Part shown: in pieces, positions 1 through 64,000 of the stretch
Layout of the letters: every line of letters begins with the position of its first letter
Position numbering within the stretch: position 1 is the first letter of the stretch
DNA from: Rugalucina vietnamica
Taxonomy: Eukaryota; Mollusca; Bivalvia; Lucinida; Lucinidae
Reading direction: 5' to 3'
Assembly (NCBI GenBank): GCA_964017185.1
Contig: OZ024872.1
Span: 60,071,817-60,135,816, forward strand
Length of the DNA: 64,000 bases
Made by a program: the position numbers and the translations under genes
The notes under the pieces: generated by a model
The model's database searches: none
Told to the model about the DNA's origin: nothing
The model's input: the letters and a program-made list of their open reading frames with translations, nothing else

Positions 1-985
1 AGAAATCCACATACACTGCGCTGGCATGATACAGTCGTCACTGATGGGCTGTGCTATTCTGTGGACGACACATTGTTACTTTGACAGTAGCATTAAAAGC
101 ATTACCAAAACTTCTCCAGCAAGACAAGAGGTTTTACAAAAGCACTAGCATTTTCTCAACACTATTCGCACTTCTCAGCAGATGACATCTTTTAAACCAC
201 TGTTGAAAAGATACAATGATTTCGGTATTTCATGATTGTGCAAGCAACTGTGACCAGCTCACATTGAAGAAGGACTGTGATACCACAGACTGATGAAAAA
301 CACACTCGGTGATCGTGTTTGGACCTTACGTTTACACTGTTAAGATGAGACCTGGTGTGACAGTGGCAAGAAGTGTGATGGTTGCGAACCATTGAGGAAA
401 ATGTGTAAGCATCATACACGAATGTCTATGTATTGCTCAAGATAAGATTTCTACAATCAATGTAAACTGAAAAGAATGAAAAATAAAAGCAAGTTCCTTT
501 AAGAGCAGGGAAAACATTAATGAGAAAGGAGATGGACAACATAAAAGGGACATTTGAATGACCGTAAATATTGGGTTAACTGGTAAAACATCAGACCGTA
601 GTCTCCTTCCTTCTTGCAGTCCATGCTACTATGTCAGGATGTGATACAGTAACATATTGTTGATGCATAGGAAAGAGGTCAGTCTGAAACCAATGTCGAA
701 GGGTTTCATACCTGAAAAGTTTGGTGAACTGTGTAAGCCTTTACCAGATAATATCAGGGGAATTATCGCATATGATATGGAGGATGTTATGGCAGCAATG
801 TAGAAACATTTCTGTAAGATATATGGTTTAATGTAAAACTGGTAAACAAAGGCTAATAAACACTCCCAAGCTTATGTCATATAATTACCATATACACAGT
901 TTACCAAAACAATGTGAAACCAGCACATGTTCAGACATCCATTTGAAAATCCACTCTTGATCAAGTGTGCGTAGTCTTATATCCA
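1..985. other. No recognisable feature
   Basis: I see no supported gene, RNA gene or repeat in this stretch. Open frames are short, AT-rich and show no familiar motif. It may be host intergenic or intronic DNA. Confidence 0.5.
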
Positions 986-991
986 ACTTAA

Positions 992-1491
992 AGGAATAGG
1001 TTTACAAACATTACCCTTCATTTCAAAAGAAAAAGATCAGTGAAACAAACAATTTGACACCACATTTATTAAAATCGGTCAAGTGGTTTTGAAGATATGA
1101 AAGTTTTAAGATTGAACAATGGCCGCCTAAGGTGGCCGCCATTTTGTTTAGCTAGTCACGTGACCAAAAAGGAAAAATGCTTATTTACAGTAGAAGACTT
1201 ACTTTTTACATTCGAAAACAGATCAGTATGATTCTACCAAGTGAATGAAAAGTATTTCAACAACTTTCATACTATAATATGCTTTGAAATGACAGTTATT
1301 TATAATTTCATGATTGTGAGGGAGTGACGTCATACACTCACAGCCTCGTTTTGGATTTGGGCCATCAAAATTTTCAAACCTCTATAATTTTCTTATACCT
1401 TGGTTGATTTTCATGAAATTTGTTGCAAACTGTTCAGCTACATGAAGGCTTTCATAAAACGCACACACACAAGTTTGTGTGGCCTATTCCT
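992..1491. mobile_element. TTAA-flanked MITE, about 500 bp
   Basis: The ends are inverted repeats AGGAATAGG and CCTATTCCT, flanked on both sides by TTAA (988-991 and 1492-1495). The match extends outward as ACTTAAAGGAATAGG (15 bp, perfect). A TTAA target is typical of piggyBac-type transposition, but the tip does not match the usual piggyBac tip, so the superfamily is uncertain. There is no transposase ORF inside. The interior contains a GGCCGCC palindrome near 1122-1140. Confidence 0.65.
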
Positions 1492-1497
1492 TTAAGT

Positions 1498-1989
1498 CAG
1501 GTCGAAAAAAATGTTAAAGGGTTCTGAGCGCTTGCGCCGATTACAACAGCCGACAGTGTGGCTCCAGCAACAGATAGCATACTTCAAGTAGAATGACTTG
1601 TTGTTGGTAGGCACAAGAAGGGTGAAACTAATGTTTTTTTTTCTGTGTGGAGCGAATTTTCACTTTGACACAACCGAGTTTTCGTCATAGCTGAGTTCGA
1701 CACAAGCAAGGTTGAAATACAATAACATATAGGGAGAGAGGCTTGGGAGTGAGGGATCAATTCGACATAAGTGGGGTTTTAGAGACAACCGAGTTGAGAT
1801 AGCGCAGGTGGCCTGTAATCTGTACAGTGTTTTGCAAATGCCATTGAAGAAACAACTTTTGCAATAGTTGAACAATATAGATGATGACTGTTGGGTATAA
1901 ACTAAACTCTAACTTGAACTGTTAAAAAAATAAAGTGAACCATTCAAAAACAAGACGTTGGTTATATGCAGCACATGAATGCTGTATTT
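1498..1989. other. No clear feature
   Basis: Nothing firm here. Phrases such as CGACATAAGTGGGG and ACAACCGAGTT near 1660-1800 vaguely resemble ends of pogo/Tigger elements, but I find no matching second end. Confidence 0.3.
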
Positions 1990-2479
1990 ATCAGAGACCA
2001 AGTTCTCTATATTATGATCCAGGATGCTGAAAGAAGTATCAAATGAATGCTATGGCAATGTACTATGAGCCTAAAGTCTCATATAAGAATAAGTTTGTTA
2101 GGGCTTTTGGTTGCCGAGATACAAGTCATTATGTCGTTTAATTTTTCCGCTTTTTCATTTTTCAATAAAATTCATGAAATTGAAGTTCATATCATTCTTA
2201 CATGAGGCTTTAGGGTCATAGTACATTGCCATATCATTCATTTGATACTCATTTTAGCATGCTAGGTTTGTTAACAACTCTGGTACAAGTGATTTTGTAC
2301 GTATGCCCCCTATTTTTTCCAAGATTTCCCCCGATTGCTTGTGGGTTTTATCAATTTTCACGAATAAGCAAATTCAACGGTTTGAATAATAGGTATTAAG
2401 GCTAAATCGCTAAGTCGTTGCATCACTATCAGACCAATTATAGTATTCCAGAGCATGCTATTGTTGGTATATGAATATT
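1990..2479. repeat. Repeat R, copy 1, left part
   Basis: This matches a second copy at about 31690-32054 and 35040-35415. Shared phrases include ATTGTATTCYAGAGCAT and TTCATGAATA runs. The copy is interrupted by F3 (2480-6890) and resumes at 6891. No coding capacity is recognised. Its value is as the empty-site comparison for two inserted elements. Confidence 0.6.
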
Positions 2480-2551
2480 TATACCCCCGGCATTTATGCC
2501 GACGGGTATATAGCTTTTGCTTTTCCGTTCGTCCGTTCGTATGTTAGTTAG

Positions 2552-4834
2552 TTAGTTAGTTAACCGGGTTCTCCGGGGAGAGTCTTCTACAGGCCAAGGT
2601 GGTGGGTTATTCTGATAATCTCTATAAACCTGACTAGATTGTTGACTAGGCTGCCTTTGCTGAATTGGCGGGTATCCTTGAGTGGGGGGATAACCACGGC
2701 TATCATACTGTGGGGGGTATCCAGTATACTGTGCAGGATAACCCTGAGATGCTGGATATCCCTGTACTGGATATCTCTGGTAGTTATTTGGCGAATAGCC
2801 ACGGTTTGAGTAATTATCCTGCCTAGCGGGGCTGGTATAGTGTGGACCATTGCCACCACCAGGCGATCCACCCCGATAACCGCCAGGTGATCTTTGTCTG
2901 GACCAACTTTGGCCCTGTGGTCCTGACGAATATCGCGATGGGGACCGTGATGGTGATCTATAGAAAGCAGGCAGTCCTTTTATGATTTTCATCATGTCGT
3001 CACATTTTCTTTCAATGCCTGCCACTCTATTTTCCTCTTCAACACTGAAAACCCTCTCTTGAAATGATACCTTTCCACCATTAATTGCCTTTTTGTTTGC
3101 AAGAATTGTTTTAATGCGCTTGCACGCTTCGTGAATAGTTGAGGGTGATTCATTCATTACCATCGTGGCTGCTTCTTTGTGCTTGCAGCCACGAAGGAAT
3201 GCCTCAGTTGATACTTGCTGAATGAGAGCTGTCCGCTCACTTTTGTAACCGTCGAGTGTAATTGTCATAATGCGCTGCAAATATGACTCGAGAGTTTCAT
3301 CCTCCTCTTGTTTAGAGGAATGAAGGCGTTGCCTTGCTGCTATTGGCTCCTCTTTTAAGTCAAAACGCAAGGCAAGCTCCTGTCTTAGTCCATCATAATT
3401 GTCTCTATTGTCTGACCTCGAGGCATATTCCAACGCTTTGTCCGTCAAGCAGTCATATAGTCTGTCAAGTTTCTTGTCATCAGACCAACCCTTTCTTCTG
3501 GCTATCCTGTCAAATTTCATTATAAAGGATGACCAGGACAGACCAGAAGAAGGGTCCCCGGAATACAGCTGAAGCCGTGGAGGCGGAGGCGAATTGCTCC
3601 GGCTGGAACTGTCAGAAGTTGACCGTCTAGACCGGTATCTCCTGTGTCTAGAACGGCCTCTATCTGAAACAGTCTGGCCAGCTGTGGTATCTCCTTGTCC
3701 GGTTTGTGATGTTGGTAGTCCGGTCAGAGATGTTGGTTGTTGTGTCAGAGGTACTGGTTGTATAGTGAGTGATGTTGGTTGTCCTGTCAGTGATGTTGGT
3801 TGTGCAGTGATTGATGTTGGTTGTGCAGTGATTGATGTTGGTTGTCCTGTCATATTTTTCGAAATTTCCTGTGTAGCGACTGGGCTGATGGTGTTAGAAA
3901 AAATGGCCGACTTCGGAATCGCTGCCATTATGCTATCAATTAGCATCTGTTGAGGGTGTTTTGGTTTAACGTCCACTGTAGCAGCAGGAATGGGCTGAAA
4001 TATAGCTGTAGTAGGTTGTGTTAAAACAGGTTTGGATGGTGGTGGAGTTGCCAACTGACCAGATGGCTGGACAGGTGAGTTTTGGTTGTCAGTCTTTAAG
4101 GTGAAAGGATCTGGAGGGGTTGATAGTGATTTTTTGAAGATTGGCAATTTCTGGGTCACTGGGACAGGTGGCTGTAACCATTTGCTTACATCTAACATGA
4201 AAGTGTCATGGACAGACATTTTTGATTTGAGCTCTGCCGTTGCTTTGTCCTGATGAGCTAATTGAGCTTGTAAATTGGTATTTACTGTTTGCATCTTTCC
4301 CATGGAATCTGTAATCATCATCATTTTTTGAGATAAGTTGGTACCTAATAGATGCAATTGATGGGACATGACGTCCACTTGTTGGGCCAACATTATCACA
4401 GATTCCTGGACAGGGTCAGGATTTTCTGGGTTTTCTTGGTGAAGCTGTTGCTTCACCATTGTTTGTGAGGTTTGTTCAGTCTGATCCATCTGTTCGGCTG
4501 TTTCATTATCATAAAAGTCATCTTGCTGTCCCGAGAGGATATTTGAACCAGTCTGGGGTGCGGGAGAGAAAGGGTATTGTGTGTCAGATTCCTCCGATTT
4601 TTCTGAGCCGTCTGAAGTGGCATGAAATATGAGGGATAATTTACCATCATCAATCCATTGCTGCCAAACTTCAGCTTTGAGTCTTATAGCCGCCAAATGA
4701 TTGACAGTTATTTGTGGTTGTTTACCGGCCAGAACTTCATTTCTCAGACTAATAATGTCTGCGGCATACTTGGGTCCAATGTTCTCAAGAGTTTGCAGGT
4801 CTGCCTGCGAACATGTATATATGTTAATTGACAT
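2552..4834 (-). CDS. gag: Retrotransposon Gag polyprotein (760 aa, C-terminally truncated)
   Basis: Gag would form the virus-like particle of the LTR element. The frame is open up to 4915, but I place the start at the ATG at 4834 because the 27 extra residues are encoded by a 33-bp tandem repeat of the leader. Parts in order: an N-terminal segment resembling a helix-hairpin-helix (NIGPKYAADIISLR, about residues 12-30); a Gln-rich, likely coiled-coil stretch (about 140-205); a degenerate TAQPTSI-type peptide repeat encoded by 21-24-bp DNA repeats at 3715-3860; an RS-rich linker; a capsid-like helical region (YSGDPSSGLSWSSF to about LANKKA); and a Gly/Tyr/Pro/Gln-rich tail with repeated GYPP. 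No CCHC zinc knuckle is seen. The stop codon falls at the junction with flanking DNA, so the natural C-terminus is probably lost. The frame has no internal stop, which suggests a recent insertion. Confidence 0.72.
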   Translation of the reverse strand: MSINIYTCSQADLQTLENIGPKYAADIISLRNEVLAGKQPQITVNHLAAIRLKAEVWQQWIDDGKLSLIFHATSDGSEKSEESDTQYPFSPAPQTGSNILSGQQDDFYDNETAEQMDQTEQTSQTMVKQQLHQENPENPDPVQESVIMLAQQVDVMSHQLHLLGTNLSQKMMMITDSMGKMQTVNTNLQAQLAHQDKATAELKSKMSVHDTFMLDVSKWLQPPVPVTQKLPIFKKSLSTPPDPFTLKTDNQNSPVQPSGQLATPPPSKPVLTQPTTAIFQPIPAATVDVKPKHPQQMLIDSIMAAIPKSAIFSNTISPVATQEISKNMTGQPTSITAQPTSITAQPTSLTGQPTSLTIQPVPLTQQPTSLTGLPTSQTGQGDTTAGQTVSDRGRSRHRRYRSRRSTSDSSSRSNSPPPPRLQLYSGDPSSGLSWSSFIMKFDRIARRKGWSDDKKLDRLYDCLTDKALEYASRSDNRDNYDGLRQELALRFDLKEEPIAARQRLHSSKQEEDETLESYLQRIMTITLDGYKSERTALIQQVSTEAFLRGCKHKEAATMVMNESPSTIHEACKRIKTILANKKAINGGKVSFQERVFSVEEENRVAGIERKCDDMMKIIKGLPAFYRSPSRSPSRYSSGPQGQSWSRQRSPGGYRGGSPGGGNGPHYTSPARQDNYSNRGYSPNNYQRYPVQGYPASQGYPAQYTGYPPQYDSRGYPPTQGYPPIQQRQPSQQSSQVYRDYQNNPPPWPVEDSPRRTRLTN

Positions 4835-4882
4835 AGTGATATTGGCACTAATAAGCAAGTCACAATGAACATACACAAAAGT

Positions 4883-4963
4883 ACAGGTGAGCAATACAGG
4901 AAAATATATGGGCAATACAGGTGAGCAATACAGGAAAATATATGGGCAAAACAGGTGAGGGAA
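4883..4963. repeat. 33-bp tandem repeat in gag leader
   Basis: About 2.3 copies of a unit containing GCAATACAGGAAAATATATG occur just upstream of the gag start on the minus strand. They create the spurious N-terminal extension of the open frame. Confidence 0.7.
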
Positions 4964-5538
4964 ACAGGCTTAAATCAACAATTGGGCAAAAAACAAGTCA
5001 AACAACATGTAATTTCAATATTTAATTCAAAAATAAGGTCACCCGTATGACTGAATATCACACGTTTGACAAAAGCCAATAACTTTCCTGTAAATAAGAA
5101 AATAATGATAATACAAATAAGCGTTGCGTTTGGGGACTGGAAAATGACCTTGAATATGTTTAATAATTTAGAAATTACCTTTTAAGACGCTAATTTGATG
5201 TTTTTAACACGAAAATCCCGCAATTTTGACAATCCGGAAATGAATTTTGCTTTTGACACTAGATAAACACGAATGTTCCGAAAATGAGTCGCAAAGGACA
5301 ATTTTGTTGAATGCCGTAATTTTTCACAATTTTGACAAAAGAAATATTTCAATTTTGAAAGTAAATACAAATTTAGATAATTTTGGAATTATTTGAAACA
5401 GAAATTAAAGAAATATATTGCAAATTCAAAAAGCCACGTGGTTTTTCAAAAGTTGACTCCCTGCAAATTTCCGCAAGAAGTCGGGGGTTTACGCAACAAT
5501 ATAAATAACGAGAGGCCAAGGACAATTACCTTTGTATT

Positions 5539-5548
5539 CTCGTCGCCA
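5539..5548 (-). other. Primer-binding site (tRNA-Ser-like)
   Basis: The minus strand reads TGGCGACGAG. From my knowledge of serine tRNA ends (…CTCGTCGCCA), this is complementary to the 3' end of tRNA-Ser(GCT). It lies three bases inside the proposed LTR edge, where a PBS is expected. Confidence 0.65.
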
Positions 5549-5551
5549 CTT

Positions 5552-5783
5552 TGATAAGCCGCAACTTACCATAAAGTATATCTCCCAGGCTCCAGTTGTC
5601 TGTAGAGTCTCGAGGACGTCTGTTCAGTTGTAGAGCTAGGAATCGAATGGCCGTCTCTCAGGTTTTGCACGTGGTCGTCACTCGGGAATCTCCGTCATTC
5701 GCCGGAAACATCCGATGTTGCTGTTGTGGCAATCTCCTCCTCAGAAGGCACTCCTTGTCAAGCACTCGTTCACGGGCCTGTCA
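5552..5783 (-). repeat. 5' LTR of the truncated retrotransposon (about 232 bp)
   Basis: On the minus strand it begins TGACAGGCCCG at the insertion boundary and ends ...TTATCA three bases before the primer-binding site, giving TG...CA ends. No second LTR exists in the window, so the boundaries rest on these signals only. Confidence 0.5.
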
Positions 5784-6890
5784 GTTAGTTAGTTCGTTTC
5801 TTCGTTCGTAATTCCGGAACGTTCGTGGAATTTACGTCAAAGTTTTGGTTAAAGTTTCTCTAGAGGTGTATATCTCATGAACCAATGGTCAGAAACCATT
5901 CATATTTGGACCATAGGTACCCTATAGGGTTTGCTTTGTTTCCATGAGTTCGGACCCCAGGGCCCATCCCCAGGGGTAGGGCTGGAGGTCAAAATCTAGG
6001 TCACCTTTAAAATATACTGTTTACAATTTTAATGTTTCTTCTATAATTCCATATCTTAACAAACAGTCATAGGGATGTATTCTTATTTAGTTCATAGATA
6101 CCCCATAGGGTTTGCTTTCATACTCCATGCTCGGTAACATCTCCAGGGGGTGGGGCTAGAGGTCAAAATCTAGGACTTATTTATAATATGATAAATATCA
6201 TAATAAATATTTTCTGTAAGTCTGTTTTCTTGACATCCACAAAGTTTTATCAGAAAGCATTCATACTTAGACCATAGGTACCATGTAAGGTTCAGACACT
6301 AGGGTCCATGTGCGGGGGGTGGGGCTAGAGGTCAAAATCTAGAACTTCTTTAAAAAAATGTATTTCTTTACTTTTCTTTACCACCATGTTCAGAAATGAT
6401 TCGTACTCGCACCAAAGGTACACTATAAGGTTTGCCTTGTTCCTAATGACATTAGACTCTAGGGTCCGTGCCCTGAGGGTGGGGCTAGAGGTCAAAATAT
6501 AGGACATCTTATTTTTTTTTTTTTTTTTTTTTTTAATATTATTGAAGAATGACATTCTACTTTACATCTAGGACCGAGGACCTGACCCTCAATGTCCGCG
6601 ATCAAGTCCTAGATTGAGTATACAAGTCAGCTCTGTATACTGCTCTAAAATAGATCTGTCATTCTACTACACCCCCCACCCCCAACCCTCCCCATGGTTT
6701 TAGACGGTGTTTTTTTGCAAATACAAATTTTTAAGATTTACTTGTTGAGGGCGCTCTCTTTCATCAGGAATTGAGGTTTGTGTCATTGTCAGTGAGCATG
6801 TCTGGATTGGTGGCGGTGGGCCGAGGGGTGGGGGCGTTGGAGGGAGCTACCAGCCGGGGGTATACGTGCCTCTCAAGGCACTTTTTCTAG

Positions 6891-8050
6891 TTTTGTGAGT
6901 ACACCCTATTCTTTAGAATCATACTGAGGGTGGGTGTGGAAACTATGTAATTTTACATCATGCAAATGTGTTCATTGATGACAATATTTATGGCAATAAG
7001 GTGGTCCCTGAGACCACACTATTAGTAATGAAAATTGGTGTCAGTGATGCAAGATAGATCATCTTATAACCCATCCAAAACCTTGCTTTTCCCTCGTTTT
7101 CCCTCTATTTTCGACATTTTTATTAATATTCATGAATATGCAAATGAGATAATTTTCATTTAGGCACATGACATCAATAAATATGTAATATGATATTACT
7201 GGTTCAATAACAGTGTCACAATGATAGTTTGGGCTTGAAATCAGTTTATGGATTTTAACGATTTTTCTGTCATTTTAGTGTTTTCATTAAAATTCATGAA
7301 TATGCAAATTAGGTAATTTGCATTACTTACAACAGGATAAAAGGGTCATGTCTAAGCTTTAAATCAGGCCAGGTGCAGTAGTCTAGGATAAGTGATAGTG
7401 CAGACATGAGCAATTTTGTATGTACACCTCCATGCTCAAGAATCACATTAACGGTTGCCATGAACACCATGCGGTTTTCTTTTTCATAGTGCAAATAAGA
7501 TTATCTTTGAGGACAAAAATTCTTTGCATTTAATGGTCATTTAATTCTTTGCATTCAATTCCCAATGAACGATTTTGCATCCATGAAAAATTGTCCTGGG
7601 GATGCAAGGTAGGTCAAATTAGCTCCTGGGATAAAATAGGATAATGTAATAAGCTAATTAGTATGCAAATTAGCTGGTAGTTACGTTAGGGAAAGTACAC
7701 ATATTGGTTTCATTATAGATGTTTGACATACTAGAAGAAATGCTTGTTGTGTTTGTTGAATATTTCTATTGCCTTGGCTTCAAACTGTGCTTAATTTGGA
7801 CATTTTGATCAATAATTTGATAAAATCGTCAGTATTTATGAGTATTCATGAATATTCATAGATTCAGAATTATGAATTATTTGCATATTTAAATTCAGGT
7901 GAAGGATAAATGCCTTCACTTTAATTTGGTACCACGTTTGCTGATCTATCTTAAAGATTGGCTGAGATACATCCATTTTACTACTCATACTAGCACATAT
8001 GAAGCATAGTGCAGCACAGAGTTATCTCCCCATTTTCCAATATGACGCTA
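6891..8050. repeat. Repeat R, copy 1, right part
   Basis: This resumes after F3 and parallels 31840-32054 and 35040-35415: GGTGGTCCCT, GATGCAAGATAGATC, CATGAATATGCAAAT, TTTTGTATGTACAC and GGACACCATGC-like phrases occur in the same order. It is AT-rich, contains repeated TTCATGAATATGCAAAT blocks, and has no ORF of note. Confidence 0.55.
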
Positions 8051-9099
8051 CACTTTTTTGACCCGACAACAACCGGGAAATGAAAGGAGACATAATAACC
8101 TTTAATTTGATATCAAATTTAGCCTTTAGAATCATGGGTGTATTTTTCGTCAAAACTAAGCCTCGTACGAGTTTCATCGTCCCAACTATATTTGCTTGCT
8201 TTTTATGAGTTTACTACAGGGCACACTAGGATGAAACAATAAAATGGTTAAATGCATTTTGAGGTCTCTTGTCTACGTGTAGATGTCAAAAAATGTCCTT
8301 TGAATTTAAACTGTAATTTTAATGTATGTACAACAAGCCAATTTCAATATTTCGTTTTGCAATAGATTGAACTATTTTGATTTTTGCAAGATATGTTTAT
8401 CTATGTTTGAAAAATATATTGCATGGATTATATTTTTTCTAAGTTGTTTTTCTTTAAAAATATTCGCAAATTTAAGAAAAAGTGCCATTGGTTTTACCCC
8501 AGGTATCTTTCAAGGCGTCTATTTCGAAGTGTTTATTTCTTTCGTGAATTCTTTTGGCATCATTATAAAGGGGAAATGTAGCCCTTTCAATCAAGGTATA
8601 ATACAACAACCTATAATGTCTATTAACAAAGTTATAACACCTATGATAGAACTTTCTGACCTACCCTCGTATTTACTATACATCATAAAATAAAATAAAA
8701 CATTTGACGTTCACAAAATTTGCAAAATCAAATTTTTGGGCCTTAGATTATTTTAAGGAGTAGATGTGTCTTGGATTGTGTTATAATATTAAATCAGTTT
8801 GACATAAATATAAGAGCTGCCAAATATTTCAAATTTAATTTTAATAACATAAAATGTATATGAATTCCAGAATACCCCTTTTGCCAGATGTATTCTGATA
8901 AAATATTTAAAAAAAAAGAAAAAAAAAAAAAAAATCTACACGCAGATTTATGCCGAAAAATGTAAAATAAAGAGGTTTACACGATGTTTTTGCATGTATC
9001 AAATGTTTTATTTTACAGAGAATGCATGCAACAGATTTTCTATTCAAATAACAAAGAAGCTATCAGAAACACTCAAACTTTTGGTGGGAAACCTATGAA
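8051..9099. other. AT-rich stretch, nothing recognised
   Basis: It contains a poly(A)-rich tract near 8910-8935 and an open frame at 8322-8693 with low-complexity, hydrophobic composition typical of chance AT-rich translation. I do not call a gene. Confidence 0.4.
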
Positions 9100-9353
9100 T
9101 TCTTCCAGAATTCTTTGAAAATCCCTTTTGTGTGTAATAATTGAAAATTGTTTCAGAAATATTTTGATATTTAATATTTTTGCTCAAACGGTTGATTGTG
9201 GGTTCATGTTTTAACCACCTCAGTGAGGTGGTTCTAACTAGTACCAACAATCTATGTTTTGGATCAAAAATACCCCTATAAAAATACATTTTCACTATAT
9301 AAAAGTGGGGTGTAAGGGGGTACTCATTGCATGGATAAGTTTGCATGCTTTTA
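9100..9353. mobile_element. Hairpin MITE family P, copy 1 (degenerate, interrupted)
   Basis: This resembles the copies at 41895, 54537 and 62073. The diagnostic core is a palindrome around GTTAGAACCNCCTCAGTGAGG, with TTTTTGCTCAAA on the left, its inverse on the right, and a GGGGTATAC-like tail. This copy is diverged (ACCACCTCAGTGAGGTGGT) and ends where a mariner-ended MITE starts. Confidence 0.65.
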
Positions 9354-10370
9354 TTGAGGGGCGTTCGGAAAGTTCGAATAATTGTTTGATCATTCAACTA
9401 ATATTCATAGTAATACAAAAAGAAACATACCTAAAACTTCAACATGTCCTCTATAAATGCTGTGAAAACCAAGATGATGCACAAAGACATAATAAAAATA
9501 TGTTCATTACAAAAAGGTGTGGTATGGATACCCGGAGCACGCCAACGTCAAGATGACGTTGCGAAGACGTCAAACTTTCTTTTAATCCAGTTGGCGATGA
9601 TCACACTTTCTCAACATAAACACCAACAATATCTACGCATTTAATGTGTCTGTTCATTCTTTGTTATAAGTTTTCGTAACCAGTATCAGTATGTAGTGAT
9701 ACAGCTCCCTGAGTCTATTTTGCTAATATTCTCCGCTGAATCATCAAATTTTTCGCAAATTTTAATGGAACACAATTCCACTGTCGGTTGGTTGCTCCTA
9801 AAATCGCCGCCAGTTTCTTTTATTCCACTCTTAAAACATGCAAACTATTTGTACATAAATGTTGAACTATATTATTTATAGTTTTCCAGTTTATTTTACC
9901 ATCTTAAGTGTCTCTGTGTGTGTTTTATGAAGAAAATACAGATGTTCATAATCTTTTGCAACGCAACGACACAATTTGAAGTCATGGTTTCCCCATACAA
10001 CCCTCGTAATAAAGGACCATAACTTCTTTGTGGAACATCCAATTGACTTTAAATTTTCAGGAAACAGTGTCATGTTGTTGAAATATTACAAGACGATTCC
10101 GTGCTTTTCTGGCGATGAACAAAAAGTCAGAAATTAAGTTTATTTCTTTAAGACTTCGTTTAAAAAAGTGATATTTTTCGGACTGCTCCGGGTACCGATG
10201 ATGACGTTGCCACGACAACCTGTATTTTCGGTTTCTATGATCACTTTTCTTTCTTTTTTCTATCAACAGTTTAGAATAAGTGGAAGTTCACGCACAACAA
10301 CTTTCCGGTACAACGGATGAAAATTATGGGAGATATAACACAATTACACGAACTTTCCGAACAACCTACG
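9354..10370. mobile_element. Mariner-ended MITE 1 (1.0 kb)
   Basis: The ends are imperfect inverted repeats with GTTCGGAAAGTTCG conserved about 7-10 bases in. TA flanks both sides (9352-9353 and 10371-10372). GAGGGGCGTTCGGAAAGT-type tips and a TA target are typical of mariner/Tc1 elements. No transposase frame is recognisable, so this is a non-autonomous or decayed copy. Confidence 0.7.
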
Positions 10371-10831
10371 TATATCCACTTTTAGGTGAAATTGAAACTT
10401 TTGAAAGGTGAAGGCTAGGGTTTTGAAAAAAAAGGTACAAGTAGGCAAAGATCAGGAAAAGGTGCAATCAGAAAAAAGATTCTTAGAGATAGGAAAATAC
10501 AAACTGATTGCTAGCAATCCCTGAGGATTGGAAAAATAAGAGCATTAAATGAATGTACGCGGAGAGTTTTTTTGGGCCGCCACACGGCACAACCACAAGA
10601 ACTCTGATATAAAAAGGTACAAGTAGGCAAAGATCAGGAAAAGGCGCAATCAGAAATTTCATATACAGATTCCTGCATTTTTTTCATGACGGAATTATGC
10701 CCCTTTCTGTGTGATGTCCTTTTGAAACAAAGCTTGAAAATCATGTGTGCAAGATAACTCAGAAAGAATTTGAGCTATAGACTTTATATTTGGTATACTG
10801 ATTTGAGCCGAGAGGAATTGATCAGCCGATT

Positions 10832-10838
<7 letters not shown>

Positions 10839-10873
<35 letters not shown>

Positions 10874-11123
10874 ATTCAGTTTAACGTCCCTTTCAAGATT
10901 AATTCAGCTCATATGAGACGGGCCAATCAGTAGGTGGGGCGAAAACGGGAGAACCCCGAGAAAAACCACCTGACACACCCGCAAGCAGAACTTGGCTTGT
11001 CTCACATGTGGCCAGAGCGGGGCTCGAACCCACACCAGACACAGCGGTGAGATGATCGAATTATTAAGTGCGGTAATGAAATATCAGCGCTCTTAACCAC
11101 TCGGCCACGGGGGCAGCCCACCT
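10839..11123 (-). mobile_element. tRNA-derived SINE, copy 1
   Basis: On the minus strand the head is GTGGCCGAGTGGTTAAGAGC (A-box region) and GGTTCGAGCCCC (B box), resembling Ser/Leu tRNAs. A conserved-looking body follows (GGTGGTTTTTCTCGGGGTTC), then the tail GGGACGTTAAACTGAATC and poly(A). An 11-bp target duplication, GATTAACTTTT, flanks it (10828-10838 and 11124-11134). The body resembles SINEs with shared core domains reported in molluscs; which core domain it is I cannot say without a database. Confidence 0.9.
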
Positions 11124-11175
11124 GATTAACTTTTGAAGACTCCCTGTCAAAATTTGACAGAATTACAGAATTTTG

Positions 11176-11255
11176 AATTTTTGTGTGTTTGTATTGAGGC
11201 TGAATGTCCCAGTCAACAATTTTTCAGTCATGTTGGGACGGAGCCAACACTTCCT
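11176..11255 (-). repeat. Truncated SINE-like 3' end, copy 1
   Basis: It shares TCATGTYRGGACGGAGCCA and CTTCCTGGG with 14412-14510. On the minus strand it would end in CTCAA/CAAA-type repeats after a GGACNTTAAAC-like motif. No tRNA-like head is visible. Confidence 0.45.
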
Positions 11256-11398
11256 GGGTTTAACCAGTATTGTACGGAGTTTATGTGTGTCTTTACTACG
11301 TTTTAACTTGTCTGCAAAAAGCCTGCATTCTGTTGAACAAACATATGTTGTGCCAGGTTAGGAGCAAGCATACAGTGGGTGCATTGTGTTTTACTATA

Positions 11399-12434
11399 TA
11401 CGAGGGGCGAGCAAAAAGTTTGAGGACTTTCTTAATAATTTTTATAATTGACGTTCGATCGTTTTCATATTTTCACAAGTGTAATAATGGTCTATTGTCT
11501 ATATTCATGCAGAATATTATTTGTCGAATCTTACTTTTGATTGGTTAAATTACGTCGACAAACAAGTGGGGTTTGCTACCACGGAGCACGCTGTAAAATC
11601 TCTGTTTACATGTTTATAAATATATAAAATATTTAAAAAATGCCCTATCAAAATCTCCTAAAATTATAGAAATATTGATAGTTATATAATTCGGCTTGAA
11701 ATGTGAAATTGCTTGAAATGTGAAATGTCTGTCCTCACTTTCAAAAGACAATGCTACAGCGACACTTTTTGGAAGACAAGTGTAAGCAAAAATTCAGTAA
11801 AAATGACGTTACTGATAAATGGCGGAAACTCGCACATCAATAAAATTTGTTTGAGACTTCCGAATAAAACCTACAGAAACGTTGAATTTGTTATAAACAG
11901 ATAGAGACACATTAGAACTTAATGATTTAACATTGTTCAATGATGTACAAAGTGTCAGTCACAAAGAAATAGCTGTTAAAAACAACAAGTAAGCAAAAAA
12001 TCTACGTCAAACAACAGCATGGCATGCCCCGGACCCGGATAATCCTAAAGTCTGTTACAGTTGTTATAAAAACTAAAAACTTCTATCGATTTGCCTTAAG
12101 CTCTTGACTGTAATCCTGCATGAATGGGAAATAAAGATGTGAAACTTTGCTTGAAGTCGAATGAGAAATAATGTATTTATAGGAACTTTTGACTAGGCCA
12201 ATGTATACAGAAATCCCAGTGTCAAATGACATTAACGTCTTGGCTTGCTCTGGGTAGCGCTAACACCCATCGAACAAATTGTCATAACAACAACGTTTAT
12301 CAAGTGATTTGTCTGAAACTTTCCCTGTTAGTTCATATGAAATTGACTGCAAAGATACGGTGATTTTAGATAAATCTCATCAGTACTTTTGATTTTATTA
12401 ACAAAGTCCACAAACTTTTTGCTCGCCCCTCGTG
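11399..12434. mobile_element. Mariner-ended MITE 2 (1.04 kb)
   Basis: Terminal inverted repeats of about 38 bp start ACGAGGGGCGAGCAAAAAGT and are nearly perfect, with TA on both sides (11397-11398 and 12435-12436). This is a mariner-type end. No intact transposase is present; the longest internal frames are about 60 codons without a D,D(34)D pattern that I can see. Confidence 0.75.
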
Positions 12435-12753
12435 TAAGTACACTTATTAATTACTGTAATCTCAGGTGAGCTTAGTGGCCCTTGTGCCTTTTTTTTCCTT
12501 CTCAAAATTTAAATCAGAAGTAATCTTCTCATGCCAGAAGTATGTGTTTTATGAAAATGAATGTGTGGGTACATGTAATATGTTCTTGGGAGGCTTGCCA
12601 CCGGAAACATTGTTAGAATGATTGACAGCCTGACTAGTATGGTCATTTTCTTTCCTGCATTGTGTCTGGGTAGAAATTTTAAAATGTATTTTATCAATTC
12701 CTAGACTACCTATTATGGGTAATAGTTTTTAGCAGTCACTGCCAATTGTTTTT
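12435..12753. other. No recognisable feature
   Basis: Nothing is seen between MITE 2 and F1 copy A. Confidence 0.4.
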
Positions 12754-14267
12754 TTAGCTCACCTGAGCCGTTAGGCTCTCAAGGTGAGCTTATAGGATGG
12801 CCATGATCCGGCGTCCGTCCATCGTCCGTTGTCCCTCGTCGTCCACCATTTTCAAACATCTTCTTCTCTGAAACGGCTTGGCCAATCAAAGCCAAATTTA
12901 ATATGAAGCATCTATAGGAAGGGGGAACCAATGTGTATATAAATAATCCAGGTCACATGACCAAGATGGCCGCCATGCCCATATATAGTAAAAACCCTTC
13001 AAAAATCTTCTTCTCCAGAACCAGTGGACCGATTTCAAAGAAACTTTGCATGAAGCATTGATGGCTCAAGCACTACAATGTATATTTAAATCATGACCCT
13101 GTGATGACCTTGACCTATTTTACGACAAGGTCAACATAGGTCGCCAATGCATTTGAATGAGGAAATCTTTGAAAATGTTATTTAAAGTGAAAGTATTGCT
13201 GGGAATGGGCAGTAGGACTGAATATTAATGATTCTGAAAAAAATTGGACCCACGGGGCTCATCTGCCCCCGCCCCTGGGCATTATGTATGTATATTACCA
13301 TAATATTCAAACATCTTTTCCTCTGAAACTGCTTGGCCAATCAAAGCCAAAATTTATGTGAAGCATCTATAGAATGGGAGAATCAATGTGTATATAAGAA
13401 ATCCAGGTCACATGACCAAGATGGCCGCCATGCCCATGTATGGTAAAAACCCTTCAAAAATCTTCTTCTCTGCAACCGGTGGATCGATTTCAACGAAACT
13501 TGGCATGAAACATTGATGTCTAAAGTACTACAATGTATATAGAAATCATGACCTTGTGGTGACCTTGACCTATTTTAAGACAAGGTCAACATAGGTCACC
13601 CATGCATTTGAATGGGGGAAAACTTCTAAAAAGTCATTTGAGGTGAAAATCTTGCAGGAAATGGGTAGTAGGACTGAATATTAATGATTCTGAAAAAAAA
13701 TAGGACCCAAGGGCTTATATGGCCACACCCCGGGGCAATATACATGTTTTTAACCATAATATTCAAACATCTCCTCTGAAACCACTTGGCCAATTAAAGC
13801 CAAATTTTATGTGAAGCATCCATAGGATGGGGGAACCAATGTATATATTAATAATTAAGGTCACATGACTAAGATGGCTGCCATGGCCATATATGGTAAA
13901 AACCCTTAAAAAATCTTCTCTGAAACCAATAGACTGATTTCAAAAAAACTTTGTGTGAAGCATTGATGGCTAAAGTACTCCAATGTATATATAAATCATG
14001 ATCCTGTGATGACCTTGGCCAATTTATGGCAAGGTCAAAATGGGTTGCCTATGCATTTGAATGGGGAAAACTGTTAAAATGTCATTTGAAGGGAAAAGCC
14101 AGCAGGAAATTGGCAAATGGACAGAATATTGATTATTCTGAAAAAAGAAAATGGCCCAAGGGCTAAATCTGTCCCTGCACTGGGGTTAAATACCATAATA
14201 TTCAAACATGTTTATTGGTATATGCAGCAGATCTCAGGTGAGCGTTTACAGGACCATTGGTCCTCTG
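12754..14267 (+). mobile_element. F1 copy A (Helentron-like non-autonomous element)
   Basis: The head is TTAGCTCACCTGAGCC with hairpin partner GGTGAGCTTATAG, then a CGTCCGTC microsatellite. Three units of about 470 bp follow, each with GGTCACATGACCAAGATGG, GATGACCTTGACC and CAAGGTCAACAT. The tail is CTCAGGTGAGCG, the inverse of the head, then GGACCATTGGTCC and CTCTG; the terminal CTGG is mutated to CTGT. Confidence 0.8.
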
Positions 14268-14738
14268 TTTTTTTTTCTAGCCAGTAGACCTCATTGTCAA
14301 GTTTATGAGACAGAGTCGCCAACTGAAACACAGAAAGTGTGATCTCCTTGGTTTGGTTAAAGCAGCTAACTTTTGTGGTGAATTTGGTGAGTGATTTGTC
14401 ATGTTCTGTTTGTATATTTTGTTTGTTTGTTTTGAGGTTTAAGGTCCAAATCAACAATATTTCTCTGTCATGTCAGGACGGAGCCACCTCTTCCTGGGGT
14501 TTTGATTTAATGTCACTCCAAAAGTTGATGTCATACAGATCCAGAAGATTGGTTTAAAGTGTCATCAAAAAAAACTGAAGAAGCACCACATTGAACACAG
14601 AAAGTTACTGTAAATTCGGAAATTATTGCGTGACTTTTACTTCTGAAAATTTTTATTTCTGAGTCATTCGTGAGGTCCTAAATTTGGGAATGAATCTTTA
14701 TATGATAGTTCGTCTCTCACTAATGAGAAAGACCATCA
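14268..14738. other. Mostly unannotated; truncated SINE-like tail at 14412-14510
   Basis: 14412-14510 is a second copy of the fragment at 11176-11255. On the minus strand it carries GACCTTAAACCTCAAAACAAAC, a SINE-style 3' tail. The remainder shows nothing. Confidence 0.4.
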
Positions 14739-16225
14739 TTATTTCTTGAATAGTGCTGATGTGTGTTGGTGAGTTCTTTGATGGCTGACTAGGCCAATTC
14801 TGGCTCTAAACTGTCGGTTGCAAGTAGAGCAAGTCAATGTCATAGAGTCTGCTGGTGGCACATTTGTTTTGGCTTTGCGCTCTCTTCGCTTTCTTTCAGC
14901 TTCACAGATTCTCTTCTTTTCATAGAGAGCTGCTCCTTTGTTGATGAGACCTCGCCACTTTGATCGCTCTTGTGCAGTCTGTTCCCAGGACCCCATTGGT
15001 ATTTCGAAATCCTTCAGAGAGGCTTTGAGGGTGTCTTTGTAGCGTTTCTTCTGGCCACCTTGAGAGCGCTTTCCCTCCTGTAGTTCTCCATGGAAAACTT
15101 TCTTTGGAAGTCGCGCATCAGGCATTCTTATAACATGGCCAGTCCATCTTAGCTGTGCTAGCTTTAAGACTGTATGCATGCTTTGCATCCCTGCTTTCCT
15201 CAGGACCTCTGTGTCTGGAATCTTGTCCTGCCACTTGATTTTTAGCAACTTTCTCAAACAGCTTAAGTGGAAATGGTTAAGTCTCTTTGCATGGCGTTGG
15301 TATACTGTCCAGGTCTCACATGCATACAGGAGGGTTGGTAGTACCACAGCCTTGTAGACTTTCAGCTTTGTGTCAAGCTTGATTCCATTTCGCTCCCAGA
15401 CATTTGCACGGAGTCTTCCGAATGCCACACTAGCTTTTGCAATTCTGGCAGTGATCTCATCATCAATATGCACTGCTCTGGAGAGAGTGCTTCCCAGGTA
15501 GGAGAACTTATCAACAACTTTCAGTTTTTGCCCATTCACAGTGATGGTTGGTTCATTATATGGTTTTCCGGGGGCTGGTTGGTGTACAACCTCTGTCTTT
15601 TTTGTGCTGATTGTGAGATCATAGTTATCACATGACTGTGAGACTTGATCCATGGCTCTTTGCATTTTTGCCTCTGTGTTGGCATTCTTATCCATATCAT
15701 CTGCATAGAGGAGCTCATCTAGCACATCAGTCTGGACCTTAGTTTTGGCTTGCAACCTTCTGAGGTTGAATATGTTGCCATCAAAACGGTACCTGATTGG
15801 AAAACCAGTGTCACTGTCCTGAAAAGCATCCATAAGCATGGCAGAAAACATCATGCTGAACAGTGTTGGTGCCAGAACACAGCCTTGTTTGACCCCATTT
15901 GTTACTTCAAATGGTTCAGAGAACTCTCCATCATTTTGCACACGTGCCTGCATGCCATCATGAAACTGCCGCACCATAGCTATGAATCTGGGTGGACAGC
16001 CAAACTTGGCCATGATTTTCCAGAGTCCATCACGACTAACAGTGTCAAAAGCTTTGGTGAGGTCAACAAACGTCATGTATAGATCTACATTCTGTTCTTG
16101 GCATTTCTCCTGAAGCTGTCTTGCTGTGAAGATCATGTCTATTGTCCCTCTGTCTTTTCTGAATCCACATTGACTTTCTGGGATAAGTCCCGTCTGATCA
16201 AGATGAGCATTCAGACGATTGCAAG
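14739..16225 (-). pseudogene. Non-LTR retrotransposon reverse transcriptase, 5'-truncated
   Basis: The enzyme copies element RNA into DNA at a nicked target. On the minus strand the frame (537 codons from 16352) holds RT motifs: ESQCGFRKDRGT, FVDLTKAFDTV, KQGCVLAPTLFS, then the catalytic YADD (15696-15707) and a downstream FSYLGST block. A thumb-like region with RWTGHVIRMPD follows. A C-terminal C2H2 finger (CSTCNRQF...HQRTH) lies about 20 residues before the stop. Clear similarity begins near residue 43 (about 16225). The first 42 codons look unrelated, and the endonuclease and N-terminal RT motifs are missing, so the copy is 5'-truncated or joined to other DNA. A C2H2-tailed RT suggests the I/Nimb or related group; I cannot settle the clade. 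Confidence 0.85.
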
Positions 16226-16556
16226 TGCTTGTGTGTTGAGAAATAAGATGACATGCGCTATGAAATTGGATTATAGTGAGGAAGAGGTGCGCAACGTCAA
16301 CCTCACTCTCTAGTCCTCGCCCAGCTGCGCCCAGAGGCAAGACACAGGTCAAGACGTCTGGAGTTGGGTTTGGATGCAGTGGATGACCGTAACATCTTTA
16401 GTGCCTTGTCACGCTCTGCATGTTCCACAACATGTTGCTGTATCGCTTTCTGAACCGTTGAATCTAATGATTTCTTCCGCTCCATCTACCGAAACAGTCT
16501 TTGCATATCTGGACTAGGCATATCCAGACACACAGGTTTGATTTTGGAGTTTCCTT
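16226..16556. other. Junction region upstream of the LINE
   Basis: A 60-codon minus-strand frame (16303-16485) reads VQKAIQQHVVEHAERDKALK, highly polar and helical, unlike chance translation. It may be a remnant of another element ORF. I do not recognise it. Confidence 0.3.
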
Positions 16557-16785
16557 CTCCTAGATGAATTGCTGGCCACAGCTGAAGAGCTCCATCTACC
16601 CTTTCTTAGGTTTTGTTTGGAGACCTGTAAACTCCTAGGAGGGCTGTCAACCAAGACTAATGAGTTCCCCCTGCCCAGCTAGATTTTTGTGTAGAGAACT
16701 AGCTTAACTCCTAGATGAGTTGCCTTCCAAGGCTAACGAGCCCCATCTGCACCGCATGACAACAGGTAGTACTGATTACATGTTA
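16557..16785. repeat. About 76-bp tandem repeat, three copies
   Basis: Units start at 16557, 16632 and 16708 with CTCCTAGRWGRRYTG, followed by a conserved segment ending GAGYYCCMYCTG. Spacing is 75 and 76 bp. They lie upstream of the LINE on its strand and might be part of its 5' region. Confidence 0.7.
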
Positions 16786-17902
16786 CAGTAGCAGTTAAAC
16801 TGACCTGACCAATCTTTATATAGTCTTTATGACTAGTTACATTGTCATTGCATTTAATTAATACCAATTGTAACTCTATAAGGTCTTTCAGTAGCCTAGA
16901 TACATTTGTTTTTAGCTCACCTGAGCCATTAGGCTCACAAGGTGAGCTTATAGGATGGCCATGATCCGGCGTCCGTCCGTCGTCGTTGTCGTCGTCCTCC
17001 ACCATTTTCAAAGATCTTCTTCTCTGAAACGGCTTGGCCAATCAAAGCCAAATTTTATATGAAGCATCTATAGGAAGGGGGAACCAATGTGTATATAAGA
17101 AATCAAGGTCACATGACCAAGATGGCCGCCATGCCCATATATGGTAAAAACCCTTCAAAAATCTTCTTCTCCAGAACCGGTGGACCGATTTCAACGAAAC
17201 TTGGCATGAAGCATTGATGGCTCAAGCACTTCAATGTGTATATAAATCATGGCCCTGTGTTGACCTTGACCTATTTTACAGCAAGGTCAACATAGGTCGT
17301 CAATGCATTTGAATGGGGAAAACTTTTAAAATGTTATTTTAAGTAAAAGTCTTGCAGGAAATGGGCAGTAGGACTGAATATTAATGATTCTGAAAAAATT
17401 TGCACCCCAGGGGCTCATATGCCCCCACCCCGGGGCAATATACATGTATATTACCATAATATTCAAACATCATCTCCTCTGAAACCACTTGGCCAATTAA
17501 AGCCAAATTTTATGTGAAGCATCAATAGGAAGGGATAACCAATGTATATATAAATAATCAAGGTCACATAAGCAAGATGGCCGCCATGCCCATATATGGT
17601 AAAAACCCTTCCAAAATCTTCTTCTCCGGAATCGGTACACTGATTTCAAAGAAACTTGGCATGGAGCATTGATGGCTCAAGTACTACAATGTGTATATAA
17701 ATCATGACCCTGTGATGACCTTGACCTTTTTTATGGCAAGGTCAACATAGGTCGCCAATGCATTTGAATGGGGAAAACTTTTAAAAAGTAATTTGAGGTG
17801 AAAATCTTGCAGGAATGGGTAGTTTGACTGAATATTAATGATTCTGAAAAAAAAAATGGACCCAAGGGGCTCATATGCCACCACCCCGGGGCAATATACA
17901 TG

Positions 17903-18517
17903 TTTGTTATATGACTGAAGAAAATCCTTTCTGCTGATTGGCTTATTCAGTTTTAATAAATCTTAATATTTGCTTAAAAACAAGACCAAACTAACGAAAA
18001 CCAGATCAAACCAGTACCTCGAGGTTAATTATTTTGACAGTTTTTCTATATTAACTTCTCAAATCTATATTACCCTCCTGAATAGCATCACCATGAAATC
18101 AGCATGGGCTAGGTGAAATCGACATGATTTGCTGTATGTGTATAAACCTGCCAGTTAGCTATAAATAGCCTGAACTCATTTCAGTTCATGAAATCTACAT
18201 GCTTTGCAGTAACAAACTTTTACAGGTAAACAAAGCACTAGATAATGAGTTGTATTTGGTGATAGTTAAGGGATAATTTTGTTTATTTTTCATAAGAACC
18301 TATGTTGTTGGTACTCATTGAAATTGTCTTGTCGTGGTGATTTTTATGAGTACCCATAACATAGGATTTATTAAGATCTAACAAAATTATTCTTCAATTA
18401 TAATCAATTGCTCCTCTTTATCTAGCCTTGTTTCACATCTGTTATGATTCTGTTCATTTCTATTTTACATGAAAATATAAAATAAACATTAAAACAGTGG
18501 AAAAGTCATATAACAAA
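17903..18517. mobile_element. 615-bp TIR element inside F1 copy B
   Basis: Perfect 14-bp inverted ends, TTTGTTATATGACT (17903-17916) and AGTCATATAACAAA (18504-18517). No ORF of note. The hairpin at 18520-18661 is immediately adjacent, and the two may be one unit, since together they fill the gap in copy B. Confidence 0.55.
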
Positions 18518-18519
18518 AC

Positions 18520-18661
18520 AGTTATTGACTTCAATTTCGGTAGATATAAGGATTTATCTACCTTCAAAAGTGATATTCACCTTGGCCTGCGGCCTCGGTG
18601 AATATCACTTTTCTCAGGTAGATAAATCCTTATATCTACCTCATTGAAGTCAATAATTGTA
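18520..18661. repeat. Long near-perfect hairpin (about 142 bp)
   Basis: The arms pair outward from a CTTGGCCTGCGGCCTCG loop region: GGTGAATATCACTTTT, GGTAGATAAATCC, TTATATCTACC and ATTGAAGTCAATAATTGT on the right match inverses on the left. This is a foldback MITE or the terminal palindrome of the neighbouring element. Confidence 0.75.
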
Positions 18662-19196
18662 TAATATTACCAAAATATTCAAACATCTTCTTCTCTGAAA
18701 CCACTTGGCCAATCAAAGCCAAATTTTATGTGAAGCATTTATAGAATGAGGGTACCAATGTGTATATAAATGATCCAGGTCACATGACCAAGATGGCCGC
18801 CATGCACATATATGGTAAAAACCCTTCCAAAATCTTCTTCTCTGGAACCGGTGGACCGATTTCAACAAAACTTGGCATGAAACATCAATGGCTTAAGTAC
18901 TACAATGTATATATAAATCATGACCCTGTGATGACCTTGACCTATTTTACGACAAGGTCAACATAGGTTGCCTATGCCTTTGAATGGGGATAACTGTTAT
19001 TTGTCGGTTGAAGGGAAAGACTTGCAGGAAATTGGCAAATGGACAGGATATTGATTATTATGAAGAAAGATAATGGACACCAGGGAATCATCTGCCCCTT
19101 TACTGGGCCTTTTTTCCATAATATGCAAACATGTTTATTGGTATATATGTACAACAGATCTCAGGTGAGCGTTAACAGGACCATTGGTCCTCTGGT

Positions 19197-22100
19197 TTAA
19201 CTCACCTGAGCCGAAGGCTCACAGGTGAGCTTATAGTAAACCCATGCTCCTGCGTCCGTCCGTAGTCGTCTGTAGTCCTCCGTCGTTGTCCGTCCGTCGT
19301 CCATCGTCCACAATTTCAAAGATCTTCTCCTCTGAAACCGCTTGGCCAATCAAAGCCAAACTTCATGTGGAGCATCCTTAGGAAGGGGGAACGAAAGTTT
19401 ATATACATGGTCCAGGTCACATGACCAAAATGGCCGCCATGGCTATAAATAGCAAAAACCTTTAAAAATCTTCTTCTCCAGAACCAGTAGGCCGATTTCC
19501 ACGAAACTTGGTATGTAGCATCGGGGATGCGGGCCCATCATAGTTTATATAAATCATGACCCTAGGATGACCTTGACCTGTTTTACGGCAATATCAACTT
19601 AGGTCGCCAATGCATTTGAATGGGAAAAAATGATAAAATGCTATTTAATAGGTAAAACTTACTGGGAATAGGCAAATGGACAGAAGATTAATGTTAATAG
19701 AAAATTTTAGCCCCTGGGGGTTGTCTACCCCTGCCCCGGGGCTATATACATGTATATTTCCATAATAATGAAACATCTTCTTTCCTGAAACTGTTTGGCC
19801 AATCAAAGCCAAACTTCATATGGAGCATCCTTGGGAAGGGGGAAGGAAAGTTTATATAAATGGTCAAAGTCTTATGACCAAGATGGCTGCCATGGCTATA
19901 AATAGAAAAAAAACTTTAAAAATCTTCTTCTCCAGAACCAGAAGGCCAATGATTTTGAAACTTGGTGTGAAGCCTCAGGCAATGGAGCTCTACAAAGTTT
20001 TTATAAGTCATGACCCTGGGATGACCTTGACCTATTTTACGGCAAGGTCAACTTAGGTCTCCCATGCATTGGAATGGGGAAAAAAGGAAAATGTAATTAA
20101 ATGGCAGAAAACTTGCTAGAAATGAGCAAATGGACAGAAGATTTATGTTTAAGAAAATATTTTGGGTGCAGGGGATTGTCTGCCCCTGCCCCGGGGCTGT
20201 ATACATGTATATGACCATAATATTGAAACATCTTCTTCTCTGAAACCGCTAGGCCAATCAAAGCCAAACTTTTTGTGGAGCATCCTTAGGAAGAGGGAAT
20301 GAAAGTTTATATAAATGGTCAAGGTCACATGACCAAGATGGCGGCCATGGCTATAAATAGCAAAATTTTTTTAAAATCTTCAGAACCAGAAGGCCTATGA
20401 TTTTGAAACTTGGCATGAAGCATTAAGGAACGGAGGTCTACAAAATTTGTATAAATCATGACACAGGGATGACCTTGACCTATTTCACGGCAAGGTCAAC
20501 TTAGATCGCCCATGCATTTGAATGGAGAAAATTGTTAAAATGTCATTTGAAGGACAAAACTTGCTAGGAATGAGCAAATGGACTGAATTTTTATGATTTG
20601 AAAAGACATTGACTCCAAGAGTTATTCTGACCCTGCCCTAGGATTATTAGCTCACCTGAGCCGAAGGCTCACAGGTGAGCTTATAGTATACCCATGATCC
20701 GGCGTCCGCCCGTCGTCTGTCGTCCGTCTTCTTCTCTGAAACTGCTTGGCCGATCAAGTTGAAATTTTATGTGGAGCCTCCTTGGGTAGTGGCATTGAAA
20801 TATTGTTCACGATATCTTGGTCACATGACCAAGATGGCCACCACGCCCATATATGGTAAAAACCACTCAAAAATCTTCTTCTCCAGAACCGGTGGGCGAT
20901 TTCCATGAAACTTGGTATGTAGCATCGGGGACTTCAGCCCATCATAGTTTGTTAAAATGATGACCCTTGGATGACCTTGACCTATTTTACGGCAAGGTCA
21001 AATTTGGAAACATAGGCATTTACATGGGAAAAAGTTAAAACTATGGATTTTTTGAAAACTATTGCAGCCTGAAGCCTGAAAAGTGGTAGATGCAAACAAC
21101 TAATGGAGTAGATGAAGGTATGTGATTAATTTAGGTCAAGGTCATCTCTTGACCTTGGCCAGTCTGTTGTCCATACACACTTTTCAAAGATCTTCTTTTC
21201 TGAAACTGCTTGGCCAATCAAAGTGAAATTTTATGTGGAGCATCCATGGGTAGGGGGAACGAAAGTTTGATCCCGAAATCTAGGTCACATGTCCAAGATG
21301 GCTGCCACGCCCATATATGGTAAAAACCACTCAAAAATCTTCTTCTCCAGAACCGGTGGGCCGATTTCCACGAAACTTGGTATGTAGCATCGGGGATTTC
21401 AGCCCATCATAGTTTGATAAAATGATGACCCTTGGATGACCTTGACCTATTTTACGGCAAGGTCAAATTTGGAAACATAGGCTTTTACATGGGAAAAAGT
21501 GAAAACTATTGATTTTTTGAAAACTATTGCAGCCTGAGGCCTGAAAAGTGGTAGATGCAAACAACTAATGGAGTAGATGAAGGTATATGATTAATTTAGG
21601 TCAAGGTCATCTCTTGACCTTGGCCAGTCTGTTGTCCATACACACTTTTCAAAGATCTTCTCTGAAACTGCTTGGCCAATCAAAGTGAAAGTTTATGTGG
21701 AGCATCCATGGGTAGGGGGAATGAAAGTTTGATCGCGAAATCCGGGTCACATGACCAAGATCGCCGCCGCGCCCATTTATGGTAAAAAACACTCAAAAAT
21801 CTTCTTCTCCAGAACCGGCTCGCTGATTTTCGCGAAACTTGGTATGTAGCATTTGGGACTCCAGCCCATCATAATTTGTTGAAATAATGATCCTAGGATG
21901 ACCTTGACCTATTTTACGGCAATGTCAATTTTGGAGACATAGGCATTTACATGGGAAAAGGTGAAAACAGTGGATATTTTGGAAACTGGTGCAGCCTGAG
22001 ACCTGAAAGTTGCTAGATGCAGACAACTAATCGAGTCAATGGAGGTAAGTAATTAGTCAAGGCCAAGGTCATTTCTTGACCTTGACCCAAGGTCATTTAA

Positions 22101-22397
22101 ATATCAAAATTAGAATTATGGTTTTCTCAGAAATCACTAGGTTTGGAAACTGTTGCAGCCTGAGACCTGAAACTTTGCAGATGCAGACAACTTATGAAGT
22201 CAATAAAGGTGTGTGAGTATTCAAGGTCAAGGTCATTTCATGATGACTTAATACTCTAAGATCAGGCTTCAGGTGAGTGTTCTCAGGACCAATGGTCCTC
22301 TGGTATACATGCATTGTACCATTCTGGTCTAACAAGTTTATTGGTACATGTATATATCTCAGGTCTCAGGTGAGCGTTTACAGGACCATTGGTCCTC
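19197..22397 (+). mobile_element. F1 copy C, interrupted by copy D
   Basis: The head (TTAACTCACCTGAGCC) begins one base after copy B ends. Units carry GCTATAAATAGC-type centres. The body stops at 20646 and resumes at 22304 (TATACATGCATTG), with the tail TCTCAGGTGAGCG, GGACCATTGGTCC at about 22360-22397. Copy G gives the uninterrupted version of the junction (in its orientation GGTTATATACATGC). Confidence 0.8.
20647..22303 (+). mobile_element. F1 copy D, nested in copy C
   Basis: A complete copy with head TTAGCTCACCTGAGCC, three tandem units of about 465 bp, and tail GGCTTCAGGTGAG, GGACCAATGGTCC, CTCTGG. Flanks GGATTA and TATACATG join exactly to the empty site seen in copy G, so no target duplication was made. 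Confidence 0.85.
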
Positions 22398-22712
22398 TCA
22401 GGTTCGTATACCCATTAATGTTTTCGTATTTTTTCTCTAAAGTTGAAGGTTTTTTAATACACTTAAAACTACTAAAAAAAATAAATGACAAATTGTGATA
22501 CAGGATGGTATGATATTGCCCTAGACACCATTTGATGCCATTTTCAGCACAATATGAGTTTTGTTTGTTTTTAGGGTTTACTAATTTAATTGTTTCTTTT
22601 ATTCTCTCACAAACTTCTGAAGTTGTCATTAAAATTCATGAAATTTAACATCAGATTATTCTTATATCATACATCAGGGCCATAGTACATCGCCATAGCA
22701 TATACCCCCTTT
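22398..22712. repeat. Short piece related to repeat R
   Basis: AAAATTCATGAAATT, ATCATTCTTA-like and GGTCATAGTACATTGCCAT-like phrases match about 2160-2240. Nothing else is recognised. Confidence 0.4.
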
Positions 22713-25306
22713 TTAGCTCACCTGAGCCGAAGGCTCACAAGGTGAGCTAATAGGATAGCCATCATCGGGCGTCCGTCCGTCCGTCCGTCGTCCATCCGTC
22801 GTCGTCCACAATTTCAAAGATCTTCTTCTCTGAAACCGCTTGGCCGATCTAGTTGAAATTTTATGTGGAGCCTCCTTGGATAGTGGCATTTCAAGTTTGA
22901 TCGCGAAATCCAGGTCACATGACCAAGATGGCCGCCATGCCCATATATGGTAAAAACCACTCAAAAATCTTCTTCTCCAGAACTGGTGGGCAGATTTCCA
23001 CGAAACTTAGTATGTAGCATTGAGGACCTCAGCCCATCATAGTTTGATATAATGATGACCCTTGGATGACCTTGACCTATTTTATGGCAAGGTCAAATTT
23101 GGAAACATAGGCTTTTACATAGGCAAAAGTGAAACTATGGATTTTTTGAAAATTATTGCAGCCTGAGGCCTGAAAAGAGGTAGATGCAAACTAATGGAGT
23201 AGATGAAGGTATGTGATTAATATAGGTCAAGGTCATCTCTTGACCTTGGCCAGTCTGTTGTTCATACACACTTTTCAAAGATCTTCTTCTCTGAAACTGC
23301 TTGGCCAATCAAAGCGAAATTTTATGTGGAGCATCCATGGGTAGGGGAGACGAAAGTTTATTAGCGAAATCCAGGTCACATGACCAAGATGGCCGCCACG
23401 CCCATATATGGTAAAAACCACTCAAAAATCATCTTCTCCAGAACCGGTGGGCCGATTTCCACGAAACTTGGTATGTAGCATCGGAGACCTCAGCCAATCA
23501 CAGTTTGATAAAATGATGACCCTTGGATGACCTTGACCTATTTTACGGCAAGATCAAATTGGAAACATAGGCTTTTACATGAGAAAAAGTGAAAACTATG
23601 GATTTTTTTTAAAACTATTGCAGCCCGAGGCCTGAAAAGTGGTAGATGCAAACAACTAATGGAGTAGATGATGGTATAGGATTAATATAGGTCAAGGTCA
23701 TCTCTTGACCTTGGCCAGTCTGTTGTTTATACACACTTTTCAAAGATCTTCTTCTCTGAAAATGCCTGGCCAATCAAAGTGAAATTTTATGTGGAGCATC
23801 CATGGGTAGGGGAGACGAAAGTTTGATCGCAAAATCCATGTCACATGACCAAGATGGCCGCCACGCCCATATATGGAAAAAACACTCAAAAATCTTCTCC
23901 AGAACCGGTGGGCCGATTTCCACGAAACTTGGTATGTATTATCAAGGACCTCAGCCCATAATAGTTTGATAAAATGATGACCCTTGGATGACCTTGACCT
24001 ATTTTACGGCAAGGTCAAATTTGGAAACATAGGCTTTTACATAGGAAAAAGTGAAAAGTATGGAGTTTTTGAAAACTATTGCAGCCTGAGGCCTGAAAAG
24101 TTGTAGATGCAAACAACTAATGGAGTAGATGAAGGTATGTGATTAATATAGGTCAAGGTCATCTCTTGACCTTGGCCAGTCTGTTGTCCATACACACTTT
24201 TCAAAGATCTTCTTCTCTGAAACTGCGCGGCCAATCAAAGTGAAATTTTATGTGGAGCATCCATGGGTAGGGGAGACAAAAGTTTGATCGAGAAATCCAG
24301 GTCACATGACCAAGATGGCCGCCACGATCATATATGGTAAAAACCACTCAAAAATCTTCTTCTCCAGAACCGGCAGGCCAATTTTCATGAAACTTGGTAT
24401 GTAGCATCGGGGACATCAGCCCATCATAGTTTGATAAAATGATGACCCTTGGGTGATCTAGACCTATTTTATGGCAAGGTCAAATTGGAAACATAGGCTT
24501 TTACAAAGGAAGAAGTGAAAACTATGGATTTTTTTGAAAACTATTGCAGCCCAAGGCCTGAAAAGTGGTAGATGCAAACAACTAATGGAGTAGATGAAGG
24601 TATGTGATTAATATAGGTCAAGGTCATCTCTTGACCTTGGCCAGTCTGTTGTTCATACACACTTTTCCAAGATCTTCTTCTCTGAAACTGCTTGACCAAT
24701 CAAAGCGAAATTTTATGTGGAGCATCCATGGGTAGGGGAGACGAAAGTTTATTAGCGAAATCCAGGTCACATGACCAAGATGGCCACCACGCCCATATAT
24801 GATAAAAACCACTCAAAAATCTTCTCCAGAACCGGCAGGCCAATTTTCATGAAACTTGGTATGTAGCATTTGGGACTCCAGCCCATCATACTTTGTTGAA
24901 ATGATGACCCTATGATGACCTTGACCTATTTTACGGCAAGGTCAATTTTGGAAACATAGGCTTTTACATGGGAAAAGGCAAAAACAAACTGTTGCAGCCT
25001 GAGACCTGAAAGTTGCTAGATGCAGACAACTAATGGAGTCAATGAAGGTTAGTAATTACTGAAGGCCAAGGTCATGTCATGACCTTGGCCCAAGGTCATT
25101 TAAATATCAAAATTAAAATTATGGTTTTCTCAGAAATCATTGGGTTTGGAAACTATTGCAGTCTGAGACCAGAAACTTTGCAGATGCAGACAACTTATGA
25201 AGTCAATAAAGGTGTGTGAGTATTCAAGGTCAAGGTCATTTCATTATGACTTAATACTCCAATATCAGGCTTCAGGTGAGTGTTTTCAGGACCAATGGTC
25301 CTCTGG
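22713..25306 (+). mobile_element. F1 copy E (five tandem units)
   Basis: Head at 22713; CGTCCGTCCGTCCGTC microsatellite; then units of about 463 bp. The phrase ACACACTTTTC recurs at about 23268, 23733, 24193 and 24656. Units are very similar to each other, which suggests recent unit amplification. The tail GGCTTCAGGTGAG, GGACCAATGGTCC, CTCTGG ends at 25306. Confidence 0.85.
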
Positions 25307-25986
25307 TTTCCACAACATTTCTCCATTTTTATGCCCCCAACTATGCTCACCTGAGACCTGAGATATATACATGTACCAATAAACTTGTTAGACTAGAATG
25401 GTACAATGCATGTATATAACCCTAGGGCAGGGTCAGAATAACTCTTGGAGTCAATGTCTTTTCAAATCATAAAAATTCAGTCCATTTGCTCATTCCTAGC
25501 AAGTTTTGTCCTTCAAATGACATTTTAACAATTTTCTCCATTCAAATGCATGGGCGATCTAAGTTGACCTTGCCGTGAAATAGGTCAAGGTCATCCCAGT
25601 GTCATGATTTATACAAATTTTGTAGACCTCCCTTCCATAATGCTTCATGCCAAGTTTCAAAATCATAGGCCTTCTGGTTCTGAAGATGAAGATTTTTAAA
25701 AATTTTGCTATTTATAGCCATGGCAGCCATCTTGGTCATGTGACTTTGACGATTTATATAAACTTTCATTTCCTCTTCCTAAGGATGCTCCACATAAAGT
25801 TTGGCTTTGAGTGGCTAAGCAGTTTCTGAGAAAAAACTGTTTGAATATTATGGTCATCTACATGTATATAGCTCCGGGGCAGGGGCAGACAACCTCTGGG
25901 CCTAAAATATTTTCATAAGCATAAATCATCTGTCCATTTGCTCATTCCTAGCAAGTTTTCTGCCATTACATGACATTTTCCTATTT

Positions 25987-28964
25987 TTAGCTCACCTGAG
26001 CCGAAGGCTCACAAGGTGAGCTTATAGGATGGCATTGATCCGGCGTCCGTCCGTCCGTCGTCGTCCGTTCACATTTTCAAAGATCTTCTCCTCTGAATCC
26101 ACAGGGCCAATGAGAGCCAAACTTCATGTGGAGCATCCTTAGGAAGGGGGAACGAAATTTTATATAAATGGTCCAGGTCACATGACCAAGATGGCCGCCA
26201 TGGCTATAAATAGCAAAAACCTTTAAAAATCTTCTTCTCCAGAACCAGTGGGCCGATTTCCACGAAACTGGGTATGTAGCATTGGGGACGCGGGCCCATT
26301 ATAGTTTATATAAATCATCACCCTAGGATGACCTTGACCTATTTTATGGCAAGGTCAACTTAGGTCGCCAATGCATTTGAATGGGAAAAAATGGTAAAAT
26401 GCTATTTAATGGGTAAAACTTACTGGGAATAGGCAAATGGACAGAAGATTAATATTAATGGAAAATTTTAGCCCCTGGGGGGCATACATGTGATATCTCC
26501 CGATCTCATCGTATTTCCACGAATTTTAGAAACCTTTCCCGATGGTCCCCCGATATGCTTTGCCTTCCGATTTGCCAAAAAGTCTGTTTGTATGCACTTT
26601 ATTGCACTTAATGTAAGAAAAAAAATTATCCAGGGGTGACCAGTTTTTATGTAAAGTGTAGTATAAATATGGCGTGCGTTCGTAGTTTTTTCCAATGGTA
26701 AAAATGGTACCATTGGTAGACAAATTCCGTTCAAGGTTTTACCAATGGTACCATTGGTAATGCCATTGGTACCAATGGTACCAATGTTACCAACATACGG
26801 CAGCAAATGGTGCAGACAGAAAACAGTGTGGGAAATTATTCTACCGACGTGGGAAAAGTCATTTGATTCAATATGGCGAGCCTAAAAATATATCATGAAT
26901 TTCGTACATAAGCAATATTTTTGTCATACAAGCAAATGTAAGTGTTATAAATAACACAATATACATGAAGTAAATAAGAAAGACAAAAACAAGTGAGGTG
27001 TATTGATCAATATGATAAAAATTCCACCATGTGATCTACCAATGGTACCATTGGCAGCAGAAAAACGTTCAGGGTTTTCTGGTTACCATTGGTAAAAATG
27101 GTACCAACAGTACCATTGGTAGATTTGCAGATTTTACCATTGGGAGAACCCAGAACGTAGCCATGGTATCGGATTAACCCAATAATGCGTGTCACTGAGA
27201 GAATCTACCTCGAGGCTATTTATAGAGGTGTCTGTGTAATTAAAATAATTGTTGTTTACAGGACGCATTAGGCAATCTGGATGTTTTAATTGATGTTATG
27301 AGTTAAAAGAAGTGGATTATGATAAAAATTGACATTTAATAATTGGATAATTACAAGCAATTATGGAACCACTAAAAAATGCTGTTATATTTACGGCAGC
27401 GGGTCAATACTAGACAGAATATTTCCATCGGTATTCCGTTAGACCTCTCCATACCGAGAGAGGAGCGAGGTCACGAAGTGTATCGGAGTGCAGGTTAGCC
27501 AGCTGATCCAGGTCAATACCAACTGATGTAAGTAAAATTTGTGTAAATTAATGTTTTTTTTTTTGTTTTTGTTTTTTTTATTCTGAAATAATCTCCCGAT
27601 ATAAGGACCAAAATACGAATTCAAACTAAAATCCTCCCGATTGGAGACTGTGGAAAGATCACATGTATGCTGGGGGGTTGTCTGCCCCTGCCCCGGGGCT
27701 ATATACATGTATATTTCCATAATAATGAAACATCTTCTCCCCTGAAACCACTTGGCCAATCAAAGCCAAACTTCATATGGAGCATCCTTGGGAAGGGGGA
27801 AAGAAAGTTTATATAAATGGTCAAAGTCACATGACCAAGATGGCTGCCATGGCTATAAATAGAAAAAACCTTTAAAAATCTTCTTCTCCAGAACCAGAAG
27901 GCCAATGATTTTGAAACTTGGTGTGAAGCATCAGGCAATGGAGCTCTACAAAGTTTATATAAATCATGACCCTGAGATGACCTTGACTTTTTACGGCAAG
28001 GTCAACTTAGGTCACATATGCATTTGAATGGGAAAAATAGGAAAATTTCATTTAATGGCAGAAAACTTGCTAGGAATGAGCAAATGGATAGAAAATTTAT
28101 GTTTATGAAAATATTTTTGGCCCAGGGGGTTGTCTGCCCCTGCCTTGGGGCTATATACATGTATATGACCATAATATTCAAACATCTTCTCTGAAACCGC
28201 CAAACTTTATGTGGAGCATCCTTAGAAAGAGGGAATGAAAGTTTGTATAAATGGGTAAGGTCACATGACCAAAATGGCCGCCATGGCTATAAATAGCAAA
28301 AACCTTTGAAAATCTTATCCAGAACCAGAAGGCCTATGATTTTGAAACTTGGCATGAAGCAGCAGGCAATGGAGCTCTACAAAGTTTGTATAAATCATTA
28401 CCCTGGGATGACCTTGACCTATTTTACGGCAAGGTCAACTTAGTTCACTAATGCATTCGAATGGGAAAAAATAGTAAAATGGAATTAAATGTAGGAAACG
28501 TGCTGGGAGTATGCAAATGGACAGAAAATTTATGTTTATGGATAAAAAATTGACCCCAGGAGGTTGTCTGCCCCTGCCCTGGGGCTATATACATTTATAT
28601 GACCATAATATTCAAACATCTACTTCTTCGAAACCGCTATACCAATAAAAGCCAAACTTTAAGTGGAGCATTGTTAGGAAGAGGAAATGAAAATTTATAT
28701 AAAAGGTCAAGGTCACATGACCAGGATGGCTGCCACGGCTATAAGTAGCAAAAACCTTTAAAAAATTTTTCTCCAGAACCAAAAGGCCTATGATTTTGAA
28801 ACTTGGCATGAAGCATCACTGCATCAGGCAATAGAGCTTTATAAAGTTTATATAAATCATGACCCTGTGATGACCTGGACCCATTTTATGGCAAGGTCAA
28901 CTTAAGTCACATATCCCAGATCTCAGGGGAGCATTTATAGGACCATTCATGATTGGTCCTCTGG
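25987..28964 (+). mobile_element. F1 copy F, nested in G and carrying a hAT-type element
   Basis: The head is at 25987; the tail (CTCAGGGGAGC, GGACCATTCATGATTGGTCC with an expanded loop, CTCTGG) ends at 28964. Units contain GCTATAAATAGC. The 1.19-kb insertion at 26483-27669 splits its first unit. Confidence 0.85.
26483..27669. mobile_element. hAT-type non-autonomous transposon
   Basis: The inverted ends CATACATGTGAT and ATCACATGTATG (12 bp, perfect) are flanked by a perfect 8-bp duplication CTGGGGGG (26475-26482 and 27670-27677). Eight-base duplications and CA-starting tips are hallmarks of hAT transposition. TCCCGAT motifs recur near both ends, like subterminal binding sites. Two interior blocks (26694-26790 and 27038-27150) are packed with ACCAATGGTACCATTGGT palindromes. 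No transposase is present. Confidence 0.85.
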
Positions 28965-30259
28965 TTTCCCATTCAAATGCATGGGCAACCTAAGTTGACC
29001 TTGCGGTTAAATAGGTCAAGGTCATCCCAGGGTCATGATTTATATAAACTTTGTAGAGCTCCATTCCCAGATGCTTCATTCCAAGTTTCAAAACCATAGG
29101 CCTTCTGGTTCTGAAGAAGATTTTTAAACGTTTTTGCTATTTATAGCCATGGCGGCCATCTTGGTCATGTGACCTTGACCATTTATACAAACTTTCATTC
29201 CCTCTTCCTAAGGATGCTCCACAAAAAGTTTGGCTTTGATTGGCCTAGCGGTTTCAGAGAAGATGTTTCAATATTATGGTCATATACATGTATACGGTAA
29301 AGCCCCGGGGCAGGGGCAGACAACCCCCTGGGCCCAAAATATTTTCTTAAACATAAATCTTCTGTCCATTTGCTCATTTCTAGCAAGTTTTCTGCCATCT
29401 AATTACATTTTCCTATTTTTTCCCATTCCAATGCATGGGAGACCTTAGTTGACCTTGCCGTAACATAGGTCAAGGTTAATACAGGGTTATGATTTATATA
29501 AACTTTGTAGAGCTCCATTCCCAGATGCTTCACACCAAGTTTCAAAATCATAGGCCTTCTTGTTCTGAAGAAGATTTTTAAAGTTTTTGCTATTTATAGC
29601 CATGGCGGCCATCTTGGTCATGTGCCTTGACCATTTATATAAACTTTCATTCCCACTTCCCATGGATGCTCCACATGAAGTTTGGCTTTGATTGGCATAG
29701 CGGTTTCGGAGAAGAAGATGTTTGAATATTATGGTCATATACATGTATATAGCCCCGGCAGACAACCCCCCAGGGGCTAAAATTTTCTATTAACATTAAT
29801 CTTCTGTCCATTTGCCTATTCTCAGTAAGTGTTACCCATTAAGTAGTATTTTACCATTTTTTCCCATTCAAATGTATTAGCGACCTAAGTTGACCTTGCC
29901 GTAAAATAGGTCAAGGTCATCCTAGGGTCATGATTTATATAAACTATGATGGGCCAGCGTCCCCGATGCTACATACCAAGTTTCGTGGAAATCGGCTCAC
30001 TGGTTCTGGAGAAGAAGATTTTTAAAGGTTTTTGCTATTTATAGCCATGGCAGCCATCTTGGTCATGTGACCTGGACCATTTATATAAACTTTCGTTCCC
30101 GCTTCCTAAGGATGCTCCACATGAAGTTTCGCTTTCATTGGCCAAGCGGTTTCAGAGGAGAAGATCTTTGAAATTGCGGACGACGGACGACGATGGACGG
30201 ACGCCGGAGCATGGGTATACTATAAGCTCACCTGTGAGACTTAGGCTCAGGTGAGCTAA

Positions 30260-30419
30260 AAAGTTAACCTCGCCAGTTCGTGTGTACTATTCAGACAGAA
30301 TGACCAGGAGCGTCATGTCCGTAAAAGTGGAATTCTGTACAAATGGTTTGGCCGACCTATGAAAAAGTTGGAAGTACATATTACTTTCGGCTTGTCTGTC
30401 TGTCTGTCTCTCCAACAGT
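30260..30419. other. Short unannotated spacer
   Basis: Nothing recognised beyond the TGTCTGTCTGTC microsatellite at 30394-30410, which may be the SSR of F5. Confidence 0.3.
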
Positions 30420-31312
30420 GTGTGTGTGTGTGTGTGAGTGTGTGCGTCTGTTAACTTCTGAATGTTGCATGTTAGAGATTTGAAATTTCATGTGTGTATT
30501 CCTCATGAAAAAATAGTTGTCCCATATTTTTTCATGTCCAAGTTATGCCCCTTTTCAGAGTTATGTCCCTTTGAAAACAAAATTTGAAAATCTTGTTTGC
30601 AAGATATCTCAAAAAGTATTAGAGCTAGAGCATTCATATTTGGTATACTGGTTGGGGCTGAGGATTAGATGACTTTATTGACTTTTGAGAACTTTCCTTC
30701 AAATTTTGACAATTTTTGGATTTTTTAAATTTTGTTTGATTTTTTTTGTTTTTGAAATTTTCGGTGAAATTTGAACTTTTGAATGGTGAATGCTAGGGTT
30801 TTGAAATTTCATATACAGATTATTATGAAAAAATAGTTGACCCATATTTTTTTCATGTTCCAAGTTATGCCCCTTTTCTGAGTTATGTCCCTTTAAAAAC
30901 AAGATTTGAAAAATCTTATGTGCGAGGTATCTCAAAAAGTATTTAAGCTAGAGCCTTCATATATGGTATACTGGTTGGGGCTGAGGAATAGATGACCTGA
31001 TTGACTTTTGAGAACTTTCTGTCGAATTTTGACAAAAATACGAAATTTTGATTGTTTTTTCCAATTTTCGTTGAAATTTGAAACTTTTGAATGGTAAATG
31101 TTAGGGTTTTGAAATTTTATAAACATATTCCTCAGGAAAAAATAGTTGACCCATATTTTGTTTTATGTCCGAGTTATGCCCCTTTTTGGGGTTATGCCCC
31201 TTTGAAAAAAATTTCGAAAGTCTTGTGTGCAAGATATCTCAAGTGTTTAAGCTAGTGCCTTCATATTTGGTATACTAGTTGGTGTTGGGAAGAAGATGAC
31301 CTGATTAAATAT
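30390..31312 (+). repeat. F5 repeat: microsatellite plus three units of about 312 bp
   Basis: A TGTCTGTC and GTGTGTG microsatellite is followed by units containing GAGTTATGCCCCTTTT-like phrases at about 30540, 30850 and 31165, plus AAGATATCTCAAAAAG and TTTGGTATACTGG. The order microsatellite then tandem units resembles F1-F4, but I see no head hairpin or CTAG tail, so the copy is probably partial. Confidence 0.6.
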
Positions 31313-31690
31313 ACTGAACAAAAAAAGAAACGCAACAATTATCTTCCACTAAATTTTTGAGCTAACTATGATACAAACAGAAATCATTGCATTTTCTACT
31401 TCTGCATTAGATGTCAGGCTTCCGAATGCAAGAAATTGATTTTCATTTTGATGAGTATTTACGGAGTTATGCGATGCCAGCGTCGGCATGCTGAAAGTAG
31501 TAAACCACACAGTGCGCATGCGCAAGCATTAAAATAATGGTACGATTTAAATCCGCTATAAACCCCCATTCAAAGTCACAATGCACCACTCAGCAGATAA
31601 CTCACACGTTCATTCAAATGAAATGAATCATACAAGCTGCCAGTTTAGGCACAAGCATACAGTTGGGGGATAGTGTTTTACAAACATGCA
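31313..31690. mobile_element. Possible one-ended DNA transposon fragment
   Basis: It starts TATACTGAACAAAAAAAGAA, which resembles Tc1/mariner-type tips I have seen in invertebrate genomes. The opposite end is absent from the window. No ORF. Confidence 0.35.
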
Positions 31691-32054
31691 ATTCTAGTTA
31701 TGATTTTATTTATTTTCATGAATAAGTAAGTTCAATGATAAGAATACTAGATATCAAGGTTAAATTGTTGTGTTCGTTCACTTTTAGACCGATTATTGTA
31801 TTCTAGAGCATTCTATTGGTACGCTATGAGTATTTTGATAGTACAACATTTCCTTTAGAATCACTTCAAGAGTGGGTGAATTTTACATCATGCAAATTAA
31901 TGTTTTCTTGTTGAGGATAGTAGTTTATGGCATTAAGGTGGTCCCTCTGACAACACTGGCAGCCTTGAGAATTTGTCGCAGGGATGCAAGATAGATCTTA
32001 TAACTTATCCAATACCTTGCAATAGATATTGCTTTTCCCTCCTTTTTCCTTTTT
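31691..32054. repeat. Repeat R, copy 2, left part
   Basis: Parallel to 2320-2475 and 6900-7120 (see copy 1). It lacks the F3 insertion, and so gives F3's empty site near 31825: GAGTATTTTGATAG against GAATATTT, F3, TTTTGTGAG. Confidence 0.6.
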
Positions 32055-32753
32055 TTAGCTCACCTGAGCCGAAGGCTCATAGGTGAGCTTATAGTATACC
32101 CATGCTCCGGCATCCGTCCGTCACAATTTCAAAGATCTTCTTCTCTGAAACCGCTGGGCCGATTGTTCTCATATTACACATACACCATCTACATATAGGG
32201 CGAAAGAATAATTGTGTTTTTTGTTTTGATCGGATAAGAACTCTGGTTGCTATGGCAAATTATGCTTCCCATAGACTTATAATGGAAAAAAGTGAAAATT
32301 GCCAGTTTTTGCTGTCTTGTTGGAGATATTTGAATTTTGTTTTTGCAGAAATGTTTATTGAGTAGTCCTCTCATGTTTATTGAGTAGTGACTTTTCAGGG
32401 GCCCCATATAGGGCAAAATTTCGAAAACATTCAAAAATCTTCTTCTCAGAAACTGTCAAGGGGATTAAGCCTGTATTTTGTATACATGTTCCTGACAGTG
32501 GCCTCTACATAATTTGTGTTTTTTATTCCAGGCGGATAAGAACTCTGGTTGCTATGGCAACTGAAAGTTTCCATAGACTTATAATGGGAAAAGTTGAAAT
32601 TGACTATTTCTGCGGTCCAATTGCAGATATTTGAATTTTGTTTTTGTAGAAATGTTTATTGAGTAGTGCTCAATGTTTATTGTTACTTTTGTCCTAATTC
32701 TTTATTATGTCTCCCCCCGACAGGGTCGGGAGACATATTGTTTTTCCCCGTGC

Positions 32754-32796
<43 letters not shown>

Positions 32797-35039
32797 ACAA
32801 ATCGTGTCCGCTCTATAACTTGAAAACCGTTAAAGATCTTTCAATGAAACTTGGTACACTTGTAAACCACGACGAGACGATGTGTCATGCATAAGAACCA
32901 TAACTCTAGCTTGACTATTTTTGGAGTTATTTCCCTTTGATTATTTTCGATACAATTTCGTGTCCGCTGTATAACTTGAAAACCGTTTAAGATTTTTCAA
33001 TGAAACTTAATACATTTGTAGACCACGACGAGTCGATGTGTCATGCACAAGAACCATAACTCTGGCTTGAGTATTTTGGAGTTATTTCCCTTTGATTATT
33101 TTCGATACAATTTCGTGTCCGTTGTATAACTTGAAAACCGTTTAAGATTTTTCAATAAAACTTGGTACACTTATTGAGCATGATCAGACGATGTGTCATG
33201 CACAAGAACCATAACTCTGGCTTGAGTATTTTATGAGTTATTTCCCTTTGATTATTTTCCATACAATTTCGTGTCCGCTTTATAACTCGAAAATCGTAAG
33301 AGTTATTTCAATGAAACTTGGTACACTTATAAAGCACGATGAGATTACGTGTCGTGCTAAAGAACCATATCTCTTGCTTGCATATCTTTGGAGTAATTTC
33401 CCTTTGATTATTTTCCATACAATTTCGTGTCCACCCTATAACTTGAAAACCGTAAGAGAAATTTCAGTGAAACTGGGTACACTTATAAAGCATGATGAGA
33501 CGATATGTCATGCACAAGAATTATAACTCTTGCTTTCATAGCTTTGGAGTAATTTCCCTTTGATTATTTTTCCATACAATTTCATGTCCACTCTATAACT
33601 TGAAAACCATAAGAAATATTTCAATGAAACTTGGTACACTTATAAAGCATGATGAGATGATGTGTCGTGCTAAAGAACCATACTCTTGCTTGCATATCTT
33701 TGGAGATATTTTCCTTTGATTATTTTTCATTCAATTTCGTGTCTGCTCTATAACTCAAAAACCATTTTTGAATTTTCAGAGATTTTTCAATGAAACATGG
33801 TACACTTATAAAGCATGATGCACAAGAATCATTACTCTTGCTTTCATATCTTTGGAGTTATTTCCCTTTGATTATTTTCCAAACACTTTCGTGCCCCCTC
33901 TATAACTTGAACACCGTAAGAGATATTTCAATGAAACTTGGTACACTTATAAAACAGAATGACAGGATATGTGATACACAAGAACTATAACTTTTGCTTG
34001 CATATTTTGGACATGCACATAGAAAGGGGGGAGACATCAGTTTTCACATAGAAAACAAATTCTAGTTTTGATTGGTTGTTGGGGCCCCATACAGGGCAAA
34101 ATTCAGAAAAACATTCAAAATTCTTCTCCTCAGAAACTGTCATAAGGGTGAAGCCTGTACTTTGTATACATGTTCCTGACAGTAGCCTCTACATAATTTG
34201 TGTTTATTATTCCAGTCGGATAAGAACTGTGGTTGCTATGGCAACTTAAAGTTTCCATAGACTTATAATGGGAAAAGTGGAAATTAGCTATTTTTTGAAA
34301 ACTATTGCAGCCTGAGATCTGAAAAGTGGTAGATGCAAACAACTAATGAATTAGATGAAGGTATATGATTATTTTAGGTCAAGGTCATCTCTTGACCTAG
34401 GTCGGTCTGTCGTCCATACACACTTTTCAAAGATTTTTTTCTCTGAAACCACTTGGCCAATCAAAGCCAAAATTTATATGAAGCATCTGTAGGAAGTGGG
34501 AACCAATGTGTATATAAATAATCCAGGTCACATGACCAAGATGGCCGCCATGCCCATATATGGTAAAAACCCTTAAAATATCTTTTTCTTTAGAACCGGT
34601 GAACAGATTTCAACGAAACTTTGCATGAAGTATGGATGACTCAAGTGCTACAATGCATATATAAATCATGAGCCTGTGGTGACCTTGACCTATTTTATGG
34701 CAAGGTCAACATAGGTCGTCAATGCATTTGAATGGTGAAAACTTTTAAAATGTCATTTAAAGTGAAAGTCTTGCAGGAAATGGGCAGTAGGACTGAATAT
34801 TAATGATTCTGAAAAAAAAATGGACCCCAGGGGCTCATCTGTTTTTAAAATGTTATTTGAAGGAGAAAACCAGCAGGAAATTGGCAAATGGACAGAATAT
34901 TGATTATTCTGATAAAAGAAAAGCGCCCAAGGGCTTCATCTGCCCCTGCACTGGGGTTAAATACCATAATATTCAAATATGTTTATTGGTATATGAAGCG
35001 GATCTCAGGTGAGCGTTTACGGGACCATTGGTCCTCTGG
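32055..35039 (+). mobile_element. F1 copy H, inserted in repeat R and carrying F2
   Basis: Head at 32055. The first units are a divergent type with AACTCTGGTTGCTATGGCAA; the last units are the standard type with CACATGACCAAGATGG. The tail CTCAGGTGAGCG, GGACCATTGGTCC, CTCTGG ends at 35039. Repeat R resumes directly with TTGACATATTTTATTGATAT. F2 (32708-34065) lies inside. Confidence 0.8.
32708..34065 (+). mobile_element. F2, Helentron-like non-autonomous element
   Basis: The head hairpin TGTCTCCCCCC...GGGAGACA (32708-32735) is followed by TCTGTCTGTC repeats. About eight tandem units of about 155 bp follow (TTTCGTGTCCRC, TATAACTTGAAAACCGT, AATGAAACTTGGTACACTTA). The tail has GGGGGGAGACA (34026-34036, inverse of the head), the hairpin GTTTTC-ACATA-GAAAAC (34040-34056) and AAATTCTAG, then T. 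Confidence 0.8.
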
Positions 35040-35415
35040 TTGACATATTTTATTGATATTCATGAATATGCAAATTAGATCATATGTATTGGCTCAGGGC
35101 ATCAATAAATTTGTCATCTGATATTACTGGTTTGCTAACAAAGTGGCATAATAACAGTTTGGTTCTTAAATTAGTTCATTTATAGATTGTCTAAGATATT
35201 TCAACCATTTGTCATGTTTTCATTTAAATTGATGAATATGCAAAATTGATAATTTGCATTACTTACCATCGGAAAAGAGGATATGTCTTAGCTTTAAAAT
35301 CAGACCAATTGTTAAATAGTCTATGATAAGTAGCAAAGAAGATTTGATAAATTTTGTATGTACACACCCCTATGCTCCAGAAAAGCGTTAACGGTTTCCA
35401 TGGACACCATGCATT
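35040..35415. repeat. Repeat R, copy 2, right part
   Basis: It continues the match to 7110-7480 after copy H, with TTCATGAATATGCAAAT, GATATTACTGGTT and TTTTGTATGTACAC. Confidence 0.6.
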
Positions 35416-35456
35416 TAAGCTCAACTGAGCTGAAGGCTCATGGGGAGCTTATAGTA
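35416..35456 (+). mobile_element. F1 head remnant
   Basis: AAGCTCAACTGAGCTGAAGG and GAGCTTATAGTATG are a decayed F1 head without microsatellite, units or tail. Confidence 0.5.
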
Positions 35457-35744
35457 TGTGGTATTTGCATGTGTCAAACCCAAGTCCCGTTAAATGCAAA
35501 ACATGGACGAAATGTGATCATTATAAGTAAATTAATAAAAAAAATGCATTTACCTTTTCGGAATTCGTGAAAAACCCTTAAGAGGTGCCCTTAAATCCAG
35601 GATAAATGCAGTGCATCGTGTGGTACAGGAAGCGGTGTATCATTTCACCGTGGTTTTGAAGCCACAGTCCAAATTGGATTTACATGTATTTTCAATGACT
35701 AACCTTTGCCGCTGAGCATATTTTTTGGTCGAACATCATCAGAA

Positions 35745-35949
35745 GAAAACTGATCTTTTGGGTTTCCAACCAGATTAGACACAAAGTGACCTGTACAGCC
35801 ACCTAAGCAGGGTAAAAGCTTGAATTGTAAGATGAGAGGCTGTACTTATGCATTGTCTGTGTGGCAAAACCAAATGGGCTGATCAGCTGTGGAGTAATTG
35901 TGTCTTTGCTTTTCACATATGCAATAAGCAGGTTTTCATTATGTGGCTC
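35745..35949. mobile_element. MITE family Q, degenerate copy
   Basis: GGGTTTCCAACCAGATTAGA, GACCTGTACAG, GCTGATCAGCTG and ATTATGTGGCTC follow the order of the good copies at 42673 and 62302. The flanking 35457-35744 and 35950-36152 hold nothing I recognise. Confidence 0.5.
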
Positions 35950-37481
35950 AAACCTAAACAACAGGTTTCTCAAACATCACTCAGTTTCATTAAATTAAAA
36001 AATATGGCAGTAAAATATATTTGGTGCTGTTATTACATATATGATAAATGCATAGGAAAATTGTGATTTGGTTTACTAGTTACCGGTCTGATTTGGGGCC
36101 TTGGCTGAGTCTAAGATCCTGGAGGCAGTCTTTCCAATGAGACTGTCAATTTTTAGCGCGAGGTGAGCTTATAGGATGGTCATGCTCCGGCGTCTGTGGT
36201 TGTCTATCCACACTTTCAAAGATCTTCTCCTCTAAAACCACTTGGCCAATTAAAGCCAAGTTTTATAGGAAGCCTCTATAGGAAGAGGGAACGAAAGTAT
36301 ATCTAGATAATCTAGGTCACATGACCAAGATGGCCGTCACGTCCATATATGGTAAAAACCTTCTTGACACTTGGCATGTAGCATTAAGGACTCCAGGTTT
36401 ACAATGTGTATATTAATCATGATCCTGTGATGATCATGATCTATTTTACGGCAAGGTCAACATAGGTTGTCCATGCATTTGAAATTTTATGGCAAGGTCA
36501 ACATAGGTTGTCCATGCATTTGAATACGGAAAATTGTCATGAGGTCATTTGAATGAAAAAAAAACAAACTTAAAGGAAATGGGCACATGGACAGAAGATT
36601 TATGATTCTGAAAAGATCTTGACTCTAGGGGCTGGTCTGCCCCAGCCTAGGGCAATATACATGTATATTACCATAATATTCAAACATCTCCTCTGAAACC
36701 GCTTGGCCAATCAAAGCAAACTTTTATCTGAAGCATTTATAATGTGGGGAAACCATAGTATATATAAACAATCTAGGTCACATGATCAAGTTGGCCGCCA
36801 TGCCCATATATGGTAACAACGCTTTAAAAATCTTCTCATGAACCAGTGGACCGATTTCAACGAAACTTGTCATGAAGCATTGGTGGCTATAGTAATACAA
36901 AGTGAATATAATTCATAACCCTGTGTTGACCCTGACCTAGTTTACGGCAATGTTAAGATAGGTCGTGTATGCCTTTGAATGGAGAAAACTGTTAAAATGT
37001 TTTTAAAGAAAAATCTTGCAGCAAAAGTGTAGTGGGACTGAATATTGATGATTCTGAAACAAATGGGCCCCAGGCGTTTATCTGCCCCCACTCCGGGGCA
37101 ATATACATGTATATTAACATAATATTCAAACATCTGCTCTGAAACGGCTTTGCCAATCGAAGCCATATTTAATTTGAAACATATTTAATTTGTATATAAA
37201 TTACCAAGTCACATGACCAAGATGGCCGCCATGCCAATATACAGTCAACCCTCTTTACAACGACGGTGTTTGTCGCCAGTGCTTTGTGACGTTAAAGTGA
37301 ATTTGCTGTTATAAGGAAATTGGGTCTTCTGACGGACAAACAAGAACTGCTTTAGATATGCTCCCACAATTATCCTAGGTGTACATGTTAGTTGCAAAAA
37401 CATATTTATTTCACATCGTGGTTAAGATGCATGGCTTAAAAAGGATGACAAAAATAAAACAAAACATATTTAAATTAATAC

Positions 37482-37487
37482 TTTATT
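37482..37487 (-). terminator. Poly(A) signal AATAAA
   Basis: The minus strand reads AATAAA 19 bases after the stop of the 124-aa frame, a usual distance for a transposase 3' end. Confidence 0.5.
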
Positions 37488-37505
37488 GCATGTAATACAT
37501 TTCAT

Positions 37506-37880
37506 TTAACAACATCCACATAACAATTTATAACAAGAAAGCCGGTGCCCATGCACATGCTTTGTCAAGCAACATGTCGTCATTGACGATCGAACGTCGG
37601 TAAACCACCTGTACAGCGCTTGCTCTAGTTTCTCGTGCTTGCCGGAACGCTGTCGTAGAGATGAGTCACCATTTTTCGGCACGCTAGACCATTTCTCTTT
37701 GTCACGGAGAATGTCGCTCACGGTTGATCTGCCGACATGCTTCCCCCAGTCTCTGGCGAAACCGGTTGCAATCTCATCTTGGGTTGCTGTCGCCGTGTCG
37801 GATGGTCGGTAGGCGACGATCTCTTTTTTCTCGGCGACGGAAAACTGTGTTCTTCGTCGTTTTGCTGGAGGCTGAGACAT
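37506..37880 (-). CDS. Pogo/CENP-B-type DNA-binding domain protein, transposase remnant (124 aa)
   Basis: Full-length pogo/Tigger transposases bind element ends with two helix-turn-helix domains and cut with a DDE domain. Here the first domain is complete: PPAKRRRTQFSVAEKKEIVAY, then RDWGKHVGRSTVSDILRDKEKW (about residues 5-68). The second begins near residue 82 (KHEKLEQALYRWFTDVRSS). It then breaks: the last 24 residues are out of frame, while the +2 frame still reads NDDMLLDKA, as expected for the second domain, before its own stop. The DDE domain is deleted. An AATAAA signal follows the stop by about 20 bases. What remains could bind element ends without catalysing transposition. Whether it is expressed is unknown. 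Confidence 0.75.
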   Translation of the reverse strand: MSQPPAKRRRTQFSVAEKKEIVAYRPSDTATATQDEIATGFARDWGKHVGRSTVSDILRDKEKWSSVPKNGDSSLRQRSGKHEKLEQALYRWFTDVRSSMTTCCLTKHVHGHRLSCYKLLCGCC

Positions 37881-38639
37881 TATAAAGGTTTTTACACTTT
37901 CAAAAGATTGATAAATTTAACGGCGATCGCTCCATTTTTCTACCCCATTTTGACACCTGTACTCAAAGATCTCATCTTGTCACTCAATTAAAGAACGCAA
38001 ATTATATCAATTAATTCTTAATTTTGATAATTGATAACCTTAAAGCGATGAACACCTTTCAAACAATTAATGCGGTATTGTTAAAACATCAATCGATACT
38101 GTATTGGCGTTCCGACAAATTAATCCGATACTGTAAGATTAGTCTCCCTTGATTACCTGTCAATCACTTTGCCGGTTTGCGGTATGTCGCAAAATTCAAT
38201 AAACACATTTTCGGAAAATTGTCTGTGACGTTGTAAAGGCAGAAAAATGTGTACTAAAGTCATATTTGTTCCCAATAATTACTGTCGGTGTCGGTAAGCG
38301 TGTTTTCCGTTATAACGTAGTAATTTTAATAGGGAAAAATCCGTCCCCACGAAATTTTTGTCGGAAGTCGAATATTCCGTTATAGCGTTCACCGTTATAA
38401 AGAATTCTGACTGTATATTAAAATCCCGTACAAAAATTTTCTCCAGAACCATTGGACCAATTTCAACGAAACTTTACAGGAATCATTGATGGCTAAAGTA
38501 CTACAATGTATGTGTAAATCATGAACCTCTGATGACCTTGACCTATTTAAGACAAGGTCAACATGGGTCGCCTGTGCAGTTGAATGGGGAAAACTGTTAA
38601 AACGTCATTTGAAGGGAAAAACTTGCAGGAAATTGGCAT

Positions 38640-38916
38640 TTTTTTTTTATTTTTTATGATTTATTTATTTATTTTTATTTTTTATTCTGTTTAACGTCCC
38701 TTTCAAGATTATTTCAGCTCATATGAGACGGGCCAATCAGTAGGTGGGGCAAAAACGGGAGAACCCCGAGAAAAACCACCTGGCACACCCACAAGCAGAA
38801 CTTGGCTTGTCTCACATGTGGCCAGAGCGAGGCTCGAATCCGCACCAGACACAGCGGTGAGATGATCGAGTGATTAAGAAACAGCGCTCTTAACCGCTCG
38901 GCCACGGGGGCCGCCA
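38640..38916 (-). mobile_element. tRNA-derived SINE, copy 2
   Basis: Same family as 10839-11123: head GTGGCCGAGCGGTTAAGAGC, B box GATTCGAGCCTC, tail GGGACGTTAAACAG and A/T-rich repeats. It lacks the 20-odd base spacer between A and B boxes seen in copy 1. It interrupts an F1 unit (GGAAATTGGCA on the left, ATTGATTATT on the right) with no clear duplication, so a small host deletion is likely. Confidence 0.85.
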
Positions 38917-39154
38917 TTGATTATTGTGGAAACAAAACTAGCCCCAGGGCTTCATCTGCCTCTGCACTGAGGCTAAAACCATAATATTCAAACATGTTTA
39001 TTGATATATGCAACAGATCTCAGGTTAACATTTTCAGGACCATTGGTCATCTTGTTGTTTCAGACACAGCTTTAGAACTATGCAATCATTTGTACAAAGT
39101 AAGTATTGATTTCCTGGTTACTTTTGTATTTATTCTACACTTATGAACTGTGAC

Positions 39155-39345
39155 GCGAAAAATCGGGCTTCAGGTTTTCGACTAGGTCCACAGAAGCAGG
39201 TTAGAGGCTTGAAATGTTGGATTTAAGAAGAGTAATTGTACTAGCTGAGTAGCCAAAACAAAGGCGTTGATCCACAGTGCAGTAAAGGTTTATCGGACCC
39301 TTTGTTTTCGCATCTATAGACAAAAATCCGGTTTTATGACACAGC
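39155..39345. mobile_element. MITE family Q, degenerate copy
   Basis: GGTTTTCGACTAGGTCCACA, GAGGCTTGAAATGTTGGATT, CAAAACAAAGGCGTTGATC and TTTGTTTTCGC follow the family Q order. Both ends are decayed. Confidence 0.55.
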
Positions 39346-40088
39346 TTTTTTGGTATAAACTCGTTTTTTGTTTCGTATTCAAAGATTCAGTAAGAAAGAT
39401 ACACAACATATACTGACAGATTTGACATGAGTGAAATACTTAAATCAATTTAATTTTGCATTTGATTTTTTTCTAGTAAGAGAAATCACAATGATAAATA
39501 AACACTCAAGGATTTTGGAAATTTTTTTATAGGTTTTAAGTGTTTCTGGCAGCTTCTGTGTCATTTGTATAGAATATAGGTTGCATTCTCTATAAAATAA
39601 AACACTTGATAAATGCAAGTGAAAACCGCCTGATCTTCTATACCTTCGGCATTGTGTCAAAGGGGTAGGAGATCAGATTTTTTCCAAAAAAATATTTTGT
39701 CAGAAAATTTTTTTGACATAGATTATCAAGGAAATACAAGAATATGACTTTTTGGGTACAAACTATTTAAACACGAATGACAGGTACATCATATTTATCA
39801 GATTTATAACTATAAATAACACTGTCCATCACTTTTGCAAACTACCTTAAATATTCTGTACAAAAATTACCATAAGCAGTGACTCCATAGGTCTTGTAGA
39901 CAGTAGGGAAGTTCTTTTGACAATGTTTTGTATCAAATTACAGGAAAACCAATCATTGTGTGGTGCTGAAATAACATTATATTTTAAGTCCACGGAGGCA
40001 TATCTCAGATAAAACATAAACCATCAAAATTGATAAACATGTTTTGCACGGTATATTAATATGCATTATAACATGTACATTTTATGTG
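39346..40088. other. No recognisable feature
   Basis: AT-rich; no gene or repeat that I can support. Confidence 0.4.
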
Positions 40089-40091
40089 TTA

Positions 40092-41743
40092 AGCTACAGT
40101 CACACTGTCACGTTTCGAAGCCTACGTTTTACTACATTTCTGAAAAGTAGCAATACGGCAATATACGTAGTAAAACATATTAAAACGTAGTGGAACGTAT
40201 TACATACGGCTATATACCTGGCCCATGCCACGTTCGAACTAAAAAAACAGTTCGAACGTGGCACTCTGATTTACACAGCTTATACCTAGTAAAACGTAGC
40301 AAAGCGTAGTCATATCGTAGTAAAACGTAGTACATACGTAACAAATACGTACTAAAACGTAAATTCTAACACACCTCGCCTATATAGCCAATGGTAAAAA
40401 ACGTGTTATATTGTGCAACAATTTCACTGGGCGAATAAGCGTGACGTTACTTTGCGGCATTTGTGACGTCAGCTATCCCACAAAGCAGCGTTAGACGGTG
40501 AAACGTCGTTTTAGCGCACAACAAACGTAATTAGTGTGTGTAAATACCAGCATTACAGTCAAATATTTGGCGGGATATCTGCAATGCAATGGCGGAAAGC
40601 TGAACGATATCGACGGTTTCAGCAACATTTATTCCGTTTATTGTGTGTTAGAATCGAAATAGATCAGCTCAAGTGCGTGAATTGTTGAGTTATAATTCAC
40701 AGTTTGTCGGTCAGTTGTAAGAAGATAAATCACTCGCGCAACGCGCTCGTGATTTGATCTTCTTTACAACTGACCTCCAAACAGTGAATTATTACTCAAC
40801 AATTCACTGCTAGAGCTGATCTATTTCTTAATTACAACCCAGTGGAACTCTACGTATCAATACACAGGGACTACGTTTCAATACGTTTTACTACGACTTG
40901 CTACGTGTTACCCTACGTTTTAATAGGTTTCAGCAGGTATTACTAGGTATCACTTCGTATTGACACGCTCTACTACGATTTATCTAAGTTTTACTACGTT
41001 TGGTTACGCATACGGGCCGTAATAGAGGTTAATGCTGATTTCCCAAACATTTTATATGATATGGAATCATGGTATTTATATGAATATATTTCATACGACA
41101 CAAAAGCATACGATTAAATTTCCAAAGAATACGATCATCGAACGCTCAAGTTCATGGCCAGTACGCATGGGATTAAAACTTGGGTGCAATTTCGAAACAA
41201 ATAGCAATATATGCACTAAATGTGTACAGTTTGGTTGTGATTTTTTTTTTTTTTTTTTTAAAGATGCAATAAATCGAGTCACAAAATATAGAGAAAAAGG
41301 TTACCTCTTCTGTGTCATCTTGCAGTGCACTTAACAGTCCCGGTGCCCCGGTGCACGCGCAGATTTGCCACCCCTGTAGCTTTTCTTGGATCCTCTTGGT
41401 GGTCTTCATTTTGGTGCGATAATTCCAATAAATACGTCACGGGTACAAATGAACTATCCGGACGCTACGTAGTAATAACCTGATAAAACCTACTGAATCG
41501 TAGGAAAACGTATCGGCACATAGTAAATACGTAGCTAAACGTACCAATCCCTAGTGAAACTGTGGCCCGAAGCCGTTGGATAACCGGACAATACGTAGCG
41601 ATACGGAGTAAAACGACGCAAAACGTAGCTATAAACGTACTGAAACCTAACAACCTGCAAAACCGGACAAATTTAGGGCAAAACGTGGGACTTGGAAACG
41701 TAGTAAAACGTAGGCCTCGAAACGTGACAGTGTGACTGTAGCT
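40092..41743. mobile_element. TTA-flanked DNA transposon (1.65 kb, non-autonomous)
   Basis: Terminal inverted repeats of at least 45 bp, starting AGCTACAGTCACACTGTCAC, are nearly perfect. TTA flanks both sides (40089-40091 and 41744-41746). Dozens of TACGTAGTAAAACGTA-like words fill both subterminal regions. A three-base TTA target fits PIF/Harbinger, but the tip alone does not prove it. No transposase frame is present. A separate hairpin (40656-40827) is nested inside. Confidence 0.75.
40656..40827. repeat. Nested hairpin MITE (172 bp)
   Basis: Arms of about 76 bases pair across a TCGCGCAACGCGCTC loop: GAAATAGATCAGCTC, GAATTGTTGAGT, GTCAGTTGTAA and AAGATAAATCAC match inverses on the other side with few differences. 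Confidence 0.8.
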
Positions 41744-41894
41744 TTAACCTGTTAGCATAGGACAGAAAGTATGTTTATTCAGATAGAACATGCATATACA
41801 GTTTATTCCCATAGCCTTGGTATATTATAAATAACGGAGCTGAGCCCATTTCGTACATTGTGTATACCTGTAAAAACAGGACAGACTCAGGTAG

Positions 41895-42181
41895 CATTAC
41901 GAAAACTCACCCGTGCAATATACAGAGATTTTTAAAAGTGTAAAAAATGAAAATTTTCTGTAGAAAAAATTTGATATTTTTCTTATTTTTGCTCAAAACA
42001 TAGATTGTGGGTACACGTTATAACCTAGAACTGCCTCGGCGAGGCGGTTCTAACGAGTACCCACAATCTATGTTTTTGAGCAAAAATAAGAAAAATAGGT
42101 ATACCCCTTCATACCCCAGTTTTGTGGGGTATGAAGTGGGGTTCAAGGGGGTATACATTACACAGGCATGTTTTCCTGATG
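41895..42181. mobile_element. Hairpin MITE family P, copy 2
   Basis: Ends CATTACGAAAAC and the inverse of CATCAGGAAAAC. The central palindrome is GAACTGCCTCGGCGAGGCGGTTC with TTTTTGCTCAAAACATAGATT arms. A 59-bp direct repeat (about 41800-41858 and 42192-42250, CATAGCCTTGGTA, GGAGCTGAGC) brackets it. Confidence 0.8.
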
Positions 42182-42672
42182 AATAGCATCCACAGTATAT
42201 TTCCATAGCCTTGGTACATTACAAATAATGGAGCTGAGCTCATTTATCGGGTTTGGGGCTTTTTGACAGCCTTCCCCCTTTCCCTAACATAGTATTTTGA
42301 TATAATATGTCATTTACAAACATACAATTGTGTCCAAGATATTTTGATTAAACACAGGATGGGGGCATGGACATGAGGCATTTCCTATTTCCTATATGAT
42401 CCTATATTAAATTCAAAGATTTTGTCTGTTATTTTTAAAGAAGTCACTGCTTGAGTAACGCAAATCAAGACATGTATAAATACAACAGGCACTTTTTGTG
42501 ATATCAATAAACTTCATTTCAGTGTCTGGAACTTGAGATTTAGAAATGTTTTGGGCAAATTCACAATGAAATCTTCAGAAATCCTTGTCCATGTTGACAC
42601 ACTGTACATTGTTCATGCATAGCATAGTTCTTCAGTAGCAAAACTATGCATGCAAACAAAATCATGACATAT
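42182..42672. other. No recognisable feature beyond the bracketing repeat
   Basis: After the duplicated segment at 42192-42250 I see nothing to annotate. Confidence 0.4.
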
Positions 42673-42906
42673 GAGCCGCCTCCTGGGAAAACCAACCATG
42701 TGGTTTCCGAACAGGTCTGACACAAACCGGCCTGTACAATAACAGAAAAGAGCTAGAAGCTTGAAATTTCGGATTTAAGTAGAAGAGGAATTGTACTATC
42801 ATAGAAGCGAAAACAAAGGCGCTGATCAGCTTCGCGGTTACCGCGAAGCTGATCTGCGTCTTTGTTTTTGCCTATGCAGATTGTTCGTTTTCCCACGAGG
42901 CGGCTC
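42673..42906. mobile_element. MITE family Q, copy 1
   Basis: Inverted ends GAGCCGCCTCCTGGGAAAAC and GTTTTCCCACGAGGCGGCTC, with ATAT flanking both sides (42669-42672 and 42907-42910). The core is a long palindrome built from CAAAGGCGCTGATCAGCTTC and GCGGT. No ORF. Confidence 0.85.
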
Positions 42907-43000
42907 ATATGAAAGCTGCAAAAAAAATTAATTGGGTTACAGTTATCATGAAACTGATATGAAACTTATATTCAGAGAAAACATATTAAATTCTGTATTT

Positions 43001-43216
43001 GAGCCACCACATGGGAAAACCAACAATCTGCATATGCGAAAACAAAGGCGCAGATCAGCTTCGCGGTAACCGCAAAGCTGATCAGCGCCTTTGTTTTCGC
43101 TACTCGGATAGTACAATTCCTTTTCTACTTAAATCCGAAATTTTTATCTTCTAGCTCTTTTCTGTGCTTGTACAGGTCGGTTTGTGTTTGGAAACCACAT
43201 TGTTGCGAGGTGGCTC
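43001..43216. mobile_element. MITE family Q, copy 2 (inverted relative to copy 1)
   Basis: Ends GAGCCACCACATGGGAAAAC and GTTGCGAGGTGGCTC, with ATTT duplicated on both sides (42997-43000 and 43217-43220). Same palindromic core, opposite orientation, 94 bases from copy 1. Confidence 0.85.
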
Positions 43217-44004
43217 ATTTAATTGGCTTAGTTCATGTAACAATGCTTTGAATTGTTGGCATGAGAACTGGCGTTTCCGAACTGATATGAGTTAATATTT
43301 TGTTATAGTTTGCGATAATAACTGCAAAAGATTATGATAACATTGGTCCATACTCAGGAAGTGTGGCTTTATCCCAACATGACTAAACCATTGTTGACTT
43401 TGATTTACTTGTAGTGTACTTGTTTTAATTGCTTCACTTGCAGACAGATGTTTTAGAAATCAACCAGCTTACATTCTCTTTGCACTATCATTGTGAAAAT
43501 GGACAATGTGAAGGTATGTAGTTATCTCGAAGACTTGATAAACAGGTAGAGGAGAAACACTGATTTGACTAAATGAAAATCGCATCCCGAATCCGTGTCC
43601 ACATTTGTGCCTATGGACTATGCTATTCTAATTTAGATTAACCTCAGTTTGGCATACAATTTATATACAACCCCTTATCAGGAAGAATGTAAGAAGAAAG
43701 TTTAATTATTTGTTTTTAAAATAATCTCCAGTAAAACAGAAAATGAAATAATTAGAAAACAAATTCTAATCCAGCATTTTGTACAAGCTAGTACTTGTTT
43801 TATGTAATGCAGCCTCAGTGCAGTACCTGCAGCAAAAATAAAGAAATCAATCTGATACATTTATTCAAGGTTAGCGTCCAAAACGATAGGATAGCTGGAA
43901 CCATTCTAAAGACCAATTCAGCATTGAAATAAGCTATTTAGCTTTCCTAGTAAATTAGATATGCCATGCAAAAACAAAAAATGATGTTCCGCAGCACAGA
44001 GCAG
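43217..44004. other. No recognisable feature
   Basis: Nothing supported. Confidence 0.4.
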
Positions 44005-44082
44005 GGCTGGTAATGTCGTTAGGGGCAATCAGAAACATGTTATGTAAACGGACGCTTTACGGGAGCTTCCGGACATGAGTAA
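44005..44082. repeat. Inverted-repeat arm, partner at 61704-61781
   Basis: GGCTGGTAATGTCGTTAGGGGCAA (24 bases, perfect) at 44005-44028 is found inverted at 61758-61781. The match continues imperfectly to CTTCCGGACATGAG. Confidence 0.65.
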
Positions 44083-44199
44083 GGGGAACAGAACACAAGA
44101 AACAACATGTGACATTTGTTTATGTTTACGCAAATTTCTTTGTTCAGAGGTAAATATTCTGAAATCGGACAATACTATTCCAATGAAAAAAGAGACAAT

Positions 44200-44344
44200 A
44201 AGCAATGCTTATTAAATACCCCCCGCAGGGTAACTGTTTACCACAAAAATTATTTTGGCAATAAAATTTCTTCATGCAAATGTCCAATGGGTGTACATCA
44301 TGTAGGCATGATATCAAATTGTTGCATCAAAGAAAGCCTTTAAC

Positions 44345-44385
<41 letters not shown>

Positions 44386-44393
44386 ATGAAAAA

Positions 44394-44432
<39 letters not shown>

Positions 44433-44437
44433 ATGAA

Positions 44438-44476
<39 letters not shown>

Positions 44477-45460
44477 ATGAAAAATTGTCTAAAAAAAAAA
44501 AAAAAAACTATGAAAAATTGTCTAAGTTCTCATAGCTGTCATTTTATCAAAAATTATTTTTTCACAATAACAATTCTTCATGCAAATGTCCAATGGGTAT
44601 GATATCAAATTGTTCCATCAAAAACTGTGGTAGGAGTTGATTGGCCCGTGAAAGCCCTTACCTGTAAAAAAAAAACTAGGAAAAATTGTCTCATTGCTGT
44701 AAGTTTAACAAAAATTATTTTTTCACAATAAAATTTCTTCATGCTAATGTCCAATGGGTGTACATCATGTAGGCATGATATCAAATTGTTCCATCAAAAA
44801 CTGTGGTAGGAGTTGATCGGCCCGTGAAAGCCCTTACCTGTAAAAAAAGTAAGAAAATTGCCTTAAGTTCTCATAGCTGTCATTTTGTCAAAAAATATTT
44901 TTTCGCAATAACATTTCTTCATGCAAATGTCCAATGGGTGTACATCATGTAGGCATGATATCAAATTGTTCCATCAAAAACTGTTGTAGGAGTTGATCGG
45001 CCCGTGAAAGCCCTTACCTGTAAAAAAAAAGTAAGAAAATTGCCTAAGTTCTCATAGATGTCATTTTGTCAAAAATAATTTTTTCGCGATAACATTTCTT
45101 CATGCCAATGTCCAATGGGCCTACATCATTTAGGCATAATATCAAAAAGTTGTAGGAGTTGATCGGCCCGTAAATGCACTATCTTCAATGTATACAAAAG
45201 CCACCAAGAACTATAAAGGAAAGTAACTCAAAAGGGACTGGTCCTTAGCCCTTAATTTTTGCATGTACATATTTGCCCCATAGATATACAGATGCCTGCA
45301 AAGTTTCATGAAATTCCATCAATGGGTCTTCAAGATATTAAAGAAACAAAACGTTACGTACGGACGGACCCACGGACGGACCCACAGACGGATGAACGGA
45401 CAACGTGAAAACAGTATACCCCCCTTAAAACTTCGTTTTGGGAGGGGGGGGGGTATAAAA
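44200..45460 (-). mobile_element. F6, probable Helentron-like element
   Basis: On the minus strand the head is a TATACCCCCC...GGGGGGTATA palindrome (45415-45457) followed by GTCCGTCC-type repeats (45360-45405). Units of about 165-180 bp follow (CATGCAAATGTCCAATGGGT, GGAGTTGATCGGCCCGTGAA). Near the left end the inverse of the head (AAATACCCCCC, 44215-44225) is preceded by an AATAAGC-GCTTATT hairpin. The order matches F1-F4, but I cannot find the expected CTRR end. Several units carry expanded poly(A) tracts before CTATGAAAAATTG (44345-44515). Confidence 0.55.
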
Positions 45461-45865
45461 AGTATTTATTTCTGCATACTATTTTGCGATCGTGGGAGAG
45501 GGAAATGCTGTTGTATCTCTAAAATTCAGTTTTTCCGGGATGCAAGGTATGTTGTTTATTCTGTTTTTGTTTCGGTGCATTGTCGACGAGCTAATGTAGA
45601 CAAACATAATTCACTTTATAATGCACTGTCCAAAGAATTTGCCATAGAAATTATGCTAAAAAACGTTGCTAAAGAAGAAATGGAAAAAAAGTTATGACTT
45701 ACAGCATGACTACCCCTATCGGACCGGTTACCCCTAATGAGCAGACCTGCGGAACGGCTCATGGAAAGACCCAAAACCACTCCAAACATTCAAAAGCCAG
45801 GTGATCAGTTAGCCAAAAACAATTTCTGCTCCGATGTGGGGTTCTGTGCTTAAATACTAATATTT
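45461..45865. other. Unassigned flank of F1 copy K
   Basis: Contains a CCCCTATCGG...TTACCCCTAA segment (45714-45740), the inverse of sequence on both sides of the 59207-61305 element. No gene. Confidence 0.35.
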
Positions 45866-47404
45866 TTAGCTCACCTGAGCCGAAGGCTCAAAAGGTGAGC
45901 TTATAGGATGGCCATGATCCGGCGTCCGTCCGTCCATCGTCTGGCGTCGTCGTCCACAATTTCAAAGATCTTCTTCTCTGAAACTGCTTGGCCAATCAAA
46001 GTGAAATTTTATGTGGAGCATCCATGGGTAGGGGGAACTGAAGTTTGATCGCGATATCTTGGTCACATGACCAAGATGGCCGCCACGCCCATATATGGTA
46101 AAAACACTTCAAAAATCTTCTTCTCCAGAACCGGTGAGCCGATTTCCATGAAACTTGGTATGTAGCATCGGGGACTTCAGCCAATCATAGTTTGATAAAA
46201 TGATGACCCTTGGATGACCTTGACCTATTTTACGGCAAGGTCAGATTTGGAAACATAGGCTTTTACATGGGAAAAAGTGAAAACTATGGATTTTTAGCTT
46301 ACCTGAGCCATAGGGAGGCATCGGGCGTCCGTCCGTCGTTGTCCGTCGTCGTCATCATTTTCAAACGACTTCTCCTCTGAAGCTGCCAGGCCGAATCTTT
46401 TCATATTTCACATATTGCATCTACAGGAGGGGGGAACGAATATTTGTGTTTTTTATTACGATCAGATAAGAACTCCGGTTGCTATGGCAACTTGAAGTTT
46501 CTATTGACTTGTATGGAGAAAAGTGGAAATTGGCATTTTCCATTGTCAGGCTGGGGATATTTGAATTTTGTTTTTACATAAATGTTTATTGAGAAGTCCT
46601 TCACGTTTAAGGCAACTTTTGTAAAAATCACTTTATTCGTTTGGTTTCTATAGCAACATAATGGGTAAATTTTCGAAAAAAAATGTTCAAAAATCTTCTT
46701 CTCAGAAACCGTATGAGGGATGAAGCTGAACCGGGTGGGTGCGCATGCGCACGTTCGTGACGCTTCCTGTTTTCAGGAACCTATTTTGGCTTTTTTCTCA
46801 GCATTTGGGCTGAGTCATTGGACTATTTATTATTTATCCTTCTTTTCAATGTTAACCCTCTCCAACTTTAGTATCTGTCCCAATTTTTTGTTGTTTATTT
46901 AGAAGTTTCTAATTTTTATTGTCCCGGATAAATTACACCGGATAATTTAGGCCCATTCACCGGTTTCAACACTTCCGGAAGGATTGAACCTGAACACAAA
47001 CATTGAAAAAACCAAATAAATGTAGGTAACCTCCCAAATTAGGATTGTACTCATTGTTGATTTAGTAAGATAGGAGAATTTCCCAGTAATCTACACCAGT
47101 CAATTGCCCCTCATATCGCAAGAGGTCACAAATAGCAAGAAGATGAAGCACTTCTTATTTGACATGCTATTTTCTGTTGCTGGCTTGCTGTTGGCCATCA
47201 GATTGACACATTTTTGGAATACACAGGACAATGACATTGGGAGACTTCCAGTTAACTTGTTTCCAGTTTACTCCAGCATACACGGAACAGCAATTGACCA
47301 ACAACTTATGGCTCACGTACCACACTTTTGCAGTGTTTCTATTCTAAGGGCTAGTCTCAGGTTTAAAGATCACCGCTCTGGTAAGCTCATTCATTTATAC
47401 ATTT

Positions 47405-48943
47405 TTAGCTCACCTGAGCCGTCAGGCTCACAAGGTGAGCTTATAGTATACCCATGCTCCGTCGTCCGTCCGTCGTCCGTCGTCCGTCCGTCGTCCGTCC
47501 GTCGTCCGTCGTCCACCATTTTCAAAGATCTTCTCCTCTGAAACCGCTTGGCCAATCAAAGCCAAATTTTACATGAAGCATCTATGGGAAGGGGGAACCA
47601 ATGTGTATATAAATAATCCAGGTCACATGACCAAGATGGCCGCCATGCCCATATATGGTAAAAACCCTTCAAAAATCTTCTTCTCCGGAACCACTGGACC
47701 GATTTCAACCAAACTTGGCATGAAGCATTAATGGCTCAAGCACTACAATGTGTATATAAATCATGACCCTATGATGACCTTGACCTATTTTACGGCAAGG
47801 TCAACATAGGTCGCGAATGCATTTGAATGGGAAAAATTGTTAAATTGTCATTTAAAGGAAAAATCTTGCAGAAAATGAGCAGTAGGACTGAATATTAATG
47901 ATTCTGAAAAAAATTGGGCACCAGGGGCTCATCCGCCCCCACCCCGGGGCAATATACATGTATATCTCCATAATATTCAAACATCTTCTCCTCTGAAACC
48001 GCTTGGCCAATCAAAGCGAAATTTTATGTGAAGCATCAATAGGAAGGGGTAACAAATATGTATATAAAAAATCCAGGTCACATGACCAAGATGGCCGCCA
48101 TGCCCATATATGGTAAAAACCATTCAAAAATCTTCTTCTCCAGAACCGGTTGACCGATTTCAACGAAACTTGGCACGAAGCATCGATGGCTCAAGCACTA
48201 CAATGTGTATATAAATCATGACCCTGTGATGACCTTGACCTATTTTACGGGAAGGTCAACATAGGTCACCAATGCATTTGAATGGGGAAAACTTTTAAAA
48301 TGTCATTTAAAGTGAAAGTCTTGCAGGAAATGGGCAGTAGGACTGGATATTAATGATTCTGAAAAAAATTGGACCCCAGGGGCTCATGTGCCCCCACCCC
48401 GGGGCAATATACATGTATATTTCCATAATATTCAAACGTCTTCTCCTCTGAAACCGCTTGGCCAAACAAAGCCAAATTTTAAGTGAAGCATCTATAGAAT
48501 GGGGGAATCAATGTGTATATAAATAATCTAGGTCACATGACCAAGATGGCCGCCATGCCCATATATGGTAAAAACCCATCAAAAATCATCTTCTCTGAAA
48601 CCAATAGACTGATTTCAAGGAAACTTGGCGTGAGGCATCGATGGCTAAAGTACTCCAATGTATATATAAATCATGACCCTGTGATGACCTTGACCAAGTT
48701 TATGGCAAGGTCAACATGGGTTGCCTGTGCATCTGAATTGGGAAAACTGTTAAAATGTCATTTGAAGGAAAAAGCCAACAGGAAATTGGCAAATGGACAG
48801 AATATTGAAGATTCTGAAAAAAGAAAATGGCCCAAGGGCTTATCTGCCCCTGCACTGGAGTTAAATACCATAATATTCAAACATGTTTATTGGTATATGC
48901 AGCTGATCTCAGGTGAGCGTTTACAGGACCATTGGTCCTCTGG
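47405..48943 (+). mobile_element. F1 copy M, inserted in the CR1 ORF
   Basis: Head TTAGCTCACCTGAGCC at 47405, long CGTCCGTCGTCC microsatellite (47460-47513), three units, tail CTCAGGTGAGCG, GGACCATTGGTCC, CTCTGG at 48943. Removing it joins ATT/T to TT/ACT and restores a hydrophobic run leading into the 2A motif. Confidence 0.85.
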
Positions 48944-48969
48944 TTACTCTTCTGATAAGTAACTCCTGG

Positions 48970-48993
48970 GACACCGAAACAAATCCTGGTCCA
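48970..48993 (+). other. 2A-like ribosome-skipping motif
   Basis: It encodes DTETNPGP, matching the D-x-E-x-N-P-G-P consensus, preceded by a hydrophobic run (LLISNSW). In known 2A peptides the nascent chain separates between G and the last P. 2A sequences at the N-terminus of CR1/RTE-type retrotransposon ORFs are described in sea urchins and molluscs. The residue before D is W rather than the usual G, which might lower activity. Confidence 0.85.
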
Positions 48994-51900
48994 GAATCCC
49001 TTATTGACAACTCTCACTTTCCGTGTGGACTGTGTGATGTCAGTGTTGGATGGGATGACCGCGGGATTTGTTGCGACTCATGCAACATCTGGTACCATAT
49101 AGACTGTCAAGGCATGACTTCAACTATGTATGGGATTTACAATAAATCACTTAGCAAAAGTATAGCATGGGAATGCATACGTTGTGGAATGCCAAACTTT
49201 TCCACTTCGTTGTTTGACACTACAGCTTCTCTTGAGATATCCAACAGATTTGAGTCCCTTTCGTCCCTGTCCGAGCCTGACAGTCCGATACCAGACAATA
49301 TTGGCCCCCCCAATGCAGCTTCTTCAACTATTGTGCAAACAAAAGAAGCAAAACCCAGGACCAAAAGGGCGGTCCTGAACCATCCCTTGAGAATTTTGAT
49401 CATGAATTGTCAGTCAATTAAAAATAAAAAGGCTGAAATTCACACTGTCATAGAATCGGCTAAACCTGACATCATATTGGGGAATGAGTCATGGTTAACC
49501 CCAGACATTAAAAACTCAGAGATTTTTCCAGATTCCTTTGATGCTATCCGGAAAGACAGAGCTAGTGATGCGCATGGTGGTGTCTTCATTGCTTTTAGGC
49601 GTGATCTTCTCTGTACTGAAGCTCCGGAATTGGACACCAAGTGCGAAATAATTTGGTGTAAGTTGAACATTATTGGATGTAGGACTTTGTACCTTGGATC
49701 ATTCTATCGTCCCCCTAGGTTCCCAACTCAGGAGCTTGAACTGAAATATCTTGAGGATTTTAATACTTCACTTTCTCGGATTATGTCAAATAAAAATGCC
49801 CATGTTCTTGTAGGCGGTGACTTCAATTGTGGTGATATTGAGTGGAGCACAATGCAGGTACCCGAGGGGGTCAAAAAGAGGCCAGTTCAGACTAAACTTG
49901 TGGACATAATACAGGATCACTGCCTCTCCCAAATGGTAAATATACACACCCGAGAAGACAAGACCCTTGATTTACTCTTCACTAACTCGCCATCCCCAAT
50001 TAACCGTGTTAAAGGGATGCCCCCGATTGGCAAAGCAGATCATGACATTGTCTATATTGAATATGACATAAAGGCTAAACGGATTCAGCAGGCCCCGCGT
50101 AAGATTTTCCTATATAAACGAGCGGATATGGACGGTCTCCATGACCATCTAGCGCGCTATAGGGATTCGTTCCTTTCAACTGACCATAGTCAGGTGTCAG
50201 TCAATGACATGTGGGTCAGTTTTAAGTCGGAGGTTCTCTCGGCTATTGAAAGGTTTATTCCATCAAAAATGACCAAGACAAAATATAGCTTACCATGAAT
50301 CGATAGCTCGATCAAACGCTTGATAAGGAAACGTGATAAACTTTACTTTCGTGCTCGCAAGTCAAGCAGCCCTGACATTAAGAACCATTACAAACGGTTC
50401 AGAGCACATGTTCAAAAGAGCATTAGAGATGCATATTGGAAGCATATTACCAATATCTTCTCCTTTGAAAATGATAACCCTGATCCTGATTGTCCCCGAA
50501 AAAATGATAAGGCAAAAAAGTTTTGGTCATTTGTCAAGTCCCTTAAGAAAAACGCGTCTGGGATCAATACTCTTAGAGAAAATGGTATCTTGAAGACTGA
50601 CACTTTGGATAAGGCTAATATTTGTAATAGGCAGTTTCAGTCAGCCTTCACTCGCGAATCAGATGATGAAATCCCCTCCAAAGGCACAAGTCCTTTCACC
50701 GCTATGGGTGAAATTACAGTTGACCCCAATGGGGTCATTAAACTGTTGAATAATTTGAATATACATAAGGCGCCTGGGCCAGATGGCCTGAGTGCTAGGG
50801 TGTTGAAGGAATGTAGTTCTGAAATTGCTCCTGTACTGACCTATATCTTCAATGAGTCGCTTGCTCAGGGTGCTGTACCAGACGATTGGCGACAGGCAAA
50901 TGTAGCCCCGGTATTTAAGAAAGGTGAGAAATACGATGCAGCTAATTATCGACCGGTGTCGCTTACTTGTATCTGTTGCAAAACTCTAGAGCATATAATA
51001 GTCAGCAACATAAACAAACACTTGGCTCTTGAAAACATTCTTGCTGACTGTCAGCATGGGTTCCGAAGTCAAAGGTCTTGCGAAACCCAGTTAGTTCAGT
51101 TTTATCATGATTTGGTTAGTAATCTGGACCGAGCAGTGGGTCGTGGCCACAGGCAGACGGATGTGATTGTCATGGATTTCGCTAAGGCCTTTGACAAGGT
51201 CCCACATAAAAGGTTATTATACAAACTTGACTTCTACGGGATTAGAGGATCTACACATAAGTGGATCGACTCGTGGCTCTCTGAGCGCTCTCAAAAAGTG
51301 GTATTAGATGGCCGTGCCTCAGATCCAGTCCCGGTTCTTTCTGGTGTCCCACAAGGATCGGTCTTAGGACCGGTCCTATTTCTTATTTTCATTAATGATC
51401 TTCCTGACAACATCAGGTCATCTGTTCGGCTATTTGCTGATGATTGTGTTTTATACAGAAATGTCAAGTCACCATTGGATTGTCAAATTTTACAAGATGA
51501 CCTGAATAGCTTGGCCAAATGGGAAATGGATTGGCAAATGAAATTCAATGTTAGCAAATGTCATTCAATGAGGGTGACGCGGCTACATCCAAGCAGGCAT
51601 ATAGATTTCAATTACACACTGCATCAGCAAACATTAGAACAGGTTCAGTCCGCTAAATACCTCGGTTTAACTATCACAGATGATCTTGATTGGGGTCAAC
51701 ACATTTCTGAAATTACATGCAAGGCAACTAAGACTTTGGGTTTTCTTCGGCGCAATTTGGCACTGGCACCTAGGCATACTAAGGAAGTTGCATACAAAAC
51801 ATTGGTTCGGCCTCAACTTGAGTATGCAGCTCCTATTTGGCATCCCTATCATGAAACTCAGATTGAGATGGTGGAGAAGGTGCAGAGGACTGCTGCCCGG

Positions 51901-52247
51901 TGGACCTGCAGGCGATGGAGGAACACCAGTAGCGTCGGTGAAATGCTAGACGAACTTGAGTGGCCATCCCTGGAGTCTCGCAGGGAGCGGTCCTCCTTAA
52001 CCTTCTTCTACAAGATACACTCCGGTACAGTGTCTCTTGATAAAGACAAATACCTGACCCCGGCACCCAATCTAAGGCATACTCGGGCATCACATGAATC
52101 ACAATACACAAGACCATTTGCCTATAGTGATGCCCTGAAAAATTCCTTTTTCCCCAGAACTATTCCGGTTTGGAATAGTCTCCCTTCTTCAGTGGTCCTA
52201 TCTAAGACCATTGAGGAATTTAAGGCTTCTATTTAAATCATTAGCCC

Positions 52248-52273
52248 AGAGGCATGCGTTTTAGTATGCCTCT
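52248..52273 (+). other. CR1 3' UTR stem-loop
   Basis: AGAGGCATGC and GTATGCCTCT pair across a TTTTA loop 12 bases after the stop codon. A 3' stem-loop is a known recognition feature for reverse transcriptases of several LINE groups. Confidence 0.6.
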
Positions 52274-54536
52274 CATCTATATCTTGTAAATAGTTTTAAT
52301 GGTCCACCCCAAATGTTTTATTTTCCCTTGACTAAATTCTAAATTTAGCCACCCACCCCACACCTGAGGTGATGATCAGAAATTGATCGACTCAGTATCA
52401 GAAGATAGAAATTTAGCATACATGCTTATGACATTAGCCAGTACAAAGTTTGTGTTTTTTATTGTCTTTGTTCAACAACTTTGGTTGCTATGGTAACTTT
52501 CCATTGACTTGTAAGGCAAAAATTGGAAATTTGCAATTTCTGCTGTTTCATTTTTGTTTTTACATAAATGTTTATTGAGTAGTCCTCCCCGTTTTAGGCA
52601 ACTTTTGTCAAAATCACTTTATTCGTTTGGTTGCTATAGCAGCATAAAGGGTAAATTTTCAAAAAATATTCAAAAATTTTCTTTTCAGAAGCTGTAAGTC
52701 GGATGAAGCTGAAACTTTGCATACATGCTTATGATATTAGCCTCTACAAAGTTTGTGTTTTTTTATTGTCTTTGTCCCACTACTTTGGTTGCTATGGCAA
52801 CTTAAAGTTTCCATTGACTTATAAGACGAAAAGTTTTTGGTTAAAGTTTCTAAAGTGTGTATATCTCGGCAACCACTTATCAGAAATCATTCATATTTGG
52901 ATAAAAGTTACCCATGAGGGTTGGGATTCAGCGCATGACTTTGGACCCCTGGGGCCATGCCCCGGGGTGGGGCTAGAGGTCAAGATCTAGGACACCTTTG
53001 ACATTTTTTATGTTGACTTTTGCAAATATCTACAAACGCAGTGTTTCTGCATTACTCAGGTGAGCTACATGGCCGATAGGCCTCTGGTTTGAAAACTATT
53101 GCAGCCTGAGGCCTGAAAAGTGGTAGATGCAAACACCTAATGGAGTAAATGAAGGTATGTGATTAATTTAGGTCAAGGTCATATCTCTTGACCTTGGCCA
53201 GTCTGTCGTCCATACACACTTTTCAAAGATCTTCTCTGAAACTGCTTGGCCAATCAAAGTGAAATTTTATGTGGAGCATCCATGGGTAGGGGAGACTAAA
53301 GTTTGATCATGAAATCCAGGTCACATGACCAAGATGGCCGCCACTCCCATATATGGTAAAAACCACTCAAAAATCTTCTCCAGAACCGGCAGGCCGATTT
53401 TCATGAAACTAGGCATGTAGCATTTGGGACTCCAGCCCATCATAGTTTTATCAAATGATGACCCTAGGATGACCTTGACCTATTTTACGGCAATTTCAAT
53501 TTTGGAAACATAGGTTTTTACATGGGAAAAGTGAAAACTATGGATTTTTTTGAAAACTGTTGCAGCCTAAGACCTGAAAAGTGGTACAGTACAGTTGTCG
53601 CGATGCTTTGAGCAATCGCGCAACATGCAAAAATTTTTAATCCCTTCTAAAAACATTTTGTGAGTGACTTGCGCGTCACTGGCGAGTCACTCGCGTGACT
53701 CGCGAGTGACGCGCAAGTTTTACGTAATACAGTTTGCGAGTGACGCGCAAAGTTCTTTGGTTCGTCACGCATCGCGCATGGATCTTTGCGCGATGCTCGA
53801 CGTGATTCATCGCACTATAACATTCAAGTATATGTTCTTATAGAAAGTATTTGTAAATTACTACTTTTTCGCCTAGTTTCAACGCTTTTTTATAAATGAC
53901 GCTCAATTTAACTACAATTACATGTACGTTTGTACCGCCCATAGGGTGTAACGTTTGGCTATTAATCAATTGTTTTGTCCTTTATGTTTGGGACTATTTC
54001 GGACAGTCCTTTATGTTTGGGGCTATTTCGGACATAAAAAACAACAAATAAAACAATTAACTTGTTCACTGTGAATTACATGCTAGCCAATTAGCCAGGC
54101 TACTGTATGACAGTGAGTTGGTGTTAGTCAATCATCAAAATTGTTTGAAGCATAACAAGTCATTTTTATCAAATGAAAAAAAATGATTGAGGCTCATCTT
54201 GCTTATCTTATTTTTACCATCATGTAAAATAAACCACAGCCCACCGCGTAAAATTGCATGCGCGCAAAACGTTTAGACTAGTATTCGCATATGAACTTGC
54301 TGGAGTTGTATTTATATTTTCTATAATTTTTGTTTTTCCTGTAACTGAAATTGTTAATCGGGACGTTAAACCACAAATCAAAATAACCCAGCTTAATGTT
54401 GTAAAGTTGGTTTTACAGCTGCATATAAATGTACAAACACGACATACTGTACATGTTTGTGATTCAATGGTGTTTAGAGATTCACCACGAGGACCGAACA
54501 ACTACAATGTAACTAATTGATGCACGTTTTTATCGT

Positions 54537-54818
54537 CATTACGAAAACATGCCCATGTAATATACTGACTTTTCCAAAGTTGTAAAAATTGAAAATTTTC
54601 TGCAGATTTTGTTTACTTTTCTTATTTTTGCTCAAAACATAGAATGTGGGTACACGTAAGAACCGCCTCAAAGAGGCGAGGCGGTTCTAACGAATGCCCA
54701 TAATCTATGTTTTGGAGCAAAAATAAGAAAATTAGGTATACCCCTGTATACCCCAGTTTTGCTATCAGAAAAGTGGGGTTCAAGTGAGTATACATTACAC
54801 TGAAATGTTTTCGTGATG
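54537..54818. mobile_element. Hairpin MITE family P, copy 3
   Basis: Ends CATTACGAAAACATG and the inverse of CATCACGAAAACATT; centre GAACCGCCTCAAAGAGGCGAGGCGGTTC with ATTTTTGCTCAAAACATAG arms. Confidence 0.8.
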
Positions 54819-55136
54819 TTTAGTTAAGTTCGGGTTACTGAGGGGCTGCCTATTGGGAAGTAGCTGCTCACTCGGCTTTCGATATGTTCTCTAAGTATAA
54901 ATACCTAATTGTCATTTTGTTTTTCCCACCTCCTTGGAGTAAGAATTTCTTTCTGATTGCGCCTTTTCCTGATCATTGCCTACTTGTATCTGTTTTATTA
55001 CCAAGACTGAGAAAAAGATTTATTAGTTTAATAGAAAAATCATCTCCATACGTGTATTTGGGATAGCTAAGGTATGTGACCGGGCTCACCGCAGACCTTC
55101 TGTTTACACTATTTTCTTCTCATTATTATAGCCCCG

Positions 55137-56607
55137 ATTTGAAAAAGTGGGGGCTATACTGGATTCACCCTGTCCTTCCGTAGTTCCGTTATTCTGTTAT
55201 TCCGTTATTCCGTCCTTCTGTCATTCCATTACCACACATAACTTGAGAACCAGTTGTTAGACTTTAACCATATTTGGCATATGCATCAATATTGACAATA
55301 TCTACTAATGTATAAATGCATGTCAGTTTCCCCAAATTTGCAGAAGAGTTACTGCCCTTGGGTGGCCCTTCATTGTTGCCTAAATTTTGTTTCCGCTCAG
55401 TATCTTGAGAACAAATGGACAGAATCTGACCAAATTTTGTATGCACATCAACATTGACAAGATCTAGCTTGGGATTGTTGCCTGTCATTTTTTGCAAAAT
55501 TTTGACGGAGTTACGGCCCTTGATTGATGTCAAAATTTCGTTTCCGCTCAATATCTCGAGAACCAATTGACAGAATCTGACCAAATTTTGTATGCACATC
55601 AGCATTGACAAGATCTAGCTTGGGATTGTTGCATGTCATTTTGTGCAAAATTTTGATGGAGTTACGGCCCTTGATTGATGTCAAAATTTCATTTCCACTC
55701 AATATCTTGAGAACAAATTGATAGAATCTGATCAAATTTTGTATGCACATCATCATCGACAAGATCTAGCTTGGGATTGTTGCCCGTCTTTTTTCGCAAA
55801 ATTTTATAGGAGTTAAAGCCCTTGATTGACATCAGAATTTTGTTCCGCTCAATATCTTGACAACAAATTTACAGAATCTGACCAAATTTTGTATGCACAT
55901 CATTATTGACAAGATCTAGCTTTGGATTGTTGCCTGTCATTTTTCGCAAAATTTTTACAGAGTTACGGCACTTGATTGAAGTGATAATTTTGTTTTCTCT
56001 CAATATCTTGAGAACCAATTGACAAAATCTGACTAAATTATGCACATCATCATTGACAAGATCTTGCTTTGGATTATTGCCCGTCATTTTTTGCAAAATT
56101 TTGTCGGAGTTACAGCCCTTGATTGACATCAGAATTTCGTTTCCGCTCAATATCTCTAGAATGAATGGACAGAATCAGACCAAATTTCGTATGCACATCA
56201 ACATGGACAAGATCTAGCTTGGGTTTGTTGCCCATTATTTTTCGCAAAATTTTGACTAGAGTTACGACCCTTGATTGACATCAGAATTTCATTTTTGTTC
56301 AATATCTTGAGAACGAAATGACAGAATCTTACCAAATTTTTATGCATATCAACAGTGACAAGATCTAGCTTGTGACTGTTGCACATCATTTTTCACAAAA
56401 TTTTGACAGAGTTACGGCCCTTGATTGACGTGAGAATTTTGTTTCCGGTCAATATCTTGAGAACAAATGGACAGAATCTTGCCAATCTTTTTATGTGCAT
56501 CAACATTGACAAGATCTAGCTTGGGATTGTTACCTGTCATTGTTTTTTTCTCACCCTGGAAAAAAGCCCATAAGCGGGGCTATAGTCAGATCCTCTGACA
56601 ATTCTAG
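55137..56607 (+). mobile_element. F4, Helentron-like non-autonomous element
   Basis: Head hairpin TATAGCCCC...GGGGCTATA (55137-55168), then TTCCGTTATTCTG-type repeats. About eight to nine units of about 151 bp follow, each with GACAAGATCTAGCTTGGGAT and AATATCTTGAGAAC. The tail has CGGGGCTATA (inverse of the head), hairpin GTCAGA-TCC-TCTGAC (56585-56599) and AATTCTAG, then T. Confidence 0.8.
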
Positions 56608-57820
56608 TTTAGATAGAAAATATACAGTGTATCAATTTTCCTTCGGGTCAGACGAATATTCTACATGTACATGTATCTCTAGCCTAGTCGCTTTGTACTA
56701 CCTTTGTTCGAAGCATATCTATATGTATTAAGTATGAATACTTGGAGGGACCAGGCAGTAATCGATGCAATCAAATTTGACATACATGTTGACTGACATC
56801 AGGCGGGCATGAAAATTCAACATGAAACTTTTTTTTACAACACACCTTACGAGCAAGATTGTTTAAATTGTATAAATCGCGCATATCTGATTCACGTCGT
56901 GCGTTTGACAAATGGTTTTGCGCGTTTGCGAGATGATCGCGCAAGATTGCGTGAAGTTTGCGAGTGACTCACGAGTCACTCGCGAGTACTCGCAAGTAAA
57001 GATAATCCCCTACGCGCAACCACGCGCAACGCGCAAATGCGCGTACGCTCAAAGCATCGTGACAACTGTACTGTAGATGCAAACAACTAATGGAGTAAAT
57101 GAAGATATTTAATTAATTTAGGTCAAGGTCATCTTTTGACCTTGGCCAGTCTGTCGTCCATACACACTTTTCAAAGATCTTCTTCTCTGAAACTGCTTGG
57201 CCAATCAAAGTGAAATTTTATGTGGAGCGTCCATGGGTAGGGGGAACGAGAATTTGATTCGGGTCACATGACCAAGATGGCTGCCATGCCCAACTATGGT
57301 AAAAACACTCAAAAATCTTCTTCTCCAGAACCTGGCTGGCCGATTTACGCGAAACTTGGTATGTAGCATTTGGGACTCCAGCCCATCATAGTTTGTTGAA
57401 ATGATGACCTTAGGATGACCTTGACATATATTGCGGCAAGGTCAATTTTGGAAACATAGGCTTTTACATGGGAAAAGGCGAAAACAATGGATATTTTGGA
57501 AACTGTTGCAGCCTGAGACCTGAAAGTTGCTAGATGCAGACAACTAATGGAGTCAATGAAGGTAAGTAATTAATGAAGGCCAAGGTCATTTCTTGACCTT
57601 GACCCAAGGTCATTTAAATATCAAAATTAAAATTATTATTTTCTCAGAAATCACTGGGTTTGGAAACTATTGCAGCCTGAGACCTGAAACTTTGCAGATG
57701 CAGACAACTTATGAAGCCAATAAAGGTGTGTGAGTATTCAAGGTCAAGGTCATTTCATAATGACCTTATACTCCAAGATCAGGCTTCAGGTGAGCGTTCT
57801 CAGGACCAATGGTCCTCTGG

Positions 57821-58130
57821 TTATGTTCTTCTAAAGGTAAATGTTTGTTCTCTATGATAGGAAAGTGCAGTGAACGCCCAGAAATGAAGACAAAGAGGAA
57901 TACCTCCCGAACAGAAAAAAACACACATCATTATGCTCGTTAGCAGAAGTAAAATCGCAAAATCTCGCCTTTTAATTCATACCTATCAACCACAGAATAG
58001 GAGATACGAAATATGACAGAGCCTACTCAAAAACTAACATGAGTAGCACGCCAGAATTACTGCTTTACGCTTTACAAGCCCACCAATCCACAAGATATCA
58101 CTTGCCAATGGGCGAAAATGTTCTTGCTTT
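57821..58130. other. Unassigned spacer between K and N
   Basis: No feature that I can support. Confidence 0.4.
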
Positions 58131-58743
58131 TTAGCTCACCTGAGCCGAAGGCTCACAGGTGAGCTTATAGTATACCCATGCTCCGGCGTCCGTCGTCTGT
58201 CGTCCGTCGTCCGTCCACGATTTCAAAGATCTTCTTCTCTGAAACCGCTGGGCCAATCAAAGCCAAACTTCATATGGAGCATCCTTAGGAAGGGGGGATG
58301 AAAGTTTGTATAAATGGTCCAGGTCACATGACCAAGATGGCGGCCATGGCTATAAATAGCAAAAACCTTTAAAAATCTTCTTCTCCAGAACCAGAAGGCC
58401 TATGATTTTGAAACTTGGCATGAAGCATCAGGCAATGGAGCTCTACAAAGTTTGTATAAATCATAACCCTGGGATGACCTTGACCTTTTTTACAGCAAGG
58501 TCAACTTAGGTTGTCCACACATTTAAATGGGGAAAATTGTTACAATGTCATTTGAAGGGCAAAACTTGCAGTAAATTGGCAAATGGACTGAATCTTTATG
58601 ATTTAAAAAAGAAATTGACTCCAGAGGTTGCTCTGACCCTGCCCTGGGGTTCTATACATGTATATTACCATTCTGGTCAAACAAGTTTATTGGTATATAT
58701 CTCAGGTCTCAGGTGAGCGTTTACAGGACCATTGGTCCTCTGG
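58131..58743 (+). mobile_element. F1 copy N (single unit)
   Basis: A compact complete copy: head TTAGCTCACCTGAGCC, CGTCCGTCGTC microsatellite, one unit, tail CTCAGGTGAGCG, GGACCATTGGTCC, CTCTGG. It shows the minimal form of the family, 613 bp. Confidence 0.9.
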
Positions 58744-59013
58744 TTATATAAAAACAAGAATAAGAGCAAAGCCATGTGCGATCATGCACATATTCAACTT
58801 GAACAAGAATAATACCGATTTGATATGCAATCATAAACCGGTCGCACAACAAGTGTTGCTGCTATAACATAGATGAAATGGTCAAGTTTTAGGGGTTTAA
58901 TGGATGTTTTGGAATGTAATTCGTACCGCAAGCGCTACAATCCCATTTCACTCACGTCGTCACCGCAAATGGCACGAAGGGAAGCATGTACGGACACCAA
59001 ATTCTTCACCACC

Positions 59014-59080
59014 GGCGCAGATCGAACCTAGGACCTCTAGCACCAGAGGTCAGTGTTCTTACCACTGAGGTATACCGCGC
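59014..59080 (-). repeat. tRNA-like sequence (probable SINE head or pseudo-tRNA)
   Basis: The minus strand reads GCGCGGTATACCTCAGTGG (A-box region), then CCTAGGTTCGATCTGCGCC (B box and acceptor side). The anticodon arm pairs imperfectly (CCTCT...AGAGG around a six-base loop), so it is unlikely to be a functional tRNA. Confidence 0.55.
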
Positions 59081-59206
59081 TTCAATCAGTATATCTAAAA
59101 TAAAATCTCAGTAAATTTCCGTTTTCGGGTTGTTGCTTTATTATAAAAAAAAAGGTTTAAATGGGACTATACTGCAATAGAGGAATTCTTCTCGTTAGGG
59201 GTAATA

Positions 59207-61305
59207 GACATTTACAGACTAAGACGGTGACGGTGACAGAGCTCGGACTCAAAAATATTTTTGTAAAATCAATTTATATAGGAAAAACAATTAATTTATT
59301 TGTTTGTAGGTGTGCGCATGTATAGGCAACAATTTGAAATGCTTTTTTCTTTTATCCTGAGTCGTTAGACGAACTAACAACACCCAACATTTGCATGAGC
59401 TTTGGCACTTTTTGTAATAAACTTATAAATGCCACTTGGTTTTCTCTTATGATTCCTGACAACGGACGTTTCCGTTGTCGGTGTCCGACGGCTCAAGCTG
59501 GCTCTCCTGTATTCAAGGGAGATTAAATCCCGGCACTTAAGCCCCGCTATGCCCCTGCTATCCCCGACCCTAAGGGGGCCAGGGATACAAACGACTGGTG
59601 CATTAAGCTATTTTGTCACTCGCATGCGAATTCCTCGCGACTGTTTAGCGAATTTAGTCGCGGCACTTTCACACGACATGCCACGATGCGAGTGTTGCAC
59701 GAGTGTCGTGAGAATTTTCACGTGTCGCGAACTAGTCGCGAACTGGTCGCGAAGGTTTTAAACATGTTTAAAAATTTTATGCGAATTTTTTAGCCAAAAA
59801 AATTTGCAAGACTGTCGTGCGAGTGTCGCACGACGTTCGTGCGAGTGTCGCGAACCTGTCGCCGCGAAATTTTAGCGAATTTACAATGCGATTTTCGCGA
59901 CACTCGTACGAATGTCGTGCGAGTGTCGCACGAGGGTTGCGCGACAGTCTTGAGACAATATGCGAAAAACTCGCGACTATTTGGCGAGAAAATTAAACTT
60001 AGCGACATTGGTACGAATGTCGTGCCATACTCGCACGAATGTCACGCGACTGTCGTACGAATTAAAAATGAAAATAAGATACATTCGCGGGAAAGTCGTG
60101 AGACACTCTCACGAATGTCGCACGACTGTCGTGCGACAGTCGCGTGACTATCGAGAGATATATTTTCAAAATCAGACTGAAGTTCGCGAATTTGTCGCAT
60201 AAATGTCTATTCAATGAGACTGTAACATGAAAATAATGTTTATATCGTTAATCTTTGTCGCGAAATATTCGCGAACTAGTCTCCGGTTGTGGCATTCCAG
60301 TTAGATAGGGGCTAATTTGCTGCAGCGAAAATGTTGCTTACAAAACTGTTGCTGACTTGACCGTTTTTACCGCCGAAAAATTTCTGCAAACTCAATCGAG
60401 CTGAATGAATCTTCATGTTCGTTTGCAGACAATATGGATCGTCAAACCAAGAATACCATCAGACTTTTCTACCAGCTTTGGTCCGACAACCCCCTCACAT
60501 CACACAGAATACTGTGCATATCCTTGCTTGCGTCGAACATTTGTGTGAACATGCGATAGCAGAACTTAAAGAATATGGGGCTGTTGTGACGGTATGAAGA
60601 CACCGTCGTAGGGCGTTGCCCCGCGTTGTGACGTTGTGCCAATATCACTACTGACAATCACGTGGTATCGTTTATATAAAAACGGATAAATGATCGGGTT
60701 ACACACACTACAATGAGAAAGCAGTTGATGTTAGATTTTCGAGTTTTCTCCTACAGCGTTTCTTCTACTGACGGATAGATAGGTGCAGGCAATACAGAAA
60801 TTGAACATTTATTGAAAGAAAATAACATAAGAAATCCCGGTTATTTCGTTTTCGCAAACACTTCAATGTTACTGTTTTGGAATTAGTATATAATCATGGT
60901 GCGGAAGTGTTTGCGAAAACGAAATGACCTGGATTCCTTATGTTACTTTCATTCAATAAATGCCCAATTTCCTCATTGCCTGCACCTATCTATCAGTCAA
61001 TTGAGTAAACGTTATACAGGGAAAAACTCGAATTTCTCATCTCAACTCTTGACAGAATTTCATTGTGCGTCACCCGATCATGTATTGATTATTTTAACAA
61101 TACAACGTGTTTTTCAGCTGTGAATATGTGCTGGCCTTGTGTGTGAAAGAAACAGATTGGTTTAATAATTTGAATTATGTAGGCCTACACATAAAATGTC
61201 ATTTCACTATTTAGTAAGTTTGGTTTTGAGACGACCCTGATTTATGGCTTGATTTCAACCGAAGTTCGAGCTCCGTGACCGTCACCGTCTTAATCCGTAA
61301 ATGTC
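59207..61305. mobile_element. 2.1-kb TIR/foldback transposon
   Basis: Inverted ends of about 45 bp, starting GACATTTAC and including TAAGACGGTGACGGT and GAGCTCG, are flanked by TAATA on both sides (59202-59206 and 61306-61310). Inside are a CG-rich block (59620-60280) made of GTGCGAGTGTCGCACGA-like words and a pair of inverted arms of about 200 bp (about 60690-60890 and 60895-61085; GATAGATAGGTGCAGGCAAT, TTTCGTTTTCGCAAACACTT). No transposase was found, and the superfamily is unknown. Confidence 0.7.
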
Positions 61306-61703
61306 TAATAGTGCCGATAGGGACAACCCATCTCTTTAGGGGCAACATAAACGAAAGGCCCAGTTTCTACACAAGTGACACCTATGAATTAATCTTGACA
61401 ACTTTAGTTTGCAAAACAAAATGGATAGGGGTATGGTTATATGTAGCAAAAGTGCATTTTAAACCATTTTATTGACCGAACTCCCTCACTTGCAACCACG
61501 AAATCTAATGACCCCGAAACACCACACCGGAGAAAGTGTATCGCAAGTAAGCTGTTGACGTTTGTGTGCCCGATTCATTCATTTCGGATGCAGAAATATA
61601 TACGTTTTGGAACTGTATTCTCCTTTTTGTATATGCGAAGCTGTACTACTGTGAAAAATATAAAACATGAAAGCTCACTTGGCTGTTGACATTCTCTCTG
61701 ATC
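61306..61703. other. Unassigned
   Basis: GTGCCGATAGGGACAACC at the left edge matches inverted sequence at 45713-45745. Nothing else is recognised. Confidence 0.35.
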
Positions 61704-61781
61704 TCGTGGCTCATGTCCGGAAGTTCCCGTGAGGATTCACTTTGCATAACCGCCCGGTTGCCCCTAACGACATTACCAGCC
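61704..61781. repeat. Inverted-repeat arm, partner at 44005-44082
   Basis: See partner: 24 perfect bases at the outer edge, then a diverged match including CTCATGTCCGGAAG. Confidence 0.65.
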
Positions 61782-62072
61782 GTGATAGAGCCTGGACGAA
61801 AATGTGCACAAGATTTTCATTTAGCCTAGTATGTGTTTGATCTTTAAATTTATAGAACAACTTTTCACTTTATAATTTAATCTATACATTTATAGATATT
61901 CTATAAATTTAAAGATACTCTGTAAATCAATGTATCTCCTCTAAATTGGAGTATCATATGATAATTTATGATTGTTAAGGGATAGGTTTGCTCATTTCAT
62001 CATAAAATCATGATGTGAGTACTCTAATATTAGAGTCATCTCTGGGAAGTAATGAGCAAATTTAACTAATGA
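61782..62072. other. AT-rich palindromic stretch
   Basis: Short inverted repeats built from TTTATAGA/TCTATAAA occur near 61840-61930. No other feature. Confidence 0.35.
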
Positions 62073-62592
62073 CATTACGAAAACCTGTTCATGCAATATA
62101 CACAGATGTTTTAAGTTGTAAAAACTGAAAATTTTCAGTAGAAGATTTTTTATATTTTTCTATTTTTTGCTCAAAGCAGAGACTGTGGGTACACGTTAGA
62201 ACCGCCTCAGTGAGGCGGTTCTAACGAGTACCCACAATCTATGTTTTGGAGCAAAAATGAGAAAAATAGGCATACCCCTGTATACCCCAGTTTTACTATA
62301 TGAGCCGCGACGTGAGAAAACCGGTCTTCGGGGTTTTCGACACGGTCTGACACAAACTGGCCTGTACATTCTCAGAAGAAAGCTAGAATCTTGAAATTTT
62401 GGGTATAAGTAGAGGAGGAGTTGTACTATCCGTGTAGCGAAAACAAAGGCGCTGATCAGCTTCGCAGTTACTGCGAAGCTGATCTGCACCTTTGTTTTCG
62501 AATAGGCAAAAATCTGTTTTTCTCATGGCGCGGCTCAATTATAAAAGTGGGGTTTAAGGGGGTATACATTGCACGGACATGTTTACATGATG
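62073..62592. mobile_element. Hairpin MITE family P, copy 4, interrupted by a family Q MITE
   Basis: Ends CATTACGAAAACCTG and the inverse of CATCATGTAAACATG; centre AGAACCGCCTCAGTGAGGCGGT. The stretch TTTTACTATA / ATAAAAGTGGGG, continuous in copy 1, is split by the Q element. Confidence 0.8.
62302..62536. mobile_element. MITE family Q, copy 3, nested in family P
   Basis: Ends GAGCCGCGACGTGAGAAAAC and the inverse of GAGCCGCGCCATGAGAAAAA. The core palindrome is CAAAGGCGCTGATCAGCTTC and its inverse. Flanks ATAT and AATT suggest a four-base duplication with a change. Confidence 0.8.
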
Positions 62593-62704
62593 GTATCATC
62601 AGATGCCCACAGTATGACCAGTATGTGGTCGGCTGACATGACCCAATGATCTCAGCATGAAGTTTCGCTTCAAAAAAAATTGTTACAGTCTTTAGGGACA
62701 TTGG

Positions 62705-62880
62705 CATGCGCGGATCCAGAGGGGGGGACCGGGGGTCCGGACCCCCCCTGGAATTTGAAAATTTTACCTAAAAAAAGGTAATTTTGGGATTTTTTGTGGG
62801 TTGGACCCCCCCTCGTCTGTGACCAAAAATTACCATTTTCGTTGGACCCCCTCTCATGAAAATTTCTGGATCCGCGCATG
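62705..62880. mobile_element. Short MITE with CATGCGCGGATCCAGA ends
   Basis: Perfect 16-bp inverted ends CATGCGCGGATCCAGA, with ATTGG duplicated on both sides (62700-62704 and 62881-62885). The interior is a foldback of G-rich and C-rich tracts. Length 176 bp. Confidence 0.85.
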
Positions 62881-62885
62881 ATTGG

Positions 62886-64000
62886 GAAGGCATAGTGGTA
62901 AAACATCAAGTTTCGAGAGTTGGGGATGGATTTCAAGTGGCACCAAGTTACCTTGACAAGACATTGATCCCTCTAGCCAGATGAGCTGCTATTTTCCCAA
63001 TAGGTGGCCACTCAGTTACCTAAACTAAACTAAAAATATGACAACATACATAAGGTGCAAACAACAGACAATATTTTTAACACCAAGACATAAAACAATA
63101 AGAACCACCACAGAAGTATCGCCTAGGAATGATCTGTAATATAAAATAACTGGTAGGCTTAAATTGATTTTACAGGTACCTAACTCAGCTTCTGCAGTGG
63201 TTCACAGGATTTAGTTAGTTGTTCGGCCCTCGTGGTTAATCTCTTACTAGTCAATGAATCATTAAGGACAAACAAATAAATCATGATAACCACCATAATG
63301 AAACAAAAACGAGGACTCGCAGATTGAGTAAGCTCCATTTGTTTTTGACATGTGTGAATAATTGTTGACTAGGTAGGACATTAAACCAATAACCTTCCTA
63401 TTCAGTCACGCTTTGATAAAAAATGAAGTTTTAATGGGGTTATGGGTCTAAATTTCATAATTACAAAAATAGAGTTTTGTTTGCAAGCTGATGATTGTTA
63501 TTACTAATGTTTGTGTTTAAATAGAGCGTTCAGTCAACAAAAACATGCAAAATCGTTTAAGTTTTAATATTTGCACTTTGAAATATTGTTAGGAAAACTT
63601 TTGGGAGGTACGTTTATAGCATTTCTATCAATGAAATCTTAAATTAACATATATACTTTATAAATAAAAGTTGTAAAAAGTGATGAGTTTCCAGTCTTGA
63701 ATCACTAAAATTAATATAAAAAGTCCAAACTGTATGTAACTTGATAAGTATAGTCTTGCAACAAATTTGTCTGATGTTCACCATGTAAAATTGAATTATT
63801 GTGGTCAAATATGCTTATTGTATGTTGAAGTGCATGTTTTGATGTTCATCAAGCATTTGAAAGTTGCAAGTTATTTTTTCACATACTTTGAAAATTTAGT
63901 AATATCCAAAAGCAATCACATTTATGTAGAACTAAGCCAATGACTACGTTAGTCTCCTTTCCAGAAATGAGCATTGTCTTTGAAAGTATGATGGTCACTA
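62886..64000. other. No recognisable feature
   Basis: AT-rich, possibly single-copy DNA. I see no gene, RNA gene or repeat here. Confidence 0.45.

Follow-up and report, generated by a model that had tools for sequence, protein, structure and literature searches.

The 64-kb window analysed here (C4:60071817-60135816 of a 1.09-Gb assembly in 47 contigs) holds many copies of a repeat that we call F1, several of them lodged inside others, and the question it raises is what kind of mobile element F1 is and what moves it. The original prediction, made from the window alone, was that F1 is a non-autonomous Helentron-like family. This view is borne out by a Rep-PIF1 helicase relative that has the same ends, and by insertion without target duplication. 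From these sequence comparisons, F1 is almost certainly a family of HINEs, the non-autonomous class of Helentrons, and most likely moves by their mechanism. Copies were analysed in a contiguous 264 kb composed of the window and the adjoining segments L009-L028; joined positions below refer to this region unless another source is named.

F1 copies and their ends

The following features lie in the window:

12754-14268, plus strand: F1 copy, tail CTCTGT
16912-19195, plus strand: F1 copy whose tail runs directly into the following head (CTCTGG TTT AACTCACC)
19197-22400, plus strand: F1 copy hosting D; tail degenerate (CTCTCAGG), end approximate
20647-22303, plus strand: F1 copy D, lodged in another F1 copy at A^T (TTA^TATAC)
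22713-25306, plus strand: F1 copy with a type B head
25345-30259, minus strand: F1 copy G, interrupted by F; left end approximate, tail hairpin missing
25987-28964, plus strand: F1 copy F (a HINE), TTAGC...CTCTGG, inserted at T6 in the reverse-oriented copy G
26482-27670, no strand assigned: TIR element (GCATACATGTGAT...) inside F, with a 6-7 bp target duplication
32055-35039, plus strand: F1 copy broken by a member of HINE family F2
32705-34065, plus strand: HINE family F2, with ATGTCTCCCCCC...GGGAGACAT head, ...AAATTCTAG tail and ~156-bp repeats
46294-53087, plus strand: F1-type copy L, lodged at a T6 of a central repeat; its tail hairpin is a variant (GGCCGATAGGCC TCTGG), and its interior holds F1 copy 47405-48943 and a non-LTR retrotransposon
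47405-48943, plus strand: F1 copy inside copy L
48907-52233: non-LTR retrotransposon frames (RVT_1) inside copy L, starting at the F1 tail (48943)
55126-56607, plus strand: HINE family F3, with ATAGCCCC...GGGGCTATA head and ...CAATTCTAG tail
58131-58743, plus strand: short F1 copy (613 bp)

Copies D, F and L each run from TTAGCT to CTCTGG, which confirms the TTAGC and CTCTGG limits first proposed for them, and the coordinates given for copy F (25987-28964) proved exact. An F1 copy begins with TT-AGCTCACCTGAG-CCGAAGGCTCA-C(A)AGGTGAGCTTATAG and a CGTC microsatellite, continues with a centre of tandem repeats of ~454-465 bp (shorter in type C copies), and finishes with CTCAGGTGAGC-GTTTACA-GGACCATTGGTCC-TCTGG, after which comes a T. 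The CTCAGGTGAGC near the 3' end is an inverted copy of the 5' AGCTCACCTGAG, so that both ends carry subterminal inverted repeats, and a hairpin, GGACCA-TGGTCC, stands directly before TCTGG. Ten of 17 tails have an exact 3' inverted copy and the other seven a degenerate one; copy F is among the latter (CTCAGGGGAGC). The head of copy L reads AGCTTACC. The final four bases, taken from 30 tails found with a loose pattern in the 264 kb, are CTGG in 17, CTTG in five, CTAG in four, ATGG in two and CTGT and CTCA in one each, and hence have the CTRR form in 21 of the 30. The end structure originally described, an inverted head followed by a hairpin and CTGG, is confirmed; the inverted copy of F is degenerate and the hairpin of L a variant.

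Folding of single-stranded DNA gave modest values for two F1 tails (-6.6 and -4.7 kcal/mol; z -1.85 and -1.19) and a strong hairpin for the head of copy 58131 (-13.5 kcal/mol, z -5.4). A family-free structural scan of the 264 kb made 20 calls on the plus strand, corresponding to 17 different heads, one of them the reverse reading of copy G, and a single call on the minus strand that we judged spurious; three Markov-shuffled controls gave 0 calls each. The window itself has only four frames of at least 150 aa, none recognised as Rep or helicase. Searches of viral contigs and of prokaryote genome contigs returned 0 matches to F1 heads in each, in collections from which the records of near relatives are possibly absent.

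Insertion without duplication and ownership of the flanking T

It had been claimed that D, F and L insert without target duplication and that joining their flanks restores uninterrupted sequence. We cut 11 elements out of the 264 kb and compared the joined flanks with uninterrupted sites, scoring an empty site as ungapped when the junction was spanned with no gap within 12 nt. Ungapped empty sites accounted for 3 of 6 spanning sites for copy D (best 98.3%), 38 of 46 for copy F (best 91.6%) and 25 of 38 for copy L (best 97.5%). Among those for F is 29361-29476, which contains the T6 at 29416-29421 singled out earlier, and among those for L is 21456-21575. The remaining elements gave 6/6 at 67877, 25/38 at 104374, 1/2 at 215914 and a weak 1/2 (73%) at 82761; only gapped empty sites were found for 115822 (0/1), 32055 (0/2) and 97941 (0/1), and no site at all for 58131. 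Many of the sites for F, L and 104374 represent a single position within paralogous repeats and are not independent, so insertions rather than sites should be counted, and 7 of the 11 elements tested have at least one ungapped empty site. No fixed-length target duplication appeared for D, F, L or the others. The assay is able to show duplications, since the TIR element inside F, which served as a positive control, needs 6-7 bases removed before its empty site is restored. The claim of insertion without duplication therefore holds for all three copies.

The same comparison assigns the T residues that flank the element. In 23 of the 37 heads examined on the two strands together, AGCTC is preceded by exactly five T, and among 35 plus-strand heads the five positions before AGC are T in 33, 31, 32, 34 and 34. 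The empty sites assign two of the five T to the element, and the usual host site is therefore TTT^TT. Ahead of the element, T fills each of three host positions in 31-33 of the 35 plus-strand heads, and the next base outward is at background (0.01 bits). Beyond the 3' end, T is the first base in 28 of 30 tails and the second in 23 of 30; the two right flanks that lack it, near 22400 and at 110536, both follow degenerate tails. At 115822 and at one of the two 215914 sites the joined flanks are one T shorter than the empty site, which suggests a net gain there of one T and not two. Three insertions lie at atypical sites, D at A^T, 67877 at G^T and 97941 at G^T (the last judged from a left flank that is an older CTCTGG), and they fit an element-owned TT because they have no host TTT and yet carry exactly TT. 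The F1 rule is thus an element of the form TT...CTRR with TTT^TT as its usual target, and a 1-bp T duplication would give the identical sequence. The preference for T-T sites first proposed is refined to TTT^TT with TT belonging to the element, and D, 67877 and 97941 depart from it.

A coding Helentron with F1 ends

An autonomous Rep-helicase element with the same last 40 bases had been proposed as the relative to look for. A search of the genome with the PF14214 profile yielded 409 candidates, of which 150 were scored; 150/150 lay above the cut-off and none (0) of these lay inside the window. One of the loci proved to be an element with F1 ends:

C4:80762899-80776033 (G000), 13,135 bp: autonomous coding element with head, microsatellite, repeats, 2,621-aa frame and tail

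In the joined L034 and L033 sequence its head starts at 1400 and is followed by the CGTC microsatellite and 3.2 units of a 454-bp array, which places both in the 5' leader; the 2,621-aa frame runs from 4027 to 11889 without a stop, and the tail, CTCAGGTGAGCGTTTATAGGACCAATGGTCCTCTGG, ends at 14534. The flanks, ATTT before its TT and TCATTC after, fit TTT^T. The protein matches Helitron_like_N (E 2.2e-27), DUF6570, REP_ORF2-G2P and PIF1 (E 7e-18). It contains EFQQRGSPHIHMLVW, which we take to be the HUH motif of Rep, as well as a YIVGYISK stretch. Its C-terminus matches Exo_endo_phos at 23.3 bits, below the Pfam cut-off of 24.5, and there we read by eye what are presumably AP-endonuclease-like motifs. 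Separately, an N-terminal part of the frame (L034:4027-6498) matches Herpes_teg_N (PF04843), a cysteine protease family, at 28.2 bits (cut-off 25, E 1.7e-6). A coding relative with F1 ends and internal repeats is present in the same genome.

This element is one of many. Twenty further Rep loci were picked from the 150 for the resemblance of the matched domain to that of the first locus, and at each we examined 401 bp around the tail position predicted from the first element. An F1 tail was found in this stretch at 14 of the 20, followed by T in 14/14, and was not found within the 401 bp at the other six. Three of the 14 tails have the first form and differ from the first element by one base in the last 60; the other 11 have a second form, 10 of them identical over the last 60 and one with a one-base difference. 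Between the two parental tail forms, 49-50 of 60 positions are identical. F1 heads and repeats were present in both (2/2) of the 5' stretches examined at these loci. An open frame of at least 1000 aa is found at 129 of the 150 scored Rep places, and because of these frames and the 11/14 tails that are identical or almost so, the Helentron system looks, at the level of sequence, recently active.

Similarity between F1 and the coding element extends inward from the ends. Positions 19197-20632 are collinear with the start of the coding element at 87.9% (19197-20646, 1446 alignment columns), the first 496 bp of copy F match it at 89.8%, and the first 1066 bp of copy 47405-48943 match another autonomous locus, L056, at 92.7%. 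Type C copies, which have the tail CTCTAG and shorter repeats, share little with the coding element beyond head and tail (12 copies compared). We compared 17 tails from the 264 kb, ungapped, with the two parental forms. Over the last 40 bases, six match the nearer form at 35-38 positions, which supplies the agreement that had been sought, and six more at 33-35; four type C tails (24-25) and copy F (18) score low because indels put them out of register, the type C tail being shorter and the loop of F longer.

Published rules place a family at an identical subTIR of at least 11 bp and a subfamily at no less than 80% over the last 60 bp (PMC4067079). CTCAGGTGAGC is identical in 10 of the 17 tails and in both parental forms, and none (0/17) of the tails reaches 80% over the last 60 bp, the best being 47/60 ungapped; F1 tails therefore belong to the same family as the parental forms and not to the same subfamily. 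The coding element is a parent-type relative of F1, and no direct parent of individual window copies appeared among the tails compared.

A model for F1 movement and the alternatives

We envision a scenario in which internal deletions gave rise to the F1 copies, leaving the leader and the last 40 bases in place. The parent's Rep would nick at the 5' TT end of F1, a strand would be peeled off as far as the 3' hairpin and CTRR, and the displaced single strand would be joined into a nick inside a T run. PMC4067079, in its available text, suggests that the endonuclease may make the nick in the target. Of the 37 heads, five form tail-to-head junctions with a preceding copy, and one more such junction lies outside this set:

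window 19195-19199
L012:3940
L015:42
L020:6985
L027:1154
L043

Each consists of CTCTGG or CTCTTG, 2-5 T (in one case TTC) and then a new head. They could be concatemers or insertions into T beside an older 3' end, and the sequence is the same either way. Accessible passages in the literature treat tandem Helitron arrays as bypassed termination (PMC4067079) and as a mark of rolling-circle replication (PMC5876387).

The inverted repeats of F1 could instead mark a MITE-like DDE element with terminal inverted repeats and a target duplication, and elements of like shape were earlier annotated as MITEs, according to the text available from PMC4067079. However, the 3' inverted repeat of F1 is internal, before the hairpin, the empty sites show no duplication and its relative with matching ends codes for a Rep-helicase, so we give this reading practically no weight. 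The original prediction named fixed-length target duplications and a DDE-encoding relative as observations that would speak against it, and neither occurred in the material tested; the relative encodes Helitron_like_N and PIF1 helicase with an endonuclease-like domain. Equally negligible is the proposal that F1 copies spread by segmental or satellite duplication rather than by transposition. The central arrays are indeed tandem, and the region is rich in repeated segments; against this, only five pairs among 37 heads share their upstream flank up to the junction, all of them heads that adjoin another copy's tail, and empty sites were restored for 7 of 11 copies tested.

That F1 is a canonical Helitron (TC...CTRR, A^T target) and not a Helentron would account for the CTRR end of 21/30 tails and for the insertion of copy D at A^T. 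It is nevertheless very improbable, since F1 begins with TTAGC rather than TC, most heads lie at TTT^TT, subterminal inverted repeats are present and the C-terminus of the coding element is endonuclease-like (the sub-threshold Exo_endo_phos match). A fourth reading holds that the element starts with one T and duplicates 1 bp (T) on insertion. T flanks nearly every copy on both sides, and the outcome is identical to that of no duplication. T-flanked sites can for this reason supply no counter-evidence, while both non-T right flanks follow degenerate tails; we think this reading unlikely, if the least so of the four. The preferred reading is a HINE family, presumably mobilized by a Helentron whose ends it shares, with TT at its 5' end.

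One-way orientation

Copy G is the sole minus-strand head found in the 264 kb, against 37 on the plus strand. By head type the plus:minus counts are 9:1 for A, 14:0 for B, 7:0 for C, 5:0 for D and 2:0 for others; they omit ten minus-strand matches judged to be palindrome readings of plus heads (nine) or chance (one), and one plus-strand palindrome reading of copy G. Both F2 copies (2/2) and the F3 copy (1/1) are also on the plus strand, and the family-free scan agrees with the bias. Unique DNA lies upstream of 14 of 35 plus heads and of the minus head, giving 14:1 in unique DNA. The supply of T runs does not explain this, because unique DNA has 1144 T4 runs on the plus strand and 1149 on the minus, and A runs outnumber T runs among runs of at least five in the whole region (1272 A, 936 T).

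GC skew in unique DNA is positive in 8/8 bins of 33 kb (0.001-0.039, overall 0.019), and AT skew is mixed. The GC skew could stem from a genuine strand asymmetry of the domain or from old HINE remnants that escaped detection, and argues weakly for asymmetry. Both strands carry frames resembling TE proteins, and several other repeat families are strand-mixed; some others are one-sided too, mostly tandem arrays. A Pfam search of 10 frames, five without a match, showed no host gene spanning the 264 kb. A PHD finger, together with an OTU match that falls short of the cut-off, was observed on the minus strand at joined ~140.7-146 kb (L016:4723-6999, L017:1700-1999), possibly part of a multi-exon gene or of an element. 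Adjacent autonomous Rep loci within 264 kb were on the same strand in five pairs and on different strands in four (among the 150 scored of 409), which speaks against a general polarity, with little power. Four 10-kb samples from elsewhere contained one F1 head in 40 kb, too few to judge polarity.

These counts raise the possibility, which we hold tentatively and consider rather doubtful, that HINE insertion is strand-selective, at least in this 264-kb domain. Transfer would then be into single-stranded DNA exposed on one strand only, which could be the template of lagging-strand synthesis or the strand displaced in a transcribed domain. Such polarity is known for bacterial IS200/IS605 elements, as described in the available text of PMC5371812. 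A literature search, mostly confined to papers free of subscription, returned no report of orientation polarity for Helitrons or HINEs. If insertion is strand-selective, HINE orientation would preserve, as a fossil record, the direction of forks or of transcription in an animal genome, and if one-way orientation recurs elsewhere, Helentron strand choice could be read from assembled genomes.

Other elements in the region

The open reading frames at 48913-52236 were considered as a partner for F1 and rejected; they look like the endonuclease and reverse transcriptase (RVT_1) of a non-LTR element. A second F2 copy lies at joined 166335-167864 (L019); the ~156-bp repeats are those of the window copy, and the F2 tail is TTCTAG before T. 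A fourth HINE-like tail, at ~6856-6891 of the window, has a GTGCCTCTCAAGGCAC hairpin and likewise TTCTAG before T. Interior pieces of the TIR element at 26482-27670 match other places in the genome at up to 99% (at least 46 matches, with 40 of 718 candidates scored).

Comparison with known systems

As far as the available texts describe them, elements of this kind are already known as HINE (PMC4067079) and Cg_HINE (PMC7492417); the present analysis adds the coding relative, the placement of the repeats in its leader, a rule for the T and the orientation polarity. The accessible text on Cg_HINE of Crassostrea gigas gives the same order of parts as in F1: 5' subTIR, complementary inverted repeat, microsatellite, variable spacer, satellite-like array in fixed orientation, 3' subTIR and hairpin (PMC7492417). 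The microsatellite is GTCC or similar in several Cg_HINEs. The two also have in common a T-rich target, the lack of duplication and insertion into repeats. They differ in repeat length, 138-181 bp in Cg_HINE and mostly ~454-465 bp in F1. Pearl elements of bivalves, as described there and compared by description only, also hold central tandem repeats in a HINE-like frame, but their repeats are ~160 bp long.

A further difference, again by description only, is that an autonomous element shares the ends and repeats of F1, whereas none is named for Cg_HINE in that source, which states that none of 10 autonomous elements in Repbase could be related to Cg_HINEs (PMC7492417). Our literature search found no paper, in the text available from those retrieved (including PMC7492417, PMC4067079, PMC10294476, PMC12628747 and PMC11136912), that gives an autonomous partner of bivalve HINEs; rolling-circle elements are put at a mean of 5.91% of bivalve genomes in one of them (PMC10294476). 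The genome studied here holds both satellite-carrying HINEs and a coding element, and because the leader of the coding element carries the repeats, these need not be captured separately by each HINE in this family.

Helraiser and canonical Helitrons resemble F1 in CTRR after a hairpin, the lack of duplication and head-to-tail junctions, and are unlike it in their A^T target and 5' TC, an endonuclease domain being unmentioned in the text available (PMC5876387, PMC4067079). Closer to F1 are the HINE/DINE-1 elements of mite, mosquito and Drosophila, for which the accessible text of PMC4067079 describes subTIRs, a 3' palindrome, a TT or T-rich target that is left unmodified and a partner encoding Rep, helicase and endonuclease. 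In F1, by comparison, the element keeps TT, the host site is usually TTT^TT, and the coding element and the HINE share a tandem array. That same text leaves open which side owns the T, a question that the T rule answers for the F1 family.
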